Shown piece after piece: positions 1 to 64,000 of a DNA stretch of 64,000 nucleotides (position 1 is the stretch's first letter; each line of letters starts with the position of its first letter). This DNA is from Streptomyces sp. NBC_00239 (GTDB taxonomy: Bacteria; Actinomycetota; Actinomycetes; Streptomycetales; Streptomycetaceae). The position numbers and the translations under genes are program-made. The DNA lies in NCBI RefSeq assembly GCF_036194065.1, contig NZ_CP108097.1, positions 62,001 to 126,000 of the forward strand, given 5' to 3'. The notes below the pieces were generated by a model that saw only the letters and a list, made by a program, of their open reading frames with translations, was not told where the DNA came from and searched no databases.

Positions 1-351
1 CCACAGCCCGGCCATGTGCAGGCCCGCCGCCCGGACCATGGCCCGGGTCCGCTCGTGGCCGATGGTCAGGGCTTCGGGGAAGACGAAGTTGCCGTACGTG
101 TGGTCGCCGTGGAAGTGCGTGTTGACCACGGCGCGCGGCGGGCGGGGCGCCAGCCGCAGCGCCGCCCGGCGCAACTGCCGGGCACGGCTCTCGGTGGCGG
201 CGGTGTCGACGAGCGCGCTGTGGCCGCCGTCGGTGAGGATGCCGGCGTTGTTCAGGCACCAGCCGCCCTCGGGCTGGACGTACGCGTGGACGCCCTCGGC
301 CACCTCGATGACGGCGGTGTCTGCGGGCCGCCTGACGGTCGTGGCGTGCAC
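1..351 (-). CDS. Metallo-beta-lactamase-fold hydrolase, 3' end outside the window
   Basis: The first 117 codons are visible. The zinc-binding motif HFHGDH lies at residues 79-84 in the context NTHFHGDHTYGN, and an upstream strand ends in LVDTAAT, as is usual in metallo-beta-lactamase-fold enzymes. The family covers hydrolases of thioesters, lactones and beta-lactams and some oxidoreductases, so the substrate cannot be named from this fragment. I chose the GTG start at 351 because a good ribosome site (AAGAGGTG) lies just upstream. A set of 11-bp phased ATTCC repeats lies about 95-145 bp upstream, so the gene may be under the cluster SARP. It could be cluster tailoring or resistance, or simply the flanking genome. 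Confidence 0.8.
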   Translation of the reverse strand, partial: MHATTVRRPADTAVIEVAEGVHAYVQPEGGWCLNNAGILTDGGHSALVDTAATESRARQLRRAALRLAPRPPRAVVNTHFHGDHTYGNFVFPEALTIGHERTRAMVRAAGLHMAGLW

Positions 352-443
352 GGGACACCTCTTTCTGTTCACGGCGGGCCCCCGTCCGGGCCCTCGCCGA
401 TGCGGGACCTGAATTCTGCGGGCAGACGCCGTGGTCCCGCTCA

Positions 444-494
444 ATTCCCCGTGCATTCCCGATGGAGTTGTCCTGGATTCCTGTTGGATTCCCC
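444..494. promoter_or_regulatory. Phased ATTCC direct repeats, SARP-type operator candidate
   Basis: The pentamer ATTCC occurs at 444, 455, 477 and 488, which is exactly 11, 22 and 11 bp apart. Weaker A/T-led matches fall on the same phase (ATTAC at 510). SARP activators of Streptomyces bind heptamer direct repeats with 11-bp periodicity, and a SARP gene lies 5 kb away. The repeats sit upstream of the minus-strand metallo-hydrolase. No convincing -10 box was found at the expected distance. Confidence 0.5.
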
Positions 495-561
495 GTCGAT
501 CGCCCGTTGATTACGGCGCGTTTTCCCGCCCGCACGGCCGTGGAATGCCGTTCCCGCGTAC

Positions 562-594
562 CCGTCCGGACGATATCGGGGACAGGCCGGACGG
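562..594 (-). terminator. Hairpin downstream of the PPTase gene
   Basis: An 8-bp perfect inverted repeat (CCGTCCGG at 562-569, CCGGACGG at 587-594) encloses a 17-nt loop, 45 bp past the PPTase stop. There is no T-tract, which is normal for actinomycete terminators, but the loop is long. Confidence 0.35.
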
Positions 595-639
595 AAATCC
601 GCTCAAGGGTCGGCGGAGCGGGCGCGCGGCGGCGGGCCG

Positions 640-1461
640 TCAGGCGAGGGCGGGCTCCGGCAGGACCAGGCGGCGGGGTGCGGCGCGGCCCCACGGGAAG
701 CCGTGGTGCAGGTGGACGGCCGGCGGCCGCGCGTCGTCGACCTCGACCGCCACCGCCGCCAGCACCTCGGGTACCGGCTCGACCTCCAGGAAGCGCCAGC
801 GCGCCGCCGAGTCGTCGGCGGGCGGCCGGAAGGCGAGGACGCCCCGGTCCTCGGCGAGGGTGAACACGAACGAGTCGAAGGGCAGTCCCAGTCCCAGCCC
901 GCGGGCCTTGGAGTAGGCCTCCTTCAGCGTCCACAGCCGCAGGGCGCGCCGGTTGCGGGGCCGCCCGGGAGCGGCGCTGGCGATCCAGTCCTGCTCCTCG
1001 GGGGAGAACGTCGCGATGATGTTGTCCAGGCCGCGCTCGCCGCGGTCGAGCCGCTCGACGTCGACCCCGATGCGCAGGCCCCGGGAGACGCCCAGCAGGT
1101 TGTACGCGTTGGCGTGCGAGAGGTTGAAGTCCAGCGTGTCCGCGCCGCGCGGCAGGCCGCCGTCGGGCGTCTGCAGGAACGGCCGCCCGCGCGAGGAGCG
1201 CCAGATGATCGCCTCGGCCTCGGGGATGCCGGTCTCCAGGGCCAGCACCCGGCGCACCAGGGCGTGGGCGACGAGGTACTGGCGGCGGTCGCGTTCGAAG
1301 AGGAAGCGGCCGGCCACCTCCTGCTCGTTCTCGTCCAGCCAGTGCGAGGCCAGGGTGGCGGCGATGCCGGGCGCGAGGTCCTCGTTGGGGCAGAACCACA
1401 GGTTGACCGGGGCGGGTTCGTTCTCCCCCGGCCCGCCGTGGTCGAGAGACAGCACGCTCAT
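640..1461 (-). CDS. 4'-phosphopantetheinyl transferase, Sfp type
   Basis: This 273-residue protein would attach the phosphopantetheine arm of CoA to the serine of carrier domains (ACP and PCP), the priming step for every PKS and NRPS module in the cluster. The two family motifs are present: IGVDVE at about 131-136 (Mg-binding acids) and WTLKEAYSK at 177-185 (WxxKEAxxK). The length is typical of Sfp-type enzymes. Its ATG overlaps the stop of the pseudo-ketosynthase gene (ATGA), so the two are translationally coupled and the gene is last in the SARP/ACP/KS-like operon. Whether it primes the tandem ACP next door, the megasynthases, or both is inference. Confidence 0.95.
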   Translation of the reverse strand: MSVLSLDHGGPGENEPAPVNLWFCPNEDLAPGIAATLASHWLDENEQEVAGRFLFERDRRQYLVAHALVRRVLALETGIPEAEAIIWRSSRGRPFLQTPDGGLPRGADTLDFNLSHANAYNLLGVSRGLRIGVDVERLDRGERGLDNIIATFSPEEQDWIASAAPGRPRNRRALRLWTLKEAYSKARGLGLGLPFDSFVFTLAEDRGVLAFRPPADDSAARWRFLEVEPVPEVLAAVAVEVDDARPPAVHLHHGFPWGRAAPRRLVLPEPALA

Positions 1462-3437
1462 GCCGACCCCTCCTCGCCACCCAGCCACAGCGGGACGCGC
1501 AGGAACGCGGACGCGGGCAGCGGCACGGCCACGGAGGCAGCGCCCCGGGCCGGCTCCAGCGCGGTCCAGTCGATGTCGAGCCCGGACAGCCACAGGCCGC
1601 GGAGCTGGTCCAGGTGCCCGGCCCGCCAGAGCGCGGCGAGGTACCCGTCCGTCTCCGGTACGCCGCCCAGGTCCAGCGGGTCGGCGCCGCCGTCCCGCAG
1701 ATCGGCGCAGGGCGCGCCGTCCCGTACGAACCGCTCCAGGGCCCGTACGAGTTCGCCGGTGTCGGTGACGACGGCCGCGAAGCGGCAGTCCATGGCGGAC
1801 CGGCCGGTGCGCAGTGCGCGGGCGAGCGCCGGGAGCGGGGGCACCGGGCCCGGCCCGTCGAGCAGCTCGGCGAACCGGCCCGCGGTGGCGGCCAGATGGG
1901 CGGGGGTGGGGGCGGACAGCACGAACAGTTCGCGGGCGGCCTCGGGAGCGGCCTCGGGTACCGGGTCCGGGACCGGGTCGGCGCCGGGCAGGTACTCCTC
2001 CAGGACCACCTGGGCGTCCGCGCCGCCGGCGCCGCGCACGCCGACGCAGATCCGGCGGGGCGCGGCCGTCGCGTTCTCCCAGGGCTGCGCCTCGATGCGG
2101 CCCGGCTCCGGTGCCAGGATCCGGTGGCTCAGTTCGAGCACGGCCCGGGTCAGGGCCGCGGCGCCGGTGGCGGAGCCCGCGTCGCCGACGAGCGCGCGGA
2201 CGGATCCGGCGTCCTCGCGGACGGCGGCGGCCGACGCGTCCAGCCCGGCCGCGCGCAGCGCCTCGCGCAGCACACGCTCCGCGGGAGCCGCGGGCGCGGC
2301 AAGGTCTGCGCCGTGCCCGCCGTCCGTGCCGTGCACGGGGCAGGAGGCGTGCAGGGAGTCGGCGGCGCGCGCGGCGGCGCGGGCGCGCCCGCCGCCGGCC
2401 CGGGACCCGCGGCCGGGGCCGGCCGCCGAGGGGTCGGGGGCGGTGTGGCCGACCGCGCTGCCGCGGATGAGGCAGTGCACGGTGTCGCCGTCGGCGAGGG
2501 CCCGCGCCAGGGGCTTGAGGAGGAGCGCGCCGACCCCTTCGCCCGCGCCGGGGCGCCGGCTGGAGGGGTGCAGCAGCAGCCGGACGCCGCCGACGAGCGC
2601 GGCGGCGCACTCGCCGCGGTGCAGGGCGGCGACGGCCTGGTGCAGCGCGACGAGCACGGAGGACTCCGCAGTGTCGACCGACTGGCTCGGGCCGGTGAGG
2701 CCGAGCAGGGCGGAGAGCCGGTTGGGCAGGCTCCACCGGCCGCCGCCGGGCATCGGCCGGGGTTGTTCGCGCCGCCAGGTCCTGGCCGCGAGCAGCACGT
2801 AGTCGCCGGTCCCGGCGCCGGTGAACACGCCGACGCTGCGCGGGGTGCCGTCGCCCGCGGTCAGCGCGTCGAGGCGGCCGCCGGTGCAGCCGGCGTCCTC
2901 CAGGGCCTCCCACGCGGTCTCCAGGAACAGCCGCTCCTGGGGGTCGATCAGGGCTGCCTCGTCCGCGTCGATCCCGAAGAACTCCGGGTCGAAGTCCTGT
3001 ACGCGCTCCAGGTAGTGGCCCCGCTCGTCACCGGGGCGGCCGGCGGGCGGCTCGGCGGCGCTGTCGTGCCCGCCGCGGGCCAGCCGCCAGAAGGCGGCGA
3101 GGTCGGGTGCGCCCGGGTAGCGCCCGGCCATGCCGACCACCGCGATCGGCCCGGCGTCCGGCGCGGGGGCCGCGAGGGGGGTGGCGGGCGTGGCGGGTGC
3201 GGCGGCCGCGCCGGACGCGGAGTCCGCGCCGCGGCCGGCGGCCGGGCTGGCCGCGGCGGGGGACGGCTCGGCGCCGTCCGGCTCCGGCCAGGCCTCCGGC
3301 AGGCGGAAGACGACCGGCGCGGGCCCGGTGCCGGTGCCGGTGTCGGCCGCGGCGGCGTCGCCGGCCAGCAGCGCGGCCACCTGGGCCCGGTCCAGATGAC
3401 CGTTCTTGAACCGGGTCAGGACTTCCTTCTCGTCCAT
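1458..3437 (-). CDS. Ketosynthase-like protein lacking all catalytic residues
   Basis: The protein has 659 residues. Residues 1-28 form a short charged helical element (LTRFKNGHLDRAQVAALLAG) of the kind seen at PKS subunit ends, followed by a Pro/Ala linker. Residues 97-480 have a ketosynthase fold with recognisable landmarks: PIAVVGMAGRYPGA, DPQERLFLETAWEALEDAG and a GGV near 283. The nucleophile motif DTACSS reads DTAESS, with Glu258 in place of Cys. The EAHGTGT and KSNIGH histidine motifs are both missing. The region after about residue 490 resembles the linker that follows ketosynthases in trans-AT PKSs, ending in a DIDWTAL...PLPASAFLRVPLWLG block. It is coupled to the PPTase gene and lies 33 bp downstream of the tandem-ACP gene. 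Decarboxylase or scaffold functions are possible, but catalysis by the normal ketosynthase mechanism is not. Confidence 0.85.
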   Translation of the reverse strand: MDEKEVLTRFKNGHLDRAQVAALLAGDAAAADTGTGTGPAPVVFRLPEAWPEPDGAEPSPAAASPAAGRGADSASGAAAAPATPATPLAAPAPDAGPIAVVGMAGRYPGAPDLAAFWRLARGGHDSAAEPPAGRPGDERGHYLERVQDFDPEFFGIDADEAALIDPQERLFLETAWEALEDAGCTGGRLDALTAGDGTPRSVGVFTGAGTGDYVLLAARTWRREQPRPMPGGGRWSLPNRLSALLGLTGPSQSVDTAESSVLVALHQAVAALHRGECAAALVGGVRLLLHPSSRRPGAGEGVGALLLKPLARALADGDTVHCLIRGSAVGHTAPDPSAAGPGRGSRAGGGRARAAARAADSLHASCPVHGTDGGHGADLAAPAAPAERVLREALRAAGLDASAAAVREDAGSVRALVGDAGSATGAAALTRAVLELSHRILAPEPGRIEAQPWENATAAPRRICVGVRGAGGADAQVVLEEYLPGADPVPDPVPEAAPEAARELFVLSAPTPAHLAATAGRFAELLDGPGPVPPLPALARALRTGRSAMDCRFAAVVTDTGELVRALERFVRDGAPCADLRDGGADPLDLGGVPETDGYLAALWRAGHLDQLRGLWLSGLDIDWTALEPARGAASVAVPLPASAFLRVPLWLGGEEGSA

Positions 3438-3470
3438 CTGGACGCGCTCCTTCTCAGGGTGGAAACAGCT

Positions 3471-4352
3471 TCAGCCGCGTCGGGCGAGCAGCAGGAGCGC
3501 CTCGTCCACGGTGAGCCGGTCGTCGCGGATCGCGTCCAGCAGGACGTCGAGATCGCCGCCCGGGAGCGGACGTACGGCAGGTTCGTCGGCCGCGGGGGCG
3601 GCCTGGGGGGCGGCGGCCGCGGGGGCGGCGAGCGCCGGTCCGGTGGCCGGGCGGAGCGCCGGTGCCGTTGCCTGCGGGGCGGGGCCCGGGGCGGTGGCGC
3701 GGGCCGGGGCGAAGTCCTGCTCCGAGCCCGCCGTGCGCGCCGCGATGTAGGCGGCCATGGCGGCGAGGTTGGGGTGCTCGTACAGCAGCACCGACCGCTC
3801 CTGGAGGCCGAAGGCGCGGTTGACGACCGCGATGAACTCCGCGCCCACGATGGAGTCGACGCCCAGCACGTTGAACGCGGCGGTGGTGTTGATGTCCCAG
3901 GGGTCGCAGGACAGGATGCCCGCGAGCTGCTCGCGCAGCACCTCCGCGATGCGGGTCGCCGCGGCGGCCGCCGGCACCTGCCGGGCGGGGGCGGGCGGCT
4001 GCGGCCCGAGCCCGAGGCCCGCGCCCGACGCCGGGAAGGCGGCGGTGGGGGCGGCGGCCGGGGCCGGCGCCGCGGCGAGGGTGGGAACGGGGGCGGCGGC
4101 CGCGCTGCTCGCCGCCCGCGCGACCTCGCGCGCGAAGGACGACGGCGTCGGGAAGTCGTACAGGTCGGTCGCCAGCACCCGCAGCCCGTACCGGGCGTTG
4201 ACCACGGCCACGAACTCCACCACCAGCAGCGAGTCCAGCCCCATGGACTGGAAGGTCTGCTCGGGGTCGATCTTCTCCGGCTTGACCCGCAGGACGTCGC
4301 CGAGCACCCCGATGAGGTCGGTCAGTACGTCCGCAGGATGTTCATTCGTCAT
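3471..4352 (-). CDS. Tandem acyl carrier protein (ACP-ACP) with C-terminal docking element
   Basis: The protein has 293 residues and two carrier domains: residues 8-80 with GLDSLLVVEF (Ser41) and 134-206 with GVDSIVGAEF (Ser167), separated by Ala/Pro linkers. Both read like trans-AT-PKS ACPs (LYDFPTPSSFA, LLYEHPNLAAMA) rather than the ACPs of the large PKSs here. The last 26 residues (DLDVLLDAIRDDRLTVDEAL) match the pattern of C-terminal docking elements and resemble the N-terminus of the adjacent KS-like protein, so the two probably pair. I chose ATG 4352 because a GGAGGAG site precedes it by 7 nt; the in-frame TTG at 4367 has no such site. The acyl group carried is unknown. Confidence 0.9.
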   Translation of the reverse strand: MTNEHPADVLTDLIGVLGDVLRVKPEKIDPEQTFQSMGLDSLLVVEFVAVVNARYGLRVLATDLYDFPTPSSFAREVARAASSAAAAPVPTLAAAPAPAAAPTAAFPASGAGLGLGPQPPAPARQVPAAAAATRIAEVLREQLAGILSCDPWDINTTAAFNVLGVDSIVGAEFIAVVNRAFGLQERSVLLYEHPNLAAMAAYIAARTAGSEQDFAPARATAPGPAPQATAPALRPATGPALAAPAAAAPQAAPAADEPAVRPLPGGDLDVLLDAIRDDRLTVDEALLLLARRG

Positions 4353-4385
4353 CGCAGGCTCCTCCAAGCCGTCGGTGGCACACGG

Positions 4386-5099
4386 TCACGCGGTGCTGCC
4401 CGAGAACACCGGACGGCACCGGCCGTCCGCGGGGTCGGGATACCGGGCGGCCCGCTCGCCCGCGAGGCGGGGCGCGGGACCGGTGCCCGGCGTCCCGACC
4501 CGGAAGTTCTTCGCCGCGCCCTCGGGCACCAGGCTCGGCAGCAGCAGCGACCACAGCCCGGACACCCGGCACTGCAGCTCGGCGGCCGGCATGCCCGTGG
4601 CGGCCAGCGCCTCGATGCCGCAGGACGCCGCGACGACCAGCGATTCGACGCTCTCCCAGCCGATCCCGTCGCGGAGTTCACCCGCGTCCCGGGCCTGGCG
4701 CAGCAGGCCGCACACCTCGGCGAGCCAGGTCCGGTGGAAGTCGGTGGCGAGCGCGGCGGAGCCCGTGCACTCCCTGGTGAGACGGAAACTGGCCGGGATC
4801 ACCGGCTCCTCGCGCAGGCCGATCGCGAGCCAGTGCGTCGTGTCGACCAGGGTCTGCAGCGGAGAGCGGCCGGAGGCGCGCAGGGCGTGCACCGATGCGT
4901 GCAGCAGCTCGCAGCCGCGCAGCCGGATCGCCTCCGCCAGTTCGTCCTTGGAGGAGAAGTGGAAGTACAGCGCCCCCTTCGTCACTCCCGCGCACGCGGC
5001 GATCTCGCTGAGCGTCGCGTTCGCGTAGCCGTTGCGGTGGAACATCTCGGCCCCCGCGTGCACCAGCTTCCTGCGGGTCCGCTCCGACCTGTCCTGCAT
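4386..5099 (-). CDS. TetR-family regulator, gamma-butyrolactone-receptor type
   Basis: This 237-residue protein has an N-terminal TetR helix-turn-helix. The stretch AEMFHRNGYANATLSEIA followed by AGVTKGALYFHFSSKDELA is diagnostic of the ScbR/ArpA receptor group. The C-terminal ligand domain keeps the family end WSLLLPSLVP, then has an extra tail of about 40 residues. Receptors of this family bind butyrolactone signals, and pseudo-receptors bind other small molecules, to release promoters of pathway activators. Start chosen at ATG 5099, after a GAGGAGG site. It lies 91 bp downstream of the SARP gene in the same direction, so it is probably co-transcribed and could feed back on it. I see no ARE-like box directly in front of it. 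Confidence 0.88.
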   Translation of the reverse strand: MQDRSERTRRKLVHAGAEMFHRNGYANATLSEIAACAGVTKGALYFHFSSKDELAEAIRLRGCELLHASVHALRASGRSPLQTLVDTTHWLAIGLREEPVIPASFRLTRECTGSAALATDFHRTWLAEVCGLLRQARDAGELRDGIGWESVESLVVAASCGIEALAATGMPAAELQCRVSGLWSLLLPSLVPEGAAKNFRVGTPGTGPAPRLAGERAARYPDPADGRCRPVFSGSTA

Positions 5100-5190
5100 C
5101 GCGCTGCCTCCTCGGCCCGGGGTCCGGGCGCGGCGGGTGCGGGCCGGCGAGCCGGTCGCGGCCGCGTTCCGGGTATGACGCACGGCCGTC

Positions 5191-6054
5191 TCAGGCCACG
5201 CGTACGAGTTGCTCACTGTTCGTCTCCGCCACGACCGGACTCTCGGGGCTGGCCATGAGGATCGAGCGCTGCAGCCGGCGCAGGGCGGCCGAGGGCTCGA
5301 GCCCGAGTTCGCGCACGAGGGTGGCGCGCAGCCGCTGGTAGACGTCGAGGGCCTCGCCGCGGCGGCCGGAGCGGTGCAGGGCCAGCATGAACTGGCCGTG
5401 CAGGTTCTCGTGGGTGCGGTACCGGCTGGCCAGTACGGTCAGTTCGGCGAGCAGCTCGCGGTGCCGGCCGAGCCGCAGATCCGCCTCGATGCGCTGGTCG
5501 AGCGCGCAGAGGCGGGTCTCTTCGAGCCGCCGGGTCTCCATGTCGAGCTGGATGCCGCCGTGCACGTCGGCGAAGGCCGGTCCGGACCACAGCGACAGCG
5601 CCTCGCGCAGCAGCCGGGCCGCGCCGGGGAAGTCACCGCCGTCCATGGCCCGGTAGCCCATGCCGGCAAGCCGGTCGAACTCGCGGACGTCGCTGGTGCC
5701 GCCGCCGCTGTTGAGCAGGTAGCCGCCGGGCAGCGTGACGAGCACGTCCTTGGCGGTGCGCCGCTCAGCCGCACCGGCCGCGCCCTCGGGGCACTCGCCG
5801 TCCTCGGCGGCCGCGCCCTGTTCCAGGGCGGTGGCGATGAGGGCCCGCAGCTGCAGCACGTAGGTCTGCAGCGTGGTGCGGGCACTGCGCGGCGGTGCGC
5901 CCGCCCACAGTTCCTCGATCAGCGCCGACACCGGGACCACCTGGTCGGCATGGAGCGCCAGGAGCGCCAGCACCTGTCGCGGCTTGGGGGCCGTCGGCGT
6001 GATGGAGACCCCGTGCTCCCGCACCGCCAGTGTGCCCAGTACTTCGATGTCCAC
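5191..6054 (-). CDS. SARP-family transcriptional activator
   Basis: This 287-residue protein is the likely pathway-specific activator. The N-terminus is the OmpR-like winged helix typical of SARPs (VLGTLAV, TPTAPKPRQVLALLALHADQVV, LIEELWAGAPPRSARTTLQTYVLQLR). Residues from about 125 form the bacterial transcriptional activation domain (FDRLAGMGYRAM, LREALSLWSGPAFADV, HENLHGQFMLALHRSGRRGEAL). The length matches small SARPs without ATPase domains. Start: GTG 6054, with GGGGAG six bases upstream. Its upstream region carries two 22-bp ARE-like boxes, which predicts repression by one of the two butyrolactone-receptor homologues nearby. A set of 11-bp phased repeats at 444-494 is a candidate target. 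Confidence 0.93.
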   Translation of the reverse strand: MDIEVLGTLAVREHGVSITPTAPKPRQVLALLALHADQVVPVSALIEELWAGAPPRSARTTLQTYVLQLRALIATALEQGAAAEDGECPEGAAGAAERRTAKDVLVTLPGGYLLNSGGGTSDVREFDRLAGMGYRAMDGGDFPGAARLLREALSLWSGPAFADVHGGIQLDMETRRLEETRLCALDQRIEADLRLGRHRELLAELTVLASRYRTHENLHGQFMLALHRSGRRGEALDVYQRLRATLVRELGLEPSAALRRLQRSILMASPESPVVAETNSEQLVRVA

Positions 6055-6092
6055 GCCATTCTCCCCTGTCCGTGGATGAGCCTCCGCCAGTA

Positions 6093-6114
6093 AAAAACAG
6101 GACCGGCGGTTTGT
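6093..6114. promoter_or_regulatory. ARE-like receptor box in front of the SARP gene
   Basis: On the minus strand the 22 bases read ACAAACCG CCGGTCC TGTTTTT. The ACAAACCG half-site and T-rich right arm are shared with boxes at 6263-6284 and 7014-7035. It sits 39-60 bp upstream of the SARP start codon, where a receptor would block the promoter. Confidence 0.6.
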
Positions 6115-6262
6115 CAATGTGAAACCGACCGTGTGTGCTGTTTGATTTCGAACCGCCTGAAGGACCCTCAAAGACCAGTCCCCACCTGCGTAGTTGCCAC
6201 CCTTGACGGAGGCCGGGGCGCCCGGCCTCTGACCTGCAGACCTTCCAGAGTGGGCCCGATCA

Positions 6263-6284
6263 ACAAACCGGCCGGTCTTTATTT
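6263..6284. promoter_or_regulatory. ARE-like receptor box overlapping the end of the second receptor gene
   Basis: The box reads ACAAACCGGCCGGTCTTTAT plus TT, an imperfect palindrome around CCGGCCGG. It overlaps the last codons of the TetR gene at 6279 and lies about 210 bp upstream of the SARP start. It shares the ACAAACCG half-site with two other boxes. Confidence 0.55.
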
Positions 6285-6935
6285 ACCCGCAGCCGACGCC
6301 GCGGCGTCGAGGTCGACGAGGCGGGGGCCCGCGGCGTCGAGGCCGGCGAGGCCGGCCGCCGGCACGACGGTCGGCAGCAGCAGCCGCCAGAACCGCGCGA
6401 CCGTCGCCGCCGAGAGCCAGACGGCGTCCCGGAACCCGAGCACCTCGAACCCCACGGTCGCGGCCACCACGGCGCTCTCCACGTCCCGCACCACCACGCC
6501 GGGGCGCAACTCGCCCGCCGCCGCGGCCCGTTCCAGCGTCCCGGCGACCCACATCCGCCAGCGGTCCCGCAGGCCGCCCGGGCGGGGGCGGGCCACGTCG
6601 CCGCTCAGCGCGAACCCGGCCCGCAGCACCACGTCGTCGAGCTGCGCGTCGGCGAGCTCGTGGGTGGCGTCGATCAGGCGTTGCAGATGGCCGCCCGCCC
6701 CGGCCGGCGGCGCGCCCTCCGTGACGGCCTTCAACCGGGCCAGCGCCGCCTCCTCGACGGCGTCCGCGAGGCCCGCCTTGGTGGCGAAGTGGAAGTGCAG
6801 CGCCCCGTTGCTCACCCCGGCCAGCGAACTGATCGAGACGAGCGACGCGGGGGAGAAGCCCTCGCGGTCGAAGACCTCGGCCGCGGACCGGATGAGGGCG
6901 TCACGCGTACGCGCCGCACGTTCCTGCTTCACCAT
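6279..6935 (-). CDS. TetR-family regulator, gamma-butyrolactone-receptor type
   Basis: This 218-residue protein is a second member of the butyrolactone-receptor group. The DNA-binding domain is at residues 1-50 (RTRDALIRSAAEVFDREGF, LAGVSNGALHFHFATKAGLAD). The ligand domain ends in FWRLLLPTVVPAAGLAGL. The length is close to that of true receptors such as ArpA and ScbR, without the extra tail of the homologue at 4386. Start: ATG 6935 (MVKQERAARTRDAL) with GGAG upstream. A perfect 7-4-7 inverted ARE-like box at 7014-7035 lies about 80 bp upstream, so autoregulation is likely. Two similar boxes follow the gene in front of the SARP, which makes this protein the best candidate for the SARP repressor. 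No butyrolactone synthase (AfsA type) is in the window. Confidence 0.9.
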   Translation of the reverse strand: MVKQERAARTRDALIRSAAEVFDREGFSPASLVSISSLAGVSNGALHFHFATKAGLADAVEEAALARLKAVTEGAPPAGAGGHLQRLIDATHELADAQLDDVVLRAGFALSGDVARPRPGGLRDRWRMWVAGTLERAAAAGELRPGVVVRDVESAVVAATVGFEVLGFRDAVWLSAATVARFWRLLLPTVVPAAGLAGLDAAGPRLVDLDAAASAAGK

Positions 6936-7013
6936 CTGCTGCTCCGTCGCTCCAGGGGGTCGCCCGCGTGCCGAAGGGCAGGCCGGAGTGCTCACCCGAA
7001 CCCAGAGTGTAAT

Positions 7014-7035
7014 ACAAACCGCCTGTGCGGTTTTA
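7014..7035. promoter_or_regulatory. ARE-like box in front of the receptor gene
   Basis: The box reads ACAAACCGCCTGTGCGGTTT plus TA. Inside it AAACCGC (7016-7022) and GCGGTTT (7027-7033) form a perfect 7-bp inverted repeat with a 4-bp spacer. It is the most symmetric of three related boxes and sits in the promoter region of the minus-strand receptor gene starting at 6935. It also lies 80 bp upstream of the divergent plus-strand hydrolase. Confidence 0.65.
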
Positions 7036-7076
7036 ACGACTTCGTTACCTTGGGGAACCGGCCGCCGCGGGTCCGT

Positions 7077-7107
7077 TTGACCTTGACCCAAGGTCAGGGT
7101 GGACGCT
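7077..7107 (+). promoter_or_regulatory. MerR-type promoter with operator and leaderless start
   Basis: The perfect inverted repeat TGACCTTG (7078-7085), ACC, CAAGGTCA (7089-7096) begins within a -35 hexamer TTGACC (7077-7082). A weak -10 (GACGCT, 7102-7107) follows at a 19-bp spacing. Over-long spacers with the operator between the two boxes are the hallmark of MerR-activated promoters. Transcription would begin near 7113, at the ATG of the hydrolase, giving a leaderless transcript. The regulator is likely the MerR protein at 7919. Confidence 0.6.
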
Positions 7108-7113
7108 GATTGC

Positions 7114-7914
7114 ATGACCACTTCGACTGTCCCGCCCAAGACCGGCATGCTCCCGGTCGACGACACGCAGCTGTTCCTCACCGACACCCGCGGCCCCGGC
7201 CGCCCCGTCGTCTACCTGAACGGCTGCTACGGCGACCGCCGGCCCTGGCTCCCGGTGATCTCCGAACTCGACAGCGGCTGGCGGCACATCACCTACGACG
7301 AGCGGGCCCGCGGCAGGTCGAAGCGGTCGGCCGACTACTCCTTCGACGCCTGCGTACGGGACATCGACGCGGTCCTGGCCGCGACCGGGGTGGACCGGCC
7401 GCTGCTCGTGGGCTGGTCGTACGGCGCGGCGATCGCGGCGCACTGGGCCGACCGGAACCCGGACCGCGTCCTGGGGGTGGTGGCCGTGGACGGTGCCATT
7501 CCGTACGGTCTGACCGGCGAGGCGGGACGCGAGCGGATCAGGCGCCTGTTCCGCCGGATGCGGTGGGCCCTGCCGCTGTTCCGCCCGTTCGGCATGGCCG
7601 CGCGGATGACCGCCGACCAGCACGCCGACATCAACATCGAGGCCAACGAGATCAACGCCGCCATCGAGCCGGTCCTCGACCGCGTGAACTACCCGCTGCG
7701 GTACGTCCTCGCCACGGGCGGCAGCCTCGGCGGGGGCAAGGAGGAGATGGAGCAGATGCGGGCCTCGCTCGACCCGGTGCTCGCCCGGAACCCGAACGTC
7801 AAGGTCAGCGCGAAGGTCCCGAGCAACCACTCCCACATCCTGCGCAAGGACTTCCGGGCGGTCGCCGCGGCCGTGCGCGAGACCGCGGCCGCGCACGACC
7901 GACGGGTCCGCTGA
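7114..7914 (+). CDS. Alpha/beta hydrolase
   Basis: The 266-residue protein has the alpha/beta hydrolase fold. The nucleophile elbow is GWSYGA with Ser102, the oxyanion region follows YLNGCYGDRRPW (about 34-45), and a candidate catalytic His lies in SNHSHIL near the C-terminus. An acid residue is expected near ATGGSLGGGKEE. Family members hydrolyse esters, lactones or epoxides, and the substrate here is not evident. I chose ATG 7114 rather than GTG 7099 because no ribosome site precedes either and the predicted start of transcription falls at 7113-7114. It forms an operon with the MerR gene, 4 bp apart, and is probably induced by whatever the MerR protein senses. It may be a cluster-edge detoxification gene. 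Confidence 0.88.
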   Translation: MTTSTVPPKTGMLPVDDTQLFLTDTRGPGRPVVYLNGCYGDRRPWLPVISELDSGWRHITYDERARGRSKRSADYSFDACVRDIDAVLAATGVDRPLLVGWSYGAAIAAHWADRNPDRVLGVVAVDGAIPYGLTGEAGRERIRRLFRRMRWALPLFRPFGMAARMTADQHADINIEANEINAAIEPVLDRVNYPLRYVLATGGSLGGGKEEMEQMRASLDPVLARNPNVKVSAKVPSNHSHILRKDFRAVAAAVRETAAAHDRRVR

Positions 7915-7918
7915 GCAC

Positions 7919-8695
7919 ATGGTGTACGGGCTCACGATCGGTCAGGCGGCCGCGTTCGCCGGCGTCACGGTCAAAACCGTGCGCCACTACCACCGGCTCG
8001 GCCTGGTCGACGAACCGGAACGCGACGGATCCGGCTATCGCCGGTACGGGTCGTCGGAGATCCTGCGGCTGGTGCAGGTCCGCACGCTCGCCGGCGCGGG
8101 CGTGCCGCTGGCCGAGATCGGCGACCTGCTCGACGCCGACCCGGAACGCTTCGCCTCCGCCCTGGACGACGTGGAACGACGGCTCACCGAGCGGATCGAG
8201 GAACTGATCGCGCGCCGCGCGGTGCTGCACCGCCTCGCCTCCGGCGACCGGCTGCTGCTGCCCGAGCGCGCCTGCGCGGCCCTGGACCGGCTGGCCGAAC
8301 TCGGCTTCAGCGCCGACTACGTGGCACTCCAGCAGGAAGCCCTGATCCTGGCCCGCGCCCTGGTGCCGGAGGTCTTCGACAGCTTCCTGATCCAGCTGGA
8401 GCACCAGCTCGGCGACCCCGAGTACGTCGAACTGGTCAAGCGCTGCCAGGAAGCCGAGTCGTGGGATCCGCACGACCCACGCCTCGACGACCTCGCCTCC
8501 GCCCTGTCCTCCATGGTGCTGGCCAACCGGGAACTGCTGTCGATGCCGGCCGAGTTCCGGGCCAGACCCGACGCCGCCACCCGCTACGGGCTGATCAACC
8601 ACCACCGCGAGGAGCAGGCGCCGGCGGCGGCCAGGCTCAACGAGCTGCTGGAGGCGAACCTGCGCGCGGCCGGCCTCGACATCCCGCGTCAGTGA
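7919..8695 (+). CDS. MerR-family transcriptional regulator
   Basis: This 258-residue protein has an N-terminal MerR winged helix (TIGQAAAFAGVTVKTVRHYHRLGLV, residues 6-30, then GYRRYGSSEILRLVQV). A coiled dimerisation helix follows (about 85-105). The long, mostly helical C-terminal domain of about 150 residues has no metal-binding cysteines, so the effector is probably an organic molecule. The start at ATG 7919 is 4 bp after the hydrolase stop. The operator at 7078-7096 in front of the hydrolase is its probable target, giving an autoregulated two-gene unit. It ends 25 bp from the convergent dehydrogenase gene, with no hairpin seen between them. Confidence 0.9.
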   Translation: MVYGLTIGQAAAFAGVTVKTVRHYHRLGLVDEPERDGSGYRRYGSSEILRLVQVRTLAGAGVPLAEIGDLLDADPERFASALDDVERRLTERIEELIARRAVLHRLASGDRLLLPERACAALDRLAELGFSADYVALQQEALILARALVPEVFDSFLIQLEHQLGDPEYVELVKRCQEAESWDPHDPRLDDLASALSSMVLANRELLSMPAEFRARPDAATRYGLINHHREEQAPAAARLNELLEANLRAAGLDIPRQ

Positions 8696-8720
8696 CGGCC
8701 GCGCGCCGCCCCGCGCCCCG

Positions 8721-9605
8721 TCATCCGTACGCGTAGAAGCCCCGGCCGGACTTCTTGCCCAGCAGACCGCTCTCGACCATGCGCAGCAGCAGCGGCGGCG
8801 GCGCGTACAGCGGCTCCTTGAACTCCTCGTACATGGCCCGCGCGATGGACACGGTCGTGTCCAGGCCGATCAGGTCGGCGAGCCGCAGCGGCCCCATCGG
8901 GTGGGCGCAGCCGTGCACCATGCTCTGGTCGACGGCCTCGGCGGTCGCCAGACCCGACTCGACCATCCGGATCGCGGACAGCAGGTACGGGAAGAGCAGC
9001 GCGTTGACGAGGAAGCCCGCGCGGTCCGGCGAGGCGATCGGCTTCTTGCCCAGGACGTCGCGGACGAAGACCAGCGCCCGCTCGCTCACCGCCTCGTCGG
9101 TCAGCACGGTGGCGACGAGCTCGACGAGCGGCAGCGCCGGCACCGGGTTGAAGAAGTGCAGGCCGAGCACCTGGCCCGGGCGGCCGGTCGCGGCGGCGAG
9201 CCGAGCCACCGGGATCGAGGACGTGTTGGTCGCCAAGATCGCGTCCGGGTCCGCGACGATCTTGTCGAGGGTGGCGAAGACGTCCAGCTTGAGCTGCTCG
9301 TCCTCCTTGGCCGCCTCGATGACCAGCTGGCGGTCCGCAAGGTCGCCGAGGTCACGGGTGAACGTCACCCGGCCCAGCGCCGCGTCGCGCTCCCCGTCGG
9401 TCAGCTTGCCCTTGGCCACCCCCCGGTCGAGGGACGCGGCGAGCCGCTGCGGGGCCGTGACCAGGGACGACTCGGAGAACACCGCGACCGTCACGTCCAG
9501 CCCGGCCTTCGCGCAGAGTTCGGCGATGCCGGTTCCCATGATGCCGCTGCCGACGACACCCACCCGTTCGATGGCGGCGCCGGGGCGCTGCGTGGTCGTG
9601 GTCAT
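8721..9605 (-). CDS. 3-hydroxybutyryl-CoA dehydrogenase family protein
   Basis: The protein has 294 residues. The NAD(P)-binding motif VGVVGSGIMGTGIAE is at 15-29. Family landmarks follow: NTSSIPV (127-133), GLHFFNPVPALPLVE (148-162) and GRGFYAYG at the C-terminus. It should interconvert 3-oxoacyl-CoA and 3-hydroxyacyl-CoA, here probably acetoacetyl-CoA to 3-hydroxybutyryl-CoA. The start overlaps the stop of the KS III gene (ATGA), so it is coupled to KS III and CCR. The three together supply crotonyl-CoA-derived alkylmalonyl-CoA once a crotonase, not seen here, removes water. It ends convergent to the MerR gene. Confidence 0.92.
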   Translation of the reverse strand: MTTTTQRPGAAIERVGVVGSGIMGTGIAELCAKAGLDVTVAVFSESSLVTAPQRLAASLDRGVAKGKLTDGERDAALGRVTFTRDLGDLADRQLVIEAAKEDEQLKLDVFATLDKIVADPDAILATNTSSIPVARLAAATGRPGQVLGLHFFNPVPALPLVELVATVLTDEAVSERALVFVRDVLGKKPIASPDRAGFLVNALLFPYLLSAIRMVESGLATAEAVDQSMVHGCAHPMGPLRLADLIGLDTTVSIARAMYEEFKEPLYAPPPLLLRMVESGLLGKKSGRGFYAYG

Positions 9606-10591
9606 GCGTGGGTCCCCCAGGTCAGAAGTGATGCCCCGATCGACATGCCGCCGCCGAATCCGGCGAGCAGCACCAGGTCGCCCGGCTTCAGAGCTCCGGT
9701 GCGGTTGGCCTCGTCGAGGGCCACGGGCACCGAGGCGCTGCCGACGTTCCCGTACCGGATCAGCGTGCGGTGCGTCTGCGCGCCGGTGAGCCCCGCGCGT
9801 TCGACGACCTCGCCGAGCATCACGCCGTTGGCCTGGTGCGGTACGAAGTGGTCGACGGCGCCGATGTCCACGCCCGCCTTCTCCGTCAGTGCGATCAGCG
9901 CCGGCGGGACGTGCTCGGCGACGAAGTCCCGTACCCCGCGGCCGTCCATCTTGAAGAAGTGGCCGCCTTCCGCGAGGGTCTGCGCCGACGCCGGGTTGCG
10001 GCTGCCGCCGGCCTCGACGCGGATCAGGTGGTGGGCGTCGCCGCGGCTGGCCAGGTCGCTGGCGATGATCCCGTACGGCTCCGGGACGGCCCCGACGATC
10101 GCGGCGCCGGCGCCGTCGGCGAACAGGATGGCCGTCTTGCGGTCCGTGAAGTCGAGGATCCGCGAGTAGACGTCCGCCCCGATGACCAGCACCCGGGCGT
10201 CCGGGCGCAGCGTCACCAGGCTGTGGGCCAGGGTCAGCGCGTAGACGAAGCCGCTGCACACGACGTTGACGTCGAAGCAGGCCGCGCCGTAGGCGCCGAG
10301 CCCGTGCTGCACCAGGTACGAGGTGGGCGGCTGCGGGAAGTCGCCGGTGGAGGTCGACACGATGATGTAGTCGATCTGCTCCGGGGTCAGTTCCGCCTGG
10401 GCCAGGGCCCGTTCGGCGGCCTTCACCGCGAGGTCGGACGTGGCCTCGTGCGGGGCGGCGTAGCGGCGCGACCGGATCTGCGTCTTGCGCTCGATCCACT
10501 CCGCGGTGACGCCGACGCGCGCGGCGACCTCCTCGTTGCCCACCTCGTCCTTGGGCAGGTAGGAGCCGGTGGAGAGAATGCCTATGGCCAT
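9602..10591 (-). CDS. Beta-ketoacyl synthase III (FabH-like)
   Basis: The 329-residue protein is a thiolase-fold KS III with an intact Cys-His-Asn triad: Cys112 (NVVCSGFVYAL), His252 (VPHQANG) and Asn282 (YGNVGSAS). KS III enzymes condense an acyl-CoA with malonyl-ACP or malonyl-CoA. Next to a hydroxyacyl-CoA dehydrogenase and CCR, the likely product is acetoacetyl-CoA (or a longer 3-oxoacyl-CoA) as the first step towards ethylmalonyl-CoA or a homologue. It starts 1 bp after the CCR stop, with GGAGGG inside the CCR end, and its own stop overlaps the dehydrogenase start. Making a free starter acid is an alternative, but the loading PKS has its own KSQ-AT. Confidence 0.92.
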   Translation of the reverse strand: MAIGILSTGSYLPKDEVGNEEVAARVGVTAEWIERKTQIRSRRYAAPHEATSDLAVKAAERALAQAELTPEQIDYIIVSTSTGDFPQPPTSYLVQHGLGAYGAACFDVNVVCSGFVYALTLAHSLVTLRPDARVLVIGADVYSRILDFTDRKTAILFADGAGAAIVGAVPEPYGIIASDLASRGDAHHLIRVEAGGSRNPASAQTLAEGGHFFKMDGRGVRDFVAEHVPPALIALTEKAGVDIGAVDHFVPHQANGVMLGEVVERAGLTGAQTHRTLIRYGNVGSASVPVALDEANRTGALKPGDLVLLAGFGGGMSIGASLLTWGTHA

Positions 10592-10592
10592 G

Positions 10593-11951
10593 TCACGACC
10601 CTCCGGCGGGCGCGGTCGCGGCGTAGTCGCGCAGCGGGTTGATCCGCGCCACCCCGATCTTCTCGCGCAGGGCGGGGTCGGTGACGCCGAGGCCCTCCTC
10701 GGGGGCGAGGCAGAGCACGCCGACCTTGCCGGTGTGCTTGTTCAGCTGGACCAGTCGTGCGGCCTCGCCGACGTCCTTCAGCGGGAACACCTCGGAGAGG
10801 ATCGGGGAGAGGTGGCCCAGCTTGAAGAGCCGGTTGCACTCCGCCTGCTCCTGGAGGTTGGCCGCGTGGCTGCCCACGATGCGCTTGAGGTTCATCCACA
10901 GGTAGCGGTTGTCGAAGTGGTGGTCGTAGCCGGTGCTGGAGCCGCAGGTGACGACCGTGCCGCCCTTGCGCACGACGAACACCGAGATCCCGAACGTCGC
11001 CCGCCCGACGTAGTCGAACACGACGTGCGGGTCCTCGCCGACCTGGCGCCGGATCTCCCGGCCGAGCCGCTTGCCCAGCTCGATGGTGCGCTCCGGGGTG
11101 AGTGCCTCGTCGCCGCCCATGCCGATCTCGTTGCGGTTGATCACCACGTCGCAGCCGAGGCGGCGCAGCACCTCGGCCTTGCGCTCGGAGCTGACCACGC
11201 CGACGGCGATGCCGCCCGCGTTCTTGACCATCTGCACGGCGAACGCGCCCAGGCCGCCCGTCGCACCCCAGATGAGGACGACGTCGCCCTGCTTGATCCG
11301 GGCGCCGTTGTCACCGACGAGCATCCGGTACGAGGTCGCCGCGGTCAGCAGGACGCCGGCCGACTCCTCCCAGGTCAGGTGGGGCGGCTTGGGCAGCAGC
11401 TGGCTCGCGCGCACCACCGAGTAGTGGGCGAGACCGCCGAAGTTCGTCTCGAAGCCCCAGATCCGCTGCCCCGACCCGAGCATGGCGTCGGCGTGCGTCG
11501 CCGGCTCCTGCTCGTCGACCTGGACGCAGCTGGCGACCACGTGGTCGCCGACCTTCCAGTGCCGCACCCCGACGCCGACGCGCACGACGATCCCGGAGGC
11601 GTCCGAGCCCACCACCTGGTGCGGCAGGTCGTGCCGGGCGGCGTACCCGCCCTCGCGGGCGTAGCGCTTGAGGAAGTCGAAGGTGGGCACCGGCTCGAAG
11701 GTCGCCGACCACACCGTGTTGTAGTTGATGGAACTCGCCATGACGGCGACGACCACCTCGTCCGGGGCGATCTCCGGCATCGGGACCTGCCCGACGTGCA
11801 GCGACTTGCGGACGTCCTTGTCCTCGACGCCGTCGAACATGCCGACGTCCGAGGCCAGGATGTGCGCAGCCTCGTATTCCGACGGGAGTTCGTGCCTCCC
11901 GATCTCATCCGGGCCGGCCCCGGCGAGCAGGGCTTCGGTCAAAGAATCCAT
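10593..11951 (-). CDS. ccr: Crotonyl-CoA carboxylase/reductase
   Basis: This 452-residue MDR-family enzyme reduces and carboxylates an enoyl-CoA with NADPH and CO2, giving ethylmalonyl-CoA from crotonyl-CoA. The Rossmann motif is WGATGGLGAFAVQMVKNAGG (228-247). The four residues known to hold CO2 in CCRs appear in order with a constant offset of three: Asn78 (INYNTVW), Phe167 and Glu168 (GFETNFGG), and His362 (GSHAANLQEQ). That supports a true carboxylase rather than a plain enoyl reductase. Start: ATG 11951 with AAAGGGA upstream. It leads the CCR-KS III-dehydrogenase operon and follows a hairpin terminator at the NRPS end. No AT in the window carries a clear ethylmalonyl signature, so the user of its product is open. 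Confidence 0.95.
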   Translation of the reverse strand: MDSLTEALLAGAGPDEIGRHELPSEYEAAHILASDVGMFDGVEDKDVRKSLHVGQVPMPEIAPDEVVVAVMASSINYNTVWSATFEPVPTFDFLKRYAREGGYAARHDLPHQVVGSDASGIVVRVGVGVRHWKVGDHVVASCVQVDEQEPATHADAMLGSGQRIWGFETNFGGLAHYSVVRASQLLPKPPHLTWEESAGVLLTAATSYRMLVGDNGARIKQGDVVLIWGATGGLGAFAVQMVKNAGGIAVGVVSSERKAEVLRRLGCDVVINRNEIGMGGDEALTPERTIELGKRLGREIRRQVGEDPHVVFDYVGRATFGISVFVVRKGGTVVTCGSSTGYDHHFDNRYLWMNLKRIVGSHAANLQEQAECNRLFKLGHLSPILSEVFPLKDVGEAARLVQLNKHTGKVGVLCLAPEEGLGVTDPALREKIGVARINPLRDYAATAPAGGS

Positions 11952-12058
11952 GATTCCCTTTCCCATCTTGCAGTGATCACAGAAACGTGCGGATGGACGA
12001 TCGATGGAGAGCACGAACAAAACCGCTGCAGGCCGGACCGGAACCACGGACGCGGCGG

Positions 12059-12114
12059 CCGGGCGACGGACGCCGCCCGGTGCTGTGGCCGGCAGGGGCT
12101 GCCGGCCACGGCAC
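12059..12114 (-). terminator. Strong hairpins at the end of the C-A-PCP NRPS gene
   Basis: GTGGCCGGCAG (12085-12095) and CTGCCGGCCAC (12099-12109) form a perfect 11-bp stem with a 3-nt loop, extended by GTGC/GCAC after one mismatch up to 12114, overlapping the stop codon. A second stem, CCGGGCG...CGCCCGG (12059-12080), follows. They would end PKS/NRPS transcripts before the CCR operon. The rest of 11952-12058 holds no gene and probably carries the CCR promoter. Confidence 0.6.
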
Positions 12115-15100
12115 TAGAGGACCGCTCCGGCCTTCGTACGGCGCTTCAGGCTCGGCCGGCTGGACTGGGAGAGGTCCTTCCACATGTCCGACAGGCCGGT
12201 GACGGTGCGCGCCGCGAAGAGCCTGCGGATCGACACCTCCTGCTTGAGCTCGGCCCGGATGAGGCCGACCAGGCGGATCGCGCGCAGCGAGTTGCCGCCG
12301 AGGTCGAAGAAGTCCTCGTCGATGCCGACCCGGTCGAGTTCGAGGACGTCGGCGAAGAGCCCGGCGAGGATCCGCTCGTTGTCGTTGCGCGGCGCCACGT
12401 ACTTGCGGTCGTCGAGCTCGGGCTCGGGCAGCGCCGCCCGGTCCAGGCGCCCGTTGGCCGTCAGCGGCAGGGCCTCCAGCACGGTGAACACCGACGGCAC
12501 GAGGGACTCCGGCAGCCAGCCCGCGGCGAACCGGCGCAGCTCCTCGACGGAGATGTCCTGGCCGGCGACCGGCACCACGTAGGCCACCAGGCGCTGCTGG
12601 CCGGTGCCGTCCTGCCGGGCGACGACGACGGACTGCGCCAGCCCGGTGTACTCGGACAGCACCTCCTCGGCCTCGGCCAGCTCGACGCGGACCCCGCGCA
12701 CCTCGGCGCGGCTGTCGGCGCGGCCCACGTACTCGAGCCGGCCGTCGGTGCCCCAGCGGACCCGGTCGCCGGTCCGGTACATGAGGGTGCCGGCGGCGCC
12801 GAACGGGCAGGGCACGAAGCGCTCCGCGGTCGGCCCGGGCCGGCCCGCGTAGCCGCGTGCCACGCCGGGACCGGACACGTACAGCTCGCCGACGACGCCG
12901 ACGGGGACCGGGGCGAGGCCCGGACCCAGCACGTAGAGGGAGGTGTCGGCCACGGGGCGGCCGATCGAGCCCGCGTGGTGGACCGGCTCGCCGGCGGCCA
13001 GGCGGTGGGTCGCGGCGAACACGGTGGCTTCGGTGAGGCCATGGCCGTTGACGATCGTCAGGTCGGGGCAGGCCTCGCGGACCCGTCGCAGGGCGGCCGC
13101 GGGCACCCGGTCGCCGCCGGTCCACACTTCGCGCAGGCCCGCGAGGCGCTCGGGGTGCGCGGCGGCGATCGCCAGGAAGCGGCCCGCGGGCAGCCATACG
13201 GTGGTGATGCCGTGCGCGGCGCGCGCCTCGGTCAGCGCGTCGACGTCCAGCTCGCCGGCGGGGGCCACGACGACCCGGCCGCCGTTCAGCAGCGGCGCCC
13301 AGAGTTCGAGGGCGAGGGCGTCGGAGGCGTGCGGCGCGTGCCACAGCACGGTGCTGTGGGCGGCGTCCTTCCACTGGCCGTCGGTGACGAACCGGCTCAG
13401 GTTGCGGTGGGTGACGGCGACCGCGGTGGCCGCGTCGGCCGAGCCGGAGCCGTACACCAGGGCCAGCAGGCCGTCCTGGTGCGCGGCGGCCGGGGCCTGG
13501 CGCACGGCGTCGCTGCCGGCGGTGGTGTCGAGCGCGTCGAAGGCGATCAGCGCGACGTCCGGGCCGGCGGAGAGGGTGGCGGCCGTCGCCGCGTCGGTGA
13601 GCCAGGTGCGCGCCGGCGAGCCGGCGAGGAGGGCCTCGATCTGCTGCGCCGGGAGCGCCGGGTCGACCGCCAGGTAGGCGCCGCCCGCCTTCACCACGCC
13701 GAGCAGGGCGACGGCCAGGTCCACCGAGCGGGGCAGCGCGACCGCCACGACCGTCTCGGGTCCGACCTGCCGGGCGCGCAGCTCCTGGGCCAGGCGGCCG
13801 GAGCGCTCGTCGAGCTCCCGGTAGGAGACTTCGGTGTCGCCGGAGACCAGTGCGACGGCGAGGGGGTCCTGCGCCACCTGGCAGGCGAAGAGTTCGGCGA
13901 CCGTCAGCTCCGGCGCGGGGGCCGTCTCCTCGGCGGGCGCCGTCAGGACGCGGCCGCGCTCGTCGCCGTTGACGATGTCGAGGGCGCCGACCGGCTGCTC
14001 GCCGGCGGCGACCACGGCGCGGATGTAGGAGATCAGCTCCTCGCCGATGAAGCGCATCTCCGCGGCGTGGTAGAGGTCCGCGGGGGCGTCGAGGCGGATG
14101 TGGAGGTCGCTGTCGGGGCTGCCGTCGGTGTAGACGCCGATCGACAGTTCCTCGAAGGTGCCGGTCGTCGCGCCGGAGTAGCGCGCGGGGCTGTCGCCGA
14201 AGTGGAGCTGCTCGGCGAAGTCGACGACGTTGATGACGGCGCCGAAGCTGCCGCGGCCGCTCAGGACGGTGCCGCTGACGCGCTGGATGTCGGAGTAGTG
14301 GCAGCCGGCGTGGCCGAAGATCTCGTACGTCTCGTCGCTGATCGCGTCGGCGACCTCGGAGAAGGTCGCGCCGAGCGGCACGGCCACCTTCACGGGCACC
14401 ACGTTGACGGCGAGTCCGGGCGTGCGGGCGGCCACGCCGACGCGGTTGCTCACGGCCAGCGAGAGGAGGAACTCCGGGCGGTCGCAGCGGTGCCGGAAGA
14501 ACACGGCCGCGGCGGCGGTCAGCATCTGCGACATCCACACGCCCATGGAGGTCGCGGTCTCGGTCCACACGTCGGCCTCGGCGCGCGGAACGGTCAGCGT
14601 GCGGCTCACCATGCCGATGGTCTCGGCCACCGCCGACCAGCGGTCGGCGCTGCTCATCGGCTCGGAGAGGGCGGCGCGCTGCGCGTCGGACAGGGCGACG
14701 CGGGGGACCTGCGCGGGCGCCGGGGCGTCCTTCAGGTAGTCGCGCCAGAACTCCGAGTCCTCGGTGAACTTCTCGGACGCGAGGTAGTCGACGGCCTCGG
14801 TCGCGAACGACTCCAGGTCCCACGGGTGCGGCAGCTGCGGGACCTCCTCGCCCCGGGCGAGCGCCGTGTAGACCTCGGCGAGGCGGCGGGACAGCAGGCC
14901 GCCGGCGCCGAAGCCGTCCGAGATGACGTGGTGGTAGGCGATCACCAGGAGGGATCGGTTGTCGGCGAGCTTGACCAGACCCAGGCGGAACAGCAGGTCC
15001 TGCGCCAGGTCGAACGGCTCCCGCACCAGGTCGGACAGCGCCTCGCGGGCCGCCTGCTCCGGGTCGGCCTCGGCACTGAGGTCGAGGTGGAACGGCCGCC

Positions 15101-15329
15101 AGTCGCCCAGCTCCCGGGCCACCATCCGCAGCCCGCTGCCGTCGTCGACGAAGTTGACGCGGAGCACCTCCGCCTCGGCCATCACGTGCAGGAACGTGGC
15201 CTCCATGACCGCCGCGTCCAGCTCGCCGTCCACATCCCACATGGTCAGCGCATGGTTCGGCGTGTCGGAAGCCATTTCCTGCGCCCGCCACATCCCCTTG
15301 TGCGCAGACGACGCACCGAACGAACGCAT
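12114..15329 (-). CDS. NRPS module C-A-PCP with a degenerate adenylation domain
   Basis: The protein has 1071 residues. The C domain (about 5-440) is intact at HHVISDG (133-139). The A domain (about 470-970) is damaged. The P-loop, normally YTSGSTGxPKG, reads [15 protein letters not shown] (625-639). NxYGPTE reads NGHGLTE (761-767). The A10 lysine is Arg961 (NGRLDR), and A8 reads [15 protein letters not shown]. The PCP has GGNSLRAI with Ser1014. Such an A domain is unlikely to activate an amino acid, so the PCP should be loaded in trans. The free PCP, P450 and Cys-type transferase at 34039-36259 are the natural source, probably of a beta-hydroxy amino acid such as 3-hydroxyleucine. It follows the last PKS, so its C domain should join the polyketide to this residue. 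Start: ATG 15329 after GAGGGG. Confidence 0.93.
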
Positions 15330-15460
15330 ACAGATCAACCCCTCAACAAACAGGCCCGAATTGGAATACTTCGCAGATCACCCCCACCTTCCGGGAAGGG
15401 ATGCAGTCGTTCAACACGACGTGGTGCCGGGCGGGACGAGCGGCTGTGGAGCTTGCGCCC

Positions 15461-15476
15461 GTCCCGCCGGCGGGAC
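15461..15476. promoter_or_regulatory. Perfect 16-bp palindrome, operator candidate
   Basis: GTCCCGCCGGCGGGAC is fully self-complementary. An identical copy lies at 36521-36536 and a one-mismatch copy at 36369-36384. All three are in intergenic DNA upstream of cluster genes; this one is 132-147 bp before the C-A-PCP NRPS start. Size and symmetry suit a dimeric TetR-like repressor. Confidence 0.5.
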
Positions 15477-15485
15477 ATTCCTACG

Positions 15486-15538
15486 GGGCGGAAATCCGCC
15501 CGCCACACCGTGGGAGCACTCCCGGCGGGAGCGCTCCC
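15486..15538 (-). terminator. Two hairpins between the last PKS and the NRPS gene
   Basis: Nearest the PKS stop, 15512-15538 can form a 12-bp stem with a 3-nt loop (GGGAGCGCTCCC and GGGAGTGCTCCC on the minus strand, one G-U pair). Then GGGCGGA/TCCGCCC (15486-15501) forms a 7-bp stem. Together with the operator-like palindrome at 15461, they suggest that the NRPS gene has its own regulated promoter. Confidence 0.5.
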
Positions 15539-15545
15539 GGCGGGC

Positions 15546-18668
<3,123 letters not shown>

Positions 18669-18674
18669 ATCCAC

Positions 18675-21600
18675 TTACCTCTTCTCATCCAGAGCCAGGT
18701 CGAGCAGCGCGTCGAGGTCCATCTCCGACAGGCCGTCCGTACCGGAGTCCGCGTCCGCCGCGTCCCCGTCGCCGCCCGGCCCGGCCGGGTCGGCGCACGC
18801 CAGGACCAGATCGAGGAGGCCGGCGCTCCGCAGGCTTTCGATCGAGACGGTCCGCAGCACTTCGCGGATCTCAGCGTCCTCGTCCGCACTCGCGTCCTGC
18901 TCGGGCCGCAGCAGGCCGAGCAGGTACAGGGCCAGCTCGCGCGGGGTGGGGTAGCTGAAGACGAGGGTGGAGGCCAGGCGCAAGCCGGTCGAGGACGCCA
19001 GGCGGTTGCAGAGTTCGACCGCGGTCAGCGAGTCGAATCCGAGCACCGTGAACGCCTGGTCGGCGTCGACGGCCGCGCCGGACGGGTGTCCGAGCACGAT
19101 CGCGGCCTGTTCGCGGAGCCAGTCCAGGCAGACGGTCTCCGCCTCGGCCGCCGGCAGGGTGACCAGCCGGGACGCGAGGCCCACCGAGCCGGCGTCGTGG
19201 GCCGGGCCCGCCGTGCCGCGGCGCGGGCGACCGCCTTCGGCGAGGCCGCGCAGGAGCAGCGGCACCTCCTCGGCGGGCTTGGTCCGCAGCGCGGCGACGT
19301 CCACCCGGGCCGGGATCAGGACGGGCTTGTCGAAGGCGACCGCCGCGTCGAACAGGGCCAGTGCCTCGGCGGTCGGCATCGCGGCGATGCCCATCCGCCG
19401 CAGCCGGGACAGGTCGGCCTGGTCGAGCTCCCCGGTCATGCCGCTGCTCTGCTCCCACCAGCCCCAGCACAGGGAGGTGCCGGGCAGGCCGGCCGCCTTG
19501 CGCTGCGCGGCGAGACCGTCCAGGAAGCCGTTGGCCGCGGCGTAGTTCGCCTGGCCGCCGGTGCCCAGGGTGCCCGCGAGGGCGGAGAACTGGACGAAAG
19601 CGGACAGGTTGTGACCGCGGGTCAGCTCGTGCAGGTTGATCGCGCCGCCGACCTTGGCGCCCAGCACCCGGTCGATGCTCTGCGCGGTCAGCGACTCGAC
19701 GGTGCCGTCCGCCAGCACGCCGGCCGCGTGCACGACCGCCGTCAGCGGGTACCCGGCGGGCATGTCGGCGAGGACGCCGGCCAGGGAGTCCCGGTCCGCG
19801 ACGTCGCATTCCACGACCCGCACGGCGGCGCCCGCGCCCTCCAGCTCCGCGACCAGCTCGGGAACCCCGTCGGCCGCAAGGCCCCGGCGGCTCGCCAGCA
19901 TCAGGCTCCGCACGCCGTGCTCGGCGACCAGGTGGCGGGCCAGGAGCGAGCCGACGCCGCCGGTGCCGCCGGTGACGAGCACGGTGCCGCCGCCGAGGCC
20001 GCCGCCGATCTCGAAGACCAGCTTGCCGATGTGGCGGCCCTGGCTCATCTCGCGGAAGGTGCGGCGCGCGTCGCGGATGTTCCGTACGGAGATCGGGGTG
20101 AGCTGCACCCGCCCCTCGGCGAACAGCTCCATGACGTCCCGGAACATCGCCTGGATGGCGTCCGGGCCGGCCGAGCCGTAGAGGTCGAAGGCCTCGTAGT
20201 CGACGCCGGGGTGGTCGGCCGCCACCTGCCGGGGGTCGCGGATGTCCGTCTTGCCCATCTCGATGAAGTCGCCGCCTCCCGGCAGCAGCTTCAGCGAGGC
20301 GTCGACGAACGTGTGCGCGAGGGAGTTGAGGACCACGTCCACACCGCGGCCGTCCGTGGCGGCGAGGAACTTCTCCACGAACTCCAGGTCGCGCGAGGAC
20401 GCCAGGTGCGCGTCGTCCAGACCCAGGCTCCGCAGGGTGTCCCACTTGGCCGGGCTGGCGGTCGCGTAGATCTCGGCGCCGACGTGCTTGGCCATCTGGA
20501 CGGCGGCCATGCCGACGCCGCCGGCCGCGGCGTGGATGAGGATGCGCTGACCCTTCTTCAGCTTCCGCACGTGGAACAGCGCGTAGTAGGCGGTGAGGAA
20601 GGTGCTGGGCATGGACGCCGCCTCGGCGTGGCTCCACCCGTCGGGGACGGTCGCCAGCAGGCGGTGGTCGGCCACGGCCACGCGTCCGAAGGAGCCGTTG
20701 AAGATGCCGGTCACCCGGTCGCCCGGGGAAAGGCTCGTGACGTCGTCGGCGACCTCCAGGACGATGCCGGCGCCCTCGCTGCCGAGCCCGGAGTCGAAGT
20801 CCGTCCGGTCGATCAGGCCCAGGGCGATCGTGACGTCGCGGAAGTTCAGGCCGGCGGCCTGGACGGCGATGCGGACCTGACCGCTCGCCAGGGGGGCCTC
20901 GGCCTCGGGGGACGGCACCCAGGTCAGGTTCTCCAGCGTGCCCTTGTTCGGGATGTCCAGCCGGTGCGCGCCCGCACCGGGCGCCTCGATCTGCTGGTCG
21001 GCGGGCGAGGCCTGCACCATGCGGGGCACCAGGTGGGCGCCGGCGCGCAGCGCCAGCTGGTCCTCGCCGAGGGCGAGCGCGTCCGGGAAGCACGCCAGGG
21101 AGCTGTCCTCGTCGTCGATGTCGACGAGCCGGAACCGGCCCGGGTGCTCGGTCTGGGCGGAGCGGATCAGGCCCCACACGGACGCGCCGGGGAGGCTTTC
21201 GACGTTCTCCCCCGCGGCGGTGCCCAGCGCCAGGCGGGTGAGGACCACCAGCGTGGACGCGGCGAGCCGCTCCTCGGCGAGGAACCGCTGGACCCATTCC
21301 AGTACGCGCTTGCCGGCGTCGCCGACCGCAGTGAGCGGGTCGGCGCCGGCGGCGGCGAAGTCGTCCGGGCACACGACCACGTGGCCGGGCGCGTCCGCGG
21401 CGAGGACCTCGTCCAGGGACGCGTAGCGCGCCGGGTCCGCCCCGGCCGTCCCGGCCAGGCGGCCGGCCAGGCCGTCCGGCGCGCCGAGCACGCCCCACGA
21501 CCCGCGGTAGGTCTCGGGCAGGCCCTCCTGGACGGGCCGCCACTGCAGTTCGTACAGCGACTGCTCGCGGCTGCCGCGCGCGGCGTGCACCTGCTCGGCG

Positions 21601-24600
21601 CTGGCCGGCCGGAACGTCAGCGCGTCGACGTGCGCGATCTTGCGGCCGTGCTCGTCGGCGACGGCCACGGACACGACGCCTTCGCCGGCCGGGGAGAGGC
21701 GGACCCTGACGGTCGGGCCGCACGCGCCGGCCAGGGTGACGCCGGACCAGGCGAAGGGCATCCAGCCCTGGTCGCCCGTCACCTTGATGACGCCGCCGAC
21801 GACCACCGCGTGCAGCACGGTGTCGATCAGCGCCGGGTGCAGGGCGAACCCGCCGGCCGATCCCTGGGCGCTCTCGGGCAGCGTGGCGAGGGCGAAGAGG
21901 TCGTCACCCTGCTGCCACACCTCGCGCAGCCCGCGGAAGGTCGGCCCGTAGTCGAAGCCGCCGTCGGCGAGGGAGTCGTAGATCCCGTCGAAGGGGATCT
22001 GCCGCGCCCCGGCCGGCGGCCATGCGGCGAGCGCCCGCGTGTCGTCGGCCCAGTCGGCGGTCGGCGCGGTGGCCGGCGCCAGGCCGCCCATCGCGTGGCG
22101 GGTCCAGCCGCCGGGCGTCGCACCGTCCTCGGCGGGACGCGAGTACACGTCCAGGGAGCGGCGGCCGCCCTCGTCCGCCGCGCCGACGACGACGCGCACC
22201 TGCACGTCGCCGGTGTCGGGGAGGATCAGCGGGACTTCCAGGGAGAGTTCCTCGACGGCGGGGGCGCCGACGTGGTCGCCGACCGACAGCGCCAGGTCCA
22301 TGTAGGCCGTGGCGGGTACGACGGCCGCGCCGAACACCGCGTGGTCGGCCAGCCACTCGTGGGTCCGCAGCGACCACAGGTCGGTGAAGACCACCTCGCC
22401 GGTGCCGGGGTGGTCGACCACGGCGCCCAGCAGCGGGTGGTCCGCGGCGGACAGGCCGGCCGAGGAGACGTCCGCCGATCCCGTGCCGGCGAGGAAGTCC
22501 ACCCAGTACCACTGGCGCTGGAACGCGTACGTGGGGAGGTCCACCCGCTCGCGGGTGCCGAACAGGGCGTCCCAGTCCAGGGATCCGCCGCGGACGTGGA
22601 GTTCGGCCAGCGCGCCGGCGACGGCCTGCACCACGCCGCGGTCCCGGCGCGAGGACGACACGACCAGGGCGTCGTGGACGCCCTCGGCGGCGAAGTTCTC
22701 CTTGGTGATGCTGGCGAGCGTCGCGCCCGGGCCCACTTCGAGGAAGACGTCCGCGCCGGCCGCGCGGGCGCACTCGACCGCGTCGTGGAAGCGGACGGGC
22801 TCGCGGACGTGGCCCACCCAGTAGGCGGGGGACGACAGCTCCTGGAGGGTGGCCTCGCGGCCCAGCCGGGTCGAGAAGATCGGGATCGACAGCTCGCCCG
22901 CGGGCAGCTGCTGAATCGATTCCGCGAAGGCGTCCAGGATCGGGTCCATGAGCGGGGAGTGGAAGGCGTGGTCGACGGGGAGCAGCTTCGCCGACCGGCC
23001 GTCGGCGACGAGCCGGTCCCGCAGGTCGTGGACCTCCTCGCGCAGGCCCGAGACCACCACCGACTCCGGGCCGTTGACGGCCGCGATGCCGACCCGGGCG
23101 TACCCGCCGATCAGCGCGGTCACCTCGGCTTCCGAGGCGCGCACCGCCAACATGGCGCCGGGCTCGGTGACCGTCTGCATGATCCGTCCGCGCGCGGCCA
23201 CCAGCCGGGTCGCGTCGTCCAGCGACAGCACCCCGGAGACGTGGGCGGCGGCGATCTCGCCGACCGAGTGGCCGATCAGGTGGTTCGGCTTCGGGGCGAA
23301 CTGCGTCAGCAGCCGGTACAGGGCGACCTGGAGGGCGAACAGCGCCGGCTGCATGACGTCGGTGCGCTCGCGGCCCTCGGGCTCGTCGGCGAGGAGCAGG
23401 GGCTTCAGCGCGAAGGGCAGGTGCGCGTCGAAGCGCTCGCAGACCTCGTCCAGGCTCCGTGCGAACGCGGGGAACGCCTCGTACAGCTCCCGTGCCACGC
23501 CGGTCCACTTCGAGCCCTGGCCCGGGAACATGAAGACGGAGCGGCCGAGTTCGCCGGCGGTGCCGCGCACCACCGTGGGGGACTCCGCGCCCTCGCTCAG
23601 CGACGCCAGGCCGCTCAGCAGCTCGTCCCGGTCGCGCCCCAGCACCACCGCGCGGTGCTCGAAGTCCGCCCGGCTCGACACCAGCGACCAGCCGATGTCG
23701 GCGGGGTCCGTGTCCGGGCCGGCTTCGGCGAAGTCGCGCAGCTTCCGGGCCTGGGCCCGCAGCGCCTGCTCCGAGCGCGCCGACAGCGCCCACGGCACCA
23801 GGCCGGCGGCGCCGGCCGGCACCGCGGGGGCCGTGTCGGCCGCCGGCTCGGCCGGCTCCGGGGCCTCCTCCAGGATCAGGTGCGCGTTGGTGCCGCTGGC
23901 CCCGAAGGCGGAGACGCCGGCGCGCCGGGGGCGTCCCGGTGCGCTGGGCCATTCCCGGGCCTCGGTGAGCAGCTCGACGGCGCCGGCCGACCAGTCGACG
24001 TGCGTCGAGGGCCGGTCCACGTGCAGGGTCTTGGGCAGCACGCCGTGCTGCATCGCCATGATCATCTTGATCATGCCGCCGACGCCGGCGGCGGCCTGGG
24101 TGTGGCCGATGTTCGACTTCAGCGAGCCCAGCCACAGCGGGTGGTCGGCGTCGCGGTCCTGGCCGTAGGTGGCCAGCAGTGCCTGTGCCTCGATGGGGTC
24201 GCCCAGCGTGGTGCCGGTGCCGTGCGCCTCCACCACGTCGATGTCGCTCGCCTGCACCCGGGCGTTCGCCAGCGCCGCCCGGATGACGCGCTGCTGCGCC
24301 GGGCCGCTCGGTGCGGTCAGGCCGTTGGACGCGCCGTCCTGGTTGATCGCCGAGCCGCGGACGACCGCGAGGATCCGGCGCCCGTTGCGCCGCGCGTCCG
24401 AGAGGCGCTCCAGGACCAGCATGCCGACGCCCTCGGAGAAGCCGGTGCCGTCCGCCGCGTCGGCGAACGCCTTGCACCGGCCGTCGTCCGACAGGCCCCG
24501 CAGCTTCGACATCTCCCGCAGCACCTGCGTGGTCGCCATGACGGTGACGCCGCCGGCCAGGGCCAGCCCGCACTCGCCCTGCCGCAGCGACTGCACCGCC

Positions 24601-25247
24601 TGGTGCACCGCCACCAGCGACGAGGAGCACGCGGTGTCGGTGGACACCGCCGGGCCCTCCAGGCCCAGCGCGTACGACACGCGGCCGGAGGCCACGCTCA
24701 GCAGGGAGCCGGTCTGCCCGTAGCCCGAGATGGCCTCGGGGGTCTGGTAGTGGTTGCCGTACCCGAAGTACGCGAGGCCCGCGAACACGCCGGTCTGGCT
24801 GCCGCGCAGGGTCTGCGGGTCGATGCCGGCCCGCTCCAGGGACTCCCAGGAGGTCTCCAGGAGCAACCGGTGCTGCGGGTCGGCGGCCAGCGCCTCGCGC
24901 GGGCTGATCTCGAAGAACTCGGCGTCGAAGTCGCCCGCGTCGTACAGGAAGCCGCCGGCGCGCGCGGAGACGGTGCCCGGCCGGTCCGCATCCGGGTCGA
25001 GCATGGCCTCCAGGTCCCAGTGGCGGTCCTGCGGGAAGTCGGAGACGACGTCCGCGCCCGCCTTCACCAGGTCCCACAGCGCTTCCGGGGACGCCGCCCC
25101 GCCGGGGAACCGGCAGGCGACGCCGACCACCGCGATGGGCTCGGCGGCGGCCTCCGTCACTTCCTTCAGGCGCTTGCGCGTCTCCAGCAGCTCGATCGAT
25201 GTCCGCTTGAGGTAGTCAAGAACATCGGCGTTGTTGTCGTTGGTCAT
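18675..25247 (-). CDS. Type I PKS module KS-AT-DH-ER-KR-ACP
   Basis: The protein has 2190 residues with a full reductive loop. An N-terminal docking helix precedes KS (about 36-460; DTACSSSLV). The AT (about 560-870; GHSVGE, HAFHSPL) is of malonyl-CoA type. The DH is intact ([10 protein letters not shown] and [10 protein letters not shown]). The ER has [11 protein letters not shown] and LTAYYALFH. The KR has [10 protein letters not shown] and [10 protein letters not shown]. The ACP has [11 protein letters not shown] near 2050. It should add an unbranched acetate unit and reduce the beta-carbon to methylene, supplying C3-C4 of the acyl chain and reducing C5. Start: ATG 25247 with AGGGGA, 9 bp after the previous PKS stop. 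It ends directly against the KS-AT-ACP gene. Confidence 0.95.
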
Positions 25248-25256
25248 CGTTGTCCC

Positions 25257-28200
25257 CTAGCCGAGTTCTTTGTCCAGAAGCGCGAGAAGGTCTCCCGCGG
25301 AGGCCGAGCTGATCTGGTCGGCGATGCCGGCCGGTGCTCCGGCGCCCGCCAGCGAGCGGACGCGGCCCTGCAGCTCGCCGAGCAGTGTGGAAATGGTGTT
25401 CTGGTCCTGTTCCGCGAGCGCGAGGAAGGCGTCCTCGAGCCGGGCGCCCAGTCCTTCGATCTCCTTGGCCAGGTGGTCGACCGCGGACTGTGCGGCGGGA
25501 GCGGCGTCGCGCGGGATCGCCGCGTTCAGGAACTGTGCGAGGGCGCTCGGGTTCGGGTGGTCGAAGACGAGCGTGGCGGGCAGCTTCAGGCCGGTCACCG
25601 CGGACAGCTTGTTGCGCAGCTCCAGCGCCGTGAGCGAGTCGATCCCCAGCTTCTTGAACGTCGCGCCGGGGCCGACCTTCGAGGTGTCCGGGTGGCCGAG
25701 GACGAGCGCGGTCTGCGCCCGGACGGCATCGAGCAGCGCCGCCTCCGCCTCGGCCTCGGGCAGCGAGGCCAGCTGCTCCGCCAGTGCGGTCTCGGCGGCC
25801 TCCCGGGCCGGTCCGCCGGATCCGGCGGACGCCCCGGTCAGGGCGCGCAGGAGCGGCGAGCCCAGCTGTCCGGCGCCGGGCGCGCCCAGGGCCGAGAGGT
25901 TCAGCCGGGTGGGCACCAGGACCGGTCCGGCCTCCGCGAGGGAGGCGTCGAAGAGCGCGAGGCCCTCCTGCGAGGCCATCGGCAGCACGCCCTGGCGCTG
26001 GAGGCGCACGAGGTCCGTGTCGACGAGGTCGGCGCTCATCTCGCTGCGCTCGGCCCAGAAGCCCCAGCACAGTGCGGTGGCGGCCAGGCCCTCGGCCCGG
26101 CGGGCCTGCGCCAGACCGTTGAGGAAGGCGTTGGCGGCCGCGTAGTTGGCCTGTCCCGCCGTGCCGAGGACACTCGCGATCGAGGAGAACATCACGAACG
26201 CGGACAGGTCCAGGTCGCGGGTCAGCTCGTGCAGGTGCCAGGCGCCGTGCACCTTCGGCGCGAGGACGGCGTCCACGCGCTCCACCGTCAGCGCCTCCAG
26301 GACGCCGTCGTCCAGGACGCCGGCGCAGTGGATCACCGAGGTCAGCGGGTGCTCGGACGGCACCGCGGCGAGCAGCGCGGCGACGGAGTCGCGGCTGGTG
26401 ACGTCGCAGGCGACGATCTCGACGTGCGCTCCCGCCGCGGTCAGCTCGTCCCGCAGGACGGCCGAGGCCGGAGCCGCCGGGCCCCGCCGGCTGGACAGCA
26501 CCAGCCGGCGTACGCCGTGGTTCTCGACGAGGTGCCGGGCGAGCATGGCGCCCAGGCCGCTCGTACCGCCGGTGATCAGCACGCTCCCGTCGCCGAGGGC
26601 GGGCAGGTCCCGCGCTCCGGCCGGGGATCCGGCGGTGGCGGGCGCGTCGTCGACGCGGGCCAGCTGCGGGACGGTCACGTTGCCGGAGCGGATCTTGAGC
26701 TGGGCCTCTCCGGTGGCGGCCGCCGCCGGCAGGCACGCCCACGAGGCGGGCAGCCCGTCGGTGTCGACGACCGTGAACCGGTCCGGGTTCTCGGTCTGGG
26801 CGCTGCGTACGAAGCCCCAGACCGCGGCCGCGGCCGGGTCGACGGGCGCTGCCTGCTCGTCGTGGAAGGCGTCGCGCGTGACGATGACCAGGCGCGACGC
26901 GGAGAACCGGTCGTCGGCGAGCCAGTCCTGCGTCCAGCGCAACACCTGGCGGACGTTGCGTCCGGTGGCGGCGGGGATGCCGTCGCCGGCCACGGCGGCG
27001 GGGTCGACGGGATCGACGGCGGCGAAGACGAACGGGGGGACCGGGGCGCCGGAGGCGGCGAGTTCGGCGAGGCCCGCGAAGACCTCGTCGGCGCCGCCCA
27101 GGGAGGCGGCGAGCGCGTCGGGGGCGCCCAGGACCGCGTACCGGCCGGCGGCCGCCCCGGAGGTGAGCGCGAGGGGCGCCCAGTCCACCTGGAACAGCGA
27201 GTCCCGGTGGTCGAAGCCCAGTGCGGTCAGCTGCTCGACGTCCGCGGGGCGCAGGGTCAGCGACTCGATGCCGCCGACGGGTGCGCCGCTGCGGTCCGCG
27301 AGGGTCACGGACAGCGTGTTCTCGCCGGCGGGCGTCAGCCGCACGCGCAGCGCGGCCGGCCGGGCGGAGTTGACGCGCAGGCCCGTCAGCCGGGACGGCA
27401 GCCAGCCCTCGGGCCGGGAGGCGTCGACGACCGTGCCCAGGGCGACCGGGAGCAGCGCGGTCTGCAGCAGGGCCGGGTGGATCCGGAACCGGCTGCGGTC
27501 CGCGCCGTCGGCGGCGGGCAGTTCCACCTCGGCGAACAGGACGTCGTCGCGGCGCCACACCTGCCCGAGGCCCCGGAAGAGGGGTCCGTGGGCGAAGCCG
27601 GTGGCGGCCAGGCGGGCGTACGCGTCCTCGGCGGGCACGGCGACCGCGCCGGCCGGCGGCCAGACGGCGAGGCCGGTGTCCGCGGGGGCCCCGGCGGTGT
27701 CGGTGCCGACGACGCCGACGGCGTTGCGGGTCCACCGGTCTTCGCCTTCGGCGCGCGAGTGGACGCTGACGACGCGCTTGGCGTCGACGACGACGCGGAT
27801 CTCGCGGTCGGCGGTGCGGGACAGCACCAGCGGTGCTTCCAGGGTGAGTTCGTGGACGATGTCGCAGCCCGCCTTGTCGGCGGCCCACAGCGCGAGTTCC
27901 GCCAGCGCGGTGGCCGGCACCAGGGCGGCGCCGTGGACCACGTGCTCGGCGAGCCACGGCCGACGCTCCGCCGACAGGCGCCCGCCGCCCGCCACGCCGC
28001 CGGTCTGCGCGTCGGCGCTCTCCGCGTCGGCGGGCAGATCGATGACGGCGTCGAGCAGCGGGTGGTCGGAAGTGCTCTCGGTGGTGGTCTCGTTGGGCGT
28101 GTTCAGCCAGTAGCGCTGCCCCTGGAAGGCGTACGTGGGCAGCTCGACCCACGGGCCGTCGGCGGGCGGGAACACCTTCTCCCACGACACGGCGACGCCC

Positions 28201-30851
28201 GCGACGAACGCCTCGGCCAGCGACTGGTGGACGCGCGCGACGCTGTCGTCGCCGCGGCGCAGCGTGCCCACGACGACGGCCTCGGTGCCCGCGCTGTCCA
28301 CGGTCTGTTCCACGGCGAGCGTCAGCACCGGGTGCGGGGACGCCTCGGCGAAGAAGGTGAAGCCCTCGGCGGCCAGCGCCCGGACCGCCTCTTCAAAGCG
28401 GACCGCCTCGCGCAGGTTGGTGTACCAGTACTCGCCGTCCATCACGGTCGTGTCCAGCCAGTCGGCCGTCACGGTGGAGAAGAACGGGATGTCGGACGTG
28501 CGCGGCTTCAGTCCGACGAGCACGCGGCCCAGTTCGCCGCGGATCGACTCCACGTACGCGCAGTGCGAGGCGTAGTCCACCGGGATGCGGCGGGTGCGCA
28601 CCTCGTCCGCCTCGCAGGCGGCCGTGAAGGCGTCCAGCTCGGCCGGGTCGCCCGACACCACGACGGACTTGGGACCGTTGACCACCGCGATCGACAGCCC
28701 GTCCGTCAGGCGCGCCTGCACGTCCTGCGCCGGGAGCGCGACCGACGCCATGGCGCCCAGCCCGGACAGGGCCAGGATGGCCTTCGCCCGGAGCGCCACG
28801 ACCTTCGCGGCGTCCTCGATGGACAGGGCGCCCGCGAAGCACGCGGCGGCGATCTCGCCCTGCGAGTGGCCCACCACGGCCTCGGGCTGCACCCCGTACG
28901 AGCGCCAGACCTCGGCGAGCGAGACCATCACGGCCCACAGCGCGGGCTGTACGACGTCGACCCGCTCCAGCGCGTCGGCGTCGGCGAGGACCTCGTAGAG
29001 GGACCAGTCCACGTGCGGGGCGAGGGCGTCGGCGCACTCCTGCATGCGGCGGGCGAACACCGGGGAGGTGTCCCACAGTTCGCGGCCCATGCCGACCCAC
29101 TGGGAGGCCTGGCCGGGGAAGACGAACACCGTCTTGCCGACCGGCTTGGAGACTCCGGACACGACGCGGGCGGGGGCGTTCTCGTCGCCTTCGGCGGCGG
29201 CGGTCAGGGCGGCGAGGAGTTCGTCGCGGCCGGCGCCGATGACCACCTGGCGGTGGTCGAAGAGGGAGCGCGTCGTGACGAGCGCGCGGCCCGCGCCGGC
29301 GAGCGGCAGGGCCGCGTCGACGGCCAGGGCGTCGCGCAGGCGCAGTGCCTGGGCGCGCAGCGCCTCCGCCGACTTCGCCGACAGCACCCACGGCACGGCG
29401 CCGTGGCCGGTGGCGGAGTCCGCGGCCGGCCGGGCCGGGGCGTCCTCCGCGGGGGCCGGCTCGGGGGCCTGTTCGAGGATCAGGTGCGCATTGGTGCCGC
29501 TGATGCCGAAGCTGGAGATGCCGGCGCGCCGGGGGCGGCCCGGTGCGGTGGCCCACTCGCGGGCCTCGGTGAGCAGCTCGACGCCGCCGACCGACCAGTC
29601 GACGTGCGTCGACGGCTCGTCCACGTGCAGGGTCTTGGGCAGCACGCCGTGGCGCATCGCCATCATCATCTTGATGATGCCGCCGACGCCCGCGGCCGCC
29701 TGGGTGTGGCCGATGTTCGACTTCAGCGAGCCCAGCCACAGCGGCTGGTCGGCGTCGCGGTCCTGGCCGTAGGTGGCCAGCAGCGCTTCGGCCTCCATGG
29801 GGTCGCCGAGCTTGGTGCCGGTGCCGTGCGCCTCCACCGCGTCCACGTCGCCGGTCTGCAGTCCGGCGTCGGCCAGGGCCGCCCGGATGACGCGCCGCTG
29901 CGCGAGTTCGTTCGGCGCGCTCAAGCCGTTGGAGGCGCCGTCCTGGTTGACCGCCGAGCCGCGGATGACCGCGAGGATGCGGCGGCCGTTGCGCTGCGCG
30001 TCGGAGAGCTTCTCCAGGACCAGTACGCCCGCGCCCTCGGCGAAGCCGGTGCCGTCCGCGGCCTCCGCGAACGCCTTGCAGCGGCCGTCGGCGGACAGGC
30101 CGCGCTGGCGGGCCATCTCCACGAACATGCCGGGGGTGGGCATGGTCGTCACGCCGCCGGCCAGGGCGAGGGTGGTCTCCCCGGCACGCAGGGACCGCAC
30201 CGCCTGGTGGATGGCGACGAGCGACGACGAGCAGGCGGTGTCGGTGGACACCGCCGGGCCCTCCAGGCCCAGCGCGTACGCCACGCGGCCGGAGGCCACG
30301 CTGTTGTACAGGCCCGTCATGGCGTAGCCCTCGACCTCGCCGCCCGCTCCGCCGCCCATCCGCGGGCCGTAGTCGGTGGCGTAGATCCCGGTGAACACGC
30401 CGGTCGACGAACCGCGCAGGGTCGACGCGTCGATGCCGGCCCGCTCCAGGGCCTCCCAGGACGTCTCCAGCATCAGCCGCTGCTGCGGGTCCATGGCGAG
30501 GGCCTCGCGCGGGCTGATGCCGAAGAACGGCGCGTCGAACTCCGCGAGGTCGTGCAGGAACCCGCCCGAGCGCGTGTACGTCTTGCCGTGCGCCTCGGGG
30601 TCGGCGTCGTACAGCGCCTCCACGTCCCAGCCGCGGTCGAGCGGGAACTCGCTCATCGCGTCCACACCGTCGGACACGACTCCCCAGAGCCCCTCGGGGG
30701 ACGTCACCCCGCCCGGGAAGCGGCACCCCACTCCCACGACCGCGATGGGCTCGCGAGCGGACTCCTCCAGCTCGCGCACCCGCTCGCGCAGGTCCTGCGC
30801 GTCGCCGACGGCGCGACGCAAGTAGGACCGGAGCTTGTCGACATCCTCCAC
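25257..30851 (-). CDS. Type I PKS module KS-AT-DH(inactive?)-KR-ACP
   Basis: The protein has 1864 residues from GTG 30851, chosen because GGGGGAGG lies five bases upstream; an in-frame TTG at 30866 has no such site. An N-terminal docking helix ([20 protein letters not shown]) precedes KS ([24 protein letters not shown]) and AT (GHSQGE, YASHCAY: methylmalonyl). The DH keeps [10 protein letters not shown] but has Gln for the catalytic Asp (HPALLQTAL where HPALLD is expected). The KR has [18 protein letters not shown] and the LDD motif of B-type reductases. The ACP has [11 protein letters not shown]. The likely outcome is a 2-methyl-3-hydroxy unit without dehydration. The C-terminus after the ACP has a helical docking-like tail. 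Confidence 0.94.
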
Positions 30852-30890
30852 CAGGGCCTCCCCCAACAGTTGCTTACACGAACGGTGTTG

Positions 30891-33986
<3,096 letters not shown>

Positions 33987-34038
33987 ACGAATTCCTTCCG
34001 GGTCCCTCGGCAAATGGCTCTTACGGGCGGCACCGCTG

Positions 34039-34776
34039 TCAGCGCCAAGAGGTCAGCAGCTTCAGCAGCTCGTCCGGCGCGTCCATGAAGTCGTAGTGGC
34101 CGCCCTCGACCACCCGGATCTCGACGGAGTCCGAGTACCGGCGCCAGCCCTCCAGCTCTTCGAGGCTCACGTCGGTGTCCTCCCGCCAGTGCAGGACGAC
34201 GATGGGGCAGTCCACCTTGACCGGCTCCGACCGCGCGTAGGCGCCCGCGGCGGCGTGGTCGCGCAGCAGCACGTACATGCCCATGTCGATCATGTCGGGC
34301 CGCGGCTCGATGCCCCGGCTGCGGATGAACGACTCCAGCTCGGCGCGCAGCTCGGGCTCGGTCATGGAGAGCATCCGGTCGCGCGAGGCGTCGTGCGGGG
34401 CCGGCTGACCCGACACGAAGAGGGCGCCGGGTCCGGGCAGGCCCCGCTCGGCCAGGCGCAGGACCGTCTCGTACGCGGGCATCGCGCCCGCACAGTGCGC
34501 GAAGATCGCGTACGGGCGGTCGAGCAGCGGCTCCAGCGGTTCGACCAGGCTGTCGGCCAGGTTCTCGTAGGTGCCGTAGTGGGGGTGGCCCAGCCGGTTC
34601 TCGCGGCCGGGGAACTGCACCGGGCAGACCTCGACGTCGTCGAGCGCGGCCGGCCAGGCGCTGAAGGCCGAGGCCCCGGACCCGGAGAAGGGGAGGCAGA
34701 ACAGCCGGGCGGCGTGCCCCTCGGTCTGCGGCCGGACGAACCACGGCGAGGTGGCGGTGGTGGTGCCGGTTGTCAT
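34039..34776 (-). CDS. Type II thioesterase-like protein with Cys nucleophile, putative aminoacyl transferase
   Basis: This 245-residue alpha/beta hydrolase is of the type II thioesterase family (FCLPFSGSGASAFSAW, FPGRENR). The usual GHSxG elbow reads AHCAG, with Cys95 as nucleophile. An acid lies at Asp200 or Asp202 (HWREDTD) and the His at 227 (GGHYDF). Cys-nucleophile members of this fold such as CmaE and SyrC move aminoacyl groups between carrier proteins instead of hydrolysing them. Its gene overlaps the P450 gene (ATGA), which overlaps the free PCP gene. I infer that it carries the P450-oxidised amino acid from the free PCP to the PCP of the NRPS with the broken A domain at 12114. A second, Ser-type thioesterase at 40176 can do conventional editing. 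Confidence 0.88.
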   Translation of the reverse strand: MTTGTTTATSPWFVRPQTEGHAARLFCLPFSGSGASAFSAWPAALDDVEVCPVQFPGRENRLGHPHYGTYENLADSLVEPLEPLLDRPYAIFAHCAGAMPAYETVLRLAERGLPGPGALFVSGQPAPHDASRDRMLSMTEPELRAELESFIRSRGIEPRPDMIDMGMYVLLRDHAAAGAYARSEPVKVDCPIVVLHWREDTDVSLEELEGWRRYSDSVEIRVVEGGHYDFMDAPDELLKLLTSWR

Positions 34777-36023
34777 GGTGTCTGTCGTTTCTGGCCGACG
34801 ATGGGGAGGTGGGTCATCCCGGCGATGAAGTACGACCGCAGGTGCTGCGGTTCGCCGGCGAGCTCGATCGACTGGAACCGCGTGAGCAGTTCCTCGAAGA
34901 AGATGCGCAGCGTCATCCGGGCGAGCGGCGCCCCGATGCAGAAGTGCGTCCCGAACCCGAACGCGGCCTGGCGCTTGGCGCCTTCGCGCGTGATGTCGAA
35001 GGTGTGCGGGTCGGGGAAGAGGGTCTCGTCCCGGTTGGCCGAGCCGATCCACGCCACGACCGCGCCGCCGGCCGGGATGGTGCCCCCGCCGATCTCGACG
35101 TCGTCCACCGCGTACCGCATGAAGTTGCAGGCCGCCGACGTCCAGCGCAGCCCTTCCTCGACCAGGTTCGGCACCAGCGAGAGGTCGGCCGCCGCCTTGT
35201 CGAACTGCACGGGGCGCTCGATGAGCGCCTCGACGGTGCCCGAGACGGTGTGCGGCGTGGTCACGTTGGCGCCCAGCAGGATGCTGTAGCCGTCGAGGGC
35301 GATCTCCTCGTCGGACAGGGCCTCGCCGCCGGGGCGGAAGGTCATGAGGTGGTGCAGCAGGCTCTCGTCCTCTTCGCCGGACTTGCGGCGCGTCTTGACC
35401 CAGTCCCGGACGTAGGTGAGGAGCTCGTGGTGGGAGATGGCGAGGGTCGCGGCCTCGCTGCCCAGCTGGAAGTGCGGGTCCGAGGGAGCCGTCACCATCG
35501 CGGTGAGCTGGACGAGCTCCTGCCAGTCCTTCTCCGGGAGACCCAGGAGGGGGCCGGTGACCATCGCCGGGAGCAGCAGCGCCTTCTCGGCCAGGTCGAA
35601 GACCTCGCCGTCGAGCGCCGGTTCGAGGAAGTGCACGATCGTGCGCCGGATCGAGTCCTCCCAGGTCTTCACGGCCCGGGCGGTGAGCTTGGTGCCGAGC
35701 GGCCGGCGGACCTCGGTGTGCCGCGGCGGGTCGGTCGACGTCATGAGCACGCCGGCCGCGGGGTCGTCCGTCCCGAGGTGGGTGGGGACCGTGCCGCGCT
35801 CGGAGGTGAACTCGCGGTGGTCGCTCAGGACGCGGCGGACGTCCTCGTAGCGGGTCACGGACCAGAACTCGCGGCCGTCCGGCAGGACCTGGTGGTGCAG
35901 CGGCGCCTTGGCCCGCATCACGTCCCAGATCGGGTGCGGATCGCCCGAGGTGTAGAGGTCCAGGTCGAACAGGTCGAGGCCGGCGAGGTCGACGTCGCGG
36001 GCGGGACCCGGCGTCAGCCTCAC
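34773..36023 (-). CDS. Cytochrome P450, putative aminoacyl-PCP beta-hydroxylase
   Basis: This 416-residue P450 has a heme-binding loop FGFGTHFCIGAPLAR with Cys362, and an EXXR motif at EEGLR (289-293). The I-helix reads LLGANVTTPHTVSG (249-262). The threonine is kept, but the acid normally just before it (AGxET) is Val254. The GTG start overlaps the free PCP stop and the stop overlaps the transferase start, so the three genes form one tight unit. P450s encoded beside a lone PCP commonly hydroxylate the beta-carbon of the amino acid on it. Leucine to 3-hydroxyleucine is my guess, from the azinothricin-like context. The A domain that would load the free PCP is not in the window. Confidence 0.92.
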   Translation of the reverse strand: MRLTPGPARDVDLAGLDLFDLDLYTSGDPHPIWDVMRAKAPLHHQVLPDGREFWSVTRYEDVRRVLSDHREFTSERGTVPTHLGTDDPAAGVLMTSTDPPRHTEVRRPLGTKLTARAVKTWEDSIRRTIVHFLEPALDGEVFDLAEKALLLPAMVTGPLLGLPEKDWQELVQLTAMVTAPSDPHFQLGSEAATLAISHHELLTYVRDWVKTRRKSGEEDESLLHHLMTFRPGGEALSDEEIALDGYSILLGANVTTPHTVSGTVEALIERPVQFDKAAADLSLVPNLVEEGLRWTSAACNFMRYAVDDVEIGGGTIPAGGAVVAWIGSANRDETLFPDPHTFDITREGAKRQAAFGFGTHFCIGAPLARMTLRIFFEELLTRFQSIELAGEPQHLRSYFIAGMTHLPIVGQKRQTP

Positions 36024-36259
36024 GCCGCGGCCCTCCCCTGCTCGATCAGCTCGGCGACCCGGGCCGGGGTCTGGGCCAGGTAGAAGTCGCGCACGGACAG
36101 CTGGACGCCGTAGTCCTGCGCCACCCGCTCGATGATCTTGATTCCGGTGAGCGAATTGCCGCCGAGCACGAAGAAGTCGTCCTCGACCCCGACCTTTCCG
36201 TCGGCGAGGAATTCCCCCCACAGCTCCGCGATGTCCTGCGCCAGCGACACAGATTCCAT
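36020..36259 (-). CDS. Free-standing peptidyl carrier protein
   Basis: The 79-residue protein is a single carrier domain with LGGNSLTGIKI and Ser36 as the phosphopantetheine site. DFYLAQTPARVAELIEQ forms the last helix. It would hold an amino acid as a thioester for the neighbouring P450, and the product would then be passed on by the Cys-type transferase. Start: ATG 36259 (MESVSLAQDI), preceded by AAAGGGA; there is no larger plausible frame. It is first in the PCP-P450-transferase-PKS transcription unit and faces the divergent flavin monooxygenase across about 390 bp of regulatory DNA. Confidence 0.9.
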   Translation of the reverse strand: MESVSLAQDIAELWGEFLADGKVGVEDDFFVLGGNSLTGIKIIERVAQDYGVQLSVRDFYLAQTPARVAELIEQGRAAA

Positions 36260-36368
36260 TGCCCGTCTTCCCTTTCTCCACCGACCGGGAGTGCCCGCTC
36301 GCGTCATTTCGGTCCTGCCTCCGGACCGTCCACCGCCGTTACGGCCACTGGGGGCCATGGGCCGCGCT

Positions 36369-36384
36369 GTCCCGCCGGCGAGAC
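36369..36384. promoter_or_regulatory. 16-bp palindrome copy, one mismatch
   Basis: GTCCCGCCGGCGAGAC differs by one base from the perfect palindrome found at 36521 and 15461. It lies 110-125 bp upstream of the free PCP start codon, followed on the plus strand by the AT-rich stretch AAAATCTCTG. Confidence 0.45.
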
Positions 36385-36520
36385 AAAATCTCTGAATGGC
36401 CGGACCGAGTCTCGCGTGAATTCGCGCCCGATCACACCGTGCCGGCGGTGTCCCGGTACTCCCCGGCCCGTGAGGTTGAGAGTGGACCAGGCGGCCGAAC
36501 CACGACGCTCCCCGAGGACC

Positions 36521-36536
36521 GTCCCGCCGGCGGGAC
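36521..36536. promoter_or_regulatory. 16-bp perfect palindrome, second copy
   Basis: GTCCCGCCGGCGGGAC is identical to the copy at 15461-15476, 21 kb away in the same cluster. It lies about 110 bp upstream of the flavin monooxygenase and 152 bp from the copy at 36369. Confidence 0.5.
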
Positions 36537-36645
36537 ACGGCAAGTTCGGCAGCGGCTTGCCCCGTCGGGAACCGGCGTTTATTGACCGGCTGATTCCCGT
36601 TCAGTGAACGTGAAGGTGATTCAACGACGTTAGAGGCGCAGTGGA

Positions 36646-38175
36646 ATGAGGGGGAACGACGTGGGACACAGCGACATCGATGCAGACGTGGTGATCGCGG
36701 GCGCCGGGCCGACAGGCCTGATGCTCGCCTGCGAGCTGCGTCTGGCGGGCGTCGACGTGGTGGTGGCCGAGCGGCTCCCGGAGCCGACGGGCGAATCGCG
36801 GGCCGGCGGAATCCACTCCCGCACCCTGGAGGTGCTCGACCAGCGCGGGATCGTGGAGCGATTCCTCGAGATCGGCGAACTCCAGCCGGTCGGCCATTTC
36901 TCCGCCCTCTTTCTAGACTTCGACGAGTCGGAATCGAGGCACCCCTTCCCGCTGATGATCCTTCAGTCCGCCATCGAGCGGCTGCTGGAGGAGCGCGCCA
37001 CCGAGCTCGGCGTACGGATCCGCCGGGCGTCCGAGGTGACGGGCGTCAGCCAGGACGAGACCGGCGTGAGCGTCGAGCTGAACGCGGGCACGCCGGACGC
37101 GGCGACGCTGCGCGCCCGCTACCTCGTGGGCTGCGACGGCGGGCGCAGCGCGGTGCGCAAGCTGGCCGGCATCGACTTCCCCGGCACGGCGGCGACGATG
37201 ACCTCGCTGATCGGCGACGTCGAGCTCCCCGACATGACCGAGGACTACATCTGGGTGCGGCGCGTCGAGGGCGGCGACTACTCGGCGGTCGCCTTCGAGC
37301 CGGGCTGGTACCGGGTGATCACCTCCGAGTACGACCTCGTGGACCCCGACGAGGTCACGACGTTCGAGCAGCTCCGGGACGCGCTGATCCGGCTGGCGGG
37401 CACGGACTTCGGGATGACCAACCCGCGGTGGATCTCCCGGTTCAACGACACCGCGCGGCAGGCCGCCCAGTACCGGCAGGGCCGGGTGCTGCTCGCGGGC
37501 GACGCCGCGCACATCCACTTCCCGGCCGGCGGGCAGGGACTGAACATGGGCGTGCAGGACGCCGTCAACCTCGGCTGGAAGCTCGCCTCGGTGGTGCGCG
37601 GCACGGCCCCGGAGAGCCTCCTGGACACCTACCACGCAGAGCGCCACCCCATCGGGGAGCGCGTGCTGCACAACACCCGGGCGCAGGCGGCGCTGGCCCG
37701 CCCCGGCGCCCAGACGGACGCGCTGCGCGACGTCTTCAGCGAGCTGATGGTGTTCGACGACGTCAACACGAAGCTGCGGCACATGCTGAACGCCCTGGAC
37801 ATCCGCTACCCGGCCGAGGGCGGCCACGAGCTGGCGGGCCGCCGGGTCTTCGACGCCGACCTCAAGTCGTCCGACGGCGCCGAGTGCGTCTACGAGCTGC
37901 TCCACGGCGGCCGCCCCGTCCTGCTCGACCTGGGCGCCGGCGGCGAGCTGGCGGCGCTGGCCCGGGGCTGGGCCGGCCGCGTCGACTTCGTCGAGGCCCG
38001 CAGCGAGGACGAGGTCTGGCCCGTCCCGGGCGTCGGCGAGATCCCGGCGCCCGCCGCGGTCCTGATCCGCCCCGACGGCCACGCCGCCTGGGCGGTCTCC
38101 CACGGCGACGCGCCCGACACGGCGGCGCTGCGGACCGCGCTCACCACCTGGTTCGGCCCGGCCCTGGAGGGCTGA
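36646..38175 (+). CDS. Class A FAD-dependent monooxygenase (aromatic-hydroxylase type)
   Basis: The protein has 509 residues. The FAD-binding GAGPTGLMLACEL begins at about residue 17, the DG motif region GCDGGRSAVRK is at about 161-171, and the GD motif is LLAGDAAHIHFPAGGQG, typical of the PgaE/RdmE group. These enzymes hydroxylate electron-rich carbons such as phenols, and some relatives act on enolised 1,3-dicarbonyls. No aromatic substrate is evident in this pathway. The enolisable 2-methyl-3-oxo acyl chain made by the last PKS could therefore be the substrate, giving the alpha-hydroxyl found in azinothricin-type acyl groups (inference). It is the only plus-strand gene in the core. ATG 36646 is used here; GTG 36661 has a stronger site (GAGGGGG) and is a real alternative. 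Confidence 0.92.
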   Translation: MRGNDVGHSDIDADVVIAGAGPTGLMLACELRLAGVDVVVAERLPEPTGESRAGGIHSRTLEVLDQRGIVERFLEIGELQPVGHFSALFLDFDESESRHPFPLMILQSAIERLLEERATELGVRIRRASEVTGVSQDETGVSVELNAGTPDAATLRARYLVGCDGGRSAVRKLAGIDFPGTAATMTSLIGDVELPDMTEDYIWVRRVEGGDYSAVAFEPGWYRVITSEYDLVDPDEVTTFEQLRDALIRLAGTDFGMTNPRWISRFNDTARQAAQYRQGRVLLAGDAAHIHFPAGGQGLNMGVQDAVNLGWKLASVVRGTAPESLLDTYHAERHPIGERVLHNTRAQAALARPGAQTDALRDVFSELMVFDDVNTKLRHMLNALDIRYPAEGGHELAGRRVFDADLKSSDGAECVYELLHGGRPVLLDLGAGGELAALARGWAGRVDFVEARSEDEVWPVPGVGEIPAPAAVLIRPDGHAAWAVSHGDAPDTAALRTALTTWFGPALEG

Positions 38176-38177
38176 GG

Positions 38178-38244
38178 CCCCGTACGACGAAGGCGGCCGC
38201 CACGACCTGCTGAGGGTCGTGGCGGCCGCCTTCGTCGTACGGGG
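38178..38244. terminator. Perfect 30-bp-stem bidirectional terminator
   Basis: The arms at 38178-38207 and 38215-38244 are exact reverse complements over 30 bases with a 7-nt loop (TGCTGAG). It begins 3 bp after the monooxygenase stop and separates it from the convergent exporter operon. Confidence 0.85.
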
Positions 38245-38329
38245 TGGACGCGGTGCGCGCGCAGCCGGGCGGCACGGGCGGGGACGGGCGGCCGGGGCGG
38301 ATCGGGACCGCGGCGGGCGGACGCACGGA

Positions 38330-38360
38330 AGCCGCCTCGGCGACGTGCGCCGAGGCGGCT
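38330..38360 (-). terminator. Hairpin terminator after the exporter operon
   Basis: AGCCGCCTCGGCG (38330-38342) and CGCCGAGGCGGCT (38348-38360) form a perfect 13-bp stem with a 5-nt loop, 42 bp beyond the stop of the ABC permease gene on the minus strand. Confidence 0.7.
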
Positions 38361-38401
38361 CCGGGGGAAGGACCGACCGGCCGGTCCGGGCCGGCCGGGG
38401 G

Positions 38402-39163
38402 TCAGGCCCGCTTCTTGAACGTGGAGACCGCCCACACGTAGCCGACCACGGCGATCCCGACGCACCAGGCGACGGCCGCGACCGCGTCGCCGCCGGACGG
38501 GTTGCCCGCCAGCAGTCCGCGCAGCGTCTCGATGATCGGGGTGAAGGGCTGGTACTCCGCGAACTGCCGCACGCCGGCCCCCATCGACTCCGCGGGGACG
38601 AACGCGCTGCTCAGGAACGGCAGCATGATCAGCGGCACGGCGCCCATGCCGGCGGACTCCGCGGACTTGGAGGCCAGGCCCATGGCGACGGTGAGCCAGC
38701 CGGTGGCGAAGCTGAGGAGCACGATGACGCCGATCACGCCGAGCCAGTCGGTGGCGCTCGCGGCCGGGTCGAAGCCCATCGCGAAGGCCACCGCGATGAT
38801 GGCGGCGCAGCCCGCCAGGGCGCGGACCGTGGTGATGACGACGTGCCCGGTCAGCATGGCGCCGCGGGAGACGTCCATGACCTTGAACCGGTTGATGATG
38901 CCCTTGGTCATGTCGGAGTTCACGGCCGTCGCGGTGGCGCTCAGCCCGTAGCTGATGGCCATCACGAGCAGGCCGGGCGTCACGTAGTTGATGTACGTGT
39001 CGCCGACGCTGAACGCGCCGCCGAACACCTTGACGAACATCAGCATGATCACGATGGGCACCAGGACCGCGTTGAACATCGTGATGGGGTTGCGCACGTT
39101 GTGCTTGAGGTTGCGGCGCAGCATGATCGCCGAATCGGCCAACGGCGTCGAGACAGTGCTCAC
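38402..39163 (-). CDS. ABC-2 type transporter permease, DrrB-like
   Basis: This 253-residue membrane protein has about six hydrophobic segments, including MFNAVLVPIVIMLMFVKVF, YVTPGLLVMAISYGLSATA, AGCAAIIAVAFAMGF, WLGVIGVIVLLSFATGWL and a final AVAWCVGIAVVGYVWAV. The conserved LPFLSSAFVPAESM...AEYQPFTPIIETLR block of drug-exporter permeases is present. With the ATPase whose stop overlaps its GTG start (GTGA), it forms a DrrAB-type exporter, probably for the cluster product and self-protection. It is the last gene of the NRPS-thioesterase-ABC transcription unit and is followed by hairpin terminators. Start chosen for the overlap and the GGAGG lying upstream inside the ATPase gene. Confidence 0.94.
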   Translation of the reverse strand: MSTVSTPLADSAIMLRRNLKHNVRNPITMFNAVLVPIVIMLMFVKVFGGAFSVGDTYINYVTPGLLVMAISYGLSATATAVNSDMTKGIINRFKVMDVSRGAMLTGHVVITTVRALAGCAAIIAVAFAMGFDPAASATDWLGVIGVIVLLSFATGWLTVAMGLASKSAESAGMGAVPLIMLPFLSSAFVPAESMGAGVRQFAEYQPFTPIIETLRGLLAGNPSGGDAVAAVAWCVGIAVVGYVWAVSTFKKRA

Positions 39164-40113
39164 TGTGCCATCGCCTCCTTGCTCTTGTGCTCGGTGCCCG
39201 TCTTTTCGGTGAGGGCGAGGAAGACGTCGTCGAGGTCCGGCCGGTTGACCGAGAACTCCATGGCGTCGATCGAGTGCGCGTCGAGCCGGTCCAGCAGGAC
39301 CCGCAGCGACCGCGTCTCGCCGTCGCTCGGCACCCGCAGGGTCAGCTCCTCGTCGTCGCGCGTGGACTCGCCCAGGACCCGGGCCGCGGCGTCGAGTTCG
39401 TAGTGGTCGGCGAAGCGGAACCGGACGTGGGTGCCGGGGATCTGGCGCTTGAGCTCGTCGGAGGTGCCCTGGGCGACCAGGCGGCCCCCGTTGAGCACCG
39501 CGATCTGGTCGGCGAGCTGGTCGGCCTCCTCGAGGTACTGGGTGGTGAGGAAGATGGTGGTGCCCTCGGCGACCAGCTCGCGGACGATGCCCCACATGGT
39601 GCGCCGGCTGCGCGGGTCGAGACCCGTCGTCGGCTCGTCCAGGAAGATGATCTCCGGGTTGCCGACCAGGGTCATCGCCAGGTCCAGCTTGCGGCGCATG
39701 CCGCCGGAGTACGTCGCCGACAGCTTGTCCGCCGACTCCACCAGGTCGAAACGCTCCAGCAGTCGCGTCACCACCTGGTCGCCGGAGCGCACCCGCTTCA
39801 GGTCCGCCATCAGCTGCAGGTTCTCCCGGCCCGACAACAGCTCGTCCACCGCGGCGAACTGACCGGTCACGCCGATGGACGCGCGCGCCTGCTGCGTCGC
39901 GGTCGCCACGTCGTGCCCGGCGACCGTCACCGTGCCGGCGTCCGCTCTCAGCAGCGTCGTCAGGACGTTGACCGTCGTCGTCTTGCCGGCCCCGTTCGGG
40001 CCGAGCAGGGAGAAGATCGATCCCGCGGCGACTTCGAAGTCGATGCCGTCGAGCACGACCTTGTCGCCGTATGCCTTGCGCAGCCCTGAAACTGCAATCG
40101 CTGAACTTCTCAT
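39160..40113 (-). CDS. ABC transporter ATP-binding protein, DrrA-like
   Basis: The 317-residue ATPase has Walker A GPNGAGKTT, Q-loop TGQFAAVDELLSGRENL, signature YSGGMRRKLDLA, Walker B IIFLDEPTTGLDPRS and the switch region LTTQYLEEADQLAD, then a C-terminal domain typical of daunorubicin-resistance-type ATPases. It powers the permease encoded immediately downstream, with a 4-bp overlap. It lies 62 bp after the type II thioesterase gene, so export is probably co-expressed with the NRPS genes. The substrate is inferred to be the cyclic peptide product. Confidence 0.95.
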   Translation of the reverse strand: MRSSAIAVSGLRKAYGDKVVLDGIDFEVAAGSIFSLLGPNGAGKTTTVNVLTTLLRADAGTVTVAGHDVATATQQARASIGVTGQFAAVDELLSGRENLQLMADLKRVRSGDQVVTRLLERFDLVESADKLSATYSGGMRRKLDLAMTLVGNPEIIFLDEPTTGLDPRSRRTMWGIVRELVAEGTTIFLTTQYLEEADQLADQIAVLNGGRLVAQGTSDELKRQIPGTHVRFRFADHYELDAAARVLGESTRDDEELTLRVPSDGETRSLRVLLDRLDAHSIDAMEFSVNRPDLDDVFLALTEKTGTEHKSKEAMAQ

Positions 40114-40175
40114 GCCTCCACTTTCCTCTCCGGGCCTGTCATCGACCTGTCACAGCACTGACGCGAGCGCCTGTC

Positions 40176-40895
40176 CTAGCGGCCGCGGGCGGACTCCGCT
40201 TCGATCACGTCGAGTACCTCGCGGCCGCTGTCGACCAGGTACATGTGGTCGCCGGGGAACTCCACGTAGCTGAAGCCGGCCGTGGTCGCGGCCTGCCACT
40301 GGTTGCCCTCCTCGGCCGTGACCAGGCCGTCGGAGTCGCCGCGCAGCGAGCAGATCGGCACCGTCACCGGGTCGTCGATGCTCGGCACGTAGTTCTCGTG
40401 CATCTCGCAGTCGGCCTGGAGCACGGGGAGGATGAGCTCGCGCATCTCCGGGTGGTCGAGGGCCTCGTGCCGGAAGCCCGCGAACTCCTCGACCCGGGCG
40501 AGGAACTCGTCGTCCTGGAGCCCGGTCGCCCGGCGCTCGCGCTGGGTCCAGGGACCCGGCGAACCGCTGACGAACAGCCGCTCGACCTGCACGCCGCGCG
40601 CGGTGAGCAGGTGCACCAGCTCGTACGCGAGCACCGCGCCCAGGCTGTGCCCGAACAGCACGACCCGGGCCCCTTCGCCGAGGTCCGCGACGATCTCGTC
40701 GATCGAGCCCTTGGCCGCCTCGACGACGTTCCGGTACGGCTCCTCCATGAACTTCCGCTCCCGGCCGGGGAGCTCGACGGAGGTCACCCGCCACCGGCCG
40801 GCGGACAGCTCCCGCCACGGGTGGAAGAACGAAGGACCCGCTCCCGCGAACGGCACGCACAGCAGCGTGGTCTGTTCCTCGTGTCCCGCAGACAT
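40176..40895 (-). CDS. Type II thioesterase (Ser nucleophile)
   Basis: This 239-residue protein is a classical editing thioesterase: LLCVPFAGAGPSFFHPW at the N-terminus, nucleophile elbow FGHSLGA with Ser84, an acid in SLRGDSDGLV and the His in FPGDHMYLV. Such enzymes clear wrongly loaded or stalled acyl and aminoacyl groups from carrier domains. It follows the Thr-NRPS gene by 79 bp and precedes the exporter genes. Comparison with the Cys-type homologue at 34039 shows two divergent copies with probably different jobs. ATG 40895 was chosen; in-frame TTG/GTG codons lie within 30 bp upstream, so the exact start is uncertain. Confidence 0.93.
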   Translation of the reverse strand: MSAGHEEQTTLLCVPFAGAGPSFFHPWRELSAGRWRVTSVELPGRERKFMEEPYRNVVEAAKGSIDEIVADLGEGARVVLFGHSLGAVLAYELVHLLTARGVQVERLFVSGSPGPWTQRERRATGLQDDEFLARVEEFAGFRHEALDHPEMRELILPVLQADCEMHENYVPSIDDPVTVPICSLRGDSDGLVTAEEGNQWQAATTAGFSYVEFPGDHMYLVDSGREVLDVIEAESARGR

Positions 40896-40974
40896 GCCGG
40901 ACCCTGTCACGCCGACCAACCCCAATCATCCATTTCGATCGTTTGTCGAGTTCCGTAAAAAAGTCGGCCGGCGG

Positions 40975-43900
40975 TCACGCCAGCTTGTCGCCGACGACCG
41001 CGAAGAATTCGGCCACGGGTCCGGGCATGTGCATCTCGTGGTGCGTGGCCCGCATGTCGTGCACGTCGAGGGAACCGAGGACGTACGGCCGCCAGAGGTG
41101 CGCGTACGACTGGTCCTCGAGCGTGGCGTTGAAATACAGCACGTCGCCGCGGTAGGCGGGCGATTCGAAATCCATCATCCGGGACGTGTTGTTGGCGATG
41201 ACCTTCGCCATGGTGTCCAGGAAGCCCTGCCGGTTGCCCATGCGGATGTACCGGCTGAAGTCCTCTTCGAGTTCGTCCCGGTAGTCCGACGAGTCCTTTC
41301 CGCCGTGGACCTCGGTGAATCCGTGGCCGCCCGGCTGGGCGTCCAGGATCGCGACGAGGGCGACCTCGTGGCCGAGCCGGTCGAGCTTGTCCGCGACGGC
41401 CTGCACGATGGTGCCGCCGTAGGACCAGCCGATGAGGTTGAAGGGGCCTTCCGGCTGGATCTTCAGCATCTCGGTGACGTAGTCGTCGACCATCTCCTGC
41501 ACGGAGCCGGCGAGGGTGTCCACGCCGTCGGAGCCGCGGGACTGCAGGGCGTAGGCGGCCCGGTCCTGGAGGTGCAGCACGAAGCTGTAGTACGCCCAGC
41601 CCAGCCCGCCGCCGCCGTGGAAGAACCACACCGGCGGCTTGCCCGTGCCGGGGTCGGTGTTCAGCGGCAGCACGACCGCGAACGAGTCGGCGTCGTCGTC
41701 GGGGACACCGCCGGCGAGCATCAGCGCGGCCAGCTCGGCCACGGTCGGGTACTTGATGATCGTCCGGATCGGGATGTCGATGTCGAACTCCTTGCGGACG
41801 CGCACGCTGAGGCGGGTGGCCAGCAGCGAGTGCCCGCCGAGCGCGAAGAAGCCGTCGTCGATGCCGACCCGCTCCAGGCCCAGCAGTTCGGCGAACAGGG
41901 CGCTCAGCCGCTGCTCGTAGGCGTTGCGCGGCTCCCGGCCGCCGACCGCGGTGTGCGCGTCCTCCTCGGGCAGCGCCCGGCGGTCGAGCTTGCCGTTGGA
42001 GGTCAGCGGGATCTCGGGCAGCGCGATCAGCGCGGACGGCACCATGTAGTCCGGCAGGCTGCCGCGCAGGTACTCGGTGAGCTCGGCGACCGACACGGTG
42101 GCCTCGGGCTCGGGCACCACGTAGCCGACCAGGCGCTTGTCGTCCGCCCCGTTCTCGCGGACCAGGACGACGGCCTCGGCGACGCCGGGGTGGCCGGCCA
42201 GGGCGTGCTCGATCTCGCCGAGCTCGATGCGGAAGCCGCGGATCTTGACCTGGGAGTCGGCCCGGCCGACGTACTCCAGCTGGCCGTTCTTGCTCCAGCG
42301 GACCAGGTCGCCACTGCGGTACATGCGCTCGCCCGGCTCGCCGAACGGGCACGCGACGAAGCGTCCCGCGGTCAGGTCCGGCCGGCCGTGGTAGCCGCGG
42401 GCCAGGCCGTAGCCCGCCACGTACAGCTCGCCGGTGACGCCGGTGGCCGCCGGCTTGAGGTTGGTGTCCAGGACGTAGGCGCGCAGGCCCGGGATGGCCG
42501 GGCCGATCACGCTGGCCTTGAAGCGGGCGGCGGAGTGCTCGTCCAGGTCGATGCGGGTGACGTGCACGGTGGTCTCGGTGATGCCGTACATGTTCACGAG
42601 CACCGGCGCGTCGGAGGCGTGGCGCGCGTACCAGTCCGCGAGGCGGTTCAGGTCGAGGGCCTCGCCGCCGAACACGACGTAGCGCAGCGCCAGTTCCTCG
42701 CCGGGGGCGTCGGCGTCGGCCTGGACCAGCTGGTAGAAGGCCGAGGGGGTCTGGTTGAGGATGGTGACCCGCTCGCGGGCGAGCAGCTGGAGGAAGTCGG
42801 CCGGGGAGCGGGAGACGTCGTAGGGGACGACGACGAGGCGTCCGCCGTGGAGCAGCGGGCCCCACAGCTCCCACACCGAGAAGTCGAAGGCGTACGAGTG
42901 GAAGAGGGTCCACACGTCGTCCGCGCCGAAGGAGAAGCCCTCCCGGGTGCCGCTGAAGAGCCCGACCACGTTGCTGTGCGGGATGAGCACGCCCTTGGGG
43001 CGGCCGGTGGACCCGGAGGTGTAGATGACGTACGCCGGGTGCGCGGGGCTCAGGGCCGCGCGGCGCTCGGCGTCGGTGAGGTCGGTGTCCGCGTGCCCCG
43101 CGAAGGCCTCGGCCTGGTCGAGGTGGACCAGCGGGAGGTCGTGGGACAGGTCGAGCGCCACCTCGTTGGTGCTGGTGGTGACCAGCAGGACCGGCTCGGC
43201 GTCCTGGACGATGTAGGCGATGCGGTCGGCCGGGGAGTCGGGGTCGATCGGCAGGTAGGCGCCGCCCGCCTTGAGGACCGCCAGCAGGGCGACGACCAGG
43301 TCGGCGGAGCGCTCCAGGCAGACGCCGACGAGGGACTCGGGGCCCACGCCCTGGGCGACGAGGTGGCGCGCGAGCCGGTTGGCGCGGGCGTTGGTCTCGC
43401 CGTAGGTGAGGGTGGTGTCCTCGTAGGAGACCGCGCCGGCCTCCGGACGCAGCGCGGCCTGGCGCTCGAACAGCTCGACGAGGGTGGCCTCGGGGACGTC
43501 GTTGCGGGCGGCGTTGACCTCGGTGAGCAGGCGCTCGCGCTCGGGCGCGCTCAGCACGTCGATGTCCCCGACGTGCACGTTCGGGTCGGCGACGATCTGC
43601 TCCAGCACGCGCACGAGCCGGGCCGCGATCACCTCGGCCGAGTCCTGGTCGAACAGCTGGGTCGCGTACTGGACGTCGCCGCGCAGGGCGCCCGACTCGT
43701 CGACGGTCAGGCTGAAGAACAGGTCGGTCATGGCGGTCGCCGGGATGGCCTGCTCGAACTGCATGTCGAGCCCGGGGATCCCGAAGTCCGGCTTCGCGTA
43801 GCTCTGCCAGGCGAACATGACCTGGAACAGCGGCTGGTAGGAGGCGGAGCGCTCCGGGTTGATGGCCTCGACCAGCAGGTCGAAGGGCAGGTCCTGGTGC

Positions 43901-44868
43901 TCGTAGGCGGTCAGCGACTTGTCCCGCACCTGCGCGAGCAGGCTGGTGAAGGTGGGGTTGCCGGTGAGGTCGGCGCGCAGCACCTGGGTGTTGACGAAGA
44001 AGCCGATCAGGTCGTTCAGCGCCTCGTCGGTGCGGCCGGCGATGGGGCTGCCGATCGTGACGTCGTCACCGCCGCCGAGCTTGCGCAGCAGCACCGATAT
44101 CGCGGCCTGGAGGACCATGGCCATGGTCGCGCCGCGCTCCTCGGCCAGCTTCTGCAGGCCGGCCGCGACCTCGGGCGCCGCCACGAGGTCGATCCTGCCG
44201 CCGTGCGAGTTCGCCTCGGCGGGCCGCGGGCGGTCCAGCGGCAGGTTCAGGGGCTGCGGGATGCCGGACAGCTCCTTGCGCCAGTACTCGACCTGGGACG
44301 CGGCGATGCTGCCCGGTTCGTCCGGGTCGCCGAGGACCTCGCGCTGCCACTGCGCGTACTCCTTGTACTGGACGGGCAGCGGCTCCCAGGCGGGGGCCGC
44401 GCCCTCCAGGCGCGCGGTGTAGGCCTGGACCAGGTCCCGCATCATCGGCGCGGCGGAGCTGCCGTCCGAGGCGATGTGGTGGACGACCATGACCAGGACG
44501 TGCTCCTCGGGGGCCAGGCGCAGCAGGCTGGCCCGGAAGGGGAGTTCGTTCTCCAGGTCGAAGTGGTGCGCGACGGCGTCCTCGATCGCGCGGGTCTTGT
44601 CCTCGGGCGCCACGTCGACGAGCTGCACCTGGGGCGACACGTCCGCCGGCGGCAGGATCCGCGAGTAGGGCTCACCGTTGTCATCCGTCGCGTACGTGGT
44701 CCGCAGGATCTCGTGCCGCTCGGCCACGTCGCCGATCGAGGCGACGAGGGCGTCCCGGTCGAGTGATCCGGTCAGCCGGAAGGCCGCCGAGATGTTGTAG
44801 GTCGCCGCCCCGCCTTCGAGCTGGTGCAGAAGCCACATACGACGTTGTGCGAATGACAGCGGAATCAT
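40975..44868 (-). CDS. NRPS module C-A(Thr)-PCP-TE
   Basis: The protein has 1297 residues. The C domain starts directly at the N-terminus ([25 protein letters not shown]). The A domain is complete ([25 protein letters not shown]). Its specificity residues read by eye are D-F-W-N-V-G-M-V-H-K, one conservative change from the classical threonine code DFWNIGMVHK. The PCP has [11 protein letters not shown]. The TE has [19 protein letters not shown] (Ser about 1149) and a His pair near 1276. A TE normally ends an assembly line, yet the NRPS encoded just upstream also ends in a TE about three-quarters identical to this one. ATG 44868 has AAAGGA upstream; the gene is separated from its neighbour by 121 bp with a perfect hairpin. 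Confidence 0.95.
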
Positions 44869-44895
44869 TTCAGTCCTTTGCGTGCATCTGGCGCT

Positions 44896-44933
44896 GACCG
44901 GGGACGGGGGGCGAGCGGCCACCGTCCCCGGTC
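44896..44933 (-). terminator. Perfect 12-bp hairpin between the two TE-ended NRPS genes
   Basis: GACCGGGGACGG (44896-44907) and CCGTCCCCGGTC (44922-44933) are exact reverse complements with a 14-nt loop. It lies between the stop of the C-A-PCP-TE gene at 44990 and the start of the Thr module at 44868. Because it stands inside an otherwise continuous gene series, partial termination that sets the ratio of the two proteins is possible. Confidence 0.55.
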
Positions 44934-44989
44934 GCCTCGCCGGTGGTTTCAGTGGTTCGTTCAACCGGCTGCGGCGGGTCGACGTCCGG

Positions 44990-47900
44990 TCATTCCGCCA
45001 GCCTGCGGCTGAGGACCTCGAAGACTTCGGCCACGGGTCCGGGCATGTTCATCTCATGGTGCACGGCGCGGACCTCGTGAACCTCGAGGGAGCCTTGAAC
45101 GAGCGGCCGCCACAGGTGGGCGTACGACTCGTCCTGGAGGGTCGCGCTGAAGAACAGCACGTCGCCGCGGTAGACCGGCGACTGGAAATCCATCATCCGA
45201 CCCATGTTGTTGGCCAGCACCCGGGCCATGCGGTCCAGGAACTCCTCCTGGTTGTCGGTGCCGATGTACCGGCCGAAGTAGTCGTCGAGTTCCGCCCGGT
45301 ACTCCGACAGCTGCTTGCCGGCGTGGATCTCCGTGAACCCGTGCCCGCCGGGTTGGGAGTCCAGGATCGCCACGAAGGCGATCTCGTGGCCGAGCCGGTC
45401 GAGGCGGTCCGCCACGGCCTGGACGACGGTGCCGCCGTAGGACCAGCCGATGAGGTGGAAGGGGCCCTCGGGCTGGATCTTCAGCATCTCGGCGACGTAG
45501 TCCTCGACCATCTCCCGCACGGAGCCGGCGAGGGGGTCGACGCCGTTGGAGCCGCGGGACTGCAGGGCGTAGGCCGGCCGGTCCTGTACGTACGGCACGA
45601 AGCTGTAGTACGCCCAGCCGAGGCCGCCGCCGCCGTGGAAGAACCACACCGGCTCCTTGCCGGTGCCGGGGTCGCTGTTCAGCGGGAGCACGATGTCGAA
45701 CGGATCGGCGTGGTCCCCGCCGTGGGAGGCGCCGGAGAGCAGTGCGGCCAGCTCCGCCACCGTGGGGAACTTGATGATCGTCCGCAGCGGCATGACGACG
45801 TCGAACTCGCTGCGGATGCGGGCGCTGAGGCGGGTGGCCAGCAGCGAGTGCCCGCCGAGCGCGAAGAAGCTGTCGTCGATGCCGACCTCGTCGCGGCCCA
45901 GCAGTTCGCGGTAGAAGGCGCACAGCCGCGTTTCCTGGTGGTTGCGCGGCTCCCGGCTGACCAGGGCGTGCGTGTCGGGGGCGGGCAGGGCCCGGCGGTC
46001 GAGCTTGCCGTTGGGGCTCAGCGGGATCCGGTCGAGCGGGATCACCGCGGACGGCAGCATGTACTCGGGCAGGCGCGCGCGCAGGTACACCGGCAGTTCG
46101 GCGAGCAGCCCGCCGGTCGCCCCGTCGGCCGGCGCGGCCTGCGACTTCGGCACGACGTAGGCCACGACGGCCTTGTCGCCGCTGTGGTCCTCGCGCACCA
46201 CGACCGCCGCCTGCGCGACTGCGGGGTGCCCGGTCAGCGCGTACTCGATCTCACCGAGCTCGATGCGGAAGCCGCGGACCTTCACCTGGAAGTCGGTGCG
46301 CGCGACGTACTCCAGCCGGTCCTCGCGGTCCCAGCGCACCAGGTCCCCGGTGCGGTACATGCGGTCGCCGGGCGGGCCGAACGGGCAGGGCACGAACCGC
46401 TCCGCGGTCAGGTCCGGCCGGCCCTGGTAGCCGCGGGCCACTCCGGCGCCGGCGATGTACAGCTCGCCCTGGACCCCGCGGGCGACGGGGCGCAGCCGCG
46501 AGTCGAGGACGTACACCCGGGTGTTCCCGATCGGCGATCCGATCACCACACCGGCGCCGGCCCGTACGGGCGCCATGGTCGACCACGTCGTCGTCTCGGT
46601 GGGGCCGTACCAGTTGCCCACCTCGGCGGCCTGCTGGGCCAGCGTCTCGGCCAGCCGTACCGGCACGGCCTCCGCGCCGGTGATGATGCGCAGCCCCTGC
46701 GCGGCGTCCGGCTCGTGCGTCAGCAGCATCTGCCAGAACGCGGGGGTGGCCTGCACCGCGGTGACCTCGTGGCGGCGGATGAGCGCCAGCACGGCCGAGG
46801 GCTCGGTGACGGTGTCCTTGCGGGCCATGACCATGGTCGCGCCGCAGACGAAGGGGAGGTACAGCTCGGTGTTCGCCATGTCGAAGGACACCGTCGTGGC
46901 GAACAGCATCCGCTCCCCGGGCGAGAGGGGGAACCGCTGCCGCGCCGAGGCGATGAAGTTCGCGACCGCGCCACGCGGGATGGTCACGCCCTTCGGGATG
47001 CCCGTGGACCCCGAGGTGTAGATCACGTACTGGGTGTTCTCCGGACGGACGGCCACCTCGGGCGGTGTGTCCGGGTACGGCGTGAGGTCCGCGCCGGCGA
47101 GTGCCTCGGCGTCGAGCACGAGCGCCGGATCCGCCTGTTCGAGGATGAAGTCGATGCGGGAGCGCGGGTGTTCCGGATCGACCGGAACGTAGCCTCCGCC
47201 GGCTTTGAGCACGGCCAGCAGGGCCACCATCAGGTTCACGGTCCGGGGCAGGCACACGGCGACCAGCGATTCGGGCCGCACACCGCGGTCGGCCAGCCAG
47301 TGGGCCAGCCGGTTGGAGCGTGTGTCCAGCTCCCGGTAGGTGAGAGTCTCGTCCTCGCCGATCACGGCCGGCGCGTCGGGTCTCTCTCTCACCTGTCTGC
47401 CCATCGCCTCCAGCAGCCCTCCCTCCAGGGACGGCTCGGCGGTGTCGTTCACCTCCACGAGCAGCCGGCGGCGCTCCTCGTCGCCGAGCACGTCGACGTC
47501 CCCGACGCAGACGTCCGGATCGGCGGCCACCTGCTCCAGGACGCGCGCGAACCGGGCGCCCATCTCCTCGACCGTGTCCCGGTCGAACAGCTTGGTCGTG
47601 TACTGGATGTCGCCGTACAGCGTCCCCGAGGCGTCGTCCAGGGCCATGCTGAAGAACAGGTCGACCATCGCCTTCGAGGTGAGGGCCTGTACGAACTCCA
47701 CGTCGAGCCCGGGGAAGTCGAAGACGGGCTTCTCGAAGTTCTGCCAGCCGCACATCACCTGGAACAGCGGCCGGTACGCGTTGGAGCGCTCCGGGTTGAG
47801 TTCCTCGACCAGCACGTCGAACGACACGTCCTGGTGCTCGTAGGCCGTCAGCGACTTGGTCCGCACCTGCGTGAGCAGGTCGGCGAACGTCGGGTCGCCG

Positions 47901-48808
47901 GAGAGGTCCGCGCGCAGCACCAGGTTGTTGACGAAGCAGCCGACCAGGTCGGCCAGCGCCTCGTCGGTCCGGCCGGCGATCGGGGATCCGATCGTGATGT
48001 CGTCGCCGCCGCCGAGCTGGCGCAGCAGCACCGCCAGCGCGGCCTGCGCGACCATCGACATGGTCGCTCCGCGCTCGGCGGCCAGCTTCTCCAGCCCGGC
48101 CGCCACGTCCTGCTTCACCTCGAAGCGGACCGCGTCGCCGTCCGTGCTCACGTCCTCGGAGCGCGGGCGGTCCAGCGGCAGGGTCAGCGGCTGCGGCACC
48201 CCGGCCAGCTCCCGGCGCCAGTAGTCGACCTGCGCGGCGCCGAGGCTGCCCGGGTCCGCGATGTCGCCGACCACCTCGCGCTGCCACAGCGTGTAGTCCT
48301 TGTACTGCACCTCCAGCGGCTCCCAGCCGGGCGCCCGGCCGTCCCGCCGGGCGGCGTAGGCCGCGGCGAGGTCCCGTGCCATCGGCGCGCTCGAACTGCC
48401 GTCCGTCGCGATGTGGTGGACGACCAGGACCAGGACGTGCTCCTCGGGCGAGCAGCACAGCAGGTGCGCCCGGACCGGGATCTCGGTGGCCAGGTCGAAG
48501 GCGTGCGCGACGGCCTCGTCGATCGCGCCGGGCACGCCTTCGGGTGTCACCTCCGCCACCCGCAGGCGGGCCTGTGCCGACGCCTGCGTCATGGGGAGGA
48601 TCCGCTGGTGCGGCTTCCCCTCGTCATCCGTCACGTACGTGGTGCGCAGGATCTCGTGCCGGTCGATCACGTCGTGGATCGCCGCGGCGAGGGCGGCCCG
48701 GTCCAGGGCCCCTGTCATCCGCAGAGCGGAGGGCATGTTCCAGGTCTCACCACCCTCCAGTTGGTGCAGAAACCAGTAACGCCGCTGTGCGAATGACAGG
48801 GGAACCAT
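44990..48808 (-). CDS. NRPS module C-A(glycine-like code)-PCP-TE
   Basis: The protein has 1272 residues. The N-terminal C domain ([25 protein letters not shown]) is followed by a complete A domain ([25 protein letters not shown]). Its pocket reads D-M-T-Q-I-G-W-T-W-K, sharing Asp235, Gln278, Gly301, Trp331 and Lys517 with the glycine code DILQLGLIWK. Glycine or another small residue is a guess. The PCP has [11 protein letters not shown]. The TE has [19 protein letters not shown] (Ser about 1123) and HHEMNMPGP. It starts 3 bp after the upstream NRPS stop and so is tightly coupled to it, unlike the Thr module. With five modules ahead of it, this TE would release a hexapeptide. Confidence 0.94.
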
Positions 48809-48811
48809 GGC

Positions 48812-51800
48812 TCAGTCCTTTCTGGCAGCCATCGATCGCAGACTGGGACGGCGAGGCGCGGCCGAGACCTCCGACCAGGCGGCGAGATCCGCCACCGTGG
48901 GCAGGTCGAAGATCTTGCGGATGGGTATCTCGATCCCCATCTCGGCGCGGGCGCGGCTGATCAGGCGGGTGGCGAGCAGGGAGTGCCCGCCGAGCTCGAA
49001 GAAGCCGTCGTCGATGCCCACCCGGTCCACGCCGAGCACTTCGGCGAACAGCTTGGACAGGGTCTCCTCGCGGGTGTTGCGGGGTGCGCGGTAGGCGGTG
49101 GTGGTGAACTCCGGCTCGGGCAGCACGGCCCGGTCCAGCTTTCCGTTCGGGCTGAGCGGCAGCCGGTCCAGGACCATGAAGGCGGCCGGCACCATGAAGT
49201 CCGGCAGCCGCTCCGAGACGAAGGCGTGCAGCTCCTTGGTCGTGGTGCCCTCGCCGCCGGCGGCGGGCACGACGTACGCGACCAGCTGCTTGCCGGTGGT
49301 GCGGCCGCGCCCCTCGTGGGCGATGACCGCGGCCTGCGCGATGCCGGGGTGCGCGGTCAGCGCGGCCTCGACCTCGCCGGGCTCGACGCGGAAACCGCGC
49401 ACCTTGACCTGGGCGTCGGAGCGGCCCACGTACTCCAGCCGGCCCTGGTCGTTCCAGCGGGCCAGGTCCCCGGTGCGGTACATGCGCGCGCCGGCCGGGC
49501 CGTACGGGTCGGGGACGAAGCGCTCGGCGGTCAGTTCGGGGCGGCCGTGGTAGCCGCGGCCGACGTTTCCGCCGACGTACAGCTCGCCGACCGTGCCCGG
49601 CGGTACCGGGGTGAGGCCGGCGCCCAGCACGTAGGCGCGCATGTTGCCCAGGGGGGTGCCGACGGGCGTGCTGCCCGCCCCGTCCCGGAGCTCGTCCGTG
49701 ACGGTGAAGGTGGTGGCGTAGAACGACTCGCTCTGCCCGTAGGCGTTGACGATCCGCACGCCGGGGAAGGCGGTGCGCGTCTTGTCGACGAGCGAGGCGG
49801 GCAGGGCCTCGCCGGCGAAGACGACCGTCTCCACGGTGGTGCGGCCGGCGATCTCGTCGACGAGCTCGGCGAAGGCGGACGGCACGGTGGAGATGACGCC
49901 GCCGCTCCAGCCCTCCTTGCGCTCGCCCAGGACCAGCACGTCGCGGACCACTTCGACGACGCCGCCGCAGGTGAGGGTCGTGAAGATCTCGAACGCCGAG
50001 ACGTCGAAGTTGACCGAGGTGCCGGCCAGGAGCCGCTTGCCGGCCGCCATGCCCACCCGGTCGGCGAGCCGCTGCACGCCGTTGACCACGTTGGCGTGGG
50101 TGATGGCGACGCCCTTGGGCTTGCCCGTGGAACCGGAGGTGTACATCACGTACGCCAGCTGGTCCGCGTGCAGCGCCACGGCGGGGGCGGAGTCGTCCCC
50201 GGACAGGTCGAGCCGGTCGAGGAAGACGTCCGGGGCGGTGTGCTCCGGCAGCACCGGGGCCGTCGCGGAGTCCGTCAGGACGAGTGCCGGACGCGCCTCC
50301 TCGAGGATGGCCGCGAGGCGGTGGCTGGGGTACTTGGGGTCGACCGGCAGGTAGGCGCCGCCCGCCTTGAGGACCGCGAGCAGGGCGACCACCAGGTCCG
50401 CGGTGCGCGGCAGGGACACCGCGACCACCGACTCGGGGCCGACGCCGCGGCCGGCCAGGTCGCGCGCCAGGCGGTTGGCCCGGGCGTCCAGCTCGCGGTA
50501 GCTGAGCGAGGTGTCGCCGGCGACGACGGCGAGCGCGTCCGGGGTGCGGGCCGCCTGGGCCTCGACGAGCCCGTTGACCGTGGCGCCCTCGGTGGGGACG
50601 GCCGTGTCGTTGTACTCGGCGAGCAGCCGGTCGCGTTCGGCCGGCTCCAGGATGTCGACGTCCGCGACCCGCAGGCCGGGGCCGGTCGCCAGCTGCCGCA
50701 GGACGCGCACGAGGCGGGCCGCGAGCACCTCCACGGCGTCCCGGTCGAAGACGCTCTGCGCGTACTGGAGGATCAGCTGGAGCTGCGGGTCGACCGCCGC
50801 CATCAGCGTCAGCTGGTAGTTGGTGGCCGTGCAGGCCCGCAGGCCCGTGAAGGCGATGCCGTCCGCGGCCTCGGTGGCGGCGCTGAGACCGTCCCGGTCG
50901 ACCGGGTACGACTCGAACACGACCAGCGTGTCGAAGAGCGACGACAGACCGGTGGTCTGCTGGATCTCCGTGAGCCCGTAGTAGTGGTGGTCCAGGAGAC
51001 CGGCCTGCCGGCTCTGGAGCCGGTTCAGGACCTCGCCGACGGTGTCGCCGGGCGCGTACTCGACGCGGACGGGCAGGGTGTTGATGAACATCCCGACCAT
51101 CGAGCCGACGTCCGACACCTCGGGCGGACGCCCGGAGACGGTGGCGCCGAACACCACGTCCTGGCGGCCGGTGAGCTGGCCCAGGAGCAGCGCCCAGGCA
51201 CCCTGGACCAGGGTGTTGATGGTGACGCCCCACTCGGAGGCGCGCTTGCCCAGCGCCCGTGCCTCGTCGGCCGGGAGCGTGATCTCGACCTGGTCGACGC
51301 CGTCCTCGCCGGCGCTCTCGGAGCCGGGGGCGAGCAGGGTCGGCTCCTCGACGCCTTCGAGTTCGGCCGCCCACACCCGGGCGGACTCCGCCTGGTCCTG
51401 GCGGGCGCGCCAGGTCAGGAACTCGCCGAAGTCGCGGGTCGCGGGCAGCGCGGACGCGTCGCCGCCGGACGCGTACAGCAGCAGCAGGTCCTTCAGCAGC
51501 AGCGGCGTGGACCAGCCGTCGATCAGGACGTGGTGGGCGGTCAGGACGAGTTCGGCCTGGCCGGACTCCAGGACGACGAGCGCGAGCCGGATCAGCGGCG
51601 CGGTGCCCACGTCGAAGTGGGCGGCCCGGTCCTCGGCGAGGAACTGCTCGAACGTCTCGGTGCGCTCCGCCTCGTCGGCCGCCCTCAGGTCGAGGTGCTG
51701 CCAGGGCAGGGTCACCGTCTCCGGGATCACCTGGACGACGTCGCCGTCCGCCCGGTTGACGAACGCGGCGCGCAGGCTGGCGTAGCGGCCCAGCAGCGCC

Positions 51801-54800
51801 TGCCCGGCGCGGTGCATCCGCTCCGGGTCGACGTCGCCGGACAGGTGGAACACCAGCTGCATGTGGTAGGCGTCGAACGAGGAGCCGGCCAGCATCGTGT
51901 GGAACAACATGCCGGACTGCACCGGCGTCGTCGGCCACACCTTGGCCAGTTTGCCGAAGCGGGCCTCCCAGCCGTCGATCTCGTCCTGCCCGACCTTGAC
52001 CAGGGGTGCGTCGCTCGGAGTCAGGCCGCCGGCCTCGGGGGCCTGGGCGTGCCGCGCCAGGGCCGTCAGGGCCTCGACCCACAGCCCGGCGAGCTCGGTG
52101 ACCTCGTCGCGGGACAGGACGCCCGTCGGGAAGCCGAAGTAGGCGGTCAGCTCGTCACCGGCGAGGGTGCTGGTGGCCACCGCGTTGATCTCCAGGGCGG
52201 AGAGCACCGGCATGTCGTCGTCGGGGGCGGCGATCAGGTCCCGGTGCGTGGTGTCCGGGGTCCAGCCCAGGCCGCGCAGCTCCTCGGGGATGTCCGCGCT
52301 GGAGGCCCGGCCCAGGTAGTTGAAGCCGATCCGCGGTTCGCGCCGGCCGGCGAGTGCGGCGGCGGTCTGCGCGTTGAGGTGGCGCAGCAGGCCGTAGCCC
52401 ATGCCGTTGTCCGGCACCGCGCGCAGCTGCTCCTTGACGGCCTTGACCGCGCGTCCGGCGGCGGGGCCGCCGGCGAACGCGTCCGCCACGTCGATGCCCG
52501 CCAGGTCGAGGCGGACCGGGAACATCGCGGTGAACCAGCCGATGGTGCCCGACAGGTCCGCGCCGGGAACCAGGTGGTCCTCGCGGCCGTGGCCCTCGAG
52601 GCGCACCAGCGTCGAGTCCCCGGCCACGCCGCGCTCCCGGCGCCAGCGGGCCAGCGCGAGGGCGAGGCCGGCGAGCAGCCCGTCGTCGACGCCGCCGCGG
52701 AACACCGTCGGCACCGTGTTGAGCAGGGCTTCGGTGACGTCGGCGGGCACCTGGATGCGCACCGTGTCGACGGTGGCCGTGACGTCGACCGCGGGGTCCA
52801 CGTCCCGGGCGCCCAGGACGGGCTCGTCGCCGCTCAGGATCTCCTGCCACACGGGGAGTTCCGCCACCCGCTCCGGGGTGGCCGCCTCGTCCGCCAGGGC
52901 GTGCACCCACCGGCGCAGCGAGGTGCCGACCGCGTTCTGCGGGGCAGTGGCGCCGTCGCGGACCTGCTGCCACGCGGACACCAGGTCCGGTACCAGCACG
53001 CGCCAGGACACGCCGTCCACGACCAGGTGGTTGAGGACGATCAGCAGGCGGTCGGCCTCCGTGTCGGAGGTGAACCACACGAACTGCGCCATGACGCCCG
53101 CGTCCGGGTCGAGCCGGTCCGCGGCCGCGTCGAGTTCGGCCTTCGGGTCGACGTCGGCATAGCGGACCTCGCGCACCAGCGCGGCGGCGTCGACGCTGCC
53201 GGGCTCCTGCATGACCAGGCCCGGGTTGGTGCGGTCGAGGCGGGAGCGCAGCGCGTCGTGCCGGTCGAGGACGGTCTGCAGCGTGGCGATGAGCCCCGCA
53301 CGGTCGATGTCCTCGGGCAGGGTGAGCAGCGCGGACATGCAGAACCGTCCGATGCCGCCGCCCAGGGCGAGCACGTGCGCGGCGGTCGGCGGCAGCGGGG
53401 CCCAGCCCACGCCGCCGCCCGGCAGCTCGGCGAGGACCACGCGTTCTTCCTCTTCGCGGCCCTCGACGAGCTCCGCGAGGCGGGCGACGGTGCGGTTCTC
53501 GAAGATCTCCCGGGTGCTGACCACGACGCCGCGGGTCTTGGCGCGCGCCACGACCTGGATCGAGCGGATGCTGTCGCCGCCGCTGGTGAAGAAGTCGTCG
53601 TCGATGCCGACCTGCTGGGCGTCGAGCACGTCCGCGTACACCTCGGCCAGGATCCGCTCGGCCTCGCTGCGCGGCGCCCGGTAGGCGGTGCTGGGGAACT
53701 CCGGCTCGGGCAGCGCGGCCCGGTCCAGCTTTCCGTTGGCGTTCAGCGGCAGCCGGTCCAGCACCACGAGGAGGGCGGGCACCATGTAGTCCGGCAGCCG
53801 CTTGGCCACGAAGCGCCGCAGGTCCGCCACCGAGAAGCCGGCGTCGAAGCCGGCCTCGCCGTCCGCGGCGGCCACGGGCGCGACGTAGCCCACGAGCCGG
53901 GTCTTGCCGGCCGGGTCCTCGCACACCGTCACGACGGCCTGGCCGATCGCGGGGTGCTGGGCGAGGGCCGCCTCGATCTCGGTCGGCTCGACACGGATGC
54001 CGTTGACCTTGACCTGGGTGTCGGCGCGGCCCGCGTACTTCAGCCGGCCGTTCTCGTCCCACTGGGCGAGGTCGCCGGTGCGGTACATGCGCGCGCCGGC
54101 GGGCCCGAAGGGGCTGGCGACGAACCGCTCGGCGGTGACGGCGCCGTTGCGGTAGTAGCCGCGGGCGAGCAGGCCGCCGACGTACAGTTCGCCGATCACG
54201 CCCGGCGGGACCGGGGTGAGCTCGGGGCCCAGGACGTAGGTGTGCATGTTGGCCAGCGGCTGTCCCACCGGGACCGCGCCGGTGTCGGCGGACTCCTGCG
54301 GGACCGTGTACGTGGTGGCGTAGAAGCTCTCGGTCTGGCCGTAGGCGTTGACGACGCGCACGCCGGGGAGCGCGCCGCGGACCTTGCGGACCAGGTCGGC
54401 GGAGAGGGCCTCGCCGGCGAAGACGACGGTTTCCACGTCGAGTTCGAGGCTGTCGGGGCCGCCGGTGCCGATCTGGTCGAGCAGCGCGGAGAACACCGCG
54501 GGGACGGCGCTGATGGTGGTGCCCGACCAGCTGCCGCGTTCGGCGAGTTCGAGGACGTCGCGGACGATCTCGACGCTCGCGCCGGTGGTGAGCGCGGTGA
54601 AGATCTCGAACACGGAGACGTCAAAGTTCACCGAGGTCGCGGCGAGCATCCGGGAGCCCGCCTCGACCTGCGTGATCCGGCGCAGGTCCCGCACGCCGTT
54701 GACCACGCTGGCGTGGGTGATCGCGACGCCCTTGGGGGTGCCGGTCGATCCCGAGGTGAACATCACGTAGGCCAGGTCGTCCGGCCCGGTGCGGACGTCC

Positions 54801-56578
54801 GGGGCGTCGACGGCGGGGCCGTCGAGCTCCAGGCCGTCGAGGTGGAGGACCGGCGGCCGGCAGCCGGCCACCGCGTCCGCCGCGTCCGCGCCGGTCAGGA
54901 CCAGGGCCGGCTCGGCCACGTCGAGCAGCAGCCCGACGCGCGCCGACGGGTAGTTGGGGTCGACCGGCAGGTAGGCGCCGCCGGCCTTGAGCACGCCCAG
55001 CAGCGCGACGGCGAGGTCCGCGGAGCGCGGCAGCGCCACGGCGACCAGGACGTCGGGCCCGACACCGTGCTCGCGCAGGGCCGCGGCCAGGCGGCCCGCC
55101 CGGGAGTCCAGTTCGCGGTACGACAGCGCGGTCGTTCCGCAGACCACCGCGGTGGCGTCCGGGGTCTGCGCCGCCCGTTCGGCGACCAGCCGGTGCACGG
55201 TCGCCGCCTGCACGGGCGCCGCCGTCTCGTTCAGCTTCGCCAGCCAGGTGCGTTCGGTGTCGGTGAGGACGTCCACCGCGCCGAGCCGCGTCGCGGGGTC
55301 GGCGACCACCTGGCGCAGGACGCGCACGTAGCGGTCGACGAGGGACTCGGCCGTGGCGTGGTCGAAGAGTTCCGTCGCGTACTCGAGCCGGCCGTACGCA
55401 CCGCCGGACGGGGCCGGGACGATGTTGAAGAACAGGTCGAACTTGGCGGTGCCGGTGCCCGCCGGGACGGGGGTGATCTTCAGGTCCGGGACCTCGATCT
55501 GGCCCCACTCGAACTGCCAGGCCAGCATGACCTGGAACAGCGGCTGGTAGGCGGTGGTGCGGTCCGGGCTCAGCAGCTCGACCAGGCGCTCGAACGGAAC
55601 GTCCTGGTTGTCGTAGGCGGCCAGCGCCCGGTCGCGCACCTGGTCCAGCAGGTCGCCGAACGACGGGTTCTGCGACAGGTCGGCGCGCAGCACCCACGTG
55701 TTGGCGAAGAACCCGATGAGGTCGTCGAGCTGCTCGTCGGCGCGCCCCTCGATGGGGCTGCCGATGGTCAGGTCGTTGCCGGCGCCGAGGTGGTGCAGGA
55801 GCACCGCGAGCACGGCCTGGGCGACCATCGGCGCGGTGGCACCGTGCGCCCCGGCCAGCCTGCCGACGCCGGCCAGGAGGTCGGCGTCCATCTCGAAGTC
55901 GACGTGGCCGCCGTGGTGGGCGGCAGCCGTCGGCCGCGGCCGGTCCAGCGGGAGCTGGACCGGCTGCGGGACGTCGGCGAGTTCCTTGCGCCAGTAGTCC
56001 AGCTGCGCCGCGGCGACGCTCTCGGGGTCCTCCTCGTCACCGAGGACCTCGCGCTGCCACAGCGTGTAGTCCTTGTACTGGATCGGAAGCGGGGTCCACT
56101 GCGGTGCGCCGCCCTGGCGGCGGGCGGCGTAGGCCGACAGCAGGTCCCGCATGAAGGGCGCCATCGACGCCCCGTCCGCGGCGATGTGGTGGATCACGAA
56201 CACCAGCACGTACTCCTGCGGGGAGACCCGCAGGACCGTGGTGCGCAGCGGGAGCTCCGTGTCCAGGTCGAAGCCTTCGCACGCGGCCTCGTCGGTCGCG
56301 GCCTGCACCGCGTCCGAGGCCACGTCGACCACCCGGAACTGGAGCGCCGCCTCCTCGGCAGGCACGATGCGCTGCTCCGGGGTGCCGTCCTCGTTCTCGA
56401 CGACCAGGGTGCGCAGGCTCTCGTGCCGGGTGACGACGTCCGTCACCGCCGCGGCCAGGGCCGCGGTGTCGAGCGGCCCGTCCAGGCGCAGGACGAACGG
56501 GATGTTGTAGGTGGCGGAGGGTCCTTCCAGACGGTGGAGGAACCACAGCCGACGCTGTGCGAAGGACAACGGGATCAT
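48812..56578 (-). CDS. NRPS C-A-PCP-E-C-A-PCP (two modules)
   Basis: The protein has 2588 residues. C1 (HHIAADG) is followed by A1 (about 470-960), PCP1 ([12 protein letters not shown]), an E domain (about 1075-1510; HHxxxDG present as [13 protein letters not shown], then EGHGRE), C2 (HHVLIDG), A2 (about 1990-2480) and PCP2 ([11 protein letters not shown]). Both A domains have intact cores ([26 protein letters not shown]) and the same pocket by eye: D-V-F-S-V-A-A-Y-A-K. A third A domain, in the next protein, is almost the same. I recall similar codes for piperazic acid, but that is memory rather than proof. The E domain gives a D-residue from module 1. Note that the E-domain His motif reads NHLVVDG, with Asn for the first His. 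Start: ATG 56578 after AGGAG, 14 bp from the upstream stop. Confidence 0.94.
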
Positions 56579-56592
56579 CGACGTACTCCTAC

Positions 56593-64000
<7,408 letters not shown>

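Follow-up and report, generated by a model that had tools for sequence, protein, structure and literature searches.

A predicted non-condensing ketosynthase and its tandem ACP partner on Streptomyces plasmids, probably derived from a virginiamycin-M-type trans-AT PKS junction

Introduction

Chain length factors (CLF, or KS-beta) and KSQ proteins have the ketosynthase (KS) fold with the catalytic cysteine replaced, often by glutamine. KSQ retains the histidine residues for decarboxylation, and CLF pairs with KS-alpha. The condensation-inactive KS of beta-methylation is known as VirB. In beta-methylation cassettes, according to the available text of PMC10006238, a condensation-inactive KS makes acetyl-ACP from malonyl-ACP; the same text identifies 2MF4 and 8A7Z as VirA ACP5a, and 4CA3 and 8AHQ as VirA ACP5b. 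PDB entry 2N5D is the tethered VirA/VirFG docking complex (PMC9113145, available text). For plasmid pSB1 of S. bambergiensis, Table 3 of PMC12402327 lists a PPTase, a 'beta-ketoacyl synthase with LINKS motif' and an ACP; in the available text of that paper the trio is a table entry only, and its function, a dead active site and a docking pair are not discussed.

This report concerns a family of silent KS proteins and their ACP partners. The literature searched, as far as its text was available, gives no account of the family's function (sources included PMC9769936, PMC10409956, PMC10888640, PMC12402327, PMC8910723, PMC9045324, PMC9113145 and PMC10006238), in line with a preliminary description of the locus, which knew of no role for such a unit in azinothricin-type pathways.

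Locus organization

The window is the whole 64,000-nucleotide stretch of Streptomyces sp. NBC_00239 DNA that was analysed. Its features are as follows.

1..324, minus strand: MBL-fold hydrolase that runs past the window's edge; locus L001 has a 90% identical one following its cassette
640..1461, minus strand: Sfp-type 4'-phosphopantetheinyl transferase (PPTase), 273 aa; 4-bp overlap with the KS gene
1458..3437, minus strand: silent KS, 659 aa, with docking helices, linker, trans-AT-type KS fold and flanking linker domain
2181..2183, minus strand: Asp419 codon, at the second catalytic His position (NIGH changed to VGDA)
2664..2666, minus strand: Glu258 codon, at the catalytic Cys position
3360..3437, minus strand: predicted N-terminal docking domain of the silent KS, residues 1-26, MDEKEVLTRFKNGHLDRAQVAALLAG; from family profile against 2N5D
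3471..4352, minus strand: tandem ACP protein, 293 aa, resembling VirA ACP5a/ACP5b; serines 41 and 167 present
3474..3554, minus strand: predicted C-terminal docking domain of the ACP protein, DLDVLLDAIRDDRLTVDEALLLLARRG; from family profile against 2N5D
4386..5099, minus strand: ScbR-family autoregulator-binding repressor (NF041196, 194.4 bits, cut-off 150); start taken as 5099
5191..6171, minus strand: SARP-family activator (BTAD, 148.2 bits); start codon uncertain
6279..7187, minus strand: TetR/ScbR-type repressor that closes the cassette block; relatives lie ahead of the SARP gene in other loci
6133..7073, no strand: zone of the synteny break against plasmid NZ_CP107984.1, from base-by-base comparison

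Intergenic gaps from SARP through repressor and ACP to KS are 91, 33 and 33 bp (with the repressor start at 5099), followed by the KS/PPTase overlap. This spacing suggests that SARP, ScbR, tandem ACP, KS and PPTase are co-transcribed.

Active site and fold of the silent ketosynthase

The KS-like protein has Glu at position 258 in a DTAESS motif and Asp at 419 in VGDAG, and the HGTGT motif is absent from it. With E258, D419 and no HGTGT it lacks the Cys-His-His condensation triad. It is equally distinct from KSQ, which has Gln for Cys and keeps both histidines, in having Glu and neither histidine. Condensation activity is almost certainly missing. The preliminary description had reported Glu258 in place of Cys, the loss of both His motifs and the positions of both open reading frames, with which the sequence agrees, and the residues bear out its view that the protein fits neither the normal KS nor the KSQ type.

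Relatives of the silent KS number 281 matches, 120 of them listed (the window's own included) in a list weighted toward close relatives. Within these 120, the catalytic Cys occurs in none of the 119 readable proteins, HGTGT in none of the 120, and the second catalytic His in 10 of 120. Of the 119 readable proteins, 105 carry E, Q or D at position 258 and 89 carry D or E at position 419. Other members among the matches listed show Trp, Gly or Ala at the first of these positions and H, R, S, A or still others at the second; the alignment column reads Pro or Val in two members of poorer alignment.

A decayed copy of a live KS is ruled out by the lack of Cys in all 119 readable relatives of the 120 listed. 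The preliminary description had named homologues with an intact triad as the sign of mere decay; among the 120 listed there are none, and the nearest intact proteins are second KSs of the VirFG-like kind.

Glu258 and Asp419 could instead form a new reaction centre, for example one that hydrolyses or decarboxylates an acyl group bound to ACP, in which case the KS would not be dead. The recurrence of acidic residues or Gln at 258 and of acidic residues at 419 among the 120 listed proteins agrees with this, as does a motif region as conserved as the N-terminal half of the KS (0.81 and 0.77), but the other residues found at both positions, the two poorly aligned Pro or Val members and the weighting of the list toward close relatives speak against it, and we consider such chemistry very unlikely.

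The AlphaFold2 model of the silent KS has a mean pLDDT of 82.5, with a low-confidence linker at about residues 27-94 and, in the N-terminal head, helices at residues 3-11 and 17-24. The best PDB matches of the predicted fold are trans-AT KSs, with 4zdn at the top. The protein has a RhiE/CurL-like linker and groups with trans-AT KSs by sequence and fold. The trans-AT-PKS appearance noted earlier is thus confirmed by sequence, by predicted fold and by the tree described below.

The docking pair

The C-terminal tail of the ACP protein and the N-terminal head of the KS had been described as matching docking-like helices, and their family profiles lead to the same structure. The tail profile aligns with residues 14-41 of 2N5D (E=5.5e-12; runner-up 0.66) and the head profile with residues 50-75 (E=1.4e-15; runner-up 0.38); aligned with each other, the two profiles match weakly (probability 65). 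An 89-residue read-through fragment of tail plus head, predicted without homologues, forms four helices, and 2N5D is the best fold match of this model (E 0.032, probability 1.00, TM 0.63). The pair has the hallmarks of a VirA/VirFG-type four-helix bundle, with a 2N5D-like helix-turn-helix of about 25 residues at both the ACP C-terminus and the KS N-terminus. The two matching helices are, as predicted from sequence, docking domains.

Interface residues named in the available text of PMC9113145 were counted in 36 pairs, excluding the window's pair. L20, L57, R66 and L74 are present in 36 of 36, where R66 is read as Arg at head position 17, one off that paper's other head numbers. K61 is K or R in all 36, K54 is K or R in 35, and E31 is represented by D in 34. 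Position D17 is acidic in 24 of 36 tails, and N26 is D, E or N in 29 of 36. At the A53 position, Ala is found in one of 36 heads and Glu in 26, and the window belongs to the Glu type. Residues of the hydrophobic core and the predicted salt bridges are accordingly retained in the 36 pairs, with D17 and A53 as exceptions. Among the matches listed, the head motif occurs in 109 of 120 KS proteins and the tail motif in 117 of 120 ACP proteins.

The tandem ACP

The ACP protein contains two PP-binding stretches. Serines 41 and 167 are invariant across 21 aligned rows, the window's own included, and two GxDS motifs are found in 112 of 120 ACP proteins among the matches listed; a single ACP serine motif occurs in 6 of 36 loci. 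ACP1 is the best stretch with 2mf4 (VirA ACP5a) and ACP2 with 4ca3 (VirA ACP5b), in the same order as in VirA. The Trp-flag site is Phe, which matches VirA ACP5a/5b as given in the available text. The protein is therefore a tandem ACP of the ACP5a/ACP5b type known from beta-branching.

Beta-branching by the ACP/KS pair itself was considered and rejected, since HMG synthase and ECH have no match at 1e-10 in 37 family stretches or in contig C3. Both are present in 10 of 11 loci with live KSs.

Origin of the pair

In origin and docking type, the ACP/KS pair very probably corresponds to the junction between an ACP-bearing and a KS-bearing subunit in a trans-AT PKS of the virginiamycin M (streptogramin A) type. 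A KS tree covers 138 stretches selected by the names of their loci, with 29 silent rows, live rows (73 close, 27 other) and 9 cis-AT rows; the silent rows of L012 and L031 and chain length factors are omitted. In this tree the 29 silent KSs form one clade (SH-aLRT 100), which is nested in a clade of 38 (SH-aLRT 100) with 9 live KSs. The silent clade lies on a long branch (0.63) in this quick tree, made without bootstrap. The live KSs that group with it are the second KS of VirFG-like subunits, from another kind of gene cluster. The clusters of these nine live KSs contain a tandem ACP, a KS, HMG synthase, ECH and a KS-KR-ACP-KS-ACP subunit (traced in full in L018). The PPTase is 58-63% identical to PPTases of four of 11 live source loci (L016, L018, L026 and L030), a kinship expressed in identity values.

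Genomic context of the cassette

The pair is part of a SARP-ScbR-ACP2-KS-PPTase cassette found mostly on Streptomyces plasmids, where the adjoining clusters differ widely and include type II PKS, type I PKS, PKS-NRPS and mycofactocin genes. An ACP gene lies upstream of the silent KS in all 37 loci with sufficient flank. A PPTase gene follows the silent KS in 34 of 36 loci (missing in L011 and L110). A SARP match lies within 4.5 kb upstream in 31 of 34 loci and an ScbR-type match is found in 27 of 34. ScbA is present within 12 kb in 20 of 31 loci, KS-alpha in 14 of 35 and a C-domain protein in 7 of 14, and there is no universal single partner gene among those counted.

Some enzymes near the cassette have altered catalytic motifs. 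The HH motif is kept in eight of 14 homologues of a C-domain family (L006 among the 14). In AT fragments of L001, L015, L023 and L109 the GHSxG serine is Ala or Gly, and no GHSxG motif was found in the L002 AT fragment. A wholesale dead-enzyme system was dropped as a general claim, given the C-domain homologues that keep HH.

Left of the synteny break, the window corresponds to 193.7-202.5 kb of the related plasmid NZ_CP107984.1, and right of it to that plasmid from 93.3 kb. On NZ_CP107984.1 the cassette adjoins a type II PKS, so that finding it next to azinothricin-like genes in the window reflects a rearrangement. The blocks stand in another order on NZ_CP107984.1, the sole plasmid compared base by base, and conserved position does not place the cassette in the azinothricin cluster. 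The earlier placement inside a cis-AT cluster is right as to position, at the edge of such a cluster, but is not shared by NZ_CP107984.1. A dedicated role in the azinothricin-type pathway is set aside because of the varied cassette contexts and this block comparison. A looser link may exist, as all nine plasmid records whose N-hydroxylase shares 80% identity or more with the L005 enzyme carry the silent KS, among the matches listed.

The pair might still be an ordinary part of adjoining pathways, feeding a type II PKS or the window's azinothricin-like PKS-NRPS. Besides those nine records, all 14 plasmid records whose KS-alpha shares 90% identity or more with the L001 protein carry the silent KS among the matches listed, although several records in both sets are mutual near-copies. 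Against this, the plasmids of L006, L105, L107, L108 and L109 keep the cassette with neither cluster within 18-20 kb and are absent from the KS-alpha and N-hydroxylase matches listed, the adjacency in the window is rearranged, and the available text mentions no such pair when it sets out the cluster content of diperamycin, a product of the azinothricin family. We regard this explanation as unlikely.

The recurrence of regulators beside varying clusters raises another reading, in which the pair works for the butyrolactone/SARP circuit. The primed ACPs, held on the silent KS, would either donate an acyl group to a signal synthase of the ScbA or AvrD type or sense the acyl or CoA state. The frequent SARP, ScbR-type and ScbA matches are consistent with it, as is L003, a locus with no SARP or ScbR match in which a gene of the AvrD family lies 3 kb upstream. 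SARP and ScbR are, however, common pathway regulators whose linkage is expected without a direct role, ScbA is absent in 11 of 31 loci, and the AvrD gene of L003 is adjoined by its own ACP. Such a regulatory device is improbable, though conceivable.

Maintenance of the pair

All 31 KS family frames, the window's included, are open across the match (28 whole, three cut by contig ends), in an open-frame search that broken copies would escape. Distance correlations are 0.79 for KS-ACP and 0.75 for KS-PPTase. KS dN/dS is below 1 in 20 of 20 pairs and moderate (0.22-0.68), and ACP dN/dS reaches 0.98 in single pairs; these frames run from stop to stop with some upstream extension, and a few SARP pairs involve the wrong paralogue.

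The moderate KS values and the high single ACP values would also suit a functionless relic that hitch-hikes with a useful PPTase and regulators, as would the partial loss of catalytic residues in C-domain and AT proteins of the same loci. The open KS frames, within the limits of that search, and the retained docking heads, tails and ACP serines argue otherwise, as do L011 and L110, which keep ACP and KS without the PPTase, possibly through one event. A relic is quite unlikely.

Proposed function

We propose a domesticated assembly-line piece with PPTase-primed ACPs docked on a silent KS platform, a proposal whose chances as a whole we judge evenly balanced. The PPTase would prime both ACPs, the docking pair would keep them against the silent KS, and the KS would act as a platform or cap without chemistry. 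An acyl group on the ACPs would thereby be held in reserve or offered to a partner enzyme whose gene lies close by. Weighing against the proposal are the dN/dS values, the loci that lack the PPTase or have a single ACP serine motif, the variable D17, N26 and A53 positions, the long branch of the silent clade and the lack of a universal partner gene. The presenting-platform role of the KS is itself tentative, and the acyl-presenting scaffold guessed at in the preliminary description remains the best functional guess.

There is a slim chance that the pair is a pseudo-PKS outside product assembly, a streptogramin-type subunit junction that lost catalysis, kept docking and became a plasmid-borne acyl-ACP sensor or donor. 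If so, it would sit within a butyrolactone/SARP control island commanding whatever biosynthetic clusters the plasmid acquired.

On the proposed domestication, the family would be pseudoenzymes of traceable origin, from an antibiotic assembly-line junction that retained docking helices and carriers after its chemistry was gone. This suggests that a docking interface can be co-opted in the form of a small module, and a natural minimal ACP-ACP/KS docking pair is a resource for PKS engineers. As the pair lies next to regulatory genes on many plasmids rich in clusters, simple deletions could probe its role.

Comparison with known systems

The silent KS resembles CLF and KSQ in the replacement of Cys in a KS fold, with E or Q in the silent-KS family, but both histidines are gone in the window KS and its operon has no live KS. 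It resembles the beta-methylation KS in being a non-condensing KS that acts with ACPs (PMC10006238, available text), and differs in that HMG synthase and ECH genes were not found near it.

The closest likeness is to the VirA/VirFG junction of the virginiamycin M trans-AT PKS, in the two ACP types and their order, the docking-domain type and the KS clade, and source loci of this type have a similar PPTase in four of 11 cases. The window pair differs from VirA/VirFG in consisting of small stand-alone proteins and in the lost catalytic triad, and the family stretches differ from VirA/VirFG-type clusters in that HMG synthase and ECH are unmatched. The window KS also directly follows the docking head, whereas a first KS, KR and ACP lie in between in the VirFG-like subunit of L018. 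For the linear plasmid pSB1, the available text of PMC12402327 lists the same set of three genes, next to a type I PKS cluster.

Gene block and family of the silent ketosynthase

The KS-like protein (659 aa; here the silent KS) lies with its tandem ACP in a block of minus-strand genes at one end of the window, itself positions 62001-126000 of the 303,920 bases of contig C3.

6279-7187, minus strand: TetR/ScbR-type gene
5191-6171, minus strand: SARP
4386-5099, minus strand: ScbR-family repressor
3471-4352, minus strand: tandem ACP (ACP1 and ACP2)
1458-3437, minus strand: KS-like protein
640-1461, minus strand: PPTase
After the PPTase, minus strand: MBL-fold hydrolase, only part of it in the window

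Downstream of the SARP, successive genes are spaced by 91, 33 and 33 bp and then overlap by 4 bp, as expected for a putative operon from SARP to PPTase.

The silent KS has DTAESS (E258) and VGDAG (D419) where live KSs, with intact catalytic residues, have DTACSS and NIGH, and motif reading found no HGTGT, bearing out the preliminary description of a protein with Glu for Cys and both His motifs lost. Both serines of the tandem ACP are retained. A protein search with the KS-like query gave 281 matches, of which 120 were listed, the window protein among them, and residue counts cover those 120; the ACP query gave 130 matches, 120 of them listed. Named relatives of both proteins among the matches listed are nearly all from Streptomyces. 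Residue 258 in the 120 listed KS-like proteins is Glu in 83, Gln in 18, Trp in 8, Asp in 4, Gly in 3, Ala in 3 and a gap in one; none of these 120 (of 281) has Cys there, none has HGTGT, and ten retain His at position 419. The same residue pattern holds in the 30 family members examined among the fetched loci. The family border appears as a drop in profile score from 454 to 396; the rows shown below it have Cys, except for Ser in L079, with His motifs ordinary or partly changed. It had been allowed that homologues with an intact triad might make the window copy merely decayed. No such homologue occurs among the 120 listed, and a decayed copy of a live KS is ruled out by the absence of Cys and HGTGT from these relatives. 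Judged from sequence, the silent KS with its ACP is a family and not a decay product.

Genomic setting of the cassette

The cassette (SARP, ScbR, tandem ACP, silent KS and PPTase) was surveyed in 37 loci and the window contig, each denominator including only those with enough flank. On the question raised earlier, whether the pair always co-occurs, an ACP gene lies upstream of the silent KS in 37/37 loci. A PPTase follows in 34/36. SARP matches lie within 4.5 kb upstream in 31/34 and ScbR-type matches in 27/34, both counts denoting some family member and not a fixed orthologue because paralogues cross-match. Less constant are ScbA (20/31), a C-domain protein (7/14) and type II KS-alpha (14/35, the window contig counted by a 71% identical copy 22 kb off).

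Neighbouring clusters include type II PKS, type I PKS, AvrD with PKS-NRPS (L003), a piperazate-type NRPS (L005) and mycofactocin genes. The 13 plasmid records opened are annotated as linear (11) or circular (2), and L008 sits on an 8.7-Mb scaffold. The silent KS is present on 14/14 plasmid records whose KS-alpha shares at least 90% identity with the L001 copy and on 9/9 whose N-hydroxylase shares at least 80% with the L005 copy, several of these records being near-copies.

L005, L013, L037 and L038 carry piperazate-kind N-hydroxylase, SRPBCC cyclase and NTF2-like genes and no KS-alpha/CLF match in the stretches examined, a picture that would fit the loss of a type II PKS from the cassette's surroundings. 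In L003, an AvrD-family gene with KASIII and ACP (15288-17632) lies upstream of a cassette without SARP or ScbR matches, a set reminiscent of methylenomycin mmyD/C/A. Discrete, shortened acyltransferase-like proteins lie near the cassette at L001:40679-41578, L109:22689-23375, L015 ~14858 and L023 ~11757, their GHSxG serine being Ala in L001 and Gly in the other three. Stand-alone condensation-domain proteins sharing 40-46% identity occur nearby (L006:22597-25956, L107:12422-14491, L109:23559-25697, L001:38172-40313 and C3 ~161441); of 14 homologues in this family, 8 retain the second His of HHxxxDG and 6 have lost it.

In the window, the cassette's position beside a PKS-NRPS is a rearrangement, because the cassette adjoins a type II PKS on NZ_CP107984.1, and in further loci, L002 and L007-L011 among them, it likewise stands ahead of KS-alpha. 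The cassette (C3 59.2-68.1 kb) matches NZ_CP107984.1 193.7-202.5 kb, the type II PKS (C3 149-167.5 kb) matches 175-193.7 kb, inverted, and the PKS-NRPS (C3 69.1-145.2 kb) matches 93.3-165.9 kb, barring a 2.4-kb piece found at C3 54.8-57.2 kb. Outside the window, C3 carries two type II PKS clusters (149175-163840 and 36173-41078), one with a KS-alpha 93% and the other 71% identical to that of the cluster following the cassette on other plasmids. Three ScbA-like genes of C3 (44528-45415, 170077-170955 and 293835-294779) each have ScbR-like neighbours. Both contig ends are palindrome-rich and telomere-like by eye, and primase genes found on related plasmids had no match on C3.

Constraint and proposed role

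By the Nei-Gojobori method, which is crude for high-GC genes, dN/dS of the silent KS is below 1 in 20/20 pairs (0.22-0.68) and that of the ACP is 0.24-0.98, showing constraint on both, though not strong. KS, ACP and PPTase distances correlate at r 0.64-0.79, against 0.48-0.66 with the SARP, as joint inheritance of these genes predicts.

The unit retains its carriers and docking residues, adjoins a PPTase and has lost the triad. The PPTase would prime the ACPs, docking would hold the primed ACPs on the silent KS, and the complex may store or present an acyl group. A signalling role of the pair is kept alive by the regulators, its most constant neighbours after the PPTase. The diversity of neighbouring clusters speaks against a product-specific step. 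The papers examined contain no account of what the family does; in the available part of PMC12402327, a table on the S. bambergiensis plasmid pSB1 lists the trio in three rows that state no function.

Origin and docking domains

In a KS tree of 138 rows, built by a quick search with midpoint rooting and with SH-aLRT as its sole support measure, all 29 silent KSs included form one clade (SH-aLRT 100) on a long stem of 0.63, nested in a 38-row clade (SH-aLRT 100) whose other nine rows are live KSs of L016-L022, L030 and L044. The genes of L018 come in the order tandem ACP ending in LDALLAAVRDNRLTVEQALQLL, KS, HMG synthase, ECH, KS-KR-ACP-KS-ACP subunit with N-terminus MEAMDAKEILTRVKTGTLDAASAAALL, NRPS subunit bearing a nitroreductase-type domain, and PPTase. 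HMG synthase and ECH match in 10/11 live loci examined (L027 excepted) and in no family stretch searched; in 4/11 (L016, L018, L026, L030) the stretches examined include a PPTase that shares 58-63% identity with that of the window. The ninth of the sister rows, L021, is from a contig of 7.9 kb without HMG synthase/ECH or a PPTase match. The live source loci fit a putative streptogramin-A type, so named because gene content and order agree with the virginiamycin M pathway in the available part of PMC10006238. The docking head, an N-terminal domain, directly precedes the silent KS, yet this KS has its relatives among KSs in second place within the source subunit; the simplest inference is an internal deletion.

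Profiles of 12 ACP tails (C-terminal docking domains) and 13 heads each return PDB 2N5D first, as sole low-E match (5.5e-12 and 1.4e-15). This structure is the tethered docking complex of the VirA C-terminus and VirFG N-terminus, according to the part of PMC9113145 available, and at sequence level the matches agree with the earlier description of the two matching terminal helices as docking-like. Of the interface residues named there, scored in 36 fetched pairs, L20, L57, R66 and L74 are conserved in 36/36; K61 is K/R in 36/36, K54 K/R in 35/36, F60 F/Y in 36/36, E31 Asp in 34/36, N26 D/E/N in 29/36 and D17 D/E in 24/36; A53 is Ala in only 1/36 and Glu in 26/36. Head numbering in that text agrees with the sequence except for R66, assigned here to Arg-17 of the head.

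The silent KS model (55 sequences; mean pLDDT 82.5) shows a KS fold joined to the two helices of the head by a linker of low confidence. An 89-residue tail and head fragment, predicted alone, gives four helices at modest confidence (pLDDT 67), with 2N5D as first fold match (E 0.032, TM 0.63). The trans-AT character first suggested for both proteins is upheld: the best fold matches of the KS model are trans-AT KSs, and ACP1 and ACP2 are the best stretches for VirA ACP5a and ACP5b, respectively, structure identities being those in the part of PMC10006238 available. The types of docking domain and of ACP are already known, as is the KS clade.
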